64,000 bases of DNA, from NCBI RefSeq assembly GCF_000143085.1, contig NC_014315.1:1115001-1179000 (forward strand), read 5' to 3'. Made by a program: the position numbers and the translations under genes. How positions within the stretch are numbered: the first letter of the stretch is position 1; every line of letters starts with the position of its first letter. This stretch comes from Nitrosococcus watsonii C-113. Lineage in GTDB: Bacteria > Pseudomonadota > Gammaproteobacteria > Nitrosococcales > Nitrosococcaceae. Shown piece after piece: positions 1 through 64,000 of this stretch. Under the pieces are notes generated by a model. The model ran no database searches and was not told the DNA's origin. It worked only from the letters and a program-made list of their open reading frames with translations.

Positions 1-716
1 CCGATTCCAGAGTTACTCAATATGCTCCAGTCAGGCTAGATGAAGCCAAGGAAGCCTTACAGCGGGCTCAGGTCGCTTGGGAGGCAGATAAGAACGTCGA
101 AGAAGTAGAACACCTTGCCTATTTGGCGCAGCAGCGTGCCGCCATTGCGGAAATGGCGGCGGCAGACAAAGCCGCTCAGGCTGAAATCAAGAATCTAGGT
201 CAGGAGCGACAGCAAATGCTCATGGACATGCATGAGCTTGAAGCGAGACAGGCTAAAGAACAAGCTAAGATGGCAGAAGTTCGAGCGGACAAGCTTGAAA
301 AAAGGCTTGCTGCGCTTAACGCTGAGAAAACTGAGCGCGGATATGTGCTTACCTTGGGGGATATTTTATTTGAAGTAGATAGTGCCGAACTAACTTCCGG
401 CGGAATGCAAAATTTATTTCGCTTGGTTACTTTTTTGAAGGAATACCCTGATCGACAGGTGGTTATTGAAGGCCATACCGATAGTACCGGCTCGGGGGTT
501 TATAATATGGAGCTTTCCCAGCGGCGTGCTGATGCAGTGTATGAATTTCTTGTGAATAATGGGATTTCACCAGCGCGTATTGCCGCCCATGGCTACGGCA
601 AAGCTTACCCGGTGGCGCCTAATAACACGGCCGCAGGCCGTCAAAAGAATCGCCGGGTAGAAATTGTGATTCTTGACGCTGGGAAAAAGGCTAAAGAGTA
701 CCAGCGCCCCGGTTGA
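1..716 (+). CDS. OmpA-family peptidoglycan-binding protein, 5' truncated by window edge
   Basis: The frame is open from base 3 and enters the window already coding, so the true start and any signal peptide lie to the left. About 110 residues rich in Ala, Glu, Gln and Lys look like a coiled coil, of the DUF4398 kind that often precedes OmpA domains. The C-terminal half is an OmpA/Pal-type domain: DILFEVDSAEL opens it, then VIEGHTDSTGSG and SQRRADAVYEFL, ending with KNRRVEIVI, the usual peptidoglycan (diaminopimelate) binding core. It probably tethers the outer membrane to the wall. A hairpin follows the stop. The family is clear; the exact member cannot be named from the fragment. Confidence 0.88.
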   Translation, partial: DSRVTQYAPVRLDEAKEALQRAQVAWEADKNVEEVEHLAYLAQQRAAIAEMAAADKAAQAEIKNLGQERQQMLMDMHELEARQAKEQAKMAEVRADKLEKRLAALNAEKTERGYVLTLGDILFEVDSAELTSGGMQNLFRLVTFLKEYPDRQVVIEGHTDSTGSGVYNMELSQRRADAVYEFLVNNGISPARIAAHGYGKAYPVAPNNTAAGRQKNRRVEIVILDAGKKAKEYQRPG

Positions 717-747
717 GGTATCGCTTACTCGCATTTGCGCATATCCC

Positions 748-777
748 GCTCCTGGAAGGCAATCGCTTTCCAGGAGC
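748..777 (+). terminator. Hairpin between convergent ompA-like gene and hflD
   Basis: GCTCCTGGAA at 748-757 pairs perfectly with TTCCAGGAGC at 768-777 around a 10-base loop. It lies between two convergent stop codons and could serve both genes. No T-run follows on the plus strand, so it is a terminator-like hairpin rather than a textbook terminator. Confidence 0.5.
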
Positions 778-815
778 TAGGGAGGAAGTTATCCAATAGG
801 AGATCTGATGAGGTG

Positions 816-1457
816 CTATGCCGCACCTGCTCGAGGTATGCGTTTTAGGAGGGTGTGCGTTTCGTATAGCAGTTGGCGGCCCTGGAACAGTAAATGGAGG
901 CGAGTCCCCCCCATCTGTCGCCAGAGTACCGCTGATCGAATAGCCGCCAGCAGCAGTGCGCGGATTCGCTCAATATTCTCCGGTTGTCGGAGATGGGTTT
1001 CTTCACCCCGAATTTGGATTCTTGGCGTCAAGGTGCTGATAGTGCTGACGTAGGTGTCGGCGAGGCGGGCGATAATGCTGGGATCTGCGGGAGAGAGTTC
1101 TTCCGTTTGCGGTTCGATGTGTTTAATCTGATCGGCGATCTGTGCCAATATTCTAGGGCGCTTTTTTAGCCGTTGCTCCAGATACATGATATTAGTAAGG
1201 TAGCGCAGCAATTCAGGGTCGGTACGGTAAGATTTTCTATTAAGTTGCTGACCCAAGACCTGCAGTCCAACACTGATTCCTTCAATATTGCCGTAGACAT
1301 CTTCCGCGCTTTTTGGATTCATCTTAAAGACGCTAGCCAAGCTGGTGGCCACCGTATCGATGGGAGCATTGCCCTGGCGCGCGATTTGCTGAACTGAGTT
1401 TAGGGCTTGTATGATGCCGGCTAAAGCCAGCGTTCGATTATACCAAACGTTGCTCAT
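816..1457 (-). CDS. hflD: HflD, high-frequency-lysogenization protein homologue
   Basis: A 213-residue protein beginning [17 protein letters not shown], matching the HflD family in length and layout: an all-helical, membrane-associated protein conserved in gammaproteobacteria next to mnmA. In E. coli HflD binds the lambda CII activator; its normal cellular role is unknown. The start chosen is the ATG at 1457, which overlaps the mnmA stop as ATGA, so the two are translationally coupled. An in-frame extension to 1508 exists but would lie inside mnmA and begins with an unlikely His/Tyr-rich stretch. Confidence 0.88.
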
Positions 1458-2629
1458 GAGTGTATCCCCAGTACGTCCGTAGTAGTAATGGTGCCTCCAC
1501 CAAGGCATTCATCGTTCTGATAGAAGACGATGGCTTGCCCTGGAGTAGCAGCATATTGTGGTACATCAAAAATGACCTTGATATAACCATTGGTTATTGC
1601 TGTAAGGGTGCAATGCTGATCGGCCTGGCGGTAGCGAATTTTAGCGGTACAGGAATAGGGTAAGGATGGGGGATAGCCGGCTACCCAATGCAACTGATTA
1701 GCCTCTAGTGCTAGGCTTCTCAGCCAAGGATGATCCCTGCCTTGGGCGACATAAAGGATGTTCTGTGGCAAATTTTTACCCACTACAAACCAGGGCGCAC
1801 CGTTGCTATTTTTACGGCCGCCAATGCCTAGTCCTCGCCGTTGTCCTAAGGTGTAGTACATAAGCCCATCATGCTGACCGATCCTTTCTTTATTGGGAGT
1901 GCACATTTCGCCTGGCTGCGCGGGAAGGTAGCGACTGAGAAACTCCTTGAAACGGCGTTCTCCAATAAAACAGATTCCGGTACTATCTTTTTTGCTGTGG
2001 TTAGGAAGCCGGGCTTGTATAGCAATCCGGCGGACTTGTGGTTTTTCCAACTCTCCCAACGGAAACAGCGTATGAGAAAGTTGTTTTTGCCCCAAAGTAT
2101 ACAAGAAATAGCTTTGATCCTTATTTTTATCCCGTCCTTTAAGGAGGCGATAACGTCCTTCCTGTTGGTCAATACGAGCATAATGGCCCGTAGCGATAAG
2201 CGTATTGCCGAGCGCTAGCGCATGGTCAAGGAAGGTTTTGAATTTAATTTCCCGGTTACACAGGATATCCGGATTAGGAGTACGGCCCAGGCGGTATTCT
2301 TCCAGAAAGTAGCGGAATACGCGATCCCAGTATTCTATTGCGAAATTGGCTTCATGAAAGGAGATCCCCAGCAGGGAAGTTACCGCTTGGGCGTCTTTTT
2401 TATCTTGCGCAACAGTGCATTCGGATTCGTCGGCAAAATCTACCCAGTTTTTCATAAAAAGGCCACTTATAGGATAGCCCTGCTGCTGAAGCCGAAGGGC
2501 AGCCACTGAGGAGTCGACTCCTCCGGACAGCCCCACAACCACCTTGGGTTTATTCACCTGAGTGCGCGGGGAATAGCGGGAGATGGTGCGGCCTGCTCTC
2601 GCTTCTCTGTGTTCGTTTGTGCTATGCAT
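1454..2629 (-). CDS. mnmA: tRNA-specific 2-thiouridylase MnmA
   Basis: MnmA thiolates U34 of tRNA-Lys, -Glu and -Gln, taking sulfur from a relay and using ATP. Visible motifs are the PP-loop [14 protein letters not shown], the catalytic-cysteine segment [13 protein letters not shown] and the second cysteine in [13 protein letters not shown], followed by the C-terminal beta-barrel ([13 protein letters not shown]). The open frame gives 391 residues from ATG 2629; a GTG at 2557 would give 367, closer to the family norm, with conserved sequence beginning [12 protein letters not shown]. Which start is used is uncertain. The stop overlaps hflD. Confidence 0.95.
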
Positions 2630-2938
2630 TCACGCTTTGCTTTTGCCTTGATCTCTGTTTTCTCTGCCTACTATGGGAAGGGAGAGCGCTTATTAAAGCC
2701 TTTGTCAATATCCATTCCTCGACCCATTATATTAAATTCTTCTTCAAAGCAGAATCTTTCTTCTTTTGATTGGAGGATGAAAAGAGAAAGATATTGATTT
2801 TGGTGGGATAATAAAGAGGCCAGCAAGAAAATATGCTTCTTCCCGTTAGGAGGAGGGAGAGTTCTTGAGCAGACAGGAAGATAGAGGAGAGTGGCTTAGA
2901 GGCTAAAATGAAAAATTTTTCGCTCATGGCAAATTAAG
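2630..2938. other. Intergenic gap between mnmA and folE2, no gene seen
   Basis: About 310 bases, AT- and purine/pyrimidine-skewed, between the end of folE2 and the start of mnmA (both minus strand). It presumably carries the mnmA promoter. A 66-codon minus-strand frame at 2727-2927 shows no recognisable protein and no convincing ribosome site. Confidence 0.5.
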
Positions 2939-3754
2939 CTAAGTACTAAGTTGCTTCTCCCGTTCAATCATTGCATAGGCAGAATGATTATGAATGGATT
3001 CAAAATTTTCCGACTCCACTCTATAGGCGGAAATACGATCATCTTGGTTAAGACGTGCAGCCACGTCACGCACCATATCTTCTACAAACTTTGGGTTATC
3101 GTAAGCACGCTCAGTCACATATTTCTCATCGGGCCGCTTGAGCAGGCCATAAATTTCGCAGGAAGCCTCCTCCTCTACCAAATCAATAATATCTTCAAGC
3201 CAAATAAAGCCTTCTATCCGCACAGCGACGGTTACATGGGAGCGTTGATTATGGGCGCCGTAGTCTGAGATTTGCTTGGAGCAGGGGCATAGACTAGTGA
3301 CGGGAACCACGACTTTAACTGTTATTTGAGGCTTATCTTCCTTGATTTCACCGAGGAAGGTGACTTGATAGTCCATCAAGCTCTGTACCTTCGAAATAGG
3401 GGCCTGCTTAGTTACAAAGTAGGGAAACCCCATTTCAATGTGCCCCGACTCGGCTTGAAGGCGGTGGCTCATCTCCCGCAACATCTCCCTAAAGGAGCGC
3501 ACGGTGATCTCGTGCTCATGCTGATTTAGGATTTCCACGAAGCGGGACATGTGTGTCCCTTTGAAATGGTGGGGTAAGTCCACATACATATTGAAACTCG
3601 CTACGGTATGTTGTTCCCCACCGCTGCGGTCGCTGACTCGCACAGGGTGGCGAATATCTTTAATTCCCACCTTGTTGATGGCAATCTGCCGTTTGTCGGT
3701 TTTTGCTTGTACGTCTTCGATAGGGTGGTCTACCGCTGGGACAATTGGATTCAT
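2939..3754 (-). CDS. folE2: GTP cyclohydrolase IB, FolE2
   Basis: A 271-residue FolE2-type enzyme that converts GTP to 7,8-dihydroneopterin triphosphate, the entry step for folate and queuosine. Landmarks are the N-terminal [10 protein letters not shown], the cysteine segment [13 protein letters not shown], the [11 protein letters not shown] strand and a conserved [11 protein letters not shown] near the end. FolE2 is the metal-flexible alternative to zinc-dependent FolE. Its start overlaps the queD stop by four bases (ATGA). The pairing points to supply of dihydroneopterin triphosphate to QueD, although folate synthesis may use it too. Confidence 0.95.
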
Positions 3755-4140
3755 GGTGATTGATCCTCTGTATAACGCACGCAGGCACGTTCAGTCTCCC
3801 ACAAGGTAATAGCGCTTACCCATGCCCGTTCATTATTAAGCTGTTGGCTTAGGCCACGGTAAAAAAAAGCTGCTAAATTTTCAGCGGTGGGATTGATACG
3901 GTCAAAGGGGGAGATATCATTTAGGTAACGATGGTCAAGTTGAGCACATAGTTGGCGCGCACTCTTCTTGATGTCTTTAAAGTCCATGACCATACCTTGC
4001 TGATCCAATGCTTGGGCAGTGACTTCCACCTCTAGTTTCCAATTGTGTCCGTGCATACGGCGGCACTCCCCAGGATAATCGCGGAGAGTGTGGGCCGAGG
4101 AAAAATCGGTAAGGATTTTAAGGGTATATGTGATTGCCAT
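3751..4140 (-). CDS. queD: 6-carboxytetrahydropterin synthase QueD
   Basis: A 129-residue PTPS/QueD-fold protein. QueD converts dihydroneopterin triphosphate to 6-carboxy-5,6,7,8-tetrahydropterin on the way to queuosine. Zinc-ligand histidines are in FSSAHTL and [10 protein letters not shown], the catalytic cysteine in GECRRMHGH, and the substrate-binding glutamate region in [18 protein letters not shown] holds a further catalytic His. The Cys plus short length fit QueD rather than eukaryote-type PTPS. It is first of the queD-folE2 pair and overlaps folE2 by four bases. Confidence 0.93.
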
Positions 4141-4194
4141 CGTTAACTCTGGATATTGTACTAGGTCATCGTCATGCTGGCAAAGTAGAAGTGA

Positions 4195-5085
4195 TTAATG
4201 ACGGCGTTTGACGATAAAGTCTGCTAACCATTCCAAATGTTCCGTGGAGGCATCGATTGCCCGTAAGGCTTGGTGAGCATCCTCCAACAAGCTTTGGGCT
4301 CTAGCCTTGGCTTGGATTAAGCCGAGCAGCGAGGGATAGGTTGGTTTATCTTGGGCCTTGTCCGAACCTTGAGGCTTACCTAGGGTAGCGGTATCGCTCT
4401 CTACATCAAGCACATCGTCCTGGATTTGGAAGGCTAATCCAATACATTGAGCAAAATGGTCAAGTTTTTCTATTGTATCTTGCGTGATAGCTGGCTGACA
4501 CCAAGCCCCCAATAGGACACTGGCGCGAATCAGCGCCCCGGTTTTTAGCCGGTGCATGGTTTCCATCTCGGAAAGTGTTAGCTGTATGCCTACCGAATCC
4601 AGATCAATGGCCTGGCCTCCCGCCATTCCGCGGGAACCCGCTGCTTCTGCCAATAATTTTAGCATATTGATTTGATTCTCGGCCGGAATAGTAGAGGCAG
4701 GTTCGGCCAGTATGCGGAAAGCCAATGCTTGGAGCGCATCCCCCGCCAGTAAAGCGGTAGTTTCGCCGAAAGCCTTGTGGCAAGTGGGTTGGCCGCGCCG
4801 TAAGTCGTCATTATCCATGCTGGGTAGATCGTCATGGACTAGGGAGTAGGCGTGAATGAGTTCTACCGCGCTTGCAGGAGCATCCAGCGCCGCTTCAGCA
4901 ACTCCCACGGCCATCCCCGCACTATAGGTTAACAATGGTCGAAGCCGTTTGCCTCCTCCCAAGACCGCGTAACGCATTGCCTCGTGTAACCGTTTTGGTG
5001 GCTTGCTCGCCGGGGGGAGCGTTTTTTCCAACGCCTGCTCAACACGAGCCTGTAAGGCGTTGACCCAATCCTCGGTGGATGACAT
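4195..5085 (-). CDS. ispA: Farnesyl diphosphate synthase IspA
   Basis: A 296-residue all-helical trans-isoprenyl diphosphate synthase that condenses IPP with DMAPP and geranyl diphosphate. The first aspartate-rich motif is DDLPSMDNDD and the second DDVLD, with GGKRLRPLL (IPP binding), GGQAIDLD and the typical short-chain residues before the first motif. It lies one base after the xseB stop, the common xseB-ispA-dxs arrangement. Here dxs does not follow: queD is next on the same strand after about 55 bases. Confidence 0.94.
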   Translation of the reverse strand: MSSTEDWVNALQARVEQALEKTLPPASKPPKRLHEAMRYAVLGGGKRLRPLLTYSAGMAVGVAEAALDAPASAVELIHAYSLVHDDLPSMDNDDLRRGQPTCHKAFGETTALLAGDALQALAFRILAEPASTIPAENQINMLKLLAEAAGSRGMAGGQAIDLDSVGIQLTLSEMETMHRLKTGALIRASVLLGAWCQPAITQDTIEKLDHFAQCIGLAFQIQDDVLDVESDTATLGKPQGSDKAQDKPTYPSLLGLIQAKARAQSLLEDAHQALRAIDASTEHLEWLADFIVKRRH

Positions 5086-5086
5086 G

Positions 5087-5320
5087 CTATTCCTCGTTGG
5101 GAAAATCGTTTATTTGTTCTTTTTCCTGTTTCTGCTGCAAAATTTGCACTTTTTGTTCAGCATCATGCAGCGTTTCTTGGCAAAGCTGGGACAGTTTGAC
5201 ACCCCGTTCGTATAGACGCAGAGACTCTTCTAAACTTACTTCGCCCTGCTCCATACGTGAGACTAGGGTTTCTAGCTCGGCAAGGGCGGATTCGAAATCA
5301 AGTTTATTACGCTTCGGCAT
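5087..5320 (-). CDS. xseB: Exodeoxyribonuclease VII small subunit
   Basis: A 77-residue helical protein with the family signature FESALAELETLVSRMEQG followed by VSLEESLRLYERGVKL. XseB binds in multiple copies to XseA to form the enzyme that degrades single-stranded DNA to oligonucleotides. The C-terminal tail is Gln/Lys/Glu-rich. It is immediately upstream of ispA and probably cotranscribed with it. xseA is not in the window. Confidence 0.92.
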   Translation of the reverse strand: MPKRNKLDFESALAELETLVSRMEQGEVSLEESLRLYERGVKLSQLCQETLHDAEQKVQILQQKQEKEQINDFPNEE

Positions 5321-5434
5321 TACTTAAGAAAGGCTTGTGAGGAAAACCTGCTAACCTAACGTAGGCTGGTTCAGGGGTCAACTAAATGGTAACTCCTATT
5401 CTATCCTGCTTAGACCTAATTGCGGACAGAGGCT

Positions 5435-6367
5435 ATGAGCAAGCTCATTAGAGGTTTATACAACTTGCAATCCTGCCAACAAAGCGGTGTTGCCACTATT
5501 GGTAACTTTGATGGGCTTCATTTGGGGCATCAGGCGGTACTGCGTCAATTGGCCGCCAAAGCCGCGGAACTTCAACAGCCATCGCTGCTTATTACTTTTG
5601 AACCGTCTCCTAGTGAATTTCTTGCCCCTGCAAAGGCGCCGGCAAGGTTGACTCAATTTCGGGAAAAGTTTGAAATCCTCCGTGCTCAACCAGTAGATTG
5701 GATGCTTTGTCTGCGCTTCAACTCGCTCCTTGCACGCATGGAAGCCACTGACTTTATCCGTATAGTGCTGGTAGAAAAATTAAACCTCCGTTATCTCGTT
5801 GCAGGGAAGGATTTTTGTTTCGGGCGGGATCGCCGCGGTAATTTGACGTTGTTGCAAAGGGCGGGCAAATATTATGGTTTTGAAGTCGCTCCCATGCCCG
5901 CTCTCTGCCTGGAGAAAGCACGGATCAGTAGTACGCGCGTCCGCCAAGCACTAGCCCAGGGCAATTTAAGCAGGGCGGAGCAACTCCTCGGACGGCCCTA
6001 TCGTATGAGCGGGCGCGTCATTCAAGGTGACAAACGAGGCCGGACGCTGGGGTTCCCTACGGCGAATATTGCCTTACGGCGCCACCGGACACCGCTTACG
6101 GGTGTTTTTGCGGTGGAGGTTTATGGGCTAGACTATAAACCGTTGCCGGGAGTTGCTAATGTGGGTGTGCGGCCTACCATTGGTGGCCATCGTGCCCTCC
6201 TAGAAGTCCATCTGTTGGATTTTGAGAGGGATATTTATGGTTGTTACCTTCAGGTGGATTTCCTGCGCCAATTGCGCCCAGAAAAACGCTTTGAATCTCT
6301 CGCTGCCTTGGGCCAGCAAATTGAGAGAGATTGCAATAGGGCGCGAAAATTCTTTACCTCTCGCTAG
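5435..6367 (+). CDS. ribF: Bifunctional riboflavin kinase / FAD synthetase RibF
   Basis: A 310-residue enzyme that phosphorylates riboflavin to FMN and adenylylates FMN to FAD. The N-terminal nucleotidyltransferase domain shows GNFDGLHLGHQAV and ISSTRVRQAL; the C-terminal flavokinase domain shows GDKRGRTLGFPTANI and NVGVRPTI. I use the ATG at 5435 (MSKLIRGLYNL); a TTG 15 bases upstream is in frame but adds nothing conserved. It is divergent from xseB. The usual partners ileS and lspA are not next to it. Confidence 0.95.
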   Translation: MSKLIRGLYNLQSCQQSGVATIGNFDGLHLGHQAVLRQLAAKAAELQQPSLLITFEPSPSEFLAPAKAPARLTQFREKFEILRAQPVDWMLCLRFNSLLARMEATDFIRIVLVEKLNLRYLVAGKDFCFGRDRRGNLTLLQRAGKYYGFEVAPMPALCLEKARISSTRVRQALAQGNLSRAEQLLGRPYRMSGRVIQGDKRGRTLGFPTANIALRRHRTPLTGVFAVEVYGLDYKPLPGVANVGVRPTIGGHRALLEVHLLDFERDIYGCYLQVDFLRQLRPEKRFESLAALGQQIERDCNRARKFFTSR

Positions 6368-6649
6368 AGTTCTTTAATTTTCTCATTGCTAAGAGCGGCG
6401 TTCTACCGGCGGTAGGCCATGGGCGGCGAGGGTGATGGTGATATCCGGCTGAGGGTTATGCACGCTAACTCGTGGCCAGCCCGAAGCACCCGTTGAAGCG
6501 CGAATTCTCCAGGCGGATGAGATTTTGTAAGAACAAAATTGAAATCATTCATAGCGAAATTCCAAATCTATTTTATATGACTTTGGGAAACGGATAAGTA
6601 TATGGATGCTCAAGAAGAAGATTTCAGTTTATTTGAAATCGTCCTCTTA

Positions 6650-9166
6650 ATGAAGGAAGCCTTAATTACGGCAGTGGTGATAGTCTGGCTCGGTAGCGCT
6701 ACCGCTGCCCCCTTGGACGATTCGCCAGCCAGCGGTCTTGTTGATGAGCGGCCAGCAGAGAATATACCATCTGCCTTAACGCAAGCTAGCATCGCCAGCA
6801 CCTACGGCCAAATGCCCCTGAGTTTTGAGCTTAACCAAGGGCAAACTGATTCCGCAGTTAAATTTTTTGCCCGGGGTGCTGGCTACCAGCTCTTTTTAAC
6901 CGCTACCGAAGCGGTGCTGGCTTTGCAACAGCTTGCTGGAGAATCTGTGCATAAAAGTGTCAAAAACCCCAACAGTGTGTTCCTGCGTATGCAGCTCCTG
7001 GAAGCTAATGCCATGCCGCAGGTCTCTAGTTTGGAAATGTTGCCTGGTAAAGTCAACTATTTCCGGGGAAAAGATCAAACTCAATGGCGCACCGGTATCC
7101 CCACCTACGCCAAAGTGAAATATGAGTCAGTGTATCCAGGGATCGATCTGGTCTATTACGGCAATCCGCGGCAACTGGAATATGATTTTATTGTTGCTCC
7201 TGGCGCCGATCCCAAAACTATCCGGCTGGCTTTCCAGGGAGCCGACAAGCTGGAAGTCAATGCCCAGGGGGATTTGGTGATAGAGACGACAGGGGGTCCG
7301 GTACGGTTCAAAAAGCCGCTTATTTATCAAGCGATCGGCGGAAATCGTCAGAAAGTGGCCGGTCGCTATGTGCTTGGGGAAAGCCACCAGGTAAAGTTTG
7401 AGGTAGCAGCCTATGATACCGACAAGCCCCTGATTATCGACCCGGTGTTGAGCTATTCCACTTATTTGGGAGGTAAGGAATTGGTGGATATAGGCAGTAG
7501 TATCGCCGCGGATGCGGAAGGCCATGCCTATGTGACTGGCTGGACCAGCTCGGTAAGTTTTCCTGTTTTAAACGCTGCTCAGCCCCAACCTAGCCATGCT
7601 AATAACGGTTCTAGTGATGCCTTTATTGCCAAACTTAGCTCCGATAGTCATCTTGTTTATGTCACTTATCTTGGCGGCTGCTGTGATGAACGGGGCCGAG
7701 GCATCGCGGTGGATCTTGAGGGGAATGCTTATATCACGGGATGGACTTCTTCCTTTGATTTTCCCACTTTTAACCCCTTGCAGCCCAATTGTTTCCTTGA
7801 TCAGCAGTTTGGCGCCTGCCTTGCAGCTTTTGTTACTAAATTAGGCGCCGACGGCGCCATGGTTTATTCGACTTTTCTTGGCGGCGATGGCAACGATGAT
7901 GCTAGAGATATTGCCGTGGATACCAAGGGCCAGGCTTATATAACGGGAACGACTGCTTCGACTAATTTTCCTCTGGTCAACGGGTTGCAAACGGCTTTAC
8001 GAAACTTTGATGTCTTCGTGACCAAGCTGAATGCGGAGGGATCGCGTATTTTGTACTCCACCTATCTGGGTGGTTCCGATATAGCAGGGTCATCTCGTGA
8101 ACCGTTTTTTAGCTCTGAGGGGGTCGGGGGTATTGCTGTGGATGGCGAGGAGAATGCTTATGTAACCGGATGGACCAATGCCATCGACTTTCCCCTAATA
8201 AATGGTTTTCAGGGAACTACCGCCAGCTCTAGGGATGCCTTTATGGCTAAAATCGACACCACCGTTGCTGGTGCGGCATCCCTTGTGTATTCGACTTTGC
8301 TCGGTGGCGCTGCAGGTGCCGATTACGCAATTGGGATCGCCGTGGATGCGGTGGGCCAAGCGTATATTCTTGGACAAACCTTGGCCCATGATTTTCCTAC
8401 CAAAAATGCCCTGCAGCCTGATTTCGCTGGCGGAGGCACGCTTCTTTTCCCTAATTTCCCTAGCGATGCCTTCGTAGCTAAGATCGATCCTTCCCGAGTA
8501 GGGGAGGACTCCCTTGTTTATGCCACTTATTTAGGGGGAAGCGAAAGCGAAGGTGTTTTCCCGAGTTTTAAGCTCGGTGACATTGCCGTGAACAGATGGG
8601 GCCAGGCTTATATAACTGGAAGCACCATGTCGCTTGACTTTCCCACCATTCATCCCTTGCAGGCCAGTTGCGCCTTGCGCTCCGATGGGTTTTGCCGGGA
8701 TAGCTTTGTCTCGAAATTGAGCGCTGATGGCTCTGCTTTGCTGTTTTCTACTTATTGGGGCGGTAGTAGTGCCGATTTCGGTACTGGCATTGCTCTGAGC
8801 GGTGAGGGCGGGATCTATATCACTGGGGTTACCCGCTCCTCGGATTTTCCCATCCTTAATCCTTTGCAACCAGCCTTAGCGGGTTCAATGGATGTTTTTG
8901 TCACTAAAATCCTTGATACTCGGCTTCTCGATTGCCCTGCGGGGGTTTTTAGCCCTATTATTGGGAGCAATTTTTATGGGGCAATCTTTGCCGATGGCGG
9001 TAGTATACTGACTGGCAATCCTTTGACTCTGATCTTAAATAGCTTGAAGTCCGACACCACTTTTGGTCCTCTGACAGCAATATTAGGCGATTTATTTCCC
9101 TGTCCGTTAAGTGGCGTAAAGGTAGGGAGGAAAGTATCGAATAGGTTGTCAAAAGCCGAAAATTAA
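6650..9166 (+). CDS. Exported SBBP-repeat (beta-propeller-like) protein
   Basis: Using the ATG at 6650 gives an 838-residue protein with a signal peptide (ITAVVIVWLGSATAA). An N-terminal DUF7948-like region opens with LSFELNQGQTD. About seven repeats of 45-70 residues follow, each of the form YSTYLGG...GIAVD..GNAYITGWT...DFP, the SBBP repeat. The spacing fits a single seven-bladed propeller. The C-terminal roughly 100 residues are unrelated to the repeats and contain two cysteines (LDCPAG, LFPCPLS). Function is unknown; such proteins are usually extracellular or surface-associated. An earlier ATG at 6602 would bury the signal peptide 16 residues in. Confidence 0.88.
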   Translation: MKEALITAVVIVWLGSATAAPLDDSPASGLVDERPAENIPSALTQASIASTYGQMPLSFELNQGQTDSAVKFFARGAGYQLFLTATEAVLALQQLAGESVHKSVKNPNSVFLRMQLLEANAMPQVSSLEMLPGKVNYFRGKDQTQWRTGIPTYAKVKYESVYPGIDLVYYGNPRQLEYDFIVAPGADPKTIRLAFQGADKLEVNAQGDLVIETTGGPVRFKKPLIYQAIGGNRQKVAGRYVLGESHQVKFEVAAYDTDKPLIIDPVLSYSTYLGGKELVDIGSSIAADAEGHAYVTGWTSSVSFPVLNAAQPQPSHANNGSSDAFIAKLSSDSHLVYVTYLGGCCDERGRGIAVDLEGNAYITGWTSSFDFPTFNPLQPNCFLDQQFGACLAAFVTKLGADGAMVYSTFLGGDGNDDARDIAVDTKGQAYITGTTASTNFPLVNGLQTALRNFDVFVTKLNAEGSRILYSTYLGGSDIAGSSREPFFSSEGVGGIAVDGEENAYVTGWTNAIDFPLINGFQGTTASSRDAFMAKIDTTVAGAASLVYSTLLGGAAGADYAIGIAVDAVGQAYILGQTLAHDFPTKNALQPDFAGGGTLLFPNFPSDAFVAKIDPSRVGEDSLVYATYLGGSESEGVFPSFKLGDIAVNRWGQAYITGSTMSLDFPTIHPLQASCALRSDGFCRDSFVSKLSADGSALLFSTYWGGSSADFGTGIALSGEGGIYITGVTRSSDFPILNPLQPALAGSMDVFVTKILDTRLLDCPAGVFSPIIGSNFYGAIFADGGSILTGNPLTLILNSLKSDTTFGPLTAILGDLFPCPLSGVKVGRKVSNRLSKAEN

Positions 9167-9172
9167 CGCTTA

Positions 9173-10129
9173 CTAGCTGACTAAATTACAGGGTTTGCCA
9201 GCGAGAAAACCGCGAATATTTTTGGCGACTTGGGTAAGGAGGTACTGGCGTGCCTCGCGGCTGTTCCAGGCTACGTGGGGGGTGAGAATCAAATTGGGAA
9301 TATCTGGCGCTAATAAGGGATTGCCGTGCCGGGGAGGTTCTTGGCTCAATACATCTACTCCTGCACCCCCGAGCTGCCCCTTGCGCAGGGCATCGGCGAG
9401 CGCCTGCTCGTCTACGATCCCGCCACGGGCAGCGTTAATGAGCAGTGCATCGGAGCGCATTGAAGCCAATTCGTCCGGGCCGATTAAACCCGTTGTTTCC
9501 GGAGTTAGGGGGCAATGGAGACTAAGGATATCCACCAGGGGAAGCAGGTCTTTGAGGGGGATACGACCTGGCCTATTAGAGGTATTCGGTCGTTGTGCTA
9601 TAAGTACAGTCATCCCAAATGCCTTAGCGATTTGGGCGACCGCCTGGCCTAGCTCACCATAACCTATAATCCCGAAGGTTTTTCCTACAAGTTCCCGGCA
9701 CGGAAAGTCCGGTACCGTAAAATGAGGACTATGCTGCCAAGCACCTGTGGTTGCTGCGTGACTAGTGGCGGCGAGGCGCCGGGTAAGCGCTAAAATTAAT
9801 GCGAAAACATGTTCCACTACAGAGGCAGTACAGTAGCCTCGGACATTGCAGACAGCAATTCCTAGGCGGCGGGCCGTCTCCAAGTCTACATTGTTGGTTC
9901 CCGTTGCAGCGATGCAAACCAATTGTAAATGAGGGGCTTGCTTTAAGATTGAACCAGTCAGGGCAATTTTGTTAGTAACAGCAATGGTAGCTTGCCGGAT
10001 ACGATCAATGATTTCGCTCGTAGTGGCACTGGTCCCATAGTATTTCCACTGCGGGATAATCGCTTCTAGGGGCGAAAAGTCAAGGTCGGCCGGGTGGAGC
10101 GTATCTTGATCAAGGAATACGCCTTGCAT
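9173..10129 (-). CDS. NAD(P)-dependent D-2-hydroxyacid dehydrogenase, glycerate dehydrogenase-like
   Basis: A 318-residue dehydrogenase of the D-isomer-specific 2-hydroxyacid family. The Rossmann motif is FGIIGYGELGQAVAQIA. The catalytic Arg is in NAARGGIVDEQAL, Glu in SQEPP and His in LTPHVAWNS. Overall resemblance is to HprA-type hydroxypyruvate reductase/glycerate dehydrogenase, which reduces hydroxypyruvate to glycerate; substrate cannot be fixed from sequence alone. Its stop lies six bases from the stop of the convergent SBBP gene. Confidence 0.9.
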   Translation of the reverse strand: MQGVFLDQDTLHPADLDFSPLEAIIPQWKYYGTSATTSEIIDRIRQATIAVTNKIALTGSILKQAPHLQLVCIAATGTNNVDLETARRLGIAVCNVRGYCTASVVEHVFALILALTRRLAATSHAATTGAWQHSPHFTVPDFPCRELVGKTFGIIGYGELGQAVAQIAKAFGMTVLIAQRPNTSNRPGRIPLKDLLPLVDILSLHCPLTPETTGLIGPDELASMRSDALLINAARGGIVDEQALADALRKGQLGGAGVDVLSQEPPRHGNPLLAPDIPNLILTPHVAWNSREARQYLLTQVAKNIRGFLAGKPCNLVS

Positions 10130-10662
10130 ATACTTTTCGTATACCTCTATTTCAATAATGAAATTATCATTGTTATATCGACTTTCTTAGCTGAATATTG
10201 AAAAAATCGTACTTATTTGTCGAGCAATTATTTTCATGGTAATGGTGAGTATAGGTGATTAAGAGGGGGGCAGTTGGTAGGTGGAGTTGCGAAATCAGCC
10301 CCAAAATCATCTTCTGGATACCTTATCATAAATCTGCCGTGTATGTCCTCGACAACTAAAATAATAGCATTTGGTACTGTCAGTATTATAGATTTGTAAC
10401 CATTGAAGGAATACACAGATATATTCCGATTCCCTCGCGTTCTCGCTAGGCTTGCTTGTTGCAGGCTGGTAGCATCGGTGTGTGGACGGTGCGAAAAAGC
10501 CTATCTTTTCAGAAATTATTCTGGGCATTTATGAGTGGTAACATCTGCGATATTTCGCAAATATGTTTGGTTTGTAGTAATGTCGCCAAAAAACGTAACG
10601 CGCAAAAACCTACGTGAGCGCAGATATTAAAATGCCATTTAAATTTGGGGATATTGCGATTA
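10130..10662. other. Gene-poor gap, about 530 bases
   Basis: Between divergent genes and therefore likely to hold both promoters. Two overlapping minus-strand frames (10234-10416 and 10307-10528) are in different frames, have no recognisable similarity and no good ribosome site; I do not call them genes. I see no RNA gene or strong hairpin. Confidence 0.45.
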
Positions 10663-11001
10663 GTGGCTAAAAAAAGAGTTTATAAAATCAAATTTATTAG
10701 TCAAGGTAAGCTTTACGAGCTTTTTGCCCGAGAGGTGGGGCAAAGCACCATGTACGGTTTTGTTGAGCTTGGCGAAATCATCTTTGGCGAAAAATCGGCG
10801 GTGCTTGTTGATCCTTCCGAGGAGCAATTGAAAGCGGAGTTCGTTGGAGTAAAACGAACTTATATTCCTCTTCATACTATCTTGCGTATTGATGAAGTGG
10901 ACAAAGAGGGAATCAATAAAATTACCGAAGCCACGAATGCCGATAGTAATGTAGCTTTCTTTCCTTCGTCTCTGCATACGCCAGGGAAAGATAAAAAATG
11001 A
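10663..11001 (+). CDS. DUF1820 family protein
   Basis: A 112-residue soluble protein from a GTG start (VAKKRVYKIKFI); a TTG at 10645 is also in frame. It matches the DUF1820 family of gammaproteobacteria: Y-I/V-F-x-G-x-x-(Y/F)-E-(L/M)-(Y/F)-A-R near the start, then a GFVELGEIIFGE segment, VDPSEEQLKAEF, the YIPLHTILRIDEV core, and a short polar tail. The family's role is unknown. It stands alone here. Confidence 0.8.
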   Translation: MAKKRVYKIKFISQGKLYELFAREVGQSTMYGFVELGEIIFGEKSAVLVDPSEEQLKAEFVGVKRTYIPLHTILRIDEVDKEGINKITEATNADSNVAFFPSSLHTPGKDKK

Positions 11002-11325
11002 TGAGTATTTAATCTCCAGACGTTGTTGCAGTTTTTTATAGTAGTGTAGTTCTATGCGGAGATCCTTGGAAGCTTTCTGGGTGGCTGCTATTTTTGCCAG
11101 TAAGTAGCCGAGTTTTTTTCAGACTTGATGACGCCGCCCCCCTTCATTTTCATTTTAATATTTGGTAGGTAGCGCGTAAGGACCCAGGCACTAGCCGGGC
11201 AGGTAAGTAGTAGATAGCGGCTAGCTTCCAATAGGGGTAAGGTGAGGCGGTTTTGCGGCTTGGGACACCATAGACTACACTCTCCTATTCATAAGTCAGT
11301 GGGATGATAGCCTGGGAGAAAAACG
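11002..11325. other. Intergenic gap upstream of egtB
   Basis: About 320 bases. It should contain the egtBD promoter. On the minus strand a short Lys-rich frame continues past the start of the DUF1820 gene, but stops and a frame change make it unconvincing as a gene. Nothing else recognised. Confidence 0.4.
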
Positions 11326-12639
11326 ATGATACCGAGCCAGGATGCAGTGGAGCTAAAAGAAATAGTACCGGATACTAGAGAGGAAGGGTTTATTCTTATG
11401 GGGCGTTACCGCCAGGTACGCCAACTCAGTGAGACGTTATGCCAGCCTTTGGTGGACGAGGACTATGTAATTCAGACTATGCCGGATGTCAGTCCACCCA
11501 AATGGCATTTAGCCCATAGCAGTTGGTTTTTTGAAAACTTTATTTTGATCCCAAATCTCAAGGGTTATCAATTTTTCCATCCGGCCTATGGTTATTTATT
11601 CAACTCTTACTATGAGACCGTAGGTCAGTTTTGGCCTCGCCTGCAACGGGGGCTATTATCCCGTCCCACGGTAGCCGAGGTCTATGCCTATCGCCACCAT
11701 GTGGACAAGAACATGGAGCGCCTGGCAGAGAATTTGGAAGCGGAAAAGTGGCCGGCCGTTGCTCCCTTAATAGAATTAGGCCTTAATCATGAGCAGCAGC
11801 ACCAAGAACTGCTCTTGACTGATCTTAAACATATCTTTGCCACCAACCCTCTCCGTCCCGTCTACCAGGAGTTGGCTACCCCGCAACTCAAGGAAGCAGG
11901 GAAGAATAGCAGCCTCGAATGGTATGACTACAAGGGTGGACTGCATGCCTTGGGATATTCCGGGGAAGGTTTTGCCTACGACAATGAAAGTCCGAATCAC
12001 CTTGTTTACTTGCGCGATTTTCGCCTAGCTTCGCGCCTCGTGACCAATGGGGAATACTTAGCCTTTATGGCGGCAGGAGGATATCGAGAACCCCGCTACT
12101 GGCTCTCTGAGGGTTGGTATACGGTGCGGCAAGAAGGCTGGCAAGCGCCATTGTATTGGGAGCAGCAGGATGAAAGTTGGTGGCACATGACTCTCCATGG
12201 GATGCAACCTATTCAGAAAGAGGTTCCTGTATGCCATCTGAGCTATTATGAAGCCGACGCCTATGCCCGCTGGGCAGGTTATCGATTACCTACGGAGGCT
12301 GAATGGGAAATTGGGGCGCGAGCACTGCCATGCCGGGGGAATTTTTTGGAGTCAGGGGTCTTACAGCCCTTACCCGCGCCTCCAGCAGATCATACCCCGG
12401 TTCAAATGTTTGGGGATGTTTGGGAGTGGACTGGGAGTCCCTATGCACCCTATCCTGGTTATCGGCCTACCGAGGGAGCTATTGGTGAATACAATGGAAA
12501 ATTTATGTGCAATCAAATGGTTTTACGAGGTGGCTCCTGCATCAGCTCATCTGAGCATTTGCGCGCCTCCTATCGCAATTTTTTTCCTCCCCAAGCCCGC
12601 TGGCAATTTACGGGCCTTCGACTAGCGGATGATGTATGA
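11326..12639 (+). CDS. egtB: Ergothioneine sulfoxide synthase EgtB
   Basis: A 437-residue non-heme iron enzyme that joins hercynine to a cysteine-type thiol with O2. The N-terminal DinB-like domain carries the iron ligands: a His in PPKWHLAHSSWFFE and the pair in NHEQQHQELLLTD. The C-terminal half is an FGE-sulfatase-type domain (RLPTEAEWEIGARA, MFGDVWEWTGSPY, LRGGSC). It overlaps egtD by four bases (ATGA). With no egtA or egtC next to it, the thiol donor may be cysteine or gamma-glutamylcysteine; that is inference. Confidence 0.93.
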   Translation: MIPSQDAVELKEIVPDTREEGFILMGRYRQVRQLSETLCQPLVDEDYVIQTMPDVSPPKWHLAHSSWFFENFILIPNLKGYQFFHPAYGYLFNSYYETVGQFWPRLQRGLLSRPTVAEVYAYRHHVDKNMERLAENLEAEKWPAVAPLIELGLNHEQQHQELLLTDLKHIFATNPLRPVYQELATPQLKEAGKNSSLEWYDYKGGLHALGYSGEGFAYDNESPNHLVYLRDFRLASRLVTNGEYLAFMAAGGYREPRYWLSEGWYTVRQEGWQAPLYWEQQDESWWHMTLHGMQPIQKEVPVCHLSYYEADAYARWAGYRLPTEAEWEIGARALPCRGNFLESGVLQPLPAPPADHTPVQMFGDVWEWTGSPYAPYPGYRPTEGAIGEYNGKFMCNQMVLRGGSCISSSEHLRASYRNFFPPQARWQFTGLRLADDV

Positions 12640-13619
12640 ATTCAGTCCTCTCTAGCCAGAAGCAGAAGCGGGGTGAACCTGCTTTCCATGATTATCGGCC
12701 GGCGCAAGCGCGGTTTCGGGAAGATGTTCTCTCTGGATTAGCTCAAAGCCAGCGCCGGATTCCCCCTAAGTATTTTTACGATGAAAAGGGCTCCCGCCTC
12801 TTTGATGCTATCTGCCGATTGCCCGAGTATTATCCTACCCGCACTGAAATCCGGTTACTTAAGCACTATGGGGCGGAAATGGCGGAATATGTAGGCGAGG
12901 GCAGCGTGCTGGTAGAGTTTGGCAGCGGGAGTAGTCTTAAGATCCGCGTCCTTCTCGATGCCTTGGAGCCAGCAGCCTATTTGCCCATTGATATTTCCCG
13001 TGAGCACCTTTTTCAGTCCGCTAAGCAGTTGGCCGGGGACTATCCCGGGGTGGCTATCCATGCTGTCTGCGCGGATTATAGCCAGCCCTTGGGTTTGCCC
13101 GGGGGGTTTGCTGAAAAGCCTAAAGCAGGATTTTTTCCAGGCTCAAGTATCGGCAACTTCGAGCCTGAAGAAGCCCGCCAATTTCTGACGCGGATAGCAG
13201 CCCTGCTAGGGCCGGGGAGTGGTTTGCTCATCGGTGTGGATTTAAAGAAAGAGGCCGCCCTACTCAATGCCGCCTATAATGATAACCAAGGTATTACGGC
13301 GGCTTTTAATTTAAACCTATTGCAGCGCATTAACCGGGAGCTGGAAGGAAATTTTGATCTAGCCGGCTTTGAGCATCACGCTCTTTATAATTCGACTAAG
13401 GGGCGGGTGGAAATGCACTTGGTTAGCCTTAAAGACCAAGCAGTAACGGTGAGTAATCAAACCTTCCAATTCCAGGCGGGAGAAACGCTCCATACGGAGA
13501 ATTCCTATAAATACAATATTGAAGAATTTCAGCAATTGGCAAGTTCGGCAGGGTTCCAGTCACAGCGGGTTTGGACTGATCGGGAGAATTTGTTCAGTGT
13601 CCATTATCTGAGTCTTTAG
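12636..13619 (+). CDS. egtD: L-histidine N-alpha-methyltransferase EgtD
   Basis: A 327-residue SAM-dependent methyltransferase that trimethylates histidine to hercynine, the first step of ergothioneine synthesis. Landmarks are PPKYFYDEKGSRLFDAI, the SAM-binding VEFGSGSSLKIR, LPIDISREHL, FFPGSSIGNFEPEEA and the C-terminal HTENSYKYNIEEF, which contributes to histidine binding. The order egtB-egtD with a four-base overlap predicts one transcript. No egtE-type PLP lyase is seen nearby; that step may be done by an enzyme elsewhere. Confidence 0.94.
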   Translation: MNSVLSSQKQKRGEPAFHDYRPAQARFREDVLSGLAQSQRRIPPKYFYDEKGSRLFDAICRLPEYYPTRTEIRLLKHYGAEMAEYVGEGSVLVEFGSGSSLKIRVLLDALEPAAYLPIDISREHLFQSAKQLAGDYPGVAIHAVCADYSQPLGLPGGFAEKPKAGFFPGSSIGNFEPEEARQFLTRIAALLGPGSGLLIGVDLKKEAALLNAAYNDNQGITAAFNLNLLQRINRELEGNFDLAGFEHHALYNSTKGRVEMHLVSLKDQAVTVSNQTFQFQAGETLHTENSYKYNIEEFQQLASSAGFQSQRVWTDRENLFSVHYLSL

Positions 13620-13735
13620 GCTGGCTAACCTCCAGGACCCTTATAAAACGTTGCAATAGGAATTAGAACCGACGAAAAAAATGACCTTAATTTCATGCTC
13701 CCAGATCCCGCCGCGCTGTACTTGGTTCAAACGAT

Positions 13736-13767
13736 TTGGTTTGTAGGTTTATGTATTATTGTATAAT
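13736..13767 (+). promoter_or_regulatory. Possible sigma-70 promoter for glyA
   Basis: A perfect TATAAT lies at 13762-13767, with TTG-rich candidates for the -35 element (TTTGTA or TTGTAG near 13740-13746, spacing 15-16). It is 40 bases before the glyA ATG. The -35 box is weak, so this is tentative. Confidence 0.4.
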
Positions 13768-13806
13768 CAATGGTTTTATCTAAAAACTGCAGCACTAGGA
13801 CAGTCC

Positions 13807-15060
13807 ATGTATAGCAAAGAGATGCATATTGCCGGTTATGATGAGGAACTTGAGACCGCTCTTAGCAATGAAGCACGGCGGCAAGAGGAACATATCGAAT
13901 TAATTGCTTCGGAGAATTATGTCAGTCCTCGGGTGTTAGAAGCTCAAGGGTCCGTGCTGACTAACAAGTATGCCGAAGGCTATCCTGGCAAGCGTTATTA
14001 TGGGGGCTGCGAGTATGTGGATGTCGCGGAGCGGTTAGCTATCGAACGGGCTAAAATATTGTTCGAGGCTGATTATGCCAATGTCCAACCCCATTCCGGA
14101 TCTCAGGCAAATGCCGCTGCCTGTCTGGCTTTGCTAGCGCCGGGTGATACCCTCATGGGATTGAGCCTTGCCCATGGCGGACATCTCACCCACGGCGCCA
14201 AGGTCAATTTCTCAGGCCAAATATTTAACGCGGTTCAGTTTGGGGTAAATGCAGATACGGGACTTATCGATTACGATGAGGTAGAGCAGCTAGCAAAGGC
14301 GCATCGTCCCAAGCTGATTATCGCCGGCTTTACCGCTTATTCCCGTATAGTTGACTGGCAGCGTTTCCGAGAAATTGCCGATGGAGTAGGCGCCTATTTG
14401 CTAGCGGATATCGCCCATTTGGCTGGAATGATCGCCGCGGGGATTTATCCTAACCCCGTGCAAATCGCCGATGTCACGACTAGCACGACTCATAAAACAT
14501 TACGGGGTCCACGTTCAGGGCTGATTTTGGCTAAAGCCAACCCCGAAATTGAGAAAAAACTCAATTCCAAGGTCTTTCCGGGTATTCAAGGAGGGCCTTT
14601 AATGCATATTGTCGCGGCCAAGGCGGTGGCCTTTAAAGAAGCCATGGAACCGGCGTTTAAGGATTATCAACGGCAAGTGATTCGCAACGCCCAGGCGATG
14701 GCGGAGGCTATTCAGTCTCGGGGCTATAAAATTGTTTCCGGTGGAACTGATAGCCATTTGTTTTTAGTAGATCTCGTCGCCAAGGGATTGACCGGCAAGG
14801 CTGCGGATGCCGCGTTGGGCCGAGCAAATATCACCGTAAATAAAAACACGGTGCCTAACGATCCCCAATCTCCGTTTGTAACCAGCGGTATTCGCATTGG
14901 TAGCCCTGCCATGACCACGCGCGGTTTTAAGGAAGCGGAGATTCGCGAATTGGCGGGATGGGTTTGTGATGTGCTGGACGATATTGAAAATGAGACCATC
15001 ATTGCGGACACCAAGGAGAAAGTATTGGCTCTCTGTGCCCGCTTCCCGGTTTATGGCTAG
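13807..15060 (+). CDS. glyA: Serine hydroxymethyltransferase GlyA
   Basis: A 417-residue PLP enzyme interconverting serine and glycine with transfer of the one-carbon unit to tetrahydrofolate. The PLP lysine is in [14 protein letters not shown]; other landmarks are [12 protein letters not shown], the [11 protein letters not shown] segment and the conserved [11 protein letters not shown] region. The ATG at 13807 ([15 protein letters not shown]) gives the family's usual length; an upstream in-frame start at 13759 would lie over the likely -10 element. nrdR follows after 16 bases, a common gammaproteobacterial order. Confidence 0.96.
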
Positions 15061-15076
15061 AGGCTAAAAAAGGCGG

Positions 15077-15601
15077 ATGCATTGTCCATTCTGCGGGGCA
15101 GAAGACACCAAAGTCACCGACTCCCGTCTAGCAAATGAGGGGGAGGCTATCCGCCGCCGCCGGGCATGCCAAGGCTGTGGCGAGCGTTTTACCACTTATG
15201 AAGCTGCAGAACTGGTTTTGCCCCGATTAATCAAACGCAACGGTACGCGGGAACCCTTTCAGGAAGAAAAGCTTCGGGCCGGTATCCTGCGGGCGGTGGA
15301 AAAACGTCCCATCAGCACGGAGGCGGTGGAGACCGCCATTCGTCGGATTGTCCATCGCTTGCGGGCGAGCGGCGAGCGGGAATTCGACTCCCAAGTGCTT
15401 GGAGAGTGGGTCATGGATGAGTTGCGCCACCTGGATGAGGTGGCTTATGTCCGTTTTGCTTCCGTTTACCGCCGTTTTCAAGACGTTCAAGCCTTTCGGG
15501 AAGAAATTGAACGCTTAGAACAGGCGCTTTCGCTGGAAGAAAGAGCCGCCCAACTCTCTTTATTGCTTGATGGAGAATCTTTAACTAATAAATCGAACTG
15601 A
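15077..15601 (+). CDS. nrdR: Transcriptional repressor NrdR
   Basis: A 174-residue nucleotide-responsive repressor of ribonucleotide reductase genes. The N-terminal zinc ribbon is built from MHCPFCG and CQGCGERF, followed by an ATP-cone domain starting about residue 49 ([15 protein letters not shown]). It is slightly longer than the common 150-160 residues owing to a polar C-terminal tail. No ribonucleotide reductase gene is in the window. It lies 16 bases after glyA and is probably cotranscribed. Confidence 0.95.
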
Positions 15602-15623
15602 ACAAGGCTATTTTCTTCGTTCC

Positions 15624-15649
15624 TTTTAGGATTGTTTCTTGTCCTAAAA
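15624..15649 (+). terminator. Possible glyA-nrdR terminator hairpin
   Basis: TTTTAGGA at 15624-15631 pairs with TCCTAAAA at 15642-15649 around a 10-base loop, just after nrdR. The stem is short and AT-rich. Confidence 0.3.
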
Positions 15650-15745
15650 ATATGGTGATAGCTTGATTTTTGCTGTAGCCGTCCGTCAGCAGAGGCATTG
15701 CTGGCACAATATCCTCGTTAAAAAGTTTGTTTTTGATGCGGGCAG

Positions 15746-16861
15746 GTGAACGATAGAGCGTACATGGTTCGGGCTCTGAAGCTAGCCCAGCGCGGTTTAT
15801 TTACGACTGATCCTAATCCCCGGGTAGGCTGCGTCCTAGTGCGTGGCGGCGAAATAGTGGGGGAGGGCTGGCATCAACAGGCCGGCGACTCCCATGCGGA
15901 AATCAACGCCTTGCGCCAAGCAGGTATTCGAGCCCAAGGATCTACTTGTTATGTGACCTTAGAGCCTTGTTGCCACCGAGGACGAACCCCCCCCTGCACC
16001 GAAGCTTTAATTGAAGCAGGCGTGGCGAGAGTTGTTGCGGCAATGGGAGACCCTCATCCAAAAGTCGCCAGCCAAGGACTGGCGCAACTTAGAGAGGCTG
16101 GTCTTCAAGTGGAGCATGGATTATTGCAGGAAGAGGCCGAGGCCCTTAACGTGGGTTTTGTCCAACGCTTGGTTCAAGGTCGTCCCTGGGTACGTTGTAA
16201 GCTAGCTATGAGTTTGGATGGGGCGACGGCGCTAGCTTCTGGAGAGAGTCGTTGGATTACCGCTTCCCCTGCCCGTCGCGATGTGCAGCGGTGGCGGGCC
16301 CGCAGTTCCGCGATCTTAACGGGAATTGGTACTGTCTTGGAAGACGATCCCTCCCTTAATGTCCGCTATGAGGAGTTGGGAGATGAAGCGCCGCTGGGGT
16401 TTAATCGTCAGCCGTTGCGAGTTATTCTGGACCGTCAATTGGCTATTTCGGTGCAGGCTCGGTTGCTTTCGTTGCCAGGGCCGGTAATGATTGTGTGCGC
16501 TGATGCAGCCTCATCTAAAGCGGAATCCTTGCGTTGTAGGGGAGTGGAAGTGATCAGCCTTCCGGTAACTCCCCAGGGGTTGGATTTGATGGCCTTAATG
16601 GCGGCTCTGGCTGCACGGGAAATTAACGAGCTTCATGTGGAATGCGGTGCGCGACTGGCGGGCTCGCTGCTCCAGGCCGGTTTAATGGACGAGCTTGTAC
16701 TGTACATTGCTCCCAAATTGATGGGAGAGGCCGCGTTGGGGTTATTGCAATTGCCTGGCATTCAAACCATGAAGGATTGCATTGAGGTAGATATTAAAGA
16801 AATGCGGGCGGTAGGCCGGGATTGGCGATTAGTGGCTAAGATAGTGCCATCTAGCAGGTAA
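15746..16861 (+). CDS. ribD: Riboflavin biosynthesis deaminase/reductase RibD
   Basis: A 371-residue bifunctional enzyme: an N-terminal pyrimidine deaminase and a C-terminal reductase acting on successive intermediates. The zinc-deaminase motif is SHAEINAL plus TLEPCCHRGRTPPC. The reductase part starts near residue 145 (RPWVRCKLAMSLDG) with a conserved LTGIGTVLEDDP. The GTG at 15746 fits the family (NDRAYMVRALKLA); the ATG at 15764 would cut conserved residues. No FMN riboswitch consensus was found upstream. Confidence 0.95.
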   Translation: MNDRAYMVRALKLAQRGLFTTDPNPRVGCVLVRGGEIVGEGWHQQAGDSHAEINALRQAGIRAQGSTCYVTLEPCCHRGRTPPCTEALIEAGVARVVAAMGDPHPKVASQGLAQLREAGLQVEHGLLQEEAEALNVGFVQRLVQGRPWVRCKLAMSLDGATALASGESRWITASPARRDVQRWRARSSAILTGIGTVLEDDPSLNVRYEELGDEAPLGFNRQPLRVILDRQLAISVQARLLSLPGPVMIVCADAASSKAESLRCRGVEVISLPVTPQGLDLMALMAALAAREINELHVECGARLAGSLLQAGLMDELVLYIAPKLMGEAALGLLQLPGIQTMKDCIEVDIKEMRAVGRDWRLVAKIVPSSR

Positions 16862-16919
16862 ATGCGCTCTAGGTTAAAAGTTTGGCATTGAAATTCACCA
16901 GAAGCAGGTTAAAGTCATC

Positions 16920-17576
16920 ATGTTTACCGGGATTATTCGGGCGGTTGGGAGGGTGGTAGCGTTACAATTCATGGGGAGTATGGCTGTTCTGCGTATCAAT
17001 GGCGGTAAGCTGGATTTTGCCCAGGTTAGTATTGGCGATAGTATTGCTGTTAACGGGGTTTGTTTGACGGTGACTCGCCAGGAGAACAATATTTTTGATG
17101 CTGATGTTTCCCAGGAAACTTTGTCCCGCACGGTACTCGGGAGGTTGCAGCCTGGAGATCGGGTCAACCTGGAGCCAGCCCTCACGCTCAAGGATGGCCT
17201 TGGCGGGCATTTAACCAGTGGCCATTGCGATGGCGTGGGAACGGTGGCTGAGCGCAAACCAGTAGCTGGGAGTGTCGGTTTTTCTATCCATGCGCCGGCG
17301 CATTTGCTTAAGTACATCGCCGAGAAAGGGTCCATTTGCGTCGATGGCGTGAGTTTGACTGTTAACGAGGTGAAGGGGAACCTCTTCAAAGTGAATATTA
17401 TCCCCCATACCTTGGAGGCTACTACCTTAAGCGAATACCGCTCGGGACGGGAGGTGAATGTAGAAGTGGATCTTTTAGCCCGTTATTTAGAGCGCCTGTT
17501 ACTCGGTGATTCGGCGGTGACAACTCCACCAAATCTTGGTGAATCTCTCCTCACCCGACCTAATGTTAGCAAATAA
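16920..17576 (+). CDS. ribE: Riboflavin synthase alpha subunit
   Basis: A 218-residue enzyme that dismutates two dimethyl-ribityllumazine molecules to riboflavin. It begins with the near-invariant MFTGIIRAVGRV and contains two lumazine-binding repeats, each with an N-G-V-(C/S)-L-T-V type core: IAVNGVCLTVT and ICVDGVSLTVNEV. GGHLTSGHCDGVG lies at the junction. It sits 58 bases after ribD and six bases before ribB, so one transcript is likely. The lumazine synthase gene ribH is not in the window. Confidence 0.95.
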   Translation: MFTGIIRAVGRVVALQFMGSMAVLRINGGKLDFAQVSIGDSIAVNGVCLTVTRQENNIFDADVSQETLSRTVLGRLQPGDRVNLEPALTLKDGLGGHLTSGHCDGVGTVAERKPVAGSVGFSIHAPAHLLKYIAEKGSICVDGVSLTVNEVKGNLFKVNIIPHTLEATTLSEYRSGREVNVEVDLLARYLERLLLGDSAVTTPPNLGESLLTRPNVSK

Positions 17577-17582
17577 TCCATC

Positions 17583-18689
17583 ATGCCCTTGAGCAAGACG
17601 GAAGCGATCGTTCAGGACCTCCGTGAAGGAAAAATGGTTATTCTCATGGACGATGAGGACCGGGAGAATGAGGGAGACTTGATGATGGTAGCCTCCCAGG
17701 TGAAGGCGCCAGATATCAATTTTATGGCCCGCTATGGACGAGGCTTGATTTGTCTGACTTTAACTGAGGCACGCTGTCGCCAATTACGGCTGCCCTTAAT
17801 GGTGTCAGATAGTAACGCTAAATATAGTACCAATTTTACGGTATCCATTGAGGCCGCAACGGGGGTGACTACTGGGATTTCCGCAGCGGATCGGGCCCGC
17901 ACCGTGCAAGCGGCGGTTGCTCCAGAGGCGCACCCCGAGGATTTGGAGCAGCCGGGCCATATTTTCCCCCTCATGGCTCGACCAGGGGGAGTCCTTACCC
18001 GGGCAGGGCATACAGAGGCAGGCTGCGATTTGGCGCGGCTGGCTGGTTTTGAGCCGGCGGCAGTCATTGTGGAGATTCTCAATGAAGATGGGAGTATGGC
18101 CCGCCGCCCGGATCTGGAAGCTTTTGCCGAGCGCCATGGTTTGAAACTGGGTACCATCGCCGATCTGATTCGCTACCGCTTAAAACATGAACGCTCCGTC
18201 GCACGGGTAGCCGAGTGCGCTCTGCCCACGGAACAAGGGCTATTCCGCCTCCTAGCCTATCAGGATCTGGTGGACCAGCAACTCCATCTGGCCCTAGTCA
18301 AGGGCGAGCTTTGTCCTGAAGAGCCTGCTTTGGTGCGTGTTCACATGGCTGATACCCTTTGCGACATTCTCCAGGTGCGGCGCGGTGATTGTGGCTGGCC
18401 CTTGCATGATGCCATGACTCGCATCGCTAGGGCGGGCACCGGCGTGGTTGTGATTCTGCGCCGACCGGAATCTTCTAGTGAGCTGGTGCAACGAATTCGA
18501 GACTATGAACTGGAGGATAAAGGGGGACATTTGCCTCGACAAGAGCCTCCCAATGACTTACGGACTTATGGAGTTGGAGCCCAGATCTTGACCGATTTGG
18601 GCGTACAAAAAATGCGGGTGATGAGCGCTCCCCGGCGAATGCATGGACTGGCGGGTTTTGGCCTGGAAGTGGTGGATTATATTACTTGA
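17583..18689 (+). CDS. ribB: DHBP synthase RibB with degenerate GTP cyclohydrolase II domain
   Basis: The N-terminal 200 residues are an intact 3,4-dihydroxy-2-butanone-4-phosphate synthase: [29 protein letters not shown], and [16 protein letters not shown]. The C-terminal 160 residues align with GTP cyclohydrolase II but appear inactive: the zinc-cysteine segment reads [18 protein letters not shown], so two of three ligand positions are Asp and Gly, and the catalytic RQEGRNIGL region reads RRPESSSEL. So only the RibB activity is expected, and a separate active RibA should exist elsewhere. This RibB-plus-RibA-like architecture is known in other proteobacteria. Confidence 0.9.
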
Positions 18690-18699
18690 TGGCGAGGTA

Positions 18700-19287
18700 T
18701 TGAATACATCGGTTCCGGGGCAAAAAATTGCTGGGGTGGATGAGGTAGGTCGTGGTCCCTTAGCTGGCCCAGTTATCGCCGGGGCGGTGATTCTTGACCC
18801 AGAACGTCCAATTAGTGGAGTGAAGGACTCCAAACAGTTGACGGCACCAGCGCGGGAGCGTTTGGCTGCGCTCATCCAGGTCCAAGCGATCGCTTGGGCC
18901 TTAGGCCGGGCTGAAGCTGTGGAGATTGATCAGCTTAATATCTTTCAGGCTAGCTTGTTGGCGATGGAGCGGGCTATCGCGGCACTTTCAGTGGTTCCCG
19001 ACTTGGTTTTAGTAGATGGCAGGCATTGTCCCCTCACCGTGTGTCCTGTGCGCGCTATTGTCAAGGGGGACCAGCGGGTTATGGCTATCGGAGCTGCTTC
19101 CATTGTGGCCAAGGTAGCCCGGGATGCCGAAATGATCGCTTTTGAGGAAAGCTATCCAGGGTATGGTTTTGGAACCCATAAAGGCTATCCGACCCGGGCT
19201 CATCTGGCCGCTTTGAAAGCGCTGGGCCCCTGCTCTATTCATCGGCGTTCCTTTCGGCCGGTGAGACGTTTCTTGGAAGCGGAATAA
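18700..19287 (+). CDS. rnhB: Ribonuclease HII
   Basis: A roughly 195-residue RNase H-fold nuclease that cuts RNA in RNA-DNA hybrids and at single ribonucleotides. The catalytic Asp-Glu pair is in [15 protein letters not shown], with later acidic residues in LVLVDG and AKVARDAEM. The ORF is open back into ribB (ATG at 18643), but conserved sequence starts only at KIAGVDEVG; the TTG at 18700, just after the ribB stop, gives a family-like N-terminus. The start is uncertain. Its position after riboflavin genes rather than lpxB/dnaE is unusual. Confidence 0.9.
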
Positions 19288-19321
19288 CGCTGTGGCCTAC
19301 CAAAATCTTCTTAAGGCTCTT

Positions 19322-21775
19322 CTATCTCGTTACCTTTTGCAGGGATCCCATTTCTGTGAGAGGCTGGGGCGGGCTAATCCAATACCCTTGGGCATAATTG
19401 ATACCCATTTCTTGCAGCTTCTTTAATACCTCTTCCTTTTCTACCCGTTCGGCTATCGTCTGCTTTTCCATAATATGCCCTATCTCATTAATTGAGCGAA
19501 CTATAGTTAAATCGATCGGATCGTCTAGGATGTCTTTTACAAAAAGACCATCGATCTTCAAGAAATCCACTGGTAAATTTTTGAGATAAGCGAAGGAAGA
19601 TAGGCCACTGCCAAAGTTATCCAATGAAAACTTGCAGCCATGAGCTTTTAACGCTTTGATAAAGCGAATGGCACAGGAGAGATTAGCAGTTGCTGCTGTT
19701 TCGGTGGTTTCAAAGCATATCTGGGCAGATGGTATGTGGGTTTTCTCAAGCTGCTCGATAATAAAGGTTAGAAAGGCTTTGTTTCTGAGTGAGTGCCCGG
19801 ACAGATTAATGAAACAGGTGCGCAGGGGTTCAGGATTCTGGGCTAACCAGGTAAAGGTATTAGCGATCATCCAGCGGTCAATTTTAACTGCGAGATTATA
19901 ACGTTCCGCTGTCGGTAAGAAGGCGCCAGGTAAAACTACTCCTCCCGCGCCATCCTCCAGCCGCAGAAATACCTCATAGCACTTCTCCTCTTTTTCGGTT
20001 GCAAGGGGTAGGATGGGTTGGAAATATACTTGGAAGTAATTTTCCTTAAGAGCACGGTGTATTCGGGTCATCCACTGTACTTCTCCCCGGTGAGAAGCTA
20101 ATTCCTTATCCGTTTCGCGGTACACATGAATACAGTTACGACCCTTGTTTTTAGCTGCATAACAGGCGGTATCCGCAGCTTTTAGCACCGCCGCGATTCC
20201 CATGCTAGCCTTGGTGATGGGAACTAACCCAATGCTTACACCGATGCGGAAACTCTTGCCCTCCCAGGTAAATTGAAAGTCTTCGATAGCCTTGTGTATG
20301 GCGGTAGCTACCCGCTGGGCCTGTTGTAGAGAACAATGCTCCAGCAATACCCCAAACTCATCTCCACCTAGGCGAGCTAAGGTATCTCGTTTCCTGATTT
20401 GCCCCTCTAAGACCTCCGAGACTTGCCGCAGCAGTTCGTCTCCCGCTGTATGTCCGCAGGTATCATTGATGATCTTGAAGCGGTCGAGATCAAAGTAGCA
20501 TAGAGCATACTCCGTTGATTCGGCTTTTAATGTCGCCAGCACCCGCTCCAAGCGATGTTCGAACTCCCACCGATTTATCAGGCCGGTTAAGGCATCATGA
20601 GTCGCTTGATGGGTTATCTGCTGTTCTCTGCGGCGTGTTTTAGTAATATCACTGAATACTAAAACCATACCTAGTATCTCTCCCTTGCGGCTGCTGATTG
20701 GAGCAGCCGAATCCTGAATAGCATATTCTTGACCGTTTCGGCTGATCACTATCTTATGAGTCGTTACTCGGGTGGTAGGGGTTTTCTCTAACTGCTGGGT
20801 AACAGGATCGGCAATGGGCTCGCGGGTCTGTTCGTCGATGATCTGAAACACAGTTGCTAGCGGTAAGCCTCTTGCTTCATTGTACGACCAGCCGGTTAGT
20901 TTTTCCGCGACTGGGTTTAAGTATTCGACGATACCTCCGGCGTCCGTTGTAATAACCCCGTCTCCGATAGAATGGAGGGTAGTTTGAAGACGTTCCTTTT
21001 CTGCGAACAAAGCCTGCTCGGCACGCTGGCGTCTGATAATATCTCTTTCTAGATTAGCATTGCTTTGGGCAAGTTCGGCGGTTCGCTTGAGCACCTTTTT
21101 TTCTAGCTGCTCGTTGAGTCTTTCCACCTTCTTTTTTTCCGTATCCAGGTGATCTACCAAACGGATGTTTTCAAATTGAAGGGTTAAGCTTTGTACGAGG
21201 CTCTTGTGCATCCGCACCGCGCTAAGAGAGATAAATCCTAGGAACATCAACTGGGCTCCGCCTACGGTAGCTTCTATGCCCCCGTGCGTCATCAGATACA
21301 CGGCGCTGGGGATCATGGCAGGGAGCGAAAAGGCAAAGAAGGCCCCTTTGATGATAGAGAGGGCAGCTACTGAGCCTGCCGATAATCCACAGACCCAAAG
21401 GGTTGCAAATCCCGCATGAACAAAGGATTCATCGGGGACAAGGAAAATAATTGTCGAGCCCCAGGTTGCGCCGGAGATTCCCGTCCCTGCGATAAACCAC
21501 ATCAGCCATTTGCTCGCTTGCCTGTAGCGGTCTGGCGAGCGTGCATAGCGATGAGCCAAAATAACCCGAAGTATGGTGGTAAGCATGAAAAAGATGGCCC
21601 AACCGGCTAGGAGCTCCCGCGGCGCCGCAGCCCAGAATACTGCGATCAAGAGGGATGCTGCCGCTACGGTGGCGGCTAGACCAACGTGCAATTGGTCATA
21701 AAGCACTTCGACTTGCTTGGCTCGGAACTGGGCCGCTTCAGGATGTGGCCTGTCCCCGGCATGCTTCGGTATCAT
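19322..21775 (-). CDS. Membrane PAS-GGDEF-EAL signalling protein (EAL possibly degenerate)
   Basis: From ATG 21775 it is 817 residues. An N-terminal membrane domain has four to six hydrophobic helices (GLAATVAAASLLIAVFW, LAGWAIFFMLTTILRVIL and following). A coiled coil, a PAS domain (SIGDGVITTDAGG, LVFSDIT), a GGDEF domain and an EAL domain follow. GGDEF is intact (TLARLGGDEFG) with an RxxD inhibitory site (RKRD) five residues upstream. EAL reads EVF, and the DDFGTG metal loop is DNFGSG; other catalytic residues (NLS, ETTE, KID, AERVE, QGY) remain. Diguanylate cyclase activity is likely; phosphodiesterase activity is doubtful. Convergent with rnhB. Confidence 0.9.
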   Translation of the reverse strand: MIPKHAGDRPHPEAAQFRAKQVEVLYDQLHVGLAATVAAASLLIAVFWAAAPRELLAGWAIFFMLTTILRVILAHRYARSPDRYRQASKWLMWFIAGTGISGATWGSTIIFLVPDESFVHAGFATLWVCGLSAGSVAALSIIKGAFFAFSLPAMIPSAVYLMTHGGIEATVGGAQLMFLGFISLSAVRMHKSLVQSLTLQFENIRLVDHLDTEKKKVERLNEQLEKKVLKRTAELAQSNANLERDIIRRQRAEQALFAEKERLQTTLHSIGDGVITTDAGGIVEYLNPVAEKLTGWSYNEARGLPLATVFQIIDEQTREPIADPVTQQLEKTPTTRVTTHKIVISRNGQEYAIQDSAAPISSRKGEILGMVLVFSDITKTRRREQQITHQATHDALTGLINRWEFEHRLERVLATLKAESTEYALCYFDLDRFKIINDTCGHTAGDELLRQVSEVLEGQIRKRDTLARLGGDEFGVLLEHCSLQQAQRVATAIHKAIEDFQFTWEGKSFRIGVSIGLVPITKASMGIAAVLKAADTACYAAKNKGRNCIHVYRETDKELASHRGEVQWMTRIHRALKENYFQVYFQPILPLATEKEEKCYEVFLRLEDGAGGVVLPGAFLPTAERYNLAVKIDRWMIANTFTWLAQNPEPLRTCFINLSGHSLRNKAFLTFIIEQLEKTHIPSAQICFETTETAATANLSCAIRFIKALKAHGCKFSLDNFGSGLSSFAYLKNLPVDFLKIDGLFVKDILDDPIDLTIVRSINEIGHIMEKQTIAERVEKEEVLKKLQEMGINYAQGYWISPPQPLTEMGSLQKVTR

Positions 21776-21867
21776 TGCGGATAAATATTTAGTACTGGAA
21801 GGGCGTGATCGGTGAAAGCACGTGGGGCGAGTGAGTGGCGGCAATTTTTTCCGCTAGTTATCGGTAA

Positions 21868-22428
21868 TTAGCCAACCCCTTCATAAGCTATCGCTAAAGG
21901 CATCTTCAGATCCAGCAAGCGCAGCGCAGCGATTTCATCACCCTCATAGATATCGACTTCCCAAGCGCCGGCTCCTGCCTGCCGCCGGTAGACCTCAACC
22001 TGGAGCTTGTTTTGTGCTACCAGCACGTATTCTTTAAGGCTTTCTAAGTGCTGATAGGCTATCCGCTTCTCGCGCCGGTCAATATTTTCCGTGGCGGGCG
22101 ACAACACTTCTACAATGAGGGAGGGCGCCTCGAGGAAAAGAGCCTTGTCGTCCCGCGGCTCGCAGGTAACAACGATATCTGGATAATAGAAAGATTCGGT
22201 TTTTGCCACCCGAACCTTCATGTCGGCCATAAAAGCCTGGCAGGGACTACCGCGGAGGTGGATGTGAAAAAGCGAGGCAATGTTAAGTGCAATAGTATTG
22301 TGGGCGCGGCTAGCGCCGACCATGGCAAACAGTTGGCCGGCGATATATTCATGACGCGCCTCGCTCGCCTGCTCACCACTGAGGTAATCTTGAACGCTGA
22401 GGGTGGATAGCAGGGCATGAGAGGCCAT
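21868..22428 (-). CDS. Uma2-family (DUF820) putative endonuclease
   Basis: A 186-residue protein of the Uma2/DUF820 family, which has a PD-(D/E)xK restriction-endonuclease fold. Visible signature: EYIAGQLFAMVGAS, the catalytic-type FYYPDIVVTCEP, then PSLIVEVLSPATENIDRREK with the acidic residue and lysine, and a YVLVAQNKLQVEVYRR strand. The family is abundant in cyanobacteria and its biological role is unclear. It lies 92 bases upstream of the GGDEF-EAL gene on the same strand, but nothing ties their functions. Confidence 0.85.
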   Translation of the reverse strand: MASHALLSTLSVQDYLSGEQASEARHEYIAGQLFAMVGASRAHNTIALNIASLFHIHLRGSPCQAFMADMKVRVAKTESFYYPDIVVTCEPRDDKALFLEAPSLIVEVLSPATENIDRREKRIAYQHLESLKEYVLVAQNKLQVEVYRRQAGAGAWEVDIYEGDEIAALRLLDLKMPLAIAYEGVG

Positions 22429-22737
22429 GAATAAAATTCCAAACTGTAAAAATAATTCTATTATAAAGAATTTTCCTTAACCAGGCGATATTTTGAGCAT
22501 TTTCCGCTGGCCGAATAATCTTCTTCGCTCCCTAGAACGATTTTTCTTTAGGTTCTCGCACTGGTTTTCTTTCCTTAAATTCCTTGGCTGGGTCACCAGT
22601 GGTCAGAATTATTGTCTATCTGACCAAAATCAGAGAAAATGTACCTTATCCTTTTAACCCTTCGCAATTATGCTGAGTACCCCTTTAATAGAGGGTATCC
22701 GAACTCTATAACCGCGTACCTTAAAAATTTTTCAAGT
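22429..22737. other. Intergenic gap upstream of prfC
   Basis: About 310 bases between divergent uma2-like and prfC genes; both promoters should lie here. The prfC frame is open back to an ATG at 22639 but that part does not look like release factor 3. No RNA gene or strong hairpin recognised. Confidence 0.45.
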
Positions 22738-24366
22738 ATGTCGTCCACTGAATTTATCCGAGAAATAGAGAAAAGAAGGACTTTCGCCATCATTTCCCAT
22801 CCGGATGCGGGAAAAACGACTCTCACGGAGAAATTACTGCTTTTTGGCGGGGCGATCCAGTTGGCAGGTACGGTAAAATCCCGTAAGGCGTCGCGCCATG
22901 CCACTTCGGACTGGATGGAATTGGAAAAGCAGCGGGGAATTTCGGTTACTTCTTCAGTGATGCAGTTCCCCTATAAAAATCGCATTATCAATCTGTTGGA
23001 TACGCCTGGTCATGCCGATTTTTCCGAGGACACCTACCGGACCCTGACTGCCGTGGATTCGGCTTTGATGGTCATTGATAGCGCCAAGGGCGTTGAGGAG
23101 CGAACCATCAAATTGATGGAAGTTTGCCGTCTACGCAATACGCCCATCCTGACTTTTATCAATAAATTGGATCGAGAAGGTCAAGAACCCATCGAACTCC
23201 TAGATGAAATCGAACAGGTGCTACGGATTCGCTGTGCGCCCGTGACTTGGCCCATTGGGATGGGAAAACGTTTTAAAGGAATTTTTCATCTAAGCGATAA
23301 CTGTATCCATTTATTCAGCCCTACCCATGGCGGTAAAATCAAAACTGGGGAACAGATTCAAGGAGTGGATAACCCGCGCCTACGTGAACTGCTGGGAAAT
23401 CAGGTGGAAGAGCTGCAAGAAGAGATCGCTCTGGTGCAAGGTGCCAGTCATTCCTTTGATAAGGAAGCTTTTCTGGCCGGAGAGCAGACGCCCGTGTTTT
23501 TCGGATCGGCCATGAATAATTTTGGCGTGGAAGAGCTGCTGGATGCTTATGTGGAGTACGCGCCTTCCCCCCAGGCCCGTGAGACGGCGACTCGCAGGGT
23601 AGTCCCCAAGGAGCCAAAATTTAGCGGCTTTGTGTTTAAGATCCAGGCCAATATGGACCCCCAGCATCGGGATCGGATCGCCTTTTTGCGTGTATGTTCT
23701 GGCAGCTACCGGAAGGGGATGAAGTTGCGGCACGTCCGCCTGGGGCGAGAGGTGCAAATTGCCAATGTTCTCACCTTCATGGCTGGGGAACGGGAGCAAG
23801 CTGAAACTGCTTGGCCTGGTGATATTATTGGTTTCCATAATCATGGTACTATCCAAATTGGCGATACTTTCACCCAAGGTGAGGAGCTGCAATTTACTGG
23901 AATTCCCCATTTTGCGCCGGAACTTTTTCGCCGGGTCCGCCTTAAAGATCCCCTCCGTATGAAAGCCCTGCTTAAAGGATTGCAGCAGTTAAGTGAGGAA
24001 GGGGCCACCCAGCTCTTTCGTCCTTTGCTGGGTAACGACTTGATTCTGGGAGCGATAGGGGTACTCCAGTTCGATGTGGTCGCCCATCGCCTAAAGCATG
24101 AATATAGCGTGGATTGCGGTTATGAGAGCGTGCAGGTGGTCACCGCCCGTTGGGTGAGCTGCAACGACTCTCGGCGGCTGGAGGAATTTCGCACCAAAGC
24201 GGCCGCTCATTTAGCTTTGGATGGAGCGGGCAATCTTACTTATTTAGCGCCCACTCGGGTTAACCTGGATCTCACTACAGAACGTTGGCCTGAAGTGGCT
24301 TTCCATGCTATTAGAGAGCATGCTTTGGGAGTAGAAGACGGAAATCCATTAGCGGCGAACTTATAA
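22738..24366 (+). CDS. prfC: Peptide chain release factor 3
   Basis: A 542-residue translational GTPase that recycles RF1/RF2 from the ribosome. G-box motifs: [15 protein letters not shown] (P-loop), the switch region [28 protein letters not shown] and the guanine-binding INKLDREG. The ATG at 22738 gives [18 protein letters not shown], the typical N-terminus; upstream in-frame starts add 33 poorly conserved residues. It is convergent with rppH across 29 bases. Confidence 0.95.
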
Positions 24367-24395
24367 GTATACACTTCTTGTGTTTAAAATCTCTT

Positions 24396-24941
24396 CTAAA
24401 TACGGGATTTGGTTTTTTGACGACGGCGTTTCCGGTAGCTAGAACGGGCTGGCGGAAGTGATGGGTGATCTGGAAAGATCAGGGGCGCCAATTCATTCAA
24501 AGCTCGCTGATAGACTTTACGCTTGAAATAAACAATTTCACGTAGCGGATACCAATAGTTAACCCAGCACCAATAGTCAAATTCTGGTTTATCCGTCAGA
24601 TTTAACTGAACGTCTTGTTCTTCTCCAATGAAGCGAAATAAATACCAGATTTGCTTTTGGCCAATACACAGGGGTTTATTACCGTAACGGACATAACGGT
24701 TGGGTAGGCGATACCGCAGCCAACTGCGGGTGCAGCCAATGATCTTGACATGCTCTGCGCCTAGCCCCACTTCTTCTTCTAATTCCCGGTAGGCAGCTTC
24801 TTCAGTAGTCTCGCTCTCTTTGACTCCTCCTTGAGGGAATTGCCATGCTTTTTCTCTTGCTCGCCGCGCCCATAATACCCTGTCATCCTGATTACAAAGG
24901 ATAAGCCCTACGTTCGCTCTGAAGCCGTCTCGATCAATCAC
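24396..24941 (-). CDS. rppH: RNA pyrophosphohydrolase RppH
   Basis: A 181-residue Nudix hydrolase that removes pyrophosphate from 5'-triphosphorylated RNA and starts mRNA decay. It begins [17 protein letters not shown], and the Nudix box is [18 protein letters not shown] then ELEEEVG. The C-terminal tail is Arg/Lys-rich (SYRKRRRQK). Length and N-terminus fit the gammaproteobacterial enzyme. It is not followed by ptsP in this window. Confidence 0.95.
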
Positions 24942-25331
24942 GGCCTGCTCACACTCTTAGTAGTCAATGAAATAATCCTATAAAGATACCCAAAATTAGC
25001 CCCTTAGCGCAAATTTGCAGGGACGCAAGTTCTCCTCATGTTTCCTAAAAGTAGGTGCAAAACGGTATAAGGGTGCCGGTTACGGAAGGGCCAGTTATGT
25101 TATTGCTTCCTAGTGCAATTCGCGCTATGGTTTTCTCGTTTGCGGAGTCTGAGGCTAGGCGGATGCTTCTTGACGCTGCTGAGCTTTGGGGAGCCTGCCA
25201 GATCCGAGGGAAAAATGCTTGCTTCAACAGCGTTGGGTTATTTTAAAGGGGGAGTTTAGCAAAAACCAAGCCGTTTTCTTGGACGGTGCCGGTAGAATTT
25301 CAATATCAGGTTAGATACCGAGAGATAAATA
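24942..25331. other. Intergenic gap between divergent rppH and HAD genes
   Basis: About 390 bases. Two overlapping frames of about 60 codons on opposite strands (25045-25227 minus, 25055-25246 plus) are open, but neither resembles a protein I know, and neither has a clear ribosome site. It could hold a decayed gene. Promoters for both flanking genes are expected here. Confidence 0.35.
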
Positions 25332-26063
25332 ATGATGGGGCTGGCTATCTTTGATTTGGACAATACCCTGTTAGGGGGGGATTCTGATTATTTATGGGGG
25401 CAATTCCTGGTGGAACAGGGAATCGTAAATAGTGATGACTATCAGCAAACTAATCAGGCTTTTTATCGGCAATACCAGGATGGGACGTTAAATATCTATG
25501 AATTCCTAGCATTCCAGCTAGCACCACTTAGACAGTATTCCCCCCAGCAATTGGATCTCTGGCGTTCGCAATACCTGGAAGAAAAAATCCGTCCTATTAT
25601 TTTATCTCAGGCTCAGGAACTGCTTGCTTTGCATCGATCCCAAGGTCATACACTACTAATTATTACGGCGACCAACCGCTTTATTACCGGTCCTATCGCT
25701 AAAATGCTTGGAGTTAATGACCTGATTGCTACCGAACCCGAAATGCGAGATGGTTGCTATACAGGGCAAGTAAAGGGCATTCCTTCTTATGGGGAAGGTA
25801 AAGTGACGCGCTTAAAAACGTGGCTCAAAGAACGGGCATTAACGCTAAAGACAAGTTGGTTTTATAGTGATTCCCATAATGATATACCGCTTCTGGAGCA
25901 GGTAACTTATCCAGTTGCCGTAGATCCTGATAACCTGTTGAATACCTATGCCGACACCAAAGGCTGGGCTATTATTAGCCTGCGGAAAAAGCAGGCTGAC
26001 ATTTACTCTTTGCTGCCTGTGGAGATTCGGCGTAGTTTCAAAGAAGGAGGTGGATCGGGTTGA
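25332..26063 (+). CDS. HAD-IB family phosphatase
   Basis: A 243-residue haloacid-dehalogenase-type hydrolase. Motif I is AIFDLDNTLLGGDSD, motif II falls in LLIITATNRF, and the motif III/IV region is KVTRLKT followed by SWFYSDSHNDIPLLE. This is the HAD-IB subclass shared with phosphoserine phosphatase; the real substrate is unknown. In gammaproteobacteria such a gene is often beside rppH. The last 61 bases overlap the 3' end of the opposite-strand ATPase gene. Either of two adjacent ATGs (25332, 25335) may start it. Confidence 0.88.
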   Translation: MMGLAIFDLDNTLLGGDSDYLWGQFLVEQGIVNSDDYQQTNQAFYRQYQDGTLNIYEFLAFQLAPLRQYSPQQLDLWRSQYLEEKIRPIILSQAQELLALHRSQGHTLLIITATNRFITGPIAKMLGVNDLIATEPEMRDGCYTGQVKGIPSYGEGKVTRLKTWLKERALTLKTSWFYSDSHNDIPLLEQVTYPVAVDPDNLLNTYADTKGWAIISLRKKQADIYSLLPVEIRRSFKEGGGSG

Positions 26064-27019
26064 TCCTCACCGGCGAATCTATCTATTATTTTCTTTAATG
26101 CAGCTACGGTTTCTTCTAGCTGAATAAGGCGATTCTCCATATTAGGGCTGCCTTTCTCTACTGGAATTTTTGTTTCTCCCTGTATTTCAGTTTTCCCCCC
26201 AGCGTGGCTGCTTTCCTCGGCTATCTCATTGGCAACCGTATTGACCGCCTGCTCGTCAATAGTATGGCTTTCTTCTACGTAAGAGTACAATAATAAGCGA
26301 TCGCAGAGGGAATTAATTCGGCGGGGCAGCCCCCCGGTGTGCTCATGGATCGCGTTATAAGCTTCGCCAGCAATCGTGGGATCAGCTTTCCATCCGACCA
26401 GCTTGAGGCGATGCTCAATGTATCCCTGGGTTTCATCCCTGTCTAGGGTATTGAGATGATAAGCTGCAATAATTCGCTGCCGTAGTTGCTCCATATTTTC
26501 TAAAGCCAAGGTTCGCCGAAATTCTTCTTGCCCCAGAAGAAAACATTGCAGCAATGCCCTCTCTCCCACTTGAAAATTGGAGAGCATGCGTAGTTCTTCA
26601 ATAGATTCAGGAGGCAAATTCTGGGCTTCATCTACTAGCAATAGAACTTGCTTTCCCTCTTGGGCCCGTTCTAGCAGAAAGCATTCGATGGTCTTCAATA
26701 AGGCTGCTTTAGTGACGCCTTCATGGGGAAGGCCATAGGAAGCGGCGACAATACGGAGCGTATCATTGGCTTCTAGCTGGGTGGTAACTACCTGGGCCGC
26801 CACGGTGTTATTATCCGTAAGCTCGGAGACCAAGGTCCGCGCCAACATTGTTTTACCTGTACCGATAGGGCCTGTGATGACGATAAAGCCCTCCCCTTGC
26901 ATAAGGCCATAGCGCAAATAAGACAGGGCCCGCTTGTGAATCGTGCTGCCATAAAAAAAACGAGGATCGGAGCTAAGTTGGAAGGGCTTTCCTGTTAGGG
27001 CATAAAATTTTTGATACAT
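26003..27019 (-). CDS. XrtA/PEP-CTERM-system-associated AAA ATPase (ExeA/GspA-like)
   Basis: A 338-residue AAA ATPase beginning MYQKFYALTGKPFQLSSDP, characteristic of the ExeA-like ATPases found in exosortase (XrtA) exopolysaccharide loci. Walker A is GPIGTGKTMLAR and Walker B LLLVDEAQNLPPE; the C-terminal tail contains a short coiled coil (MENRLIQLEETVAALKKI). Such ATPases are thought to help polysaccharide or PEP-CTERM protein export. No exosortase is in the window, so the assignment rests on sequence character alone. It overlaps the convergent HAD gene by 61 bases. Confidence 0.82.
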   Translation of the reverse strand: MYQKFYALTGKPFQLSSDPRFFYGSTIHKRALSYLRYGLMQGEGFIVITGPIGTGKTMLARTLVSELTDNNTVAAQVVTTQLEANDTLRIVAASYGLPHEGVTKAALLKTIECFLLERAQEGKQVLLLVDEAQNLPPESIEELRMLSNFQVGERALLQCFLLGQEEFRRTLALENMEQLRQRIIAAYHLNTLDRDETQGYIEHRLKLVGWKADPTIAGEAYNAIHEHTGGLPRRINSLCDRLLLYSYVEESHTIDEQAVNTVANEIAEESSHAGGKTEIQGETKIPVEKGSPNMENRLIQLEETVAALKKIIDRFAGEDQPDPPPSLKLRRISTGSKE

Positions 27020-27359
27020 TACAGTATGTTTCAGCTGGTTTTCTTAATGAATGAGTCAATCTTTTTTAGTACATAATGCTCTTAAATGATAGAGCGGTAG
27101 GTTACTCTGCCAGGGGACTGGGCAATAGCTTTTTGGTTCATAAGTCATTCAATGGCGGTCCGCTGCAGTTTTGGAATATCTTACTTATTTTTTATAATTC
27201 CAGCTTGATAGCCTATTAGGATTTTGTGAACGAATCATCCTTCAATACTAGCAAATAGATCGCTTCGCCTAAAGACTAAACTGATAGAGTTCAATTAAAT
27301 TAATTTATTGTTTTATATCGGCCAACTCCCTTACTAGCTTAAATAACTCAAGCCGCAGC
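27020..27359. other. AT-rich gap left of the insertion-sequence remnants
   Basis: About 340 bases with no recognisable gene. It probably holds the promoter of the minus-strand ATPase gene and the unresolved left end of the IS5-type remnant. Confidence 0.4.
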
Positions 27360-27894
27360 CTACAAAAGAAGCTGCCAAGGGCTGTAAGTGATTGAACGAG
27401 GGTCGCTATTCAGCGAGGATTTTCCTAGGGCGTATCGACAAAGCCAGATAATGGCTGGCGGCAAAATAGACGCACCCAGGAAAGCAATTACCCGTTTATC
27501 GTATCTGCTTGCAATGGCATGGTACTGCTTGAGTTTTATAAAGAAGTTTTCAATCAAGCCGCAGTCTTTATAGAGAGTTTTATCATGGGCGGGTTGTTGT
27601 TCTTCTCTGTTGGATAGGGGTGGAATGAGAGCTGTTTTTTCGGCAGCCGCTAGAGGAAAAAGAATGTGTTCATCAGCATCCATCATATTCTTTAATCTGC
27701 AAGCACAGTATTCACAGCAAGTGCAGGTAATAAAATATCCGAACTATCAAGGTCACAGGCTTGTCCAGGCGTCAGGTGAAAGCCGGTTAGATTGCCCAAT
27801 GCATTCTGTTCTTTTATCTTTCCCTTTGCTCCAGGGGTATGCTGATAATCAATCATGGCGTATTGATTATCAGCAGCTTCTGCCAAGATATTCA

Positions 27895-27907
27895 AAAATC
27901 CTTTGTT
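27895..27907 (+). repeat. Left copy of 13-bp target duplication
   Basis: aaaatcctttgtt directly abuts the left inverted repeat of the IS4-type element. It matches the right copy in 12 of 13 positions and lies in the interrupted IS5 transposase sequence. Confidence 0.75.
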
Positions 27908-29043
27908 TAGTACGGTACAAAGCGCGGATATAGTTAACACTTTCAGTGAGTTATACAGTAAGAGAGCGATAAGGTTATGATGAACGGTTTACCGCCAAGT
28001 AAAGGTTCATCTCCTCATGATGGCTGCTCACTTACTGAAGCTTGAACGTAAGCGTTGTCTGCCCTGTCATCAAGCCCGTATTGACTGTTTAGCCCAATTG
28101 ATAGTGGCGATGGTTCAAGTACGGGTGGTGAATTTAACCCAACTGGTGTTGGGTTTGGATGCGGTAGTGCAGCGGGAATGGGTTTATCAGCGGGTGAAGC
28201 GTTTTTTTCGTCACCATGTTTTTGAAACTGAGCTGGTGGCGGTGCTGGTGAGGAGTTGGCTAGATGTGGGCGAGCGGTGGGTGCTGTGCCTGGATCGGAC
28301 CCTCTGGCAGTTGGGAGGCAGGCTGATTAACGTACTGGTCCTCTCGGTAGCCTATGAGGGGGGGTATCTGTGCTGCTGATGTGGACCGGTGCTGGGGAGA
28401 AGAGGTAACGCCTCCACCGAGGAGCGTATCGCCCTGCTAGAGCGGTTTCTACGCCGCTTTCCGCCGGAGCGCATTGAGTGTCTGGCGGCCGAGCGGGAGT
28501 TCCGTGGTCATCGGTGGTTAGCCTATCTCATCCAACGCGGGATTTGGTTTCGCTTGCGCCTTCCAAATAATACCCAGACCCCTAACTGCCCTTGTAACGC
28601 CCATCTACCGCTCACCCGGCTTTTTGCCCGTGCAGAGCGGTGAGGTGATGGTGCTCAATTGGCCACGGCGCCTATGGGGGCATACTTTGTACCTTGTCGG
28701 TACGCGCGCACCCCGTGGGGAACAGGTCATCGTCATCACGGCCCACGCCCCGGAACAGGCGCTCGAAGACTACCGGCAACGGTGGCAAACAGAGTGCCTG
28801 TTTGCGGTAATGAAGCGCCGGGGGTTTTAACCTCGAAGACACCACATCACCGATCCAGAGCGGGTCGCTCGCTTGAGCGCCGCGCTTGGAGTGTGATCCG
28901 GTTGGGGTTGGATACGCTGCGCCGAGCTTTGCCCAATGGCGCCTCACAAACACGGCAGATATGACTTTGGGTTGACCTCCTTTTTGATAAAAAGATCGCT
29001 ATAACAAAAAATTAGAGAAAGTCTTTGTTTTTGTACCGTACTA
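27908..29043 (+). mobile_element. Degenerate IS4-family element nested in the IS5 remnant
   Basis: The 1136-bp element has 14-bp perfect terminal inverted repeats, tagtacggtacaaa at 27908-27921 and its complement tttgtaccgtacta at 29030-29043. It is flanked by a 13-bp near-perfect direct repeat, within the 10-13 bp range described for IS4-family duplications. Removing it rejoins the IS5 transposase sequence across ...FNKGF. Its transposase gene is broken by several frameshifts. Confidence 0.85.
28017..29004 (+). pseudogene. IS4-family transposase, multiple frameshifts
   Basis: Fragments in changing frames give a continuous IS4-type transposase: LERKRCLPCHQARIDCLAQL, then the DDE region LCLDRTLWQLGGRLINVL, GNASTEERIALLERFLRRFP, RIECLAAEREFRGHRWLAYL, and the C-terminal YRQRWQTECLFAVMKRRGF with the conserved Glu. 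Frame changes occur near 28375-28395, 28610-28640 and 28826-28840, and a stop follows after the last block. The first Asp, second Asp-like and Glu positions of the DDE set are still recognisable, but no full-length product can be made. Confidence 0.88.
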
Positions 29044-29056
29044 AGAATCCTTTGTT
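29044..29056 (+). repeat. Right copy of 13-bp target duplication
   Basis: agaatcctttgtt directly follows the right inverted repeat of the IS4-type element; one mismatch to the left copy at 27895-27907. Confidence 0.75.
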
Positions 29057-29316
29057 AAACACCACCTTTAGATCATTTTCGATGACAACGGTGAAGCTTG
29101 TTCCAGGGATCAAAACATTCCAGCAGATCACGCTACCGAATACCTGCGTGATGCCGGTAAATAACAGCTTCCACAAACAAACAATTGTTTTAAAATTGGA
29201 CTAAAGTAGAATGTGCTTGGAACTATGAGAGACATTCTGTGCTTGAAACTTTAATTTTGAACTTGTTTAAAATAATACCTTATTTTGTTATAGGTTTTTG
29301 ATAAATAGGACATTAA

Positions 29317-30708
29317 ATGAAAGTCACCGTATTTGGTTCGGGCTACGTGGGCCTTGTGACAGGCACTTGTCTGGCAGAAGTCGGCAATGAAGTACTCTGC
29401 ATTGATACTAATGAGCAGAAAATTGCGATGCTTAAGCAAGGGGAAGTGCCTATCCACGAGCCTGGATTAGATGTTTTGGTACAGAAGAATATAGCAGGCA
29501 AGCGGCTCGGTTTTAGCACTGATGTTGCTCAGGGGATCGCCCACGGGCTCTTCCAGTTTATCGCAGTAGGTACACCTCCTGATGAGGACGGTTCCGCAGA
29601 TCTCCAATATGTATTGGCAGTGGCGCGTAGTATTGGCAAAAATATGAAGGATTATCGTATTGTAGTCAATAAATCCACCGTGCCCGTGGGAACGGCTGAT
29701 AAAGTTAGGGATACCATTCACGAAACCCTGGGAGAACGAGGTATCAAGCTTGAATTCGACGTGGTCTCTAATCCCGAGTTTCTCAAGGAAGGGGCGGCTA
29801 TTGACGACTTTATGAAGCCTGATCGGATCATTGTCGGTGCTGATAACCCTCGCACTATTGAGTTATTGAGGATACTATACGCGCCTTTCAATCGAAGTCA
29901 TGATCGCCTAGTGGCGATGGATATTCGTTCTGCAGAGCTGACCAAGTATGCAGCTAATGCTATGTTGGCTACCAAAATTAGTTTCATGAATGAAATGGCC
30001 AATCTGGCTGAAAAGCTTGGAGCTGATATTGAGCAAGTTCGCCTGGGTATAGGCGCTGATCCGCGAATTGGCTACCATTTTATCTATCCAGGTTGTGGCT
30101 ACGGTGGTTCCTGTTTTCCTAAGGATGTTAAGGCCCTAGAGCGAATTGCCTGGGAAGTGGACTATAGTGCTGACTTACTTAAGGCGGTAGAAAGGGTCAA
30201 CAATCAGCAAAAGCAAACCCTTTTTAATAAAATTCAAAGCCATTTTAAGGACCAGATGGCGGGACGGACTATTGCACTTTGGGGCTTAGCCTTCAAACCT
30301 AATACCGACGATATGCGCGAAGCGCCCAGCCGTACCCTCATGGAAGCACTCTGGAAAACCGGAGTTCGAGTTCGGGCCTATGATCCAATCGCTAGCAAGG
30401 AAGCGCAGCGCATTTATGGCAGCCGGGAGGATTTGACTTTATGCGAGACTCCAGAAGTAGCTTTGGAAGGCGCTGATGCGCTTGCGGTAGCCACGGAATG
30501 GAATATATTTCGGAGTTTGGACTTTGAGAGGGTTAGAACTACCCTCAAAGCACCCGTCGTATTCGATGGCCGTAATCTGTACGATCCGGGCCTCATGGCG
30601 AGCCAGGGTATTGTTTATTATTCAATCGGTCGGCCAACAGTGGCAGTTAGATCCCCCGCTGATCTGTCGGCGGATCACGCCCGTTTACCTGATATCTCTA
30701 GTCTATAA
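29317..30708 (+). CDS. ugd: UDP-glucose 6-dehydrogenase
   Basis: A 463-residue NAD enzyme that oxidises UDP-glucose to UDP-glucuronate for exopolysaccharide or LPS. The NAD-binding N-terminus is [32 protein letters not shown] and [10 protein letters not shown] follow, the catalytic Cys is in [14 protein letters not shown], and the C-terminal UDP-binding domain contains [18 protein letters not shown]. The gene starts about 150 bases after the IS5 remnant. A polysaccharide ABC exporter at the right end of the window could be a user of its product, but the link is only inferred. Confidence 0.95.
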
Positions 30709-30731
30709 TCTCATATTAATTGGGGCTACAC

Positions 30732-32165
30732 ATGCAATGGGAACCAGTTATTGGGTTAGAAATCCATGCCCAGCTCGCAACGAAATCTAAGATTTTCTCG
30801 GGTGCGGCCACTGCCTATGGTGCTTCCCCCAACACTCAGGCTTGTGCCGTTGATTTGGGTTTGCCTGGAGTACTACCGGTACTCAATCAGGCAGTTGTCT
30901 GTATGGCGGTTAAGTTTGGGTTAGCTATTGAGGCTAAAATAACCAAACACTCAGTTTTTGCTCGTAAAAATTATTTTTATCCGGATTTACCTAAAGGCTA
31001 TCAGATCAGCCAGTACGAACTTCCTATCGTGGCCGATGGTCATGTGATCATTGAATTGGAAGATGGTACCGAGAAGCGTATCGAGATCATTCGCGCCCAC
31101 TTGGAAGAAGATGCGGGAAAATCTTTACATGAAGATTTCCATGGGATGACTGGTATTGACCTGAACCGGGCTGGTACTCCCTTGCTAGAAATCGTTTCTA
31201 GCCCGGATTTACGTTCGACCAAGGAAGCGGTCATTTATATGAAAAAGATCCACACGCTGGTACGTTATCTTGGAATTTGCGATGGTAATATGCAGGAAGG
31301 GTCTTTTCGTTGTGATGCGAATGTTTCCATTCGCCCCCAAGGGCAGGAGACTTTGGGTACTCGTACGGAGCTTAAAAACATTAATTCCTTCCGCTTTGTG
31401 GAACGGGCCCTCCAATATGAGATCGAGCGTCAGGCCGAGGTTCTGGAGTCGGGAGACAAGGTGATTCAGGAAACCCGTCTCTTCGATCCGGCAAAAAATG
31501 AAACTCGTCCCATGCGCACCAAAGAGGAAGCTACTGACTATCGCTATTTTCCCGATCCAGATCTGTTGCCGTTAGTGCTAGAGGATAGCTTTATCGAAGA
31601 GGTTCGGGAAACTTTACCCGAACTTCCTGATGCTAAACGGAAGCGGTTCATGGTGGAGTATGCCCTCTCCGCCTATGATGCCAGCGTACTGACGGCGAGT
31701 CGGGAACTGGCTGATTACTACGAAGCGGTGGTCAAAACCGCTAATGGAGAAGGAAAGCTGAGTGCCAACTGGGTGATGGGGGATCTAGCGGGTGCCCTCA
31801 ACAAGGAAGGAAAAAGTATTGAGGACAGTCCAGTTTCTCCAGAGCAACTCGGCCAATTGATCAAGCGCATTACCGATAAAACTATCTCTGGCAAGATTGC
31901 CAAGACCGTATTTGAAACCATGTATGCTCAGGGAGGTAAAGTCGATGAGATTATCGCACACCAAGGCTTAAAGCAGGTAACAGATACGGCTAGCATTGAA
32001 AAACTCATTGATGAGGTATTGGCGGCTAATCCTCAACAGGTAATGCAGTACCAAGCGGGTAAAGATAAACTTTTTGGTTTCTTTGTCGGTCAAGTGATGA
32101 AAGTTTCCAAGGGTAAGGCTAACCCCCAGCAGCTTAATGAGCTATTGAAGAAAAAGCTGGGCTAG
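30732..32165 (+). CDS. gatB: Asp/Glu-tRNA amidotransferase subunit B
   Basis: A 477-residue subunit of GatCAB, which amidates misacylated Glu-tRNA-Gln and Asp-tRNA-Asn. It begins [20 protein letters not shown] and has [45 protein letters not shown] and the C-terminal YqeY-like helical tail. The ATG at 30732 is preferred over a TTG at 30720. gatC and gatA normally precede gatB but are absent here: ugd lies 23 bases upstream. Confidence 0.95.
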
Positions 32166-32184
32166 CAGCGCAGGCGCGAAAAGG

Positions 32185-33504
32185 TTACAGGCATTTTATA
32201 AAAACTTTACTATTGCGCTGGTAATTGTAGAGCACCCGCTTATTTTCTGGTAAAGCGGCTAGATCGGCAGGTGCGAATCCCCGTTCCTGAAACCAATGGG
32301 CAGTTTGAGTGGTCAGGACGCAAAGGCGGTTAAGGCCCCTCTGCTTAGCCCCCTTTTCTATACTAGCTAGAAGGGCTGAGGCTCGCCCGGACTGGCGGTA
32401 ATCGGGGTGGATCACTAGGCAAGCGAGTTCGCCTATGTTTTCCTCTGGAAAGGGGTAGAATGCGGCACAGCCAATAATGGTTCCATCTCGCTCCATGACC
32501 GTAAAGTGGTGGATTTCTATTTCTAATCGCTCCCGTGACCGTCGCACCAAGAAGCCCTTTTCTTCTAGGGGGGCAATGAGCTCCAGAATGCCGCCCACAT
32601 CGCCAATTTCCGCCTGCCGAGTGTCTTCGAAAGCCATGGCCGTGACCAGTGTACCTATACCATCCCGGCTAAATAGTTCCATTAATAGGGCTCCATCCAA
32701 ATGCTGATCAAGAATATGGACTCGAGGGACTCTGGCGCGGCAAGCATGAATCGCGCTTTGAAGGTGATCTGCAAGCTCGGGAGGTAATCCGGGGGTTGAT
32801 TCTAGTAACTGTTCCGCTTCGCTGGTAGTTAGCTCCTGGGGCAGGGGAAAAGGGGCCGTGGTGGGCAAACCGCCAGTGCCGATAAAGATTAATTTATCTG
32901 CTCCCAAGGCGATGGCAGAGGCGGTGGCTACATCTTCTGCGCTAAGATTAAAGACCTCACCGGTAGGAGAGTAACCTAATGGAGAAAGGAGGACGATGGC
33001 GTTGTTACTAAGGCGTTGCCGTACCGCTTCGATATCGACCTTACGCACTTCTCCCGTGTGACAGTAGTCTACTCCTTCCCTGACTCCTAGAGGGCGGGCA
33101 GTAATGAAGTTACCGGAAGCAACCCGGACTCGGGCTCCTGCCATGGGGGAGTTGGGTAGGCCCATGGATAGTAAGGCTTCGATTTCGAGCCGTACCGCAC
33201 CGACGGCCTCTTTAACGCAAGGCAAGGCGGCATTGTCCGTTACCCGTAGACCCCTAACATAACGTAGCTTCAATCCCCGTTGGGCAAGAGCGGCTTCAAT
33301 TTGGGGGCGGGCGCCATGGACTAAGACCAGTCGGATACCGAGGCTACCTAGCAGGGCAATATCATGGATAAGATGAGGAAAGCCAGGCTTCTGTATCGCT
33401 TCTCCCGTAAAGGCAATAGTAAATGTGCGGCTCCGGTGGGCATGAATATAAGGGGCAGCGTTCCTAAACCAATGGATTTCGTGCAAAGGGCGATCCGTAC
33501 TCAA
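32185..33504 (-). CDS. argA: N-acetylglutamate synthase ArgA
   Basis: Catalyses the first arginine step, acetyl-CoA plus glutamate. The N-terminal two thirds is an amino-acid-kinase fold (LVLVHGARPQIEAAL, IVLLSPLGYSPTGEVFN) that carries feedback control; the C-terminus is a GNAT acetyltransferase (LACLVIHPDYRQSGRASALL). Starting at the TTG at 33504 (STDRPLHEIHWFRNAAPYI) aligns with the E. coli N-terminus; an ATG at 33567 adds 21 residues of uncertain value. It is convergent with gatB. Confidence 0.93.
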   Translation of the reverse strand: MSTDRPLHEIHWFRNAAPYIHAHRSRTFTIAFTGEAIQKPGFPHLIHDIALLGSLGIRLVLVHGARPQIEAALAQRGLKLRYVRGLRVTDNAALPCVKEAVGAVRLEIEALLSMGLPNSPMAGARVRVASGNFITARPLGVREGVDYCHTGEVRKVDIEAVRQRLSNNAIVLLSPLGYSPTGEVFNLSAEDVATASAIALGADKLIFIGTGGLPTTAPFPLPQELTTSEAEQLLESTPGLPPELADHLQSAIHACRARVPRVHILDQHLDGALLMELFSRDGIGTLVTAMAFEDTRQAEIGDVGGILELIAPLEEKGFLVRRSRERLEIEIHHFTVMERDGTIIGCAAFYPFPEENIGELACLVIHPDYRQSGRASALLASIEKGAKQRGLNRLCVLTTQTAHWFQERGFAPADLAALPENKRVLYNYQRNSKVFIKCL

Positions 33505-33570
33505 GATGGTTTTGCCTCTATCAACTGAAATAAAAAGTGAGTTGGTTCTCGCTTCAGCGATCAGCATATT

Positions 33571-33903
33571 CTATGCCGGCTTACTTGAGAAAGAGACATT
33601 GAGTAGTTTCGAGCAGGTGCTCGTCCACCGGTGTTGACAGCGCCGCCACTTGATCAGCCAACCGTCGGCGGCGATTGCGTAGGCGTCGATCAGCGGCCTG
33701 ATGATCTGGGTGTTGATCTGATCACCGATGTTGCTCTTGCCCTTGAACTTTGCCATATCGGTGAAGCTAGCCCCCGGGGATGACTACCGACGGGGCGAAG
33801 TCGTCCGCGTCGGTGTATTTGCCGGTTGGGAAGCGTCCATGCCTCCGCGTAGTTCATCGTAGGAGGCCCAAAGAGAGGAATAGAGTTCGGGTTTTTTTGA
33901 TAG
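33571..33903 (-). pseudogene. Remnant of type I restriction-modification methylase HsdM
   Basis: Reading the minus strand across frames gives ELYSSLWASYDELRGGMDAS, then after a frameshift FPTGKYTDADDF, then after further breaks ASFTDMAKFKGKSNIGDQIN and TQIIRPLIDA. These match in order the N-terminal region of HsdM-type N6-adenine methylases. The last part (LADQVAALSTPVDEHLLE in another frame) may be joined from a C-terminal coiled coil by deletion. The central methyltransferase domain with NPPF is absent. No hsdR or hsdS is nearby. The 61-codon open frame at 33571-33756 is only part of this wreck. Confidence 0.8.
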
Positions 33904-33948
33904 CCACGGTTGATGTCAGTTATTCGCGCGGTGAGCGCGCGCTATTTG

Positions 33949-36900
33949 TTAAATTTCATACCCCAAAATGGATCTCAGCCAGCGCTCCACCTGCTCCACG
34001 CTGATTTCCTTGCGGCGGGCATAGTCCTTCACCTGATCCTTTTGAATTTTGCCGGTACCAAAATAACGGGATTCCGGGTGGGGAAAATACCAGCCGGAAA
34101 CCGCGGCGGTGGGAACCATGGCATAGCTTTCGGTCAGGATGATGCCGGCATTTTTATCGGGTTCTATGAGCTGCCACAGGGTGGCTTTTTCCGTATGATC
34201 GGGGCACGCTGGATAACCCGGCGCGGGCCGGACTCCCCGATAATTTTCGCTAATCAACTCCTCATTGGTAAGGGCCTCATCCGGGGCATAGCGCCAGAAC
34301 TCCTTGCGGACCCGCTCGTGCATGCGCTCGGCGAAGGCTTCGGCCAGACGATCAGCAATGGCTTTGAGTAAGATGCTATTGTAATCGTCATGGTGTTGGG
34401 CAAAGGCTGCCAGGTGCTCATCAATGCCTAGGCCAGCGGTAACCGCGAAAGCGCCAATATAATCGGCCACCCCCGTTTCTTTGGGAGCCACGTAATCCGC
34501 CAGGCAATAGTTGGGCTGACCGCTACGGCGCACCATTTGCTGGCGAATATGGTGCAAGGTCGTGAGGACTTCCTGGCGGCTTTCATCGGTGTACAATTCG
34601 ATATCATCTTCATTGACCGTATTAGCGGGAAAAAAGCCGATAACCGCCCGCGCCTCCAGCCATTTTTCTTCCAACACCTGCTTGAGCAGTGCCTGGGCGT
34701 CCTTAAGTAGCTTGCGCGCCTCCTCGCCCACCACTTCATCTTGCAAAATTTTGGGATATTTACCCGCCAACTCCCAGGCATGGAAAAAAGGCGTCCAGTC
34801 AATGCGGGCGCTCAACTCTTCCAGGGGATAATCCGCAAAGGATTTGAGGCCCAGGAAAGTGGGCCGTGGAGGCACATAAGCCGTCCAGTCGGTTTTAAGC
34901 TTATTGGCCCGGGCTTGGGGCAGGGGCGTATGGCTTCTTTCCGTTTGCTGTTCCGCCCGTCGCCGCCGCATTTGGCCATATTCCTCCGTGATCTCGGCGG
35001 CATATTCTGCTTTAAGGCTAGGATTAAGCAGGCGCTGGGCCACGCCCACCACCCGGGAGGCGTCCGGGACATAGACCACCGGTTGGCTATATTGGGGTTC
35101 AATTCTGACCGCCGTGTGCATTTTAGAGGTGGTAGCTCCTCCAATCAGCAACGGCAAATCAAAATTCTGCCGCTCCATTTCCTTGGCTACATGGACCATT
35201 TCATCCAGGGAAGGAGTGATCAACCCGGACAGGCCCACAAAGTCACAGGACTCTTCCTTGGCCGTTTGCAGAATCTTTTCCGCGGGTACCATGACCCCCA
35301 GGTCAATGACTTCGAAACTGTTACATTGTAATACCACGGCGACAATGTTTTTACCGATATCGTGGACATCCCCCTTGACCGTGGCCAGCACTACCTTGCC
35401 GTGGCTCTTATAGGACTCTTTTTCCTTTTCCATAAAGGGCAATAGGTAGGCGACGGCTTTTTTCATGACTCGGGCTGACTTCACCACTTGGGGTAAAAAC
35501 ATCTTGCCCGAGCCGAACAAGTCTCCCACCACGTTCATACCGTCCATGAGAGGGCCTTCAATCACATCCAGGGGCCGCTTGGCGGCTAAGCGGGCCTCTT
35601 CGGTATCGGCTTCCACAAAGTCAGTGATTCCCTTGACTAGGGCATGGGCGAGGCGTTCGTTGACGGGCAACTCCCGCCAGGCAAGATCCTCCTTGCGCTC
35701 GGCCGCCTCTCCGCCCGCGCCCCGGTATTTTTCGGCGATCTCCAGCAGTCTTTCTGTGGCCTCGGGATGGCGGTTGAGAATGACATCTTCTACCCGTTCC
35801 CGCAGATCTGGGTCGATTTCATCATAAACCGCCAATTGCCCAGCATTGACTATGCCCATATCCATGCCCGCCTGAATGGCATGGTAGAGAAACACGGCAT
35901 GAATGGCTTCCCGCACCTTTTCATTGCCCCGGAAGGAGAAGGAGACATTGGACACGCCGCCGGAAACCAGGGCCGGGGGCAAGGTCCGTTTGATTTCCCG
36001 GGTCGCCTCGATGTAGGTCACCCCATAGTTATTATGTTCCTCAATGCCCGTGGCCACGGCAAAGATATTGGGATCAAAAATGATATCTTCCGCCGGGAAA
36101 CCTATTTTTTCGGTCAGCAGCTGATAGGCCCGGGCGCAAATCCCAACCTTGCGCTCGGTGGTTTCTGCCTGTCCTTGCTCATCAAAAGCCATGATGACTG
36201 CTGCCGCGCCATAACGGCGGACTTGTTTGGCCTGCTGAAGGAAAGGTTCCTCCCCTTCCTTCAGGGAAATGGAATTGACGATTCCTTTCCCTTGAATACA
36301 TTTGAGTCCGGCTTCGATGACCTCCCATTTGGAAGAATCGATCATCACCGGAACCCGGGAAATATCTGGTTCAGCCGCGATCAAATTCAGGAAACGGACC
36401 ATGGCTTTTTGGGAATCCAGCAAACCCTCGTCCATATTGATATCAATAATCTGGGCGCCGTTTTCTACTTGTTGCCGCGCCACCTCCAGGGCGGTGTCAT
36501 AATCTTCTTCCTTAATGAGGCGGCGGAACTTGGCCGAGCCGGTGATGTTGGTGCGTTCCCCCACATTGACAAAAAGGGAGTCGCTCTCAATATTGCTTGG
36601 CTCAAGGCCCGAAAGCCGGCAGGCTACCGGCCGCTGGGGAATTTTTCTCGGAGGATATTTTTCCACTGCTTCCCGGATGGCGCGAATATGCTCGGGGGTG
36701 GTACCGCAGCAGCCGCCGACGATATTTAAAAAGCCCGCTTGCGCCCACTCGCCGATTTCCTGGGCCATCTCCTCCGGGGTTTCATCGTAGCCGCCGAATT
36801 CATTGGGCAGTCCGGCATTGGGATGAGCCGCTACATGGGTATCCGCCAGGGTGGCCAACTCTTCCACATACTGCCGCAGTTGCTTGGGACCCAACGCGCA

Positions 36901-37647
36901 ATTCAGACCAAAAGCCAGGGGTTCCGCGTGGCGCAGGGAATTCCAGAAAGCCTCGGTAGTCTGGCCCGACAAGGTCCGGCCGGAGGCATCGGTAATGGTG
37001 CCCGAAATCATGACTGGGAAGCGGCTCTGATGGTCCTCAAAATACTTTTCAATGGCGTAAACGGCGGCCTTGGCATTGAGGGTATCGAAAATCGTTTCCA
37101 CCAGCAGGATATCCGCGCCCCCTTGGATGAGCCCCTGGATTGATTCGGTATAGGCGGCTACCAGTTCATCAAAAGACGTATTGCGAAATCCAGGATCATT
37201 GACATCGGGAGAAATGGAAGCGGTGCGGTTAGTGGGGCCTAAGACACCGGCGACGAAACGGGGGCGATCCGGGTTCTTCGCCGTCATCTCATCGGCCATT
37301 TCCCGGGCCAATTGTGCCGCTGTCTGGTTAATTTCCACCGCCAACTCTTCCATCCGATAATCCGCCATGGCGATCCGGGTGGCATTGAAGGTATTGGTCT
37401 CAATAATATCCGCACCCGCCTCCAAGTAATGACCATGGATTTCCCGGAGAATTTGTGGCTGAGTTAGGGCTAGCAGATCGTTATTTCCCTTGAGATCGCA
37501 AGGCCAGTCGGCAAAACGATCTCCGCGGAATTCTGCTTCGGTCAGGCCGTAGCTCTGAATCATGGTGCCAAGCGCCCCATCTAGTATTAGAATGCGTTTA
37601 GCCAGTTGTTCCTTAAGCGGGGTAATACGTGGAGATGTTACAGACAT
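33949..37647 (-). CDS. metH: Cobalamin-dependent methionine synthase MetH
   Basis: A 1232-residue four-module enzyme that transfers methyl from methyltetrahydrofolate to homocysteine via cob(I)alamin. The homocysteine module has zinc cysteines in FGLNCALG and [13 protein letters not shown]; the pterin module starts near residue 355 ([14 protein letters not shown]); the B12 module has [15 protein letters not shown] with the cobalt-ligand His; the C-terminal activation domain ([25 protein letters not shown]) binds SAM for repair. All modules look intact. Length is typical. It is read away from the divergent operon at 37939. Confidence 0.97.
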
Positions 37648-37883
37648 AATGATGTTGAGAACCTGTTCCGGAATTCAAAAAAAATAACGAAAGCCCCGTT
37701 CCTGATGAACTAAATTAACAATTGTTAAATTGCAACCTGCCTATGTTATCGGCTTGTTTCTATTGAGGATATCGGGTTCTTGCCAAAACACTGGCGAAGT
37801 AGCCATGGGCGCTATGTCCTCCGTTGACGGCATGCCTGTATGCACCCATCCTGGGGCTATATGCGCCAAGCAGACTCATTATA
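37648..37883 (-). promoter_or_regulatory. Long metH leader with possible promoter and T-run hairpin
   Basis: A minus-strand TATAAT (plus-strand ATTATA at 37878-37883) would give a leader of about 230 bases before metH. The leader contains several short complementary segments (GGCGC with GCGCC; CCG-tcaa-CGG) and, near the gene, an AACG...CGTT hairpin followed by a run of eight T. The -35 element is weak. I could not match it to the cobalamin, SAM or SAH riboswitch consensus. Confidence 0.3.
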
Positions 37884-37938
37884 ACAGACGTGTTCCTTCC
37901 CCACATTCATTAAAAAGCTTGCCGCGCCAGGAGAATTT

Positions 37939-39117
37939 ATGAATACCATTGCCACGCCTATGCAGTATCTGGATAAAGCCATGAATCAGCTGCACGACCT
38001 CGGGTTATTATCTGCAGGCGAGCGCCAGGAGGCACCTATTATCGCCTTGCTCAACCAGATCTCCGACCTTGACCAGGCGCGGGTTACCGCTATCGCGCGC
38101 ACGCTAAACCAGGCTTCCCTTTTTAATGAGGTTGTACGTGAGCAGGTACAAGCCATGGAAATCGGCGCGCGCTACGAGGAGATCACCCATGCTTTTAATA
38201 GCATCCGCGACGATGCTAAATCCATGGTTGAGCAAATCGAGGATGGGAAGATCGATACCTTCGAGCGCTTGGGCAATATCTGGATGAAAATTAGCCGCGG
38301 GGACATCGCCACTCGTTTTGATAAAATCAAGGAGACCTATCTTGAGGTGACCGCCGCCACCTATGATCAGATTCAGCGGGAACAAAAGATCTTACAAGCC
38401 TATCAGGATTTCCGGGGAGCCCTTAAGCAGTCTGAGGTGCTGGCGTTTGAGGTGCTGAAGGCGGCCGAGGGTAAGCTCGATGCCGCCAAGGCCGGTGTCA
38501 AAGCGGCAATGAAGATGATCGAGACCTATCAGGGAGATGAAGCGGCCGAACGGGCCAAATTGGAGCTAGCCCGGGATGAGGAAGTACGCCTGTTGCAAAA
38601 TGAGGAAAAACGTTATCAAATTGCCAAGGATCTGTCGGATAATTTAACCATTAGCTATAACACTTCCGAGGTGGTGATGGCGCGCCTGATACAGACTACC
38701 AATGCCAAGGAGCGGATCTATGCCCAGGCGGTGAGCTTCTTCAGCACCAATGAGGTTGTGCTGACTGCACTGACCGCCTCTTTCACCGGCATGTTTGGCC
38801 TGCATGAGAGTACTCGAACCGTGGAGGCCATGAAGGAGGGGGTGAGCCAATCCCTTGAGGTGCTTGCCGATATCGGCGGCAAGGTTCAGGAGGCGGCGGT
38901 GAAGGCTGGCTACGGACCCACGGTGCGTGCGGATGCGGTCAAAAAACTGGTCGACTCGGTGGTCAACTGGCAGAACCGCTCCCACGAGATCATCGAGGAA
39001 ATGCGCCAACAGAGCACTGCCAACGCGAGCGAAATTCGTAATGCGGTGGAAGAGGGCAAGCGCAAACTTGCCCGTCTGGCGGAAGCTGGCAAGAGTGCGA
39101 CGGCTGTCGCGCAATGA
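37939..39117 (+). CDS. Uncharacterised helical protein, first gene of PhoH-linked operon
   Basis: A 392-residue protein without signal peptide or membrane segment, almost entirely helical. Landmarks: HAFNSIRDDAKSMVEQIEDG, MKISRGDIATRFDKIKETYL, a long coiled coil (residues about 130-230), the strongly patterned KRYQIAKDLSDNLTISYNTS, and VGYGPTVRADAV-like VKAGYGPTVRADAVKKLVDS. Similar proteins occur in Pseudomonas and relatives, sometimes mislabelled cell surface protein; the general layout recalls TelA-type helical proteins, but I do not see a clear motif match. It overlaps the next gene by four bases (ATGA). Function unknown. Confidence 0.85.
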   Translation: MNTIATPMQYLDKAMNQLHDLGLLSAGERQEAPIIALLNQISDLDQARVTAIARTLNQASLFNEVVREQVQAMEIGARYEEITHAFNSIRDDAKSMVEQIEDGKIDTFERLGNIWMKISRGDIATRFDKIKETYLEVTAATYDQIQREQKILQAYQDFRGALKQSEVLAFEVLKAAEGKLDAAKAGVKAAMKMIETYQGDEAAERAKLELARDEEVRLLQNEEKRYQIAKDLSDNLTISYNTSEVVMARLIQTTNAKERIYAQAVSFFSTNEVVLTALTASFTGMFGLHESTRTVEAMKEGVSQSLEVLADIGGKVQEAAVKAGYGPTVRADAVKKLVDSVVNWQNRSHEIIEEMRQQSTANASEIRNAVEEGKRKLARLAEAGKSATAVAQ

Positions 39118-40028
39118 ACACGGAAGCAGCGACCTCCGCGACGCCCAGCAGGCAGCCCCTGGATGAGGTTATGCTGGCTATGGACGTGGTGGATACTCTG
39201 CGTCGGCGCGAGCGTTTGGTAAAGCGCGAGATCGAAGTGGAGGGTCGGGAACAGGATCTTAAGGAGCATCTGCGCAAAATTTACCAGGCCCAGGGCATTG
39301 AGGTCCCGGATCGGATTCTGGCAGAGGGGGTGGCTGCGCTTAGGGAGGATCGCTTCGTTTATAAGCCGCCGGCGGAAAGCTTCCATGTCAAGCTGGCGCG
39401 CCTCTACGTTAGCCGCAATCGCTGGGGCAAGTGGCTGCTGGGGGGGATAGGCGTTCTGATGATCGCCTGGACCATCAATTACTTCGCCTTTGTTGCTCCG
39501 GCTAAAGCTCTGCCAGGAGAAATTGCCGCAGCCCATGCAAAAGCAGCCGAGATCGCCAGCTCCGATCGTGCCCGGGAGCGTGCGGAGCAACTGCTGCATG
39601 CCGGGCAAACCGCGCTGCACAATGAGAATAAGGATGCCGCCCGGCAGGTGCTGCGGTCGCTGGAGGACTTGCGCACCCGTTTGGAGCAGGAGTATACGTT
39701 GCGTATCGTCAACCGGCCAAGGGAGCAGAGCGGCGTTTGGCGCGTGCCGGATATCAATACCCGCGCCCGCAATTACTACCTCATTGTCGAGGCCATCGAT
39801 CCCAGCGGTAAGGTGCTCACAGTCCCCATCACCAATGAGGAAACTGGCAAGACCGAGCGCGTTACCCAGTGGGGCTTACGCGTGGACGAAGCGACTTTCC
39901 AGCGGGTTGCCCGCGACAAGCAAGACAACGGCATCATCGAGGAGAACCGTGTTGGCTACAAGAAGCGCGGCCACCTGCTACCGACTTATGAGATGCGCAC
40001 CACGGGTGGCGCTATTACCGAGTGGTAG
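39114..40028 (+). CDS. DUF6384-like membrane protein
   Basis: A 304-residue protein with a cytoplasmic N-terminal coiled coil (VVDTLRRRERLVKREIEVEG, LREDRFVYKPP), one membrane segment at about residues 106-126 (WLLGGIGVLMIAWTINYFAF), a second coiled coil to about 190, and a C-terminal beta-rich domain (RNYYLIVEAIDPSGKVL, GLRVDEATFQRVARDKQDNG, ENRVGYKKRGHL) that would lie outside. It resembles proteins annotated DUF6384. It overlaps the first gene by four bases and the third gene starts 12 bases after it, so the three are surely cotranscribed. Function unknown. Confidence 0.82.
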   Translation: MNTEAATSATPSRQPLDEVMLAMDVVDTLRRRERLVKREIEVEGREQDLKEHLRKIYQAQGIEVPDRILAEGVAALREDRFVYKPPAESFHVKLARLYVSRNRWGKWLLGGIGVLMIAWTINYFAFVAPAKALPGEIAAAHAKAAEIASSDRARERAEQLLHAGQTALHNENKDAARQVLRSLEDLRTRLEQEYTLRIVNRPREQSGVWRVPDINTRARNYYLIVEAIDPSGKVLTVPITNEETGKTERVTQWGLRVDEATFQRVARDKQDNGIIEENRVGYKKRGHLLPTYEMRTTGGAITEW

Positions 40029-40040
40029 AAAGAAACAGGC

Positions 40041-41498
40041 ATGATTTCTGGGCGACAGGCACTAGCCTTTATTGACAATACCCTTAATGAAGAACGGGCT
40101 AAAATAAACAAGGCTGGGCAGAGCATCGAAATGCTTAACGCCACGCAGGTAGAATACCAGCGGGAGGACGCCAAGGACTACCGTGAACTGGCAAAGATAC
40201 GAATAGATCTGCTAGCTGGCGGACAGTTGGTGGAGCACCTTAAGCGGACGGAACAGCATGTTCTGGCCCTGCTGAAAAACCGGGAGGCCGCAGCACGGGA
40301 ACTCAATGAACGCATCCAGGCTGCCGAAGGCGCGCGCGTGACCCTGGAAGCAAAACGCGCGGTCCAAGCCGATGAGGTGGACCAAGCTGTGGAGGCTGTG
40401 GACCAAGCCGAGGGGGACACCCAGAGGCGCCTAGACGCTGATCCAGACTACCAAGTCCAAAGGGAACGAACGCGAGAGGCGGCGCGCACTGCTAAACATG
40501 CCGATGAAAAGGCCACGCAAAGTGAGCAGGAAAGGATGCTGAAGAGTGAATCCTACCGTCATGATGCCCTGTTCATGTATCTATGGAAGCGCCAATACGG
40601 GCTGCCGGAATATAGCGCTAACGCCCTCATCCGCCAGCTTGACGGCAAGGTTGCGCGGCTGATCGGTTTTGCTGACGCTAGGGCCAACTATGAACGGCTA
40701 AACGAAATTCCGGTGCGGTTGCGGGAACATGCCGAAAGGCTCAAAGCAGTAGCGGAAGAGGCGTTTCAAGCACTTAAAATACTCGACACCAAGGCACAGA
40801 AGGCGGACGGTATTCCGGCGTTGGAACAAGCCTTAGCCCAGCAACAAAGTAAGCTTGATCACATTGATGCGCGTCTTGAGATTGGGCGGATAGAGTATCA
40901 GGAGCTGCTGGCGCGGAAGACAGCCTTCGCTACGGGTAACGATGAACACACGCGCAAGGCGGTAGCTTACCTTGCCGCGGAGTTTCAGCGGGACGATCTC
41001 ACGGAACTGCGCCGTGAAGCTTTGGCAACCCCTTTTCCGGAGGATGATCTTATCGTCAACCGCCTGCTCCAGCGCGACAATGAGCGCTGCCAGCTGGAAT
41101 CATCCCTCCAGGGTCTCAAGGAGACGCTGGAGCAGTACCGCAAACGTCTGGCGGAGCTTGAGTCGGTACAGGCCGAGTTCAAGCGCCACCGCTATGACCG
41201 TGCGGGCTCGTCTTTCCGTGACGGCGCCCTTGTTACCCTGATGCTTGGCAACTTTCTCAATGGCATGCTCGATCGACGGGCATTGTGGAAGTTGTTCCAG
41301 GAGCAGCAACGTTACCGGCCCGAACACAGCAACCCGACTTTCGGCTCGGGTGGCTTCGGCCACGGCAGCGTATGGGGTAGCAGTATCAGGGATGATCTGG
41401 GGGGCAGCTTTAGTAGCCGTGGAGGCGGAGGATTTCGCACCGGTGGTGGCTTTGGTGGTCGCGGCGGCGGAGGCTTCCGTACCGGCGGAGGATTTTAA
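40041..41498 (+). CDS. Coiled-coil protein with Gly/Phe/Arg-rich tail
   Basis: A 485-residue protein, mostly charged coiled coil (residues about 1-180 and 220-390), with a central segment DALFMYLWKRQYGLPEYSAN and a hydrophobic stretch GALVTLMLGNFLNGMLDRR before a low-complexity end. The tail from about residue 435 is rich in Gly, Phe, Ser and Arg, and contains the unit GGGGFRTGGGF twice. No catalytic motif is evident. It is probably a structural or scaffold partner of the preceding membrane protein. Its stop is three bases before the phoH-like start, whose ribosome site lies within the sequence for the Gly-rich tail. Confidence 0.82.
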   Translation: MISGRQALAFIDNTLNEERAKINKAGQSIEMLNATQVEYQREDAKDYRELAKIRIDLLAGGQLVEHLKRTEQHVLALLKNREAAARELNERIQAAEGARVTLEAKRAVQADEVDQAVEAVDQAEGDTQRRLDADPDYQVQRERTREAARTAKHADEKATQSEQERMLKSESYRHDALFMYLWKRQYGLPEYSANALIRQLDGKVARLIGFADARANYERLNEIPVRLREHAERLKAVAEEAFQALKILDTKAQKADGIPALEQALAQQQSKLDHIDARLEIGRIEYQELLARKTAFATGNDEHTRKAVAYLAAEFQRDDLTELRREALATPFPEDDLIVNRLLQRDNERCQLESSLQGLKETLEQYRKRLAELESVQAEFKRHRYDRAGSSFRDGALVTLMLGNFLNGMLDRRALWKLFQEQQRYRPEHSNPTFGSGGFGHGSVWGSSIRDDLGGSFSSRGGGGFRTGGGFGGRGGGGFRTGGGF

Positions 41499-41501
41499 AG
41501 G

Positions 41502-42923
41502 GTGAGCCAAACGTCTTCTGCTGATAAACGCCTTTTTGTCCTCGACACCAATGTGCTCATGCACGATCCCGCGGCTATTTTTCGTTTCCAGGAACATGAT
41601 ATTTATCTGCCCATGATTGTGCTAGAGGAATTGGATTCGGCCAAGAAGGGACTCTCGGAAGTCGCCCGCAATGTACGCCAGGCAACCCGTTTTTTAGATG
41701 ATTTGCTGGAGCAAATCGAATCCCCCGAGGAAATTAATCAGGGCCTCCCGCTGCCGGCTACCCTCCACTCCGGAAATGGGAGAACAGCAGAGATCAGTGG
41801 GCGCCTTTTTTTCCAGACCCACGCATTGAATGTCGACCTGCCGGAAGCCATGCCGGGCCAGAAGCCCGATAATAGCATTCTCGGCACTGCTATGGCTCTG
41901 CAGGAGGTGCACCCGGACCATACGGTCACCTTGGTCTCCAAGGATATTAATCTCCGTATTAAAGCCACTGTGTTGGGTATCCACGCCGAGGATTATTATA
42001 ACGATAAAGTTCTGGACGATGTGGATCTGCTCTATACTGGCAGTTTTGAGCTTCCCCACGATTTCTGGGGAACCCACGGGAAGGCCATGGATTCCTGGAA
42101 CGAACGGGGGCGTACTTTTTACCGAATTAAAGGCCCCCTGGTGGCGGAGTGGTATCCCAATCAGTGTCTTTATCCAGGAGAGGAGCACGGTTTCGAAGCC
42201 CTGGTACGCAGCCGGGAAAGCGATACCGCCGTTATTGAGCTGGCCCAGGATTATCGTTCTTCCCGCCATACGGTCTGGGGTATTTCCGCCCGGAACCGGG
42301 AGCAGAATTTCGCCCTTAATCTGCTTCTTGATCCAGAAATAGATTTTGTAACCCTCCTGGGAATGGCTGGGACTGGTAAGACTTTACTTACCCTGGCCGC
42401 CGGGCTTGCCCAAACCCTGGAAACCAAGCATTATCGGGAGATTATCATGACCCGGGTGACGGTTCCTCTTGGTGAGGACATTGGTTTTTTACCTGGCACG
42501 GAAGAAGAAAAAATGACCCCCTGGATGGGGGCGCTCATGGATAACCTGGAAGTGCTAGCCAAACCGGATATGGGTGGGGAATGGGCCCGGGCCGCTACCA
42601 ATGATTTGCTGCAAAATCGGATCAAGATCCGTTCTCTCAATTTTATGCGCGGGCGCACTTTTCTCAACAAATTTATTATTCTCGATGAGGCGCAAAATCT
42701 CACTTCCAAGCAAATGAAAACTTTGATCACCCGTGCCGGGCCTGGCACTAAAATTGTTTGCCTGGGTAACATCGCTCAGATCGATACGCCTTACCTAACG
42801 GAAACTACTTCCGGTTTGACCTATGTGGTCGATTACTTTAAAAACTGGGAGTACAGCGGTCATATTACTCTGCTGCGGGGGGAGCGCTCCCGCCTCGCTG
42901 ATTTTGCCTCCAGTGTGCTGTAG
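41502..42923 (+). CDS. PIN-PhoH family ATPase
   Basis: A 473-residue fusion of an N-terminal PIN nuclease-like domain (FVLDTNVLMHDP, IVLEELDSAKKG, LVSKDINLRIKA) and a C-terminal PhoH P-loop ATPase. Walker A is GMAGTGKTLLTLA near residue 290, Walker B FIILDEAQNLTS. Proteins of this type (often called PhoH2 or YlaK-like) are thought to act as RNA helicase-nucleases. The acidic PIN residues appear present. The start is a GTG with GGAGG about ten bases upstream, inside the end of the preceding gene, so it is likely the fourth gene of that operon. Confidence 0.93.
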   Translation: MSQTSSADKRLFVLDTNVLMHDPAAIFRFQEHDIYLPMIVLEELDSAKKGLSEVARNVRQATRFLDDLLEQIESPEEINQGLPLPATLHSGNGRTAEISGRLFFQTHALNVDLPEAMPGQKPDNSILGTAMALQEVHPDHTVTLVSKDINLRIKATVLGIHAEDYYNDKVLDDVDLLYTGSFELPHDFWGTHGKAMDSWNERGRTFYRIKGPLVAEWYPNQCLYPGEEHGFEALVRSRESDTAVIELAQDYRSSRHTVWGISARNREQNFALNLLLDPEIDFVTLLGMAGTGKTLLTLAAGLAQTLETKHYREIIMTRVTVPLGEDIGFLPGTEEEKMTPWMGALMDNLEVLAKPDMGGEWARAATNDLLQNRIKIRSLNFMRGRTFLNKFIILDEAQNLTSKQMKTLITRAGPGTKIVCLGNIAQIDTPYLTETTSGLTYVVDYFKNWEYSGHITLLRGERSRLADFASSVL

Positions 42924-43129
42924 CGAGAATTTACAAGGGCGCCTTAAGGCAAACTCGTCACCAGCCAGTGTATCCTTTCGAATTCCCGTAGTAATCAGAC
43001 AATATAATATCTTCCCGCCTTAGCATTAAAGTCATTAGATTGCTGGAACGGATGTTGTTGCTTGATATAGAGCTAATGGTAGGATCACTCATCGTAGTTG
43101 AGGAAACCAGAATCAGAATTCGACAATAG

Positions 43130-43609
43130 ATGATTAAAGATTCAGATATGCAGTACCTGCGACGCTGTGTAGAACTCGCAGCTAAGGCACTGGAATCGGG
43201 TGATGAGCCGTTCGGCTCTGTACTTGTTGCGGCGGACGGGAAGGTGCTTTTTGAGGACCGCAACCGGGTAGCCTCGGGCGATCGGACCCGTCATCCAGAG
43301 TTTGAAATTGCACGGTGGGCTGCGGCGAATATGTCCCCGGAGGCCAGAGTAGCAGCAACCGTCTACACCTCCGGCGAGCATTGTCCAATGTGTGCCGCAG
43401 CCCATGGCTGGGTCGGGCTCGGGCGTATCGTGTATGTAAGTTCCTCCGAGCAATTGGCAACATGGCTCACTGATCTCGGTGTTCCAGCACCTCCTGTGCG
43501 AACTCTGCCAATCCGCGAGGTTGTTCCCGGTGTAGCGGTAGAGGGTCCAGCTCCAAGCCTTGTCGAGCAGGTGCATGAGCTGCATCGTCGTTTCTATAAC
43601 TCGTCATAA
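43130..43609 (+). CDS. Nucleoside/guanine deaminase-like zinc enzyme
   Basis: A 159-residue CDA-fold deaminase. The zinc and catalytic residues are in RHPEFEIARWAA (H-P-E rather than the usual H-A-E) and SGEHCPMCAAAH (C-x-x-C). Overall pattern (EPFGSVLVAADGKVLFEDRN) resembles guanine deaminase GuaD and related nucleoside deaminases rather than tRNA-specific TadA; the substrate is unknown. The 206 bases before it contain no gene. It is isolated on the plus strand between phoH-like and gmk. Confidence 0.85.
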   Translation: MIKDSDMQYLRRCVELAAKALESGDEPFGSVLVAADGKVLFEDRNRVASGDRTRHPEFEIARWAAANMSPEARVAATVYTSGEHCPMCAAAHGWVGLGRIVYVSSSEQLATWLTDLGVPAPPVRTLPIREVVPGVAVEGPAPSLVEQVHELHRRFYNSS

Positions 43610-43928
43610 TGGGTGCCATCATTTAGCATTGAAAAACTTGAGTGCTTGTAGATGGGATTTTAAGCAGTAGCCTGCAAGTGGCTTACACCCATTCCGGGCC
43701 TATCGACCCTCCACGGATCGTGCAACGAGGGAACCGGTTTGAAGGTTGCTATGTTCTCCGTGAAGATGATGGATGGAGAATTCCGTGGCTTTCCGTTAAA
43801 GTAAGTGTGTTTGAGGTATAGAGAGGGCTTAGCGTTCACCTCAAATGCTCCGGGTTGGCCAGTTTGGCTGCTGAGTAGTTTTATGGATACCTTCTTTGCG
43901 TTTAAGGTTTTTCTAAAAATAACGAATT
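43610..43928. other. Gap upstream of gmk
   Basis: About 320 bases. A GTG-initiated 59-codon frame at 43642-43821 is open (includes DPPRIVQRGNRFEGCYVLR), but I recognise no family and see no good ribosome site, so it may be a relic. The gmk promoter is expected in the last 100 bases. Confidence 0.35.
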
Positions 43929-44540
43929 ATGTCTGGCAGCCTATTTATCGTTGCAGCTCCCTCCGGCGCTGGGAAAACCAGCTTGGTCAAGGCGCTGGCA
44001 GCCTCGATAGCCGATATTCGCCTTTCCATTTCTCATACAACCCGTCCTCCGCGGCCAGGAGAACGAGATGGAATGGATTATCACTTTGTTACCGAAGCCA
44101 TCTTTGAAACCATGCAGCGGGGAGGTGGTTTCTTAGAGCATGCCCAAGTGTTTGGACATCGCTACGGTACAGCCAAAAAAAGCGTGCTTCCGCTTTTGGC
44201 GCAAGGCTTGGATGTCATTCTCGAGATTGATTGGCAGGGAAGACGCCAGGTGCAAGCGCAATTTCCTCACTGTGTGAGCATCTTTATTTTGCCCCCTTCC
44301 CGGGAGACCCTAGAGCACAGGCTGCGCCTCCGGGGACAAGATACGGAAGCCGTGGTTGCCCGCCGGATGGGGGACGCGTGTGCCGAGATTTCTCACTATA
44401 ATGAGTTTGATTACCTGGTGGTCAATGATAACTTTGAGGTAGCATGTGCGGATTTGATGACTATTGTTCAAAGTCGGCGTTTGCTGCGTTTACGGCAAGA
44501 GAAAAAGTTAAAATCCCTATTAGGCGAGCTATTAGGGTGA
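43929..44540 (+). CDS. gmk: Guanylate kinase
   Basis: A 203-residue kinase making GDP from GMP. The P-loop is VAAPSGAGKTSLVKAL, the GMP-binding region SHTTRPPRPGERDGMDYHF, with GHRYGTAK and DVILEIDWQG following. It heads the classic gmk-rpoZ-spoT order, with rpoZ 120 bases downstream. Confidence 0.96.
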   Translation: MSGSLFIVAAPSGAGKTSLVKALAASIADIRLSISHTTRPPRPGERDGMDYHFVTEAIFETMQRGGGFLEHAQVFGHRYGTAKKSVLPLLAQGLDVILEIDWQGRRQVQAQFPHCVSIFILPPSRETLEHRLRLRGQDTEAVVARRMGDACAEISHYNEFDYLVVNDNFEVACADLMTIVQSRRLLRLRQEKKLKSLLGELLG

Positions 44541-44587
44541 AAATTTTCTTTGGGAAAAAAGTGCCTGTTTGGGAGATCTTTAAGCAT

Positions 44588-44593
44588 TATAAT
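44588..44593 (+). promoter_or_regulatory. Possible -10 element upstream of rpoZ
   Basis: A perfect TATAAT between gmk and rpoZ, 67 bases before the rpoZ ATG. No good -35 hexamer at 16-18 bases; suggests an internal promoter for rpoZ-spoT but is tentative. Confidence 0.3.
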
Positions 44594-44660
44594 AAGCATG
44601 GGAGCAAAATGCCTTTTGCTTAGTCTTATAGTTTAGAGCAACAGAGGAGAACGGCCAACC

Positions 44661-44921
44661 ATGGCGCGACTAACGGTTGAAGATTGCGTTGATAATATTA
44701 ATAATCGCTTTTTATTAGTTTTGGCAGCAGCTAAGCGGGCGCGGCAACTAGCCATGGGAGCCACGCCCACAGTGCCTTGGGATAATGATAAGCCTACAGT
44801 GGTCGCCTTGCGCGAAATTGCGGAAGGCCATATTGATGTAGGCGTTATGGATACGGCCAGCGCCCGGGAACATGCTGAAGAGTCGCACGTAAGCGAAGAA
44901 GAAGTGCGGGAGGAATCCTGA
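44661..44921 (+). CDS. rpoZ: RNA polymerase omega subunit
   Basis: An 86-residue protein with the family N-terminus [20 protein letters not shown], then [12 protein letters not shown] and [13 protein letters not shown]. Omega aids assembly of RNA polymerase and forms part of the ppGpp site, fitting its location directly before spoT. A GGAGA ribosome site precedes the ATG. Confidence 0.96.
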
Positions 44922-44986
44922 GTACTCCAACCCAAATTTTTGCTGATTCACCTCTTAAGGAGCCGCAGCTCTCCAAGAGCAGTGTT

Positions 44987-47116
44987 TTGCCAGCGCCTGG
45001 GAGTATCGATAGTCTTTGCACGAGTGTAGCGGACTATCTTGATTCGGGCTTGCAAAGTGAAATTCGGCGCGCCTATGATTTCGCCGCTGCCGCTCATGGA
45101 GAGCAGAAACGCCGCTCTGGCGAACCTTATATTACCCATCCCCTGGCAGTGGCGGGAATTATGGCGGAAATGCACATGGATCATCAGTGTGTCATGGCCG
45201 CCCTGCTGCATGATGTTTTAGAGGATACGGGCGCTACGAAGGCTGACCTGGCCCAATATTTTAGTGAGGAGGTTGCTGAGCTAGTGGATGGGGTCAGCAA
45301 GCTTGCCCAGATTAATGCTGCCTCCCGCGAGCATGCGCAAGCGGAGAATTTACGCAAGATGCTATTGGCTATGACTCGGGACATCCGGGTCATTCTGCTG
45401 AAATTGGCCGACCGCCTCCATAATATGCGCACATTGGGTTATGTAGCGCGGGAAAAGCAACGCCGTATTGCCCGCGAAACCTTGGAAATCTATGCGCCTA
45501 TTGCCAATCGCTTGGGAATGGACGGCATTCGCCGGGAGCTGCAAGATTTAGGCTTTCAAATGCTCTATCCGCTCCGTTATCGGGTTTTGGATGCGGCGGT
45601 CAGGCGGGCCCGGGGGAACCGCAAGGAAATCGTAAAGACTATTCAGGCTACGACTGCCCAAAGGCTAGCTCAAGAAGGGCCGGCAGGGCTGGTCGAAGGG
45701 CGAGAGAAAAGCCTTTATAGCCTCTATGTTAAGATGCGAGATAAACGCCATTCTCTTGCCGAAATAATGGATATTTATGCCCTTCGTATTACCGTGGACT
45801 CGGCGGATACGTGTTACCGTGCATTGGGAGTTATTCATAATCTTTACAAACCTGTTCCTGGTAAATTCAAGGATTATATAGCTATCCCCAAGGCCAATGG
45901 CTATCAGTCCTTGCATACTGTTTTGTTTGGCCCCCATGGCGTGCCGATTGAAGCCCAGATCCGGACACATGATATGGACCGGGTGGCGGAGGCAGGGATT
46001 GCTGCCCATTGGTTATATAAATCTGGTGGTGAACGGGCTCAACATCGGGCGCGGGTATGGCTTAAAGGTTTGCTGGAAATGCAGCAAAATGCGGGAGATT
46101 CCCTGGAATTTCTCGAGAATGTTAAAGTCGATCTATTCCCCGATGAAGTCTACGTGTTTACTCCCCGCGGTAAGATTATGATTCTGGTCCGGGGCGCCAC
46201 AGCAGTAGATTTTGCCTATGCGGTACACACGGATGTGGGTAATCGTTGCATTGCTGCTAAGATTGACCGACGGCTTGTGCCTTTATCCACTCCCCTTGAG
46301 AACGGGCAAAATATAGAAATTATCACCGCTCCCACAGCTCGGCCTAGCCCCTATTGGCTTAACTTTGTGGTGACTGGTAAAGCACGGGCCAGTATTCGGG
46401 GTTATCTTAAAAATTTAAAACGGGAGGAGTCGATCGAGCTAGGCTTACGCTTGCTGAATAGGCAGCTTTTGAGCTATTCCCTGACGTTGGATGATATCTT
46501 CCCGGATCGCCTGCAGTTTCTCCTTAAGGAATTCGGACTAGAAAATCTCGATCAGCTCCTGGAGGCCGTTGGGCTTGGCAACCGCCCCGCCTTGCTCGTT
46601 GCCCGGCGTTTGGTATCGGATCGGGAAGCAAAAGAAGAAGAAAAAAAACTGGAGGCTGGTGATTCCGCTCGGCAGCCCTTAAGAATTAAGGGAACCGAAG
46701 GAATGGTACTCACTTTTGCTAAATGTTGCCGTCCCATTCCAGGTGATCCTATTCGCGGTTTCGTCACTGCGGGGCGGGGGATCGTGATTCATACGGAGCG
46801 GTGTAAAAATCTGGCTGAATTCAGAGGCCGGCCTGAATGCTGGACCGAAGTGGAATGGGCCGAGGAGGTACAGGCCGAGTTTCCGGTGGAAATCCGGGTG
46901 GATGTAGAAAACCGCCGTGGTGTGCTTGCCACCGTGGCCGCCACCATCTCTGATACCAACACCAATATTGATAATGTCAGCCTCGATGATCAGGAGGGTA
47001 CTATCTGTAGCATTCTGTTTACCCTGGAAGTCCGGAGCCGTTACCAGCTAGCGCATATTATGCGGCGGCTCCGGACTCTCGATATGGTGCTGCGTATCGT
47101 TCGTGGCAAGCATTGA
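44987..47116 (+). CDS. spoT: Bifunctional (p)ppGpp synthetase/hydrolase SpoT
   Basis: A 709-residue enzyme from a TTG start. The HD hydrolase domain is intact ([31 protein letters not shown]), the synthetase domain has [18 protein letters not shown], then TGS ([19 protein letters not shown]), a zinc-finger/helical region with [13 protein letters not shown], and a C-terminal ACT domain. No ATG lies near the start; the frame stays open upstream to a CTG next to a GGAGG, so the true start may be further left than 44987. It belongs to the rpoZ-spoT-ridA-recG run. Confidence 0.95.
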
Positions 47117-47142
47117 ATGATGATCCCTTGAAGGAGTCCCCC

Positions 47143-47529
47143 ATGTCCCGCAACGTGATCGAGACGGCTCATGCCCCCCGTGCTATTGGCACTTATTCTC
47201 AGGCGGTGAAGGTAGGTAAGGTTGTGTATCTTTCCGGCCAAATACCCCTGGTACCTAAGACGATGGAGTTGGTGGAAGGAAGCATGGAAGCCCAAATCCA
47301 GCAAGTTTTTGAGAATCTTAAAGCAGTCGTTGAAGCTGCGGGGGGTGATCTAGCCCAGATAGCAAAGTTAAATATTTACCTCACCGATTTAGCCCACTTT
47401 CCTCTCGTGAATACTACTATGGAAGGCTACTTCCAGCCTCCTTATCCTGCCCGTGCGGTTATCGGGGTGGCTGCTCTCCCCAAGGGTGCCGCGGTGGAAA
47501 TGGATGCCATTGTCCACCTTGACGAGTGA
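47143..47529 (+). CDS. ridA: RidA, reactive intermediate deaminase
   Basis: A 128-residue YjgF/RidA protein that hydrolyses reactive enamine/imine products of PLP enzymes. Characteristic segments are [39 protein letters not shown], and [21 protein letters not shown] with the conserved Arg of the active site. The ATG at 47143 has AAGGAG eight bases upstream; a start at 47113 also exists in frame but is less likely. It is 26 bases after spoT and overlaps recG. Confidence 0.95.
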
Positions 47530-49645
47530 AAAATCCAACTCTATTGAGAGTCGGGGTAGCCGCCACAGCCCCCTAACTTTAGCTACTCCAGTCACCACGC
47601 TCAAGGGCGTGGGCCCTAGTCTAGCTAATCGGCTAGCTAGGCTAGGGCTTTGTAAAGTCCAGGATTTGCTCTTCCATCTCCCTCAGCGTTACCAGGATCG
47701 CACCCGGGTAGCCCCCATTAGCCTCTTACAAAAAGGCAGGGAGGCATTGATCGAGGGAGAAATTCAGTTGTGTGAACTTCGCCCAGGGCGTCGCCAGTCC
47801 TTGCTCTGTTCTTTAAGCGATAGAACGGGAAAGATCTTTCTGCGTTTTTTTCATTTCTCGGCCTGGCAGCAAAACTTATTGACTCCGGGAGCGCGGGTAC
47901 GCTGCTTCGGTGAACCGCGGCAGGGCGCTGCGGGCCTAGAAATGGTCCATCCTGACTATCACCGTCTCTCGGAGGATAGGCCAGCGGTCACTGAGGCTTA
48001 TCTGACCCCTGTCTACCCTGTTACGGAAGGGTTGCGCCAATCCAGTTTGAGGGATCTTATTCAAGGGGTGCTTAAAGATCTGGGCGAAGAGGGAATCATT
48101 GATCATGTCCCGTCAGGGTTTCTAGCAGGGATTGGTTTGCCCACTTTAAGCGAGGCGCTTATGTATCTTCATCAGCCGCCGCCTGATGCTCCCTTGGACT
48201 TGCTTGCCGAGGGGAAACATCCCGTGCAGCAGCGGCTAGCTTTTGAAGAATTGCTGGCGCACCATTTAAGTCTACGGCAATTACGTTTACGAACCTCCTG
48301 TCTCCAGGCGCCACTTCTCTCCAGCGAAGGGCGGTTGCAACAACGCTTTTTGGCTACGCTTCCTTTTCCGTTGACGGCAGCCCAAAGCCAAGTCGCCCAA
48401 GAAATCTTGGCGGATATGGCCCAGGAATCGCCCATGCAGCGCCTACTTCAGGGGGATGTGGGTTCCGGTAAAACGGTAGTCGCTGCCCTGGCCATTTTGC
48501 AGGCGGTTGAGGCCGGATACCAAGCGGTGCTGATGGCTCCTACTGAGTTACTGGCGGAGCAGCATCTGCGCGTCTTGCAAGACTGGTTTTGCCCTTCTGA
48601 CATTAAGGTGGAATGGCTGGCTGCGAAAAGAACTGCAAAAGCGCGGCGGGAAAGTTTGGAGCGGCTCGAAGGTGGAGAAACAGCCGTTGCGGTGGGTACC
48701 CATGCGCTGTTTCAGGAGGGGGTCAATTTTCATAATCTAGGTTTAGTGGTAGTGGATGAGCAACACCGCTTTGGCGTTGAGCAGCGTTTGGCGCTGCGGG
48801 AGAAGGGTCGCTATGGCAATAGCTGCCCCCATCAATTGATTATGACTGCCACGCCTATCCCCCGTACCTTGGCCATGACGGCCTATGCCGATCTGGACAC
48901 GTCGGTGATTGACCAATTACCCCCCGGACGTATTCCTGTTGCTACTGCGGTAGCCTCGGACCGTCGCCGCGACGAGGTAGTGGCCAGAGTGCGCTGGGCC
49001 TGCAGAGCGGGCAGACAGGCCTATTGGGTTTGTACCCTGATTGAAGAATCCGATAGCTTACAGGCGCAGGCCGCGGAGGAATCAGCGGCGGAGCTTGCTG
49101 AGGCACTGCCTGAGTTACGCATCGGGCTTATTCATGGCCGGATGAAGACGCAGGAGAAAGAGCGCACCATGGCCGCCTTTAAATCAGGCATTCTTCATCT
49201 TTTGGTGGCCACTACGGTGATTGAGGTGGGGGTGGATGTTCCGAACGCCAGTTTGATGATCATCGAAAATGCCGAGCGCCTGGGGCTTTCTCAACTGCAT
49301 CAGTTGCGGGGGCGGGTTGGCCGCGGTGCGGCGGATAGCTATTGTGTACTGTTGTATCATGGACCGTTATCCGAGCTGAGCCGGGCACGGCTAGCTTGTT
49401 TGCGGGCGACTAACGATGGCTTTGAGATCGCACGCCGCGATCTTGAGCTTCGCGGTCCTGGCGAGGTACTAGGAACCCGCCAAACGGGTTTGCCCCAATA
49501 TCGGGTGGCTAATCTTATGCGGGACCAGGAGTTATTGGTAAGCGTAGGACAGGTAGCAGACCGATTTCAGCAGCGCTATCCTGCGCAAGTCGCTTCTTTA
49601 ATTAGTCGCTGGCTCGGGGAAGAAAACCGGTATGGGGAAGTGTAG
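47519..49645 (+). CDS. recG: ATP-dependent DNA helicase RecG
   Basis: A 708-residue branch-migration helicase for stalled forks. The N-terminal wedge/OB region begins [19 protein letters not shown]; helicase motifs include [15 protein letters not shown] (I), [14 protein letters not shown] (II), [12 protein letters not shown] (III), and QLRGRVGRG (VI). The only plausible starts are rare codons: the TTG at 47519 overlaps the end of ridA by 11 bases, consistent with translational coupling. The ORF is open further upstream inside ridA but has no conserved sequence there. Confidence 0.94.
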
Positions 49646-49682
49646 AAATCCTTAATTTTATTATGTTCTCTTATTTTCTATT

Positions 49683-50540
49683 ATGAAACAACGTCTTGTA
49701 ATATATGCTCAATTAATGCGGTTGGATCGTCCCGTGGGTATTTTTTTATTGTTATGGCCCACCTTGTGGGCTTTGTGGATTGCCAGCGCGGGCCAACCCG
49801 ATCCCAAAGTGTTGCTGGTATTTGTGGCCGGCGTAGCGCTTATGCGTTCTGCAGGATGCGTTATCAATGATTTTGCCGATCGCGCTTTCGATCCCCATGT
49901 AAAGCGCACGATTAACCGTCCTTTGGCTACGGGTAAGGTGCGTCCCCAAGAGGCTTTGCTTCTATTCGCGGGACTATGCCTCGTAGCCTTTGGACTAGTT
50001 CTGCTGCTTAATCCGCTGACGATAGGACTCTCTTTTGCTGGCGCTTTACTGGCTGCGACCTATCCTTTCATGAAGCGTTACACCCATTGGCCCCAGGCTT
50101 ACCTAGGGGCTGCTTTTGGTTGGGCGGTGCCCATGGCTTTTGCAGCTCAAACGGGAGCGGTGCCCCTTGTGGCGTGGCTGCTCTTTATGGCCACAGTATT
50201 GTGGGCGACAGTATATGACACTTTCTATGGCATGGTGGATCGAGAAGATGATCTACTCATTGGTGTTAAATCCACCGCTATCCTGTTTGGGGAGGATGAT
50301 TGGCTGATGACTACTCTCCTGCAAGGGGCGTTGCTGTTGCTCCTATTCTGGATAGGATATCGGGAAGAATTAGGGTTTTATTATTATTTTGGCTTAGTAA
50401 TTGCCGCAGGGTTGGCGGGTTATCAGCAGTATTTGCTTCGGAGTCGGGAACCAGCCCAATATTTCCGGGCATTTCTTAATAATAATGTTTTTGGAGCCGT
50501 TATATTCGGAGGAATCGTGCTTCATTATCTGACCGCGTAA
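49683..50540 (+). CDS. ubiA: 4-hydroxybenzoate octaprenyltransferase UbiA
   Basis: A 285-residue polytopic membrane prenyltransferase of ubiquinone synthesis with about eight or nine hydrophobic helices. The two aspartate-rich motifs that bind prenyl diphosphate through magnesium are [15 protein letters not shown] and [17 protein letters not shown]. The N-terminus [19 protein letters not shown] is typical. ubiC is not adjacent; recG lies 37 bases upstream. Confidence 0.95.
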
Positions 50541-50596
50541 GCTAGCGCATAACTCCTTTCTGCATAGGAAAAAACATCAATATTCCGGCTAGGTTG

Positions 50597-51430
50597 ATGA
50601 CTGCCGGTAAAATTCTATTGCTGGGAGTACTCGCTTCATTGGTGTTTGTCTCCTCAGAGGCGGCGGTATTTCGCTGGATAGACTCGACAGGCCGCACCCA
50701 CTACAGTGATCGTCCCCAGCCGGGTGCTCAAGAGTTAAAACTTAATAAGCTTGCGGCACCCTTTTACTATGTTCAGCGGGTATATGATGGCGATACCCTC
50801 CTGCTCAAGGGGGATATCCGGGTTCGGTTATTAGGGATCGATACGCCGGAGGTTGAGGGCCGTTACCGGGCGGAGCAAGTAGGGGGCGGCTCGGCCCGGG
50901 ATTGGTTGCGGCAACGTATTGAAGGGCAGAAGGTACGGCTTGAATTTGATCAAGAGCGACATGATCATTATCAACGCTTGCTAGCCCATGTCTTTACCGT
51001 AGAGGGGAAACACCTTAACCTTCTCTTGGTGGAGGAAGGCTTGGCCGTGGTCAGTATTTTTCCTCCCAATCTCAAGTATGGCACTCAACTGGCGCAGGCG
51101 CAGGAGCGCGCCGAAGCAGCCCGGCGGGGGCTTTGGAATATGCCAGACTATGCCCCCCGGCCGATTTTAGCGATTCCCCAGGAGGGATATCAACGAGGTT
51201 GGCGACGTTATCAAGGAACTCCAGTAGCGATCCGCTCGAGCCGCAAGTATGTCCGCTTGGTTTTTAGTAAGCAGGTAGAGGTGCGCATTCCCCAAGCGCA
51301 ATTAAATCTTTTCGGAAAGCTTGAGCGCTATCTGGAAAAACAACTGGAAGTTCGGGGATGGGTCTCCCGCCGTAAAGAAAATTATTCGATCCTGGTGCGT
51401 CATCCCAGCGGACTCAAGCTACTTTTTTAA
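50597..51430 (+). CDS. Exported SNase-like (thermonuclease) protein with DUF4124 N-terminus
   Basis: A 277-residue protein with a signal peptide (ILLLGVLASLVFVSSEA). After it, VFRWIDSTGRTHYSDRP is a DUF4124-type segment, then a staphylococcal-nuclease fold: VYDGDTLLLKGDIRVRLLGI with DTPEVEG, FDQERHDHYQRLLAHVF, and LLLVEEGLAVVS. Catalytic Arg, Glu-like and Arg positions appear retained. The C-terminal 90 residues form an OB-like extension. It may degrade or process nucleic acid in the periplasm. A TTG three bases upstream is in frame but the ATG is preferred. Confidence 0.88.
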   Translation: MTAGKILLLGVLASLVFVSSEAAVFRWIDSTGRTHYSDRPQPGAQELKLNKLAAPFYYVQRVYDGDTLLLKGDIRVRLLGIDTPEVEGRYRAEQVGGGSARDWLRQRIEGQKVRLEFDQERHDHYQRLLAHVFTVEGKHLNLLLVEEGLAVVSIFPPNLKYGTQLAQAQERAEAARRGLWNMPDYAPRPILAIPQEGYQRGWRRYQGTPVAIRSSRKYVRLVFSKQVEVRIPQAQLNLFGKLERYLEKQLEVRGWVSRRKENYSILVRHPSGLKLLF

Positions 51431-51590
51431 ATTCCTCGGCCCAGAAGCGCTTGCAGAGAGATGCCATGACTACTGTTGATGCCTAAGAGAATTTTTCTCG
51501 CCTGGAGCAGGCTGGGGGTTATGATGGTTAAGACGGGGAGGAGGGCGAGTGCCAATAAATAGGCAGTTTGATGCGCTTCAAATCTTTAAA

Positions 51591-51619
51591 TAAACCAGCC
51601 AGCCATAACGGCTGGTTTA
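51591..51619 (+). terminator. Hairpin between SNase-like gene and PEP-CTERM relic
   Basis: TAAACCAGCC at 51591-51600 pairs with GGCTGGTTTA at 51610-51619 around a 9-base loop. It sits between convergent genes and can fold on both strands; it is 160 bases after the plus-strand stop. The U-rich side is weak. Confidence 0.5.
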
Positions 51620-51650
51620 GGATAGTAGGCTCGGAAAGTTATCTACGTGC

Positions 51651-51833
51651 TTAATCTGTTCTGTTACGAGCCCTCAGCCTCAGACCCAGAGCCCTAATCA
51701 TTAGATAGATCGGCGATGGTTCCGATACAGTGGCCGCGATGACGAAATTGGTGTAGCTGATATCGCGCAGCGTACCGATCTCCAACGGGCTAATGGTACG
51801 AACGCCTAGACCATCGATACTTGCAGATTCCAT
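51651..51833 (-). pseudogene. Truncated PEP-CTERM protein C-terminus
   Basis: A 60-codon frame whose end reads AATVSEPSPIYLMIRALG then LRLRARNRTD: an S-E-P-S box, a hydrophobic stretch and an Arg-rich tail, as in PEP-CTERM sorting signals. The hydrophobic segment is shortened and contains Arg, and no exported protein body precedes it, so it is probably a decayed gene end rather than a functional gene. It fits the presence of an XrtA-type ATPase in this genome. Confidence 0.55.
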
Positions 51834-52296
51834 TTACCGTACCATGCTGATTTTTACTTTCAAAATCAGGATTCAGGATATTGTTAAATTTATTAACTTA
51901 TTTTTATATAGATAAGGCTTAAATATAAGCTTCAGGCTGACGATCATCATACTGAACAGGAGAGTATTCTTTTCGAAGAGTTGAGTTCGGCTTTGATAAC
52001 GTTAAGCGTTTTTAGGCCGTGAAACGCATGGATGCATTTGTTGCTCAATATCAAAATTAAATCAATTTATAGACTGTTCGCCATATATCTGTTTAGAAGC
52101 ATTTAACTTATACCGAACTGCCTCAAGAAAGGTAAAACGATAAGTTTTTAGACTTTTGCCCTATTAAATTACGCGAAATGCCGCATTTTAAGCTGCCTGC
52201 CAGGACCGATTTTACTCAACCCTTTGTTATTTCTATAAAATTTAAGCTGGTATGGATCGTGGTTAACTTTATGTAAGCCCATAGGGGGAAAGACGC
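51834..52296. other. AT-rich, gene-poor region
   Basis: About 460 bases, markedly AT-rich, with no gene recognised. It may contain the upstream part of the PEP-CTERM relic and the promoter of the small plus-strand ORF at 52315. Confidence 0.4.
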
Positions 52297-52314
52297 TAAA
52301 GGAGGCATGTTGCC

Positions 52315-52497
52315 ATGAGGAAGCAAATGCGTTTTCGCTGCGCGGCACAACGGGGATGGTATTTTGTCACGGGTGAAGGTTGTGTGGGATTTTTTGATAC
52401 ACGGCAGAAAGAATGTATCAGCGCTATGCATGTAAAAAAGCTCTTACCTAATAAGAAGGGTCGCAAAGCAATGAAACTTATCACTCACGCTATTTAA
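52315..52497 (+). CDS. Small basic protein, possible gene
   Basis: A 60-residue basic protein (MRKQMRFRCAAQRGWYFV to KGRKAMKLITHAI) of no recognised family, with Cys at residues 9, 23 and 34. Support comes from context: a strong ribosome site TAAAGGAGG ends nine bases before the ATG, and a textbook terminator follows at 52585-52612. A three-codon ATG-TTG-CCA-TGA frame overlaps the start as ATGA, which might affect initiation. Alternatively the transcript is a small RNA and the ORF is incidental. Confidence 0.4.
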   Translation: MRKQMRFRCAAQRGWYFVTGEGCVGFFDTRQKECISAMHVKKLLPNKKGRKAMKLITHAI

Positions 52498-52584
52498 ATT
52501 AGAGGCTCTATAGCAGAGCTTGACTCTTTGATTGACCCTCCTCTCCCTTAATTTGTTATGGATAACAATTTTAATTCATTTATG

Positions 52585-52612
52585 CGGCACAAGGATGTGC
52601 CGTTTATTTTTT
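52585..52612 (+). terminator. Rho-independent terminator
   Basis: CGGCACA at 52585-52591 pairs with TGTGCCG at 52596-52602 around AGGA, followed at once by TTTATTTTTT. This is a strong plus-strand terminator; the only candidate transcript upstream is the small ORF at 52315-52497. Confidence 0.8.
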
Positions 52613-52696
52613 ACCGACAGCATGCAATGAAAAGTTCTAAAACCAAGGGATTGAAGAGAGGCCGGGGCAAGAAATGCCCGCGACCTTGTAGTAGTA

Positions 52697-53377
52697 TTAT
52701 TTAATTTCCAGTAACTCAATATCAAAAATAAGCGTTTCGTTGGGACCAATAAGACGGCCAGCACCCCGCTCACCATAAGCGAGGTCAGAGGGGATGAAGA
52801 CCTTCCATTTAGAACCCACGGGCATTAACTGCAGCGCTTGCTGCCAACCTTTAATAACGCCATTAACCTTAAAGGTAACCGGTTCCCCCCGTTCGTAGGA
52901 ACTGTCGAACACCGTGCCATCCACCAGGGTGCCCCGGTAGTTAACTACGACGGTATCTTCAGCAGCGGGTTTTTTACCTTCGCCTTGTTCAATAATGCGA
53001 TATTGCAACCCATTGGGAAGTTCGACCACTCCTTCCTTTTCTTTGTTGGTTTTTAAGAAATCTTTTCCCGTTGCTTTATTTTTTTCTCCACTTTCGGTTC
53101 TCTTTTGCTGCGCTTGTTGTTGTACGGCGTTCATTGCCGCCTTGGCTTGCTCCGGGGAAAGTCGCGAGGGAGTTTGTTGCAATGCATCTTCAAGGGCAAG
53201 CATAAATGCTTGCTTATCCAATTCGATTCCTTGTTGCTGCATATTTTGACCGAATTGATACCCGATCAGATAACTTAATTTTTTGGCATCTGTTTCGAGT
53301 TCCTCTGCGATGGCCGCGTTTCCGAGGAGGGCTAGTAGGGTAAAGCTAGCAATTAAAAACGTCGCTCCCTTAGGCAT
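52697..53377 (-). CDS. FKBP-type peptidyl-prolyl isomerase, exported
   Basis: A 226-residue FkpA/Mip-type foldase with a signal peptide (FLIASFTLLALLGNAAIA). An N-terminal helical dimerisation domain (LSYLIGYQFGQNMQQQGI, LEDALQQTPSRLSPEQAK) precedes a C-terminal FKBP domain: VVVNYRGTLVDGTVFDSSY, WQQALQLMPVGSKWKVFIPS, LAYGERGAG and LIFDIELLEI. It should assist folding of periplasmic or outer-membrane proteins. A small hairpin with GGGCA/TGCCC arms at 52665-52679 lies just past the stop. No operon partner is evident. Confidence 0.93.
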   Translation of the reverse strand: MPKGATFLIASFTLLALLGNAAIAEELETDAKKLSYLIGYQFGQNMQQQGIELDKQAFMLALEDALQQTPSRLSPEQAKAAMNAVQQQAQQKRTESGEKNKATGKDFLKTNKEKEGVVELPNGLQYRIIEQGEGKKPAAEDTVVVNYRGTLVDGTVFDSSYERGEPVTFKVNGVIKGWQQALQLMPVGSKWKVFIPSDLAYGERGAGRLIGPNETLIFDIELLEIK

Positions 53378-53710
53378 ATGTATTCCTTAAATTTAATAGA
53401 GATTAGTAAGACGGCCCGATAAACATATTTAAAGAGCCAGGATAGCTTCGCCTTCAGGCGAAAAAACCGTCATGATCACATAAGGCTAAATTATAGTTCA
53501 AGATGGTGCCGTTACTATCGCATGTAATAATTTTTGATGATGCTTCCTTTCCATCCCAACGGCGGAGCGGTGGCTACGATTCGTACTTTTACTATTTAGG
53601 CTTCATTCTGGAGCCGCTGCGTGGCGCTCCCATTATTGCTGGAGAAGAGGTAGTGAGTGCAATTTTCATTTTTGTAAATAAAATATATAAAAATCAAATC
53701 CTTATTTATA

Positions 53711-53767
53711 AAAATACGGCAGATGCCGTATTTTAGGACAATAATTATGGCATTTACCATAATTATT
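53711..53767 (+). repeat. Two adjacent perfect inverted repeats
   Basis: AAAATACGGCA at 53711-53721 pairs with TGCCGTATTTT at 53724-53734. Six bases later AATAATTATGG at 53740-53750 pairs with CCATAATTATT at 53757-53767. Both stems are 11 bp and perfect. The first ends in a T-run and could be a terminator; the second is AT-rich. Confidence 0.6.
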
Positions 53768-53878
53768 ATGATCTCCCGTGAATTATTTTTATAAGTAATT
53801 GTGTTTGCAATAAAACTTTTTATGGAATGGTTCTTGCCTTGATACCTCTTGCGCATGTTCTTTTTAAAGATAGTTGAT

Positions 53879-53912
53879 AGCGCTTAATCGGCACCGCCCC
53901 CGATTAAGCGCT
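53879..53912 (+). repeat. 13-bp perfect inverted repeat
   Basis: AGCGCTTAATCGG at 53879-53891 pairs with CCGATTAAGCGCT at 53900-53912 around an 8-base loop. It is followed by an AT-rich tail. It lies 140 bases upstream of the exported-protein gene; a terminator or regulatory structure is possible. Confidence 0.6.
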
Positions 53913-54052
53913 ATTTAAGTTTTATTTTCCATTATTCCTCTCTATTCAGGAAAGATAAAATTAATCTATCATCATTCCAATGAACTAAGAGATGCCTATA
54001 TGCGTCTAATTTTATTGAAAAAATAGATATTATTCACGGCACCAAAGGTGAC

Positions 54053-54802
54053 ATGAGGAGATTATTTGTGTCCAAAAAAATAACGCTTTTTTCCCTACTG
54101 TTGGCTTTATGGGGCGCGAGCTCCCTTGTGCTAGCCCATACCATTATTACAGATCAAGCGACCGAAGGAACCGGCCTGTATACGGGCTTTGATATCACCC
54201 ATGGTTGTGGGTTTGAGGATAAACCTTCTCTTCCAGTCATTGCCCAGTCGGTGGCTTTTCCTACTGGACCTAATTCAGCTGTCACCCGTATGGATACCGG
54301 GGAAGCTATCAGCTTAGGAGATGTGCTCATTGGCGGCATGCATGCAAGCGGCTTAATTAACCCGGCGATCATTCAAAACCGCGATGTTTTTAATGCGACC
54401 GAAGAGTTGAGGGATGAAACGGGTGTGGTGAGAGGCGTTCATTATACCGATGGCGAGCTGCAGGTCGATCTAGATGGCGTACTGCCTTTCCGTGTCTCAG
54501 GAGTTACTTTTGTGGAGGAGTCCTGCGTTACCAAGGTGAGAGCGCGGGTTGCGATAGCCAACTGGTGCCATCACCGGGAAGGCGCACGCCGAGTGGATGT
54601 CTGGATAGCGCGGCTGACTCCAGTATTTAATGACGAGCGGGTAGTTTCTATCGATTTTTGGCCCACGCTAACCATCAACCGGGATTTAACGACTAATCCT
54701 CTTCCGGAAAATTGCGGCGAGGGTTATGAGGTAGCCGTGGAACCTTCGGATGAAGACATCGATCAATATTTGCCAATGCCAGGCTTTATTCCTGGCATCT
54801 AG
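54053..54802 (+). CDS. Exported YcnI/DUF1775-like putative copper protein
   Basis: A 249-residue secreted protein. The signal peptide (LFSLLLALWGASSLVLA) should be cut before HTIITDQ, leaving a mature N-terminal histidine. Then TGFDITHGCGFEDKPSLPV resembles the HGC segment of YcnI/DUF1775 proteins, which bind copper through an N-terminal His. Four cysteines (HGCGF, ESCVTK, ANWCHHRE, ENCGEG) could form two disulfides. The second half is unlike classical YcnI. Start may be ATG 54053 or GTG 54071; GAGGAG sits seven bases before the GTG. Copper binding is inferred. A strong hairpin follows the stop. Confidence 0.7.
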   Translation: MRRLFVSKKITLFSLLLALWGASSLVLAHTIITDQATEGTGLYTGFDITHGCGFEDKPSLPVIAQSVAFPTGPNSAVTRMDTGEAISLGDVLIGGMHASGLINPAIIQNRDVFNATEELRDETGVVRGVHYTDGELQVDLDGVLPFRVSGVTFVEESCVTKVRARVAIANWCHHREGARRVDVWIARLTPVFNDERVVSIDFWPTLTINRDLTTNPLPENCGEGYEVAVEPSDEDIDQYLPMPGFIPGI

Positions 54803-54835
54803 CCGAGGCGAGGAAACGGCTTGTGATAAAATGAA

Positions 54836-54876
54836 AATTACTCACGGGGCGCTTGAACAGCGCCCCGTGAGTAATT
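54836..54876 (+). terminator. 17-bp perfect hairpin after the exported protein gene
   Basis: The 17-base arms at 54836-54852 and 54860-54876 are perfectly complementary (core CTCACGGGGCGC / GCGCCCCGTGAG), with a 7-base loop. No T-run on the plus side beyond the stem's own TT; the minus strand has a T-rich exit. Likely a strong terminator separating this gene from the next. Confidence 0.7.
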
Positions 54877-54909
54877 TCTGATAAGCTTATTGGGCAATGT
54901 GGGAACATC

Positions 54910-55788
54910 ATGAGGGTTGCAGTGATTTTTCGTGCATTTCTTCTTTTAGCAATGCTCCTTTCAAGCCATGCATGGGCTTATGGGGAAGAGTCTTTTGCTG
55001 GTTCTGATCGCGAAAGAATTGAGAGGGCTCCCATGAATCATGGCGTTCTCCATCTGGAAGTAAAGGAAGCACCCTTGGCGCAAATTTTTAAGATCATTGA
55101 AGATCAAGCTGGCGTTCAACTCCATATTCCTTCTCTCTCCCAGAGAAGGGTAACAGCTACTTGCGAGGGCACCGCCCTGGAAGTATTAAAATGCATCCTG
55201 GGCAAGGAAGTGAATCTTGTTTATCGGTACGAAGATAAGCCTTCTGCCAATGATTCAAAGCCTTTGCTTAGGGAAGTATGGGTGCTCAATTCGACCCCAA
55301 GCGAACCGCACCCATTGAATCGTAACCCTGATCAAGCTGTTTGCGAAGCCATGGAACATTTTCCGGATGGGCAACAGCTTCCATTGGAAGAGGAACAAAA
55401 AGCGTTTTTCCATTTGGAGCCAGAGGAGATGGAAAAACTCGTGCTTCTTTCCCGGTCCCCTGATCCAAAGCGGCGAAAAGAAGCCGTGTCCCGCCTTGCC
55501 TTGGTAGCAGAAGACGAGGATGATGGTGGTGTCAGAAGCGTTTTAACGGAGGCCTTGCAAGACCCGAGTCCAGGTGTTAGGGCACAGGCCATTTTTGGAC
55601 TGACCCGGCGGGATGATGCAGAGAGGGACTCGGTGCTACGGGGAGCTTTGCATGACAGCGAGGTGGGGGTGCGGCTGATGGCGGTTAGTAACGCTGGAGA
55701 AAACAGGGCTATACTTGAGATGGCGCTTCATGATGAGGACAGAGTCGTGCGCGATTTGGCTCGCATGAAGCTTGGGAAAATAGAGTAG
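54910..55788 (+). CDS. Exported STN-like / HEAT-repeat protein
   Basis: A 292-residue protein with a signal peptide (IFRAFLLLAMLLSSHAWA). Residues about 45-110 resemble a secretin/TonB short N-terminal (STN) domain: LEVKEAPLAQIFKIIEDQAG then VQLHIPS and ALEVLKCILG. The second half has HEAT-type repeats: RRKEAVSRLALVAEDEDDGG, VLTEALQDPSPGVRAQAIFG, VLRGALHDSEVGVRLMAVSN, and a final MALHDEDRVVRDLARMK. Both domain types mediate protein interactions. Function unknown. The next gene starts 21 bases after its stop with a GAGGAGAGGA ribosome site. Confidence 0.78.
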   Translation: MRVAVIFRAFLLLAMLLSSHAWAYGEESFAGSDRERIERAPMNHGVLHLEVKEAPLAQIFKIIEDQAGVQLHIPSLSQRRVTATCEGTALEVLKCILGKEVNLVYRYEDKPSANDSKPLLREVWVLNSTPSEPHPLNRNPDQAVCEAMEHFPDGQQLPLEEEQKAFFHLEPEEMEKLVLLSRSPDPKRRKEAVSRLALVAEDEDDGGVRSVLTEALQDPSPGVRAQAIFGLTRRDDAERDSVLRGALHDSEVGVRLMAVSNAGENRAILEMALHDEDRVVRDLARMKLGKIE

Positions 55789-55809
55789 TACGAGGAGAGG
55801 AAGGATTTT

Positions 55810-56277
55810 ATGAAAATTACAGCTTTAAGAAATAAATGGATTGTAATGCTGATGATCGCTGGGTTGGGACTCAGTGTTAAGGCGGTAGCCCATGATCAGA
55901 TCGGTACCTTGGGTGTTGAAGGTAATGCCACCGATTATTACTTGGTTACCTGTTCTAGCGATGCGGGTGGGGTCACCGATTATCTTGAGGTTCAAATATA
56001 TGATGCCACTGTGGAGCAGGGTGGTGGTAAGATGAGTGCGGTAATACTAAGAGAACCAGTTGCCAGCACGGCCTCCGATCCCTATAGGGCGGATGAGTTT
56101 CAAAACCACGATAAAAATCCTGGTCCCCCGGCTTTTGTTGGCGGAGGCGACGGGGTTTATAAGGTTATGGTACATAAACTCAAAGATGGTCCCAAAAATT
56201 ATCTCCTGTCGTATCATTGCAAAAGCAGCGTTGGTCTCCATACAGGCACCTCCATTCTTATTTTACAAGATCAGTAA
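55810..56277 (+). CDS. Small exported protein, predicted mature N-terminal histidine
   Basis: A 155-residue protein of no family I recognise. The signal peptide (IVMLMIAGLGLSVKAVA) should be cut before HDQIGTLGVEGN, again placing histidine at the mature N-terminus. The mature part is beta-rich, with two cysteines (LVTCSSDAGG, LSYHCKSSVG) that could form a disulfide, and HNHD-like FQNHDKNPGPPAF and KVMVHKLKDG. The fold could be a small beta-sandwich. It lies 21 bases after the STN-HEAT gene, on the same transcript. Confidence 0.7.
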   Translation: MKITALRNKWIVMLMIAGLGLSVKAVAHDQIGTLGVEGNATDYYLVTCSSDAGGVTDYLEVQIYDATVEQGGGKMSAVILREPVASTASDPYRADEFQNHDKNPGPPAFVGGGDGVYKVMVHKLKDGPKNYLLSYHCKSSVGLHTGTSILILQDQ

Positions 56278-56322
56278 CCGCACCTGTTTTAACTTTTCGA
56301 TAGCCTCCCAAAAAGCCGCTAA

Positions 56323-56354
56323 CCCAGGATTTCTTCTGAGGAAGAAATCCTGGG
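56323..56354 (+). terminator. 14-bp perfect hairpin
   Basis: CCCAGGATTTCTTC at 56323-56336 pairs with GAAGAAATCCTGGG at 56341-56354 around TGAG. It closes the two-gene unit before the TlpA gene. No T-run follows on the plus strand. Confidence 0.6.
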
Positions 56355-56415
56355 GAGGCGCATGGGCATTTAGTTTTGGCAGGATAACACCCGCTTATTT
56401 AAAGTACGCCAGGCC

Positions 56416-56934
56416 ATGAATAAACCTAGATTAGTGTTTTTTTACTTGCTATTAGTCGCTATTTCCGCCGTCCCAACGGCTATGGCTGCCGAGATTAGCC
56501 AACAGGCGCCTGATTGCGTGTTGAAGCCTTTTGAGAAAGCAGGGGAAGTGACTCTCCCGCAATGGCAGGGAAAAGTGGTTTATGTGGATTTCTGGGCTTC
56601 TTGGTGCCCGCCTTGCCTTAAATCGTTTCCTTTTTTAAATGATCTACATCAGCGTTTTAGTGATCAAGGGCTGCATATTGTGGGCATTAATGTGGATGAG
56701 AAATTAAGTGACGCTCAAGACTTTTTAGCGAGAGTGCCGGCCCGTTTTGAGATTGTGGTTGATCCCGATCAGCAATGCGCTCGGTCATTTGATATTCAAG
56801 CCATGCCTTCTTCTTTTTTGATTGACCGAAAGGGCGTGATTCGTCATATCCACTTAGGATTTCGCTCGGGGGATACGCAAGAGCTAGAGGCATGGACGCA
56901 AAAACTTTTACAAGAAGATACGGCTAATCCTTAG
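56416..56934 (+). CDS. TlpA/ResA-family thiol-disulfide oxidoreductase
   Basis: A 172-residue periplasmic thioredoxin-like protein with an uncleaved or cleaved signal (FFYLLLVAISAVPTAMA). The active site is FWASWCPPCLKSFP (C-x-x-C), with the cis-proline in QAMPSSFLIDRKG. Family members reduce protein disulfides, for example in cytochrome c or copper-site maturation. It begins the run TlpA, DUF4266, DUF3570, ApbE, a combination that recurs in other bacteria, suggesting a redox partner for that system. Confidence 0.9.
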   Translation: MNKPRLVFFYLLLVAISAVPTAMAAEISQQAPDCVLKPFEKAGEVTLPQWQGKVVYVDFWASWCPPCLKSFPFLNDLHQRFSDQGLHIVGINVDEKLSDAQDFLARVPARFEIVVDPDQQCARSFDIQAMPSSFLIDRKGVIRHIHLGFRSGDTQELEAWTQKLLQEDTANP

Positions 56935-57060
56935 TTTTATACGTTGTTAACGGTTTAAGTTTCTCCTTCCTTTTTTTAGCACTATTGTTGCTTAATCAAC
57001 GCGCTTGGTGAAGCGCTATAACTCGTTTCGCGCGTGTTAGATATAAGGAGGAATAGAGAT

Positions 57061-57315
57061 ATGATAAAAAATCGCCAGACTTTAATAAGAAGACGAATAA
57101 GAACGATAAACACTTTGTTGTTGCTATTTTTTGTGCTCATAAACCTACCAGGTTGCGCACCGGTAGCACCATGGGAACGGGGTAACCTGGCTAAACCCCA
57201 GATGGTGCCTGACCCCTATCCCATGCAGAGTAGTTTGCGTTCCCATAGTTACCGGGGCCGGGAGGCAGCTATCGGCGGCGCTTCCGCGGAAGGAGGAGGG
57301 TGTGGCTGTTATTAA
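57061..57315 (+). CDS. DUF4266 lipoprotein
   Basis: An 84-residue lipoprotein. The lipobox is LINLPGC, followed by APVAPWERGNLAKPQM and DPYPMQSSLRSH, the DUF4266 signature, and the Gly-rich end ASAEGGGCGCY with a C-x-C. The ATG at 57061 has AAGGAGG nine bases upstream. DUF4266 genes nearly always lie next to DUF3570 genes; the end of this one overlaps the DUF3570 start by 14 bases. The role is unknown; the C-x-C tail could bind metal or form a disulfide. Confidence 0.88.
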   Translation: MIKNRQTLIRRRIRTINTLLLLFFVLINLPGCAPVAPWERGNLAKPQMVPDPYPMQSSLRSHSYRGREAAIGGASAEGGGCGCY

Positions 57316-59851
57316 GCCAAAGCCTAGCGTATCTTCTCCCAAGTGTCGGGCCAGCTCTTCATTAGTGGCATTAACTTCTGCCGCGCTGGCCCTGCCCGGC
57401 TTGATGCCCTTACCGTCCCAGGCCGCCTTCGAGGGGGGAGAATTCGATTTCCAGTATGGCCGTTATCAAGAAGGTGGCGGTACGAAGAGTCAATTCCGGG
57501 ATAAGGATAATGACATTCAGGTGGATAGTCTGCAGGCTTCTGGAGAAATCGACCTCTCTGATCGTTTGACCTTCCGCGCTAATTTTATTCAGGACACTTG
57601 GGTGGGGGCGACCCCCATTACTACGGCTCCAGCGGCAGTTACCAAATTTAATCCCAATGCCGAAACCGGGGCCTCGGCTTTTACTGATCTCAAAGGAGGT
57701 ATTGTTGATTATGACACCCGTACCGGGGAAGGACAGGCAACTATTCCGAATACCTTTGACACGGTAACCACCAATGAAACGGTACATGTCATGGCTGAAG
57801 CCTCGCCGGAAACCCGCAAGCAGGGAGATTTCCGGATGGGTTATGAGTGGGATGAAGCGGCGCTGAACGTGGGGGGCGGAATTTCCCTGGAGGATGACTA
57901 TGATTCTCGCTATTTTAGTCTAGGAGGTCGCTGGGATTTTAATCAGAAACTCACCACCTTGGCAGGAGGCGTGAGCTATACGGATAGTACTATTGATGTT
58001 CGCCGTTTCCGCTTTAGGGCGACTTCGGTTCCGGTTGACGCAAAAGGTGGAATAAATCCAGATTTTCCCGATTGGTCGGTACGGGTCCATGATGGGCGAA
58101 CGGATATTGGAGCGAGCCTGAGCCTGACTCAAGTGCTGGATAAAAACTCGACCTTCCGAGCCAGTTTTGGTTACAACCACAATTCAGGTTTTCTCTCCAA
58201 CCCGTATAAGGAAGTCACTTTTCTAACCCCCCTGGATATCCCAGGGAAAGCATGGCTATTTACCCGTTACGATAAACGGCCTGAAGAGCGGAATCAGTTC
58301 ACCTGGAGCGCGGGCTATACCCGTTATCTTGCGGGGCTAGATGCTGGTTTGCATTTCAATTACAGTTTTTTTCATGATGACTGGGGGATCAACGCCCATA
58401 CCTTTGACGCTTCCTGGGGGCAGCCTGTGGGAGGAGGGTGGATCATTACCCCTCGGGTCAGATATTACAGTCAAAGTGCCGCGGACTTCTATAGTCCTTT
58501 CTTTATTGCCAGCCAGGAGCCCCTTTCATTAGCGGAAATTTTACCTAATCAAAGCCAATTGCCTACCCCGGAGCATTTTTCCAGTGATCATCGGTTATCT
58601 GCTTTTGGGGCTCTGAGCGGTGGGGTGACAGTGAGCAAGCAGTTTGCCAAAGGGGTCACCTTGGAGGCAGGATTTGAATACTATACCCACGCTAGTTCTC
58701 TGAAGCTGGGAGGGGGAGGCGTGGGTGATTTTGCCGATTTCAATTATTTTCTGGCTAACGCGCTGCTGAAAGTGGATTTATCCGCTCTCACTTATTCTGG
58801 AGGAGGGCATGATCATGCCAAGGGACATGAGGGGCACAGTGATTTTGCCCCTGCCGGGGTGATGTTTAGCCATATGCTGGGGACAGCCGGCGAATTTATG
58901 GTGGGATACCGTTATCAGTATAGCCGCCAGGGCGGCGATATGCTCCACGGTACCCAGACTGTTGATGACCTTACCATTGTCAATAATGCCTGCCGTAACA
59001 GACCCTGCCAGCTAAACTCGGCGGACATGCATATGCATATGCATATGCTTCATCTCATGTATGCGCCTACCGATTGGCTGAATCTAATGCTAATGCCCAT
59101 GTTTATGGATATGAATATGGATTTACGGAAGCTTGAAGGGGCACCACCCATTGATCCCGAGGCCGTGGGCGGACACTTCCATGCGGCGGATAGCGGAGGG
59201 CACGAGACCGGTGGCGTGGGTGATACCCAGTTATTTGCGCTGGTTAAATTATTTGCGTCGCCCCAACACCATCTCCATCTGGGATTGGGCATCAGCGCGC
59301 CGACGGGGGATGTGGGTATTAAGGTTGAAGGTCAAGAAATTAACGAGAGCAGCCCGGATTTTGGCAAGCCTTTATTCATTCACTATGGCATGCAGTTGGG
59401 TAGCGGTACCTGGGATTTATTGCCTAATTTAACTTATACGGGTTCGATGGATCGCTGGTCTTGGGGCGGCCAACTGAGTGGTACCGTTCGCCTGGAAAGC
59501 GAAAACTCTTCCGGTTTTGCCTTTGGTGATATTTTTCAGGCTACCGCTTGGGGAGGGTATAGCCTGTTCAAATGGCTGTCTGCCTCGGTCCGGGGCATTT
59601 ATACTACTCAGGGAGCTATTAGGAACCAATTCAACGGGCCAGACCCCCAGTCGGCGCCGGTGGATTTTCCAGAGAACTATGGCGGGCGTTTCTGGGATGT
59701 GGGTTTTGGCCTCAATGCTTCTACCTTAGGAGGCGGTTTGAAAGGCAATCGGCTAAGTATCGAGTGGGTGCAGCCGGTCAGGAACGATGTCAATGGCTTC
59801 CAATTGGAGCGGAAAGGGTCGCTTTTTATCACTTGGGGCCTAGGATTTTAA
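57302..59851 (+). CDS. DUF3570 protein with Met/His-rich tract
   Basis: An 849-residue exported protein from a GTG with a GGAGGAGG site. After the signal peptide, strand-rich sequence runs to a C-terminal end in Phe (LFITWGLGF), as in outer-membrane barrels. Residues 98-104 (57593-57613) read DTWVGAT, matching the D-x-x-(S/T)-G-A-(T/S) pattern to which ApbE links FMN except for V before G. Near residue 576 a tract MHMHMHMLHLMYAPTDWLN is followed by LMLMPMFMDMNMDL, and histidines occur in GGGHDHAKGHEGHS and GGHFHAADSGGHE. This suggests metal, perhaps copper, binding. Unusually long for DUF3570; a Phenol_MetA_deg-like barrel may be fused at the C-terminus. Confidence 0.85.
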   Translation: MAVIKPKPSVSSPKCRASSSLVALTSAALALPGLMPLPSQAAFEGGEFDFQYGRYQEGGGTKSQFRDKDNDIQVDSLQASGEIDLSDRLTFRANFIQDTWVGATPITTAPAAVTKFNPNAETGASAFTDLKGGIVDYDTRTGEGQATIPNTFDTVTTNETVHVMAEASPETRKQGDFRMGYEWDEAALNVGGGISLEDDYDSRYFSLGGRWDFNQKLTTLAGGVSYTDSTIDVRRFRFRATSVPVDAKGGINPDFPDWSVRVHDGRTDIGASLSLTQVLDKNSTFRASFGYNHNSGFLSNPYKEVTFLTPLDIPGKAWLFTRYDKRPEERNQFTWSAGYTRYLAGLDAGLHFNYSFFHDDWGINAHTFDASWGQPVGGGWIITPRVRYYSQSAADFYSPFFIASQEPLSLAEILPNQSQLPTPEHFSSDHRLSAFGALSGGVTVSKQFAKGVTLEAGFEYYTHASSLKLGGGGVGDFADFNYFLANALLKVDLSALTYSGGGHDHAKGHEGHSDFAPAGVMFSHMLGTAGEFMVGYRYQYSRQGGDMLHGTQTVDDLTIVNNACRNRPCQLNSADMHMHMHMLHLMYAPTDWLNLMLMPMFMDMNMDLRKLEGAPPIDPEAVGGHFHAADSGGHETGGVGDTQLFALVKLFASPQHHLHLGLGISAPTGDVGIKVEGQEINESSPDFGKPLFIHYGMQLGSGTWDLLPNLTYTGSMDRWSWGGQLSGTVRLESENSSGFAFGDIFQATAWGGYSLFKWLSASVRGIYTTQGAIRNQFNGPDPQSAPVDFPENYGGRFWDVGFGLNASTLGGGLKGNRLSIEWVQPVRNDVNGFQLERKGSLFITWGLGF
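59027..59047 (+). repeat. Hexanucleotide tandem repeat (atgcat) in DUF3570 gene
   Basis: Three and a half copies of atgcat encode alternating Met-His inside the Met/His-rich tract. Because the unit is six bases, copy-number change would alter the number of Met-His pairs without a frameshift. Confidence 0.7.
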
Positions 59852-59917
59852 TCGAGCATAGGGTATTTCTCTAGCTAGGGCTTGGGTTTTACCGCGAGGG
59901 ATAAGCGAGGGAATAGC

Positions 59918-60886
59918 ATGAAGCTTTACCAGGAAGCTTTCAAGGCAATGGGTACGCCCTGCGAAATTCAGCTCTATGCCAAAACTAAGGTCCAAGCTCA
60001 ACGGGCCGCGAAACTTATCATCGCCGATGTGCGTCGGCTGGAAGACCGCTATTCCCGCTACCGTACCGACAGTTTTCTCTCCGAAATCAATCGGGTGGCA
60101 ATGGTAGGTGGGCGTATCTCGGTGGACAAGGAAACGGAAGGGCTGCTCAATTATGCAGCCACTTGCTATAGGCAAAGTAAAGGGTTATTTGATATTACTT
60201 CCGGTATTTTGCGGCGCGCTTGGAATTTTAAATCAGGTGTGTTGCCGAGTAAGGTGCAAGTACAGAAATTGCTTGACAAAATTGGTTGGGAAAAATTGCG
60301 CTGGGTACCGCCGGTACTAGAATTTTCCATCGCTGGAATGGAAATTGATTTTGGAGGTGTTGTCAAGGAATATGCCGCTGACCGGGCGGCTTCCCTGAGT
60401 TTACAGGCAGGCGTTCGGCGAGGGCTAGTAAACTTAGGTGGTGATATCAAAGTGATTGGTCCCCGTCCAGGCGGTGAGCCTTGGCGGATTGGTATCCGTC
60501 ATCCTGGCCATAAAGAAGCGGCGATGGGAATGCTGCTGCTAAATGAGGGCGCGATTGCTAGTAGTGGTGACTATGAGCGCTGCATTGTATTAGATGGCGT
60601 TCGTTATGGCCATGTTCTTAATCCTAGAACCGGTTGGCCGGTGCGGCACTTGGCATCGGTGACTGTGATCAGTGATTTATGCGTGGTAGCGGGAAGCGCT
60701 TCTACTATTGCCATGCTAAAAGAAGCTAATGGTCCAGCTTGGTTGCAGCATTTGGGATTACCTCATTTCTGGGTGGATATGGAGGGTGAAACTGGTGGTT
60801 CCCTAGAGAAGGGTTTCATTGAGGCTACTGCCATGGTTCAAAACAGCGAGCGCCAGGCGGCAATCACGGTACTCAATGAGCATTAA
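59918..60886 (+). CDS. apbE: FAD:protein FMN transferase ApbE
   Basis: A 322-residue ApbE-type flavin transferase. Landmarks: FKAMGTPCEIQLYA, RLEDRYSRYRTDSFLSEIN, GLFDITSGILRRAW, EIDFGGVVKEYAADRA, RRGLVNLGGDIKVIG, SSGDYERC, YGHVLNPRTG and the metal-site region near the C-terminus (VVAGSASTIAM). I see no signal peptide or lipobox from the ATG at 59918, nor in the short in-frame extension to 59882, although most ApbE proteins are exported. It would have to act in the cytoplasm or use another route. It follows the DUF3570 gene by 66 bases and has no NqrC/RnfG substrate nearby. Confidence 0.92.
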   Translation: MKLYQEAFKAMGTPCEIQLYAKTKVQAQRAAKLIIADVRRLEDRYSRYRTDSFLSEINRVAMVGGRISVDKETEGLLNYAATCYRQSKGLFDITSGILRRAWNFKSGVLPSKVQVQKLLDKIGWEKLRWVPPVLEFSIAGMEIDFGGVVKEYAADRAASLSLQAGVRRGLVNLGGDIKVIGPRPGGEPWRIGIRHPGHKEAAMGMLLLNEGAIASSGDYERCIVLDGVRYGHVLNPRTGWPVRHLASVTVISDLCVVAGSASTIAMLKEANGPAWLQHLGLPHFWVDMEGETGGSLEKGFIEATAMVQNSERQAAITVLNEH

Positions 60887-60982
60887 TAAAGGCGTCACGC
60901 TTTTTGTTTGGTTTTTCATGAAAACTGAATGCTGCGGCTTATTTCCACTTAAATCCATTTTGTGGTTAAGGGTAAAGACAAT

Positions 60983-62536
60983 ATGAATAACCTCTCCCTA
61001 AATTTCCCGGGGCGAGCGGGGCTCTACATTACCGTATTTTTGACTGGCGCCGCGGTCATGATCATAGAGCTTTTGGGAACGCGCATGATTGCCCCTTTTT
61101 ATGGGGCGAGTCTTTACGTCTGGTCATCCCTGATCTCGGTCACCATGATAGCCTTGTCTTTGGGTTACTTTATTGGCGGTCGTTGGGCTGATCGGGCCAA
61201 ACGGACCGGCCTATCGTTGATTATTGCACTCGCAGCCTTACTTACTCTTCTTATTCCCTGGTTAACCCGCCCAGTGCTGTTGGCAACCGATCCGTTGGGC
61301 TTGCGGACAGGGGCTTTGGTGAGTGCGCTGGCGCTTTTTTCGCCAAGCTTGACCTTTTTGGGAATGGTGGGGCCTTTCGCCATTAGGTTATCGACCGTCA
61401 ATCTGGCGGGGGTTGGCGCCAGTGCCGGTTCAATTTATGGAGCAAGCACTCTCGGTAGTGTCGTGGGAACATTATTTCTAGGATTTTATTTATTTCCTGT
61501 TATGGGTTCCCGTGAGATTTTTATCGCACTTGGTCTCGCTTTATTCCTGCTGAGCGTGGTTGTGGCCTTTTATGAAAGAAAACGCTTGAAGCTTGCTTCA
61601 ACCTTACTCCCCGTTGCCTTCTTGGCATCGATAGGAATTGGGTTATTGCCCCAAATTGCGGGTGCTGGCCACGCAGGTTCTAGTAAGGAATCTTTTCAAA
61701 TACAATTCGAGCGCGAAAGCTTATATGGTTGGGTGCGGGTCATTGATCAACCGGCGCAGGATCTCCGCTTGCTTACCGCTGATGCTTCCACCATTGGAGC
61801 GGCTAGTATCAGCCATGGTCAAAACCGTCTTGCCTATCAGCATATCGTGCCGCTCATTCCAGCTTTAGCTCCTCCCATGAAGCGCGCTTTGCTCATTGGT
61901 CAGGGCGCCGGTCATATGGCTATGGCTTTGGAAGATCGTTATGGGATTGTCACCGATACACTGGAAATAGATCCAGCCGTTGCAGAAGCGGCAACCCATT
62001 ATTTTGACTTTAGTCCCACGGGTCAAGTCATCGTTGGAGATGCTCGTTATGAAATTCGGCGTTTAAAAGGCCCTTATGATTTAATTATCCATGATTGTTT
62101 TACCGGGGGTGTGGAGCCCGTCCATTTATTAACTATTGAGACTTTGACGCAGCTACGCTCCTTGCTTTCCGAGCAAGGTGTACTCGCCCTTAATTTTGTA
62201 GCTTTCTCCGAGAATGGGAAGAATATTGCATTGGCTTCCGTTGCTAAAACTTTGTCGCGTGCTTTTCCTCATCAAATGGTTTTTGTTTCCGAGCCCGGAA
62301 AGGATTTTAATGATTTTATTTTTCTTGCCGCTAATCGCCCTATTGACCTGGATGCCAAGATGCTAACGTTTGCGCAAGCTTCTTGGTTAAGGCAGCGCCT
62401 TATGACAGTGGATAAAACCCAAGGAATCCTGCTAACGGATGATTTTAATCCACTTGAGTATTTGCAGGCCCGTAAAGCGAAACACTACAGAAATATTTTA
62501 GTCAATTGGTTAGGCACGGATCTTTTAGTGCGGTGA
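60983..62536 (+). CDS. Membrane-fused spermidine-synthase-like protein
   Basis: A 517-residue protein. The N-terminal part has about six to eight membrane helices with an MFS-like pattern (TVFLTGAAVMIIELLGTRMI, LISVTMIALSLGYFIGGRWA). The C-terminal 290 residues are a SpeE-type methyltransferase fold: RALLIGQGAGHMAMALED, LEIDPAVAEAA, VIVGDARYEIRRLKGPYDLI and HDCFTG. Fused MFS/spermidine synthases are common and mostly uncharacterised; polyamine synthesis is not assured because key residues for decarboxylated SAM were not checked. ATG 60983 is preferred to GTG 60962. Confidence 0.85.
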   Translation: MNNLSLNFPGRAGLYITVFLTGAAVMIIELLGTRMIAPFYGASLYVWSSLISVTMIALSLGYFIGGRWADRAKRTGLSLIIALAALLTLLIPWLTRPVLLATDPLGLRTGALVSALALFSPSLTFLGMVGPFAIRLSTVNLAGVGASAGSIYGASTLGSVVGTLFLGFYLFPVMGSREIFIALGLALFLLSVVVAFYERKRLKLASTLLPVAFLASIGIGLLPQIAGAGHAGSSKESFQIQFERESLYGWVRVIDQPAQDLRLLTADASTIGAASISHGQNRLAYQHIVPLIPALAPPMKRALLIGQGAGHMAMALEDRYGIVTDTLEIDPAVAEAATHYFDFSPTGQVIVGDARYEIRRLKGPYDLIIHDCFTGGVEPVHLLTIETLTQLRSLLSEQGVLALNFVAFSENGKNIALASVAKTLSRAFPHQMVFVSEPGKDFNDFIFLAANRPIDLDAKMLTFAQASWLRQRLMTVDKTQGILLTDDFNPLEYLQARKAKHYRNILVNWLGTDLLVR

Positions 62537-62556
62537 AGTCATCGCCTGGATTCTCT

Positions 62557-63360
62557 ATGTCTCCCATCGCGGCAGTTAAGGAATTCATCAAAGACCGTGA
62601 ATTGATTGCCCAGCTTATTTGGAGCGAAGTGGTGGGACGTTACCGGGGTTCCTTTGCGGGTTTTTTGTGGTCTTTTCTTAATCCTTTATTCTCCCTAGCG
62701 ATGTACACTTTTGTGTTTGGGGTGGTTTTTAAGGCGCGTTGGGGGTTGTCGGCAGAAAATACTTTTGATTTTTCCATGGTGTTATTTACGGGTTTAATTG
62801 TTCATGGGTTAGTGTCCGAAACTATTAACCGAGCACCCTATTTAATTCTTAGTAATCCCAGTTATGTTAAACAAGTCGTATTTCCCCTTGAGGTATTGCC
62901 GGTTGTCGCTTTGGGTTCGGGTTTATTTCATACTGTGATTAGTTTTTTATTGTTAATCGTTATTTGGAGTATCGCCCATGGGAGCATAGCATTAGCCGTT
63001 GCTTTTATTCCCTTGCTAATACTGCCCTTAAGTCTAATTACTGTCGGCGTGAGCTGGTTTATTGCAGCGGCTACTGTCTATTTTCGGGATTTGGGTCAAC
63101 TGGTGACCTTTATCAGCAGTGGCCTGCTTTTTTTCTCGCCAATTTTTTACCCTGTAAGCTCGGTTCCAGAGTCCTTTCAAATCTTCTTAGAACTTAACCC
63201 GCTTACTTATATCATTGAGCAGGTGCGTGCCACGCTTATTAGTGGACAACTTCCGGAATTAAAGGGTTACTTACTCTATTTTCTGGTTTCTATCATCGTT
63301 GCCTGGACGGGTTATGCCTGGTTTCAGAAAACACGTGCCGGTTTCGCCGATGTAATATAA
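62557..63360 (+). CDS. Polysaccharide ABC exporter permease (Wzm/KpsM type)
   Basis: A 267-residue inner-membrane permease with six hydrophobic segments (FLWSFLNPLFSLAMYTFVFG, VALGSGLFHTVISFLLLIVI and others). The family's EVVGRYRGSFAGFLW at the start and FFSPIFYPVSSVPE-type loop near residue 205 mark it as an ABC-2 polysaccharide exporter. Start is either ATG 62557 or GTG 62533, which would overlap the preceding stop as GTGA. The ATPase partner follows with a one-base overlap (TAATG). Confidence 0.92.
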   Translation: MSPIAAVKEFIKDRELIAQLIWSEVVGRYRGSFAGFLWSFLNPLFSLAMYTFVFGVVFKARWGLSAENTFDFSMVLFTGLIVHGLVSETINRAPYLILSNPSYVKQVVFPLEVLPVVALGSGLFHTVISFLLLIVIWSIAHGSIALAVAFIPLLILPLSLITVGVSWFIAAATVYFRDLGQLVTFISSGLLFFSPIFYPVSSVPESFQIFLELNPLTYIIEQVRATLISGQLPELKGYLLYFLVSIIVAWTGYAWFQKTRAGFADVI

Positions 63361-64000
63361 TGTTAACTTCCATGGGAGAAACCGATCCAGAAATTTTGAT
63401 TGATGTGGATAATGTCAGCAAATGCTATCATTTATACCAACGCCCTCAGGATCGACTGTGGCAATCTTTTTTTCGAGGGCGTAAAAAATTTCACCGTGAA
63501 TTTTGGGCATTGCTCAATATCTCCTTACAGGTCCGTCGGCATGAAGCTGTAGCTATTATCGGACGTAATGGCGCAGGAAAAAGCACCTTGCTGCAACTTA
63601 TTGCCGGTACTTTAGCGCCTACCTCGGGAAAGATTGCTATTCAAGGTAGAGTTGCAGCCTTGCTTCAACTAGGAAGCGGTTTTAACCCTGAATTCACGGG
63701 GCGGGAAAATGTATTTCTAAATGGCGCTATCCTTGGGTTTAGTCGCGCTGACATTGGCCGCCGCTTTGAAGAAATAATAGCCTTTGCGGAGATCGGTAAT
63801 TTTATTGACCAACCGGTTAAAACCTATTCTTCCGGGATGATCATGCGGCTTGCCTTTGCTGTTTCTACTTGTCTTGAACCGGAAGTGTTGATTATCGACG
63901 AGGCTTTAGCAGTAGGGGATGCAGCTTTCCAATTTAAATGCAGGGATCGGCTTCAGGATTTGATTACTCAAGGGACCACACTATTATTGGTCTCCCATGA
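63360..64000 (+). CDS. Polysaccharide ABC exporter ATPase (Wzt type), 3' truncated by window edge
   Basis: At least 213 codons from ATG 63360, running off the right edge. Walker A is IIGRNGAGKSTLLQLIAG, the signature KTYSSGMIMRLAFAV (SSGM in place of SGGQ, typical of Wzt/KpsT), Walker B EVLIIDEALAVGD, and the H-loop histidine in LLLVSHD/E. It energises export of O-antigen or capsule-like polysaccharide through the preceding permease. Whether it carries the C-terminal sugar-binding domain of some Wzt proteins cannot be seen. Confidence 0.93.
   Translation, partial: MLTSMGETDPEILIDVDNVSKCYHLYQRPQDRLWQSFFRGRKKFHREFWALLNISLQVRRHEAVAIIGRNGAGKSTLLQLIAGTLAPTSGKIAIQGRVAALLQLGSGFNPEFTGRENVFLNGAILGFSRADIGRRFEEIIAFAEIGNFIDQPVKTYSSGMIMRLAFAVSTCLEPEVLIIDEALAVGDAAFQFKCRDRLQDLITQGTTLLLVSH

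Follow-up and report, generated by a model that had tools for sequence, protein, structure and literature searches.

A predicted double-barrel DUF3570 protein in Nitrosococcus watsonii and a candidate copper-handling module of bacteria with copper membrane monooxygenases

What is the role of a gene cluster in Nitrosococcus watsonii C-113 that places a flavin transferase and a thioredoxin next to two proteins with a predicted mature N-terminal His and a Met/His-rich, barrel-like protein? The cluster (Table 1) lies in the window, the whole 64,000-nucleotide stretch of contig NC_014315.1 that was analyzed, in a genome of 3.37 Mb (3 contigs) that carries one AmoA/PmoA gene by PF02461 search. To our knowledge, how copper crosses the outer membrane and by which route it reaches the monooxygenases is open for most methane and ammonia oxidizers. 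A first-pass annotation, made from the DNA letters alone, had described the locus as seven consecutive plus-strand genes with products almost all exported or lipidated. All seven ORFs were found at their positions, and most of the products do look exported or lipidated, the ApbE protein being without an obvious signal peptide.

Table 1. Features of the cluster and its surroundings (positions in the window; a dot marks features given without a strand)
Feature	Position	Strand	Remarks
Cluster A-B-C-D-E-F-G	54053-60886	+	seven ORFs, from translations and Pfam
Gene A	54053..54802	+	exported, predicted mature N-terminal His at H29, HGC motif, Trp and four Cys invariant
Long hairpin between A and B	54834..54878	.	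19-bp exact stem
Gene B	54910..55788	+	HEAT-repeat protein, STN-like N-terminal part
Gene C	55810..56277	+	small, exported, predicted mature N-terminal His, conserved Cys pair
Hairpin between C and D	56323..56354	.	14-bp stem
Gene D	56416..56934	+	TlpA-like thioredoxin, WCPPC motif, Redoxin 7.6e-26
Gene E	57061..57315	+	DUF4266, lipobox-like LPGC, C-terminal CGCY
Gene F	57302..59851	+	DUF3570 barrel fused with second barrel (predicted)
F residues 43-493, DUF3570 predicted barrel	57428..58780	+	16-18 strands, DSSP elements counted by hand
F residues 101-104, flavinylation-like site 1 (VGAT)	57602..57613	+	motif alignment
F residues 122-125, flavinylation-like site 2 (TGAS)	57665..57676	+	motif alignment
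F residues 519-849, second predicted barrel	58856..59848	+	~12 strands, resembles COG4313 channel 4rl8
F residues 576-606, Met/His tract	59027..59119	+	on two neighbouring strands
Gene G	59918..60886	+	ApbE flavin transferase, no obvious signal peptide
Gene H	60962..62536	+	MFS/spermidine-synthase-like neighbour, downstream of apbE

Pfam bore out the thioredoxin assignment of D, the DUF4266 assignment of E (2.3e-19) and that of G as a flavin transferase (ApbE, 9.8e-72). With F, which matches DUF3570 over residues 23-483 (3.6e-134), these genes form the TlpA-DUF4266-DUF3570-ApbE core, correctly said to recur in other bacteria, as the same set has been published (PMC8238504). The statement that the core has no agreed function holds in part only: DUF3570 is a published substrate of ApbE, and its physiological role is still given as uncertain in the available text of PMC8238504. 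According to the same text (Meheust 2021, eLife), ApbE attaches flavin to DUF3570, covalent flavin was shown for the DUF3570 of Chlorobium luteolum, and iron assimilation was suggested for 25 clusters with a VIT1 transporter. As far as these flavinylation clusters are described there, the window resembles them in having all four core families together, a DUF4266 with C-terminal CxC and a DUF3570 with flavinylation-like sites, and differs in the second barrel of F and the added genes A, B, and C. The ends of DUF4266 differ as well, 73 of the 76 DUF4266 ORFs of loci with the F fusion ending in CGCY and 8/8 of those in ordinary DUF3570 regions in CGCN. The core is therefore already known, and what is new is a variant with a fused second barrel and genes A, B, and C. 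Our literature search on DUF3570, DUF4266, ApbE in methanotrophs or Nitrosomonas, and Nitrosococcus flavinylation uncovered no description of the fusion or of its guild.

The ApbE start is more likely ATG 59918 than TTG 59882, judging by homology. The window protein starts 10 residues ahead of the MGTPC motif and has no hydrophobic leader, leaders being judged here by a look at hydrophobicity and not by a signal-peptide predictor. Among 52 ApbE ORFs of fusion clusters, 37 start 0-20 residues ahead of MG(T/S) and show no clear hydrophobic leader. Another 14 are extended further in frame, by 26-76 residues, and one (L107) has MGC in place of MG(T/S). The longer extensions, including those of L070 and L105, where one stretch is hydrophobic (Kyte-Doolittle mean 1.9), are taken as start-choice artefacts. 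The six ApbEs found beside ordinary DUF3570 likewise start without an obvious leader. Because ApbE has no obvious signal peptide, flavin may be attached to F before export, which agrees with the flavinylation in E. coli of a leaderless, mostly insoluble DUF3570, so far as it is reported in the text of PMC8238504.

Gene F had been read as a Met/His-rich, barrel-like protein. The Met/His tract is present and a barrel is predicted, the correction being that there are two barrels and not one. In the AlphaFold2 model (59 sequences, mean pLDDT 79.3, pTM 0.76), the DUF3570 part is predicted to end near residue 493 and to be followed by the second barrel. Residues 43-493 of this model match outer-membrane barrels (BamA, Z 21.0; CymA, 18.6), and residues 519-849 match the COG4313 channel 4rl8 (Z 23.4, rmsd 2.8, 253 aligned of 268) and FapF (5o65, Z 22.6); the count of ~12 strands for the second barrel takes the last long element as two. 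No convincing Pfam family was found for the last ~360 residues, and 3/3 C-terminal halves matched nothing at E<=10. While its predicted fold is like those of the COG4313 channel (PDB 4rl8) and FapF (PDB 5o65), the second barrel of F differs from the COG4313 channel in sitting fused behind another barrel, in its richness in Met and His and in having no Pfam match. A print survey of outer-membrane proteins with several barrels reportedly exists. Frames for the second barrel alone were seen at G544:C55:14258-15271 (390 aa) and G388:C387:8853-9791 (313 aa), perhaps stand-alone genes or fragments, and at G458:C1:341372-344007 the fusion falls into two frames, one of 284 aa and one of 706 aa, and may be a broken gene.

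The alignment of 59 fusion proteins uncovered strong conservation of Met, with nine residues (Met 533, 580, 582, 586, 596, 598, 604, 606, and 697) present in 59/59 rows and Met 521, 576, and 578 in 56, 55, and 58 of them. On two neighbouring strands, Met alternates with residues of the opposite face that are in most cases Leu, Tyr, Phe, or His. This alternation, a pattern read from the sequence alone and formed by a residue that is itself hydrophobic, suggests that the Met of the second barrel face the lumen. The flavinylation-like sites are less strictly kept: [ST]GA[ST] is exact at site 1 in 44/59 rows (SGAT in 43/59) and at site 2 in 31/59, with both sites exact in 23/59, only site 1 in 21/59, only site 2 in 8/59 and neither in 7/59. 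Both sites end in S or T in 59/59 rows.

The claim that gene A is YcnI-like is carried by its predicted fold, and the Pfam DUF1775 profile does not match it. The AlphaFold2 model (37 sequences, pLDDT 85.5) was matched in VIA to the YcnI structures 8um6, 7me6, and 7mek (Z 11.9, 11.7, and 11.3; 124-125 aligned residues; rmsd 2.3-3.0), followed by 3esm (Z 10.3), itself a match to a DUF1775 profile, and by cohesins below 8. Foldseek alone placed 3esm at the top with no YcnI among the 50 best rows. The fold alignment begins with His29 against His27 of YcnI, and His29, His50, Cys52, Cys158, Cys172, Trp184, and Cys221 are found in 37/37 aligned A proteins, so that the His and Trp of the YcnI copper site may each have a counterpart in all 37, the Trp position being judged by conservation and not by residue-by-residue superposition. 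The N-terminal His is present in all 45 of 47 A ORFs that have a letter at that position.

Sequence comparison was less telling. Pfam DUF1775 (PF07987) matched 0/37 A proteins at E<=1 and nothing in the window genome at E<=10; the whole of Pfam gave nothing convincing for the window A and nothing at E<=10 for two of its relatives. A PDB sequence search with profiles of A, C, and F also gave nothing convincing. Profile comparison of A with DUF1775 was weak (probability 35%, E 4e-4) and pairs the N-terminal His and HGC, residues that, with the Trp, also occur in 16/16 proteobacterial DUF1775 proteins. In the available text of PMC8424229, the ligand of B. subtilis YcnI is Glu50, and members without the Glu ligand are mostly proteobacterial; we infer that the HGC His of A takes the place of this Glu. 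Compared with YcnI/DUF1775 as described in that text, A is thus alike in predicted fold (Z 11.9, 124 residues, rmsd 2.3), may share the mature N-terminal His and Trp of the copper site, and has the HGC of the 16 proteobacterial DUF1775 proteins; it differs in having no Pfam DUF1775 match, in its greater length and weak sequence likeness, and probably in the Glu ligand. The predicted fold of A is YcnI-like, and a shared fold is not a function. Loci in which no A was found carry other exported-looking proteins with a predicted mature N-terminal His (L084:5809-7560, L100:5944-6690, and L076:525-1307), some of the proteins of this kind having weak PEP-CTERM-like ends.

Gene C, the second N-His protein, had nothing convincing in Pfam, and two of its relatives had nothing at E<=10. 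The N-terminal His was found by motif in 69/89 C ORFs and is missing in 20/89; Cys48 is present in 87/89 and Cys137 in 89/89, and in an alignment of 43 rows His136 and His144 hardly vary. A heuristic signal-peptide screen called an N-terminal His in 35/37 A, 57/77 C, 11/55 TlpA, and 26/262 other ORFs of the same loci, a background that is overstated because the screen prefers His cuts. For gene B, described earlier as a HEAT/STN protein, the HEAT part was recovered (HEAT_2, 2.6e-13); STN went undetected by Pfam in the window protein and in 14 relatives scanned alongside, and the N-terminus reads like STN by eye.

That the upstream genes go with the core, which the first-pass annotation had only inferred, is confirmed by conserved gene neighborhoods. 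When 63 genomes of the window's order were searched, A, C, and F each turned up in one identical set of 6, which is the whole of the window's family with its 3 genera, while the other 57 genomes had none of them; the three occur together in 6/6 and 0/57, respectively. The order A-B-C-D-E-F-G is kept in all 5 other family genomes, with A or C doubled in some, and the same order was found in other genera among the named-genome loci. In G102, a member of another order, the cluster reads A, A, C, D, E, F, G, without B. For G356, every gap between A and the gene that follows G measures 9-70 bases, except for one of 163. This recurrence of gene order is more than chance, and since the neighborhood is conserved across the family and most of the set is also found in methanotrophs and Nitrosomonas, the upstream genes belong to the core. 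A comparison of DUF3570 neighborhoods, suggested in the first-pass annotation, agrees, as the N-His genes do sit near DUF3570 in its fused form.

The hairpins had been considered as an operon break. Between A and B, a hairpin of at least 8 bp occurs in 4 genomes of the genus, in the 3 others in shorter form (8-11 bp), and none of at least 8 bp was found in the two other genera of the family. In a relative, this gap is only 12 bases and hairpin-free; the hairpin therefore does not separate unrelated genes. No hairpin of at least 8 bp was found between C and D in the 5 other family genomes. Rfam at gathering level gave no match in 52500-61500, and the number of sigma-70-like promoter matches (13) was close to the mean of shuffled sequence (10.3). 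The DUF4266 and DUF3570 genes (E and F) overlap by 14 bases (57302-57315). Relatives of gene H were found on either strand in the fetched stretch of 21/76 named loci, and the gene is missing beside the cluster in 2 of 5 other family genomes; its membership in the cluster is uncertain.

To place the fusion among DUF3570 proteins, a phylum sample of 299 genomes was used. DUF3570 was present in 20, and long frames were found only in the window genome (894 aa) and G102 (912 aa), the rest being 389-467 aa. From the 18 non-fusion genomes, the 8 best-scoring regions were taken as the ordinary set; D, E, and F are present there, with ApbE in 6/8, whereas A, B, C, and the second barrel gave no match at E<=10 in any of the 8. 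Named genomes were scanned with the fusion alignment, and of 93 relatives 80 were retained, corresponding to 76 loci; because both search peptides were taken from fusion proteins, the species list is biased towards fusions. Where at least 6 kb of upstream sequence was at hand (39 loci), C (36), E (35), and D (32) were the most frequent companions, followed by A (23) and B (21), and ApbE was found in 40/62 loci with at least 1.5 kb downstream. Some Methylococcaceae loci hold two to four F genes, and arrays of three to four fusion genes were seen at L087, L089, L090, and L113 (Methyloglobulus and other Methylococcaceae MAGs).

The 76 loci are mostly from named methanotrophs or Nitrosomonas. The search for PF02461 (PmoA/AmoA) covered 50 carrier genomes, with a match in 41; the 26 of 76 loci beyond it are in part further loci of the same genomes. 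In the phylum sample, PF02461 occurs in only 3/299 genomes, the window genome included, and both long-fusion genomes are among the three (Fisher 6.7e-5, or 0.0067 when the window's genome is left out). None of the non-fusion DUF3570 genomes had it (0/18 in the phylum sample, and 0/8). The 9/50 carriers without PF02461 are those of L134 (G481) and L125 (G480) and seven MAGs named methanotroph or Nitrosomonas, which may be incomplete. The F of L134 groups with Nitrosomonas in the tree. The genome of L125 is also present as G375, the contig coordinates of the fusion agreeing. At 99% completeness, this genome carries two full fusions but lacks PF02461, and in the tree its F falls within a clade of Methylococcaceae. 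G375 is a real exception to the guild association. Its region L125:4435-21504 holds two fusions with N-His genes and a TonB-dependent receptor nearby. G388 (96% complete) has the second-barrel frame only and no PF02461. In the other direction, G374, of the genus of G102, has AmoA and no fusion, and G187 has AmoA/PmoA and no DUF3570 match; in the family of G102, 70/120 genomes and 2 of 4 genera have matches, genus g230 being among the unmatched. Given the exceptions G375, G374, and G187, the enzyme does not depend on the module, and the module is not strictly limited to bacteria with the enzyme.

Physical linkage to the monooxygenase was observed once. On L103, a contig of a proteobacterial MAG, the stretch 4492-15614 carries D and F, a multicopper oxidase (8621-10291), pmoC, pmoA, and pmoB (11132-14025), CopC, and a second TlpA-like gene, with F, the oxidase, pmoCAB, and CopC within ~11 kb and the cluster ~4 kb from pmoCAB. 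Among the 83 stretches, Pmo subunits were found in that of L103 only, making this linkage 1/76 loci. In a tree of 33 F proteins, chosen mainly from loci with a fuller cluster, a single split of ammonia oxidizers from methanotrophs was rejected (p-AU 0.0145, an optimistic value because the AU test was set after the first tree had been seen). The Nitrosomonas F proteins group with that of L072, a PF02461-bearing gammaproteobacterium, and the F of G102 groups with named Nitrosomonas. The rejected split agrees with what is expected if the module moved between the methanotroph and ammonia-oxidizer guilds.

Taken together, these data led us to a model, to which we give a probability of about one half, where the cluster is a copper-handling outer-membrane redox module of copper-monooxygenase bacteria, fed by thiols and flavins. 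Electrons from periplasmic thiols would travel by way of TlpA (D) and then the CxC lipoprotein (E) to flavins carried by the DUF3570 barrel of F, where Cu(II) would be reduced to Cu(I); Cu(I) would be bound in, or pass through, the Met/His-rich second barrel, and the exported N-His proteins A and C would take up, carry or buffer periplasmic copper. Copper handling is indirectly supported by the YcnI-like predicted fold of A with its ligand-type residues, by the guild distribution and by the position of the L103 cluster near pmoCAB. We infer that the metal is copper, which way electrons and copper move, which partners make contact, that the window's F carries flavin and that its Met face the lumen. 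Import, as opposed to defence or electron export, is less certain still. Its fullest form is a tentative one: a guild-specific copper import in which the flavin barrel, flavinylated in the cytoplasm, would reduce Cu(II), the Met-lined barrel would admit Cu(I) and His-brace carriers would feed the methane or ammonia monooxygenase, the whole being passed sideways between guilds. The proposed job and host guild are shared with known copper proteins of methanotrophs and nitrifiers (CorA, CopC/CopD, and PcoB/CopB), from which the cluster differs in gene names and layouts, a distinction drawn from the available descriptions and not from sequences.

The cluster could instead export electrons with no metal transport, the flavin barrel passing envelope electrons outside or keeping outer-membrane thiols and flavins reduced and the N-His proteins having another role. 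The published core is a thiol/flavin electron-transfer system of uncertain function in the available text of PMC8238504, and in the 8/8 ordinary DUF3570 regions it stands without A, C, and the second barrel. This reading, which we consider rather improbable, offers no reason why a Met/His barrel and a YcnI-like protein should occur together, and in the copper-monooxygenase guild. Copper defence or storage, in which the module would sequester or expel copper released from the large monooxygenase membranes, draws on the same copper-type parts as import. Methanotrophs and ammonia oxidizers hold much copper, and the multicopper oxidase and CopC of L103 belong to families used in resistance too. 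We hold defence to be somewhat less probable than electron export. No efflux pump was recognized among the neighbour families recurring in at least 6 of 83 stretches, with Pfam coverage of the neighbours less than exhaustive. Improbable above all is a maturation role, where the thiol parts and N-His proteins would assist the folding or assembly of F, or of other exported proteins, and would not transport copper directly: TlpA, the HEAT-repeat protein B with its STN-like part and FKBP-type isomerases near the cluster would fit, but FkpA-like genes are found in only 15/83 stretches, 6 of these in the window's own family.

The copper-handling model gives DUF3570 flavinylation a testable role, and a defined, deletable gene set is available in cultured strains such as Methylotuvimicrobium buryatense 5G. 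In this strain (locus L096), two divergent A genes are present and C is missing. In the window, the FkpA-like isomerase gene (52697-53377) is divergent from the cluster, and 9 of the stretches with its relatives lie outside the window's family.
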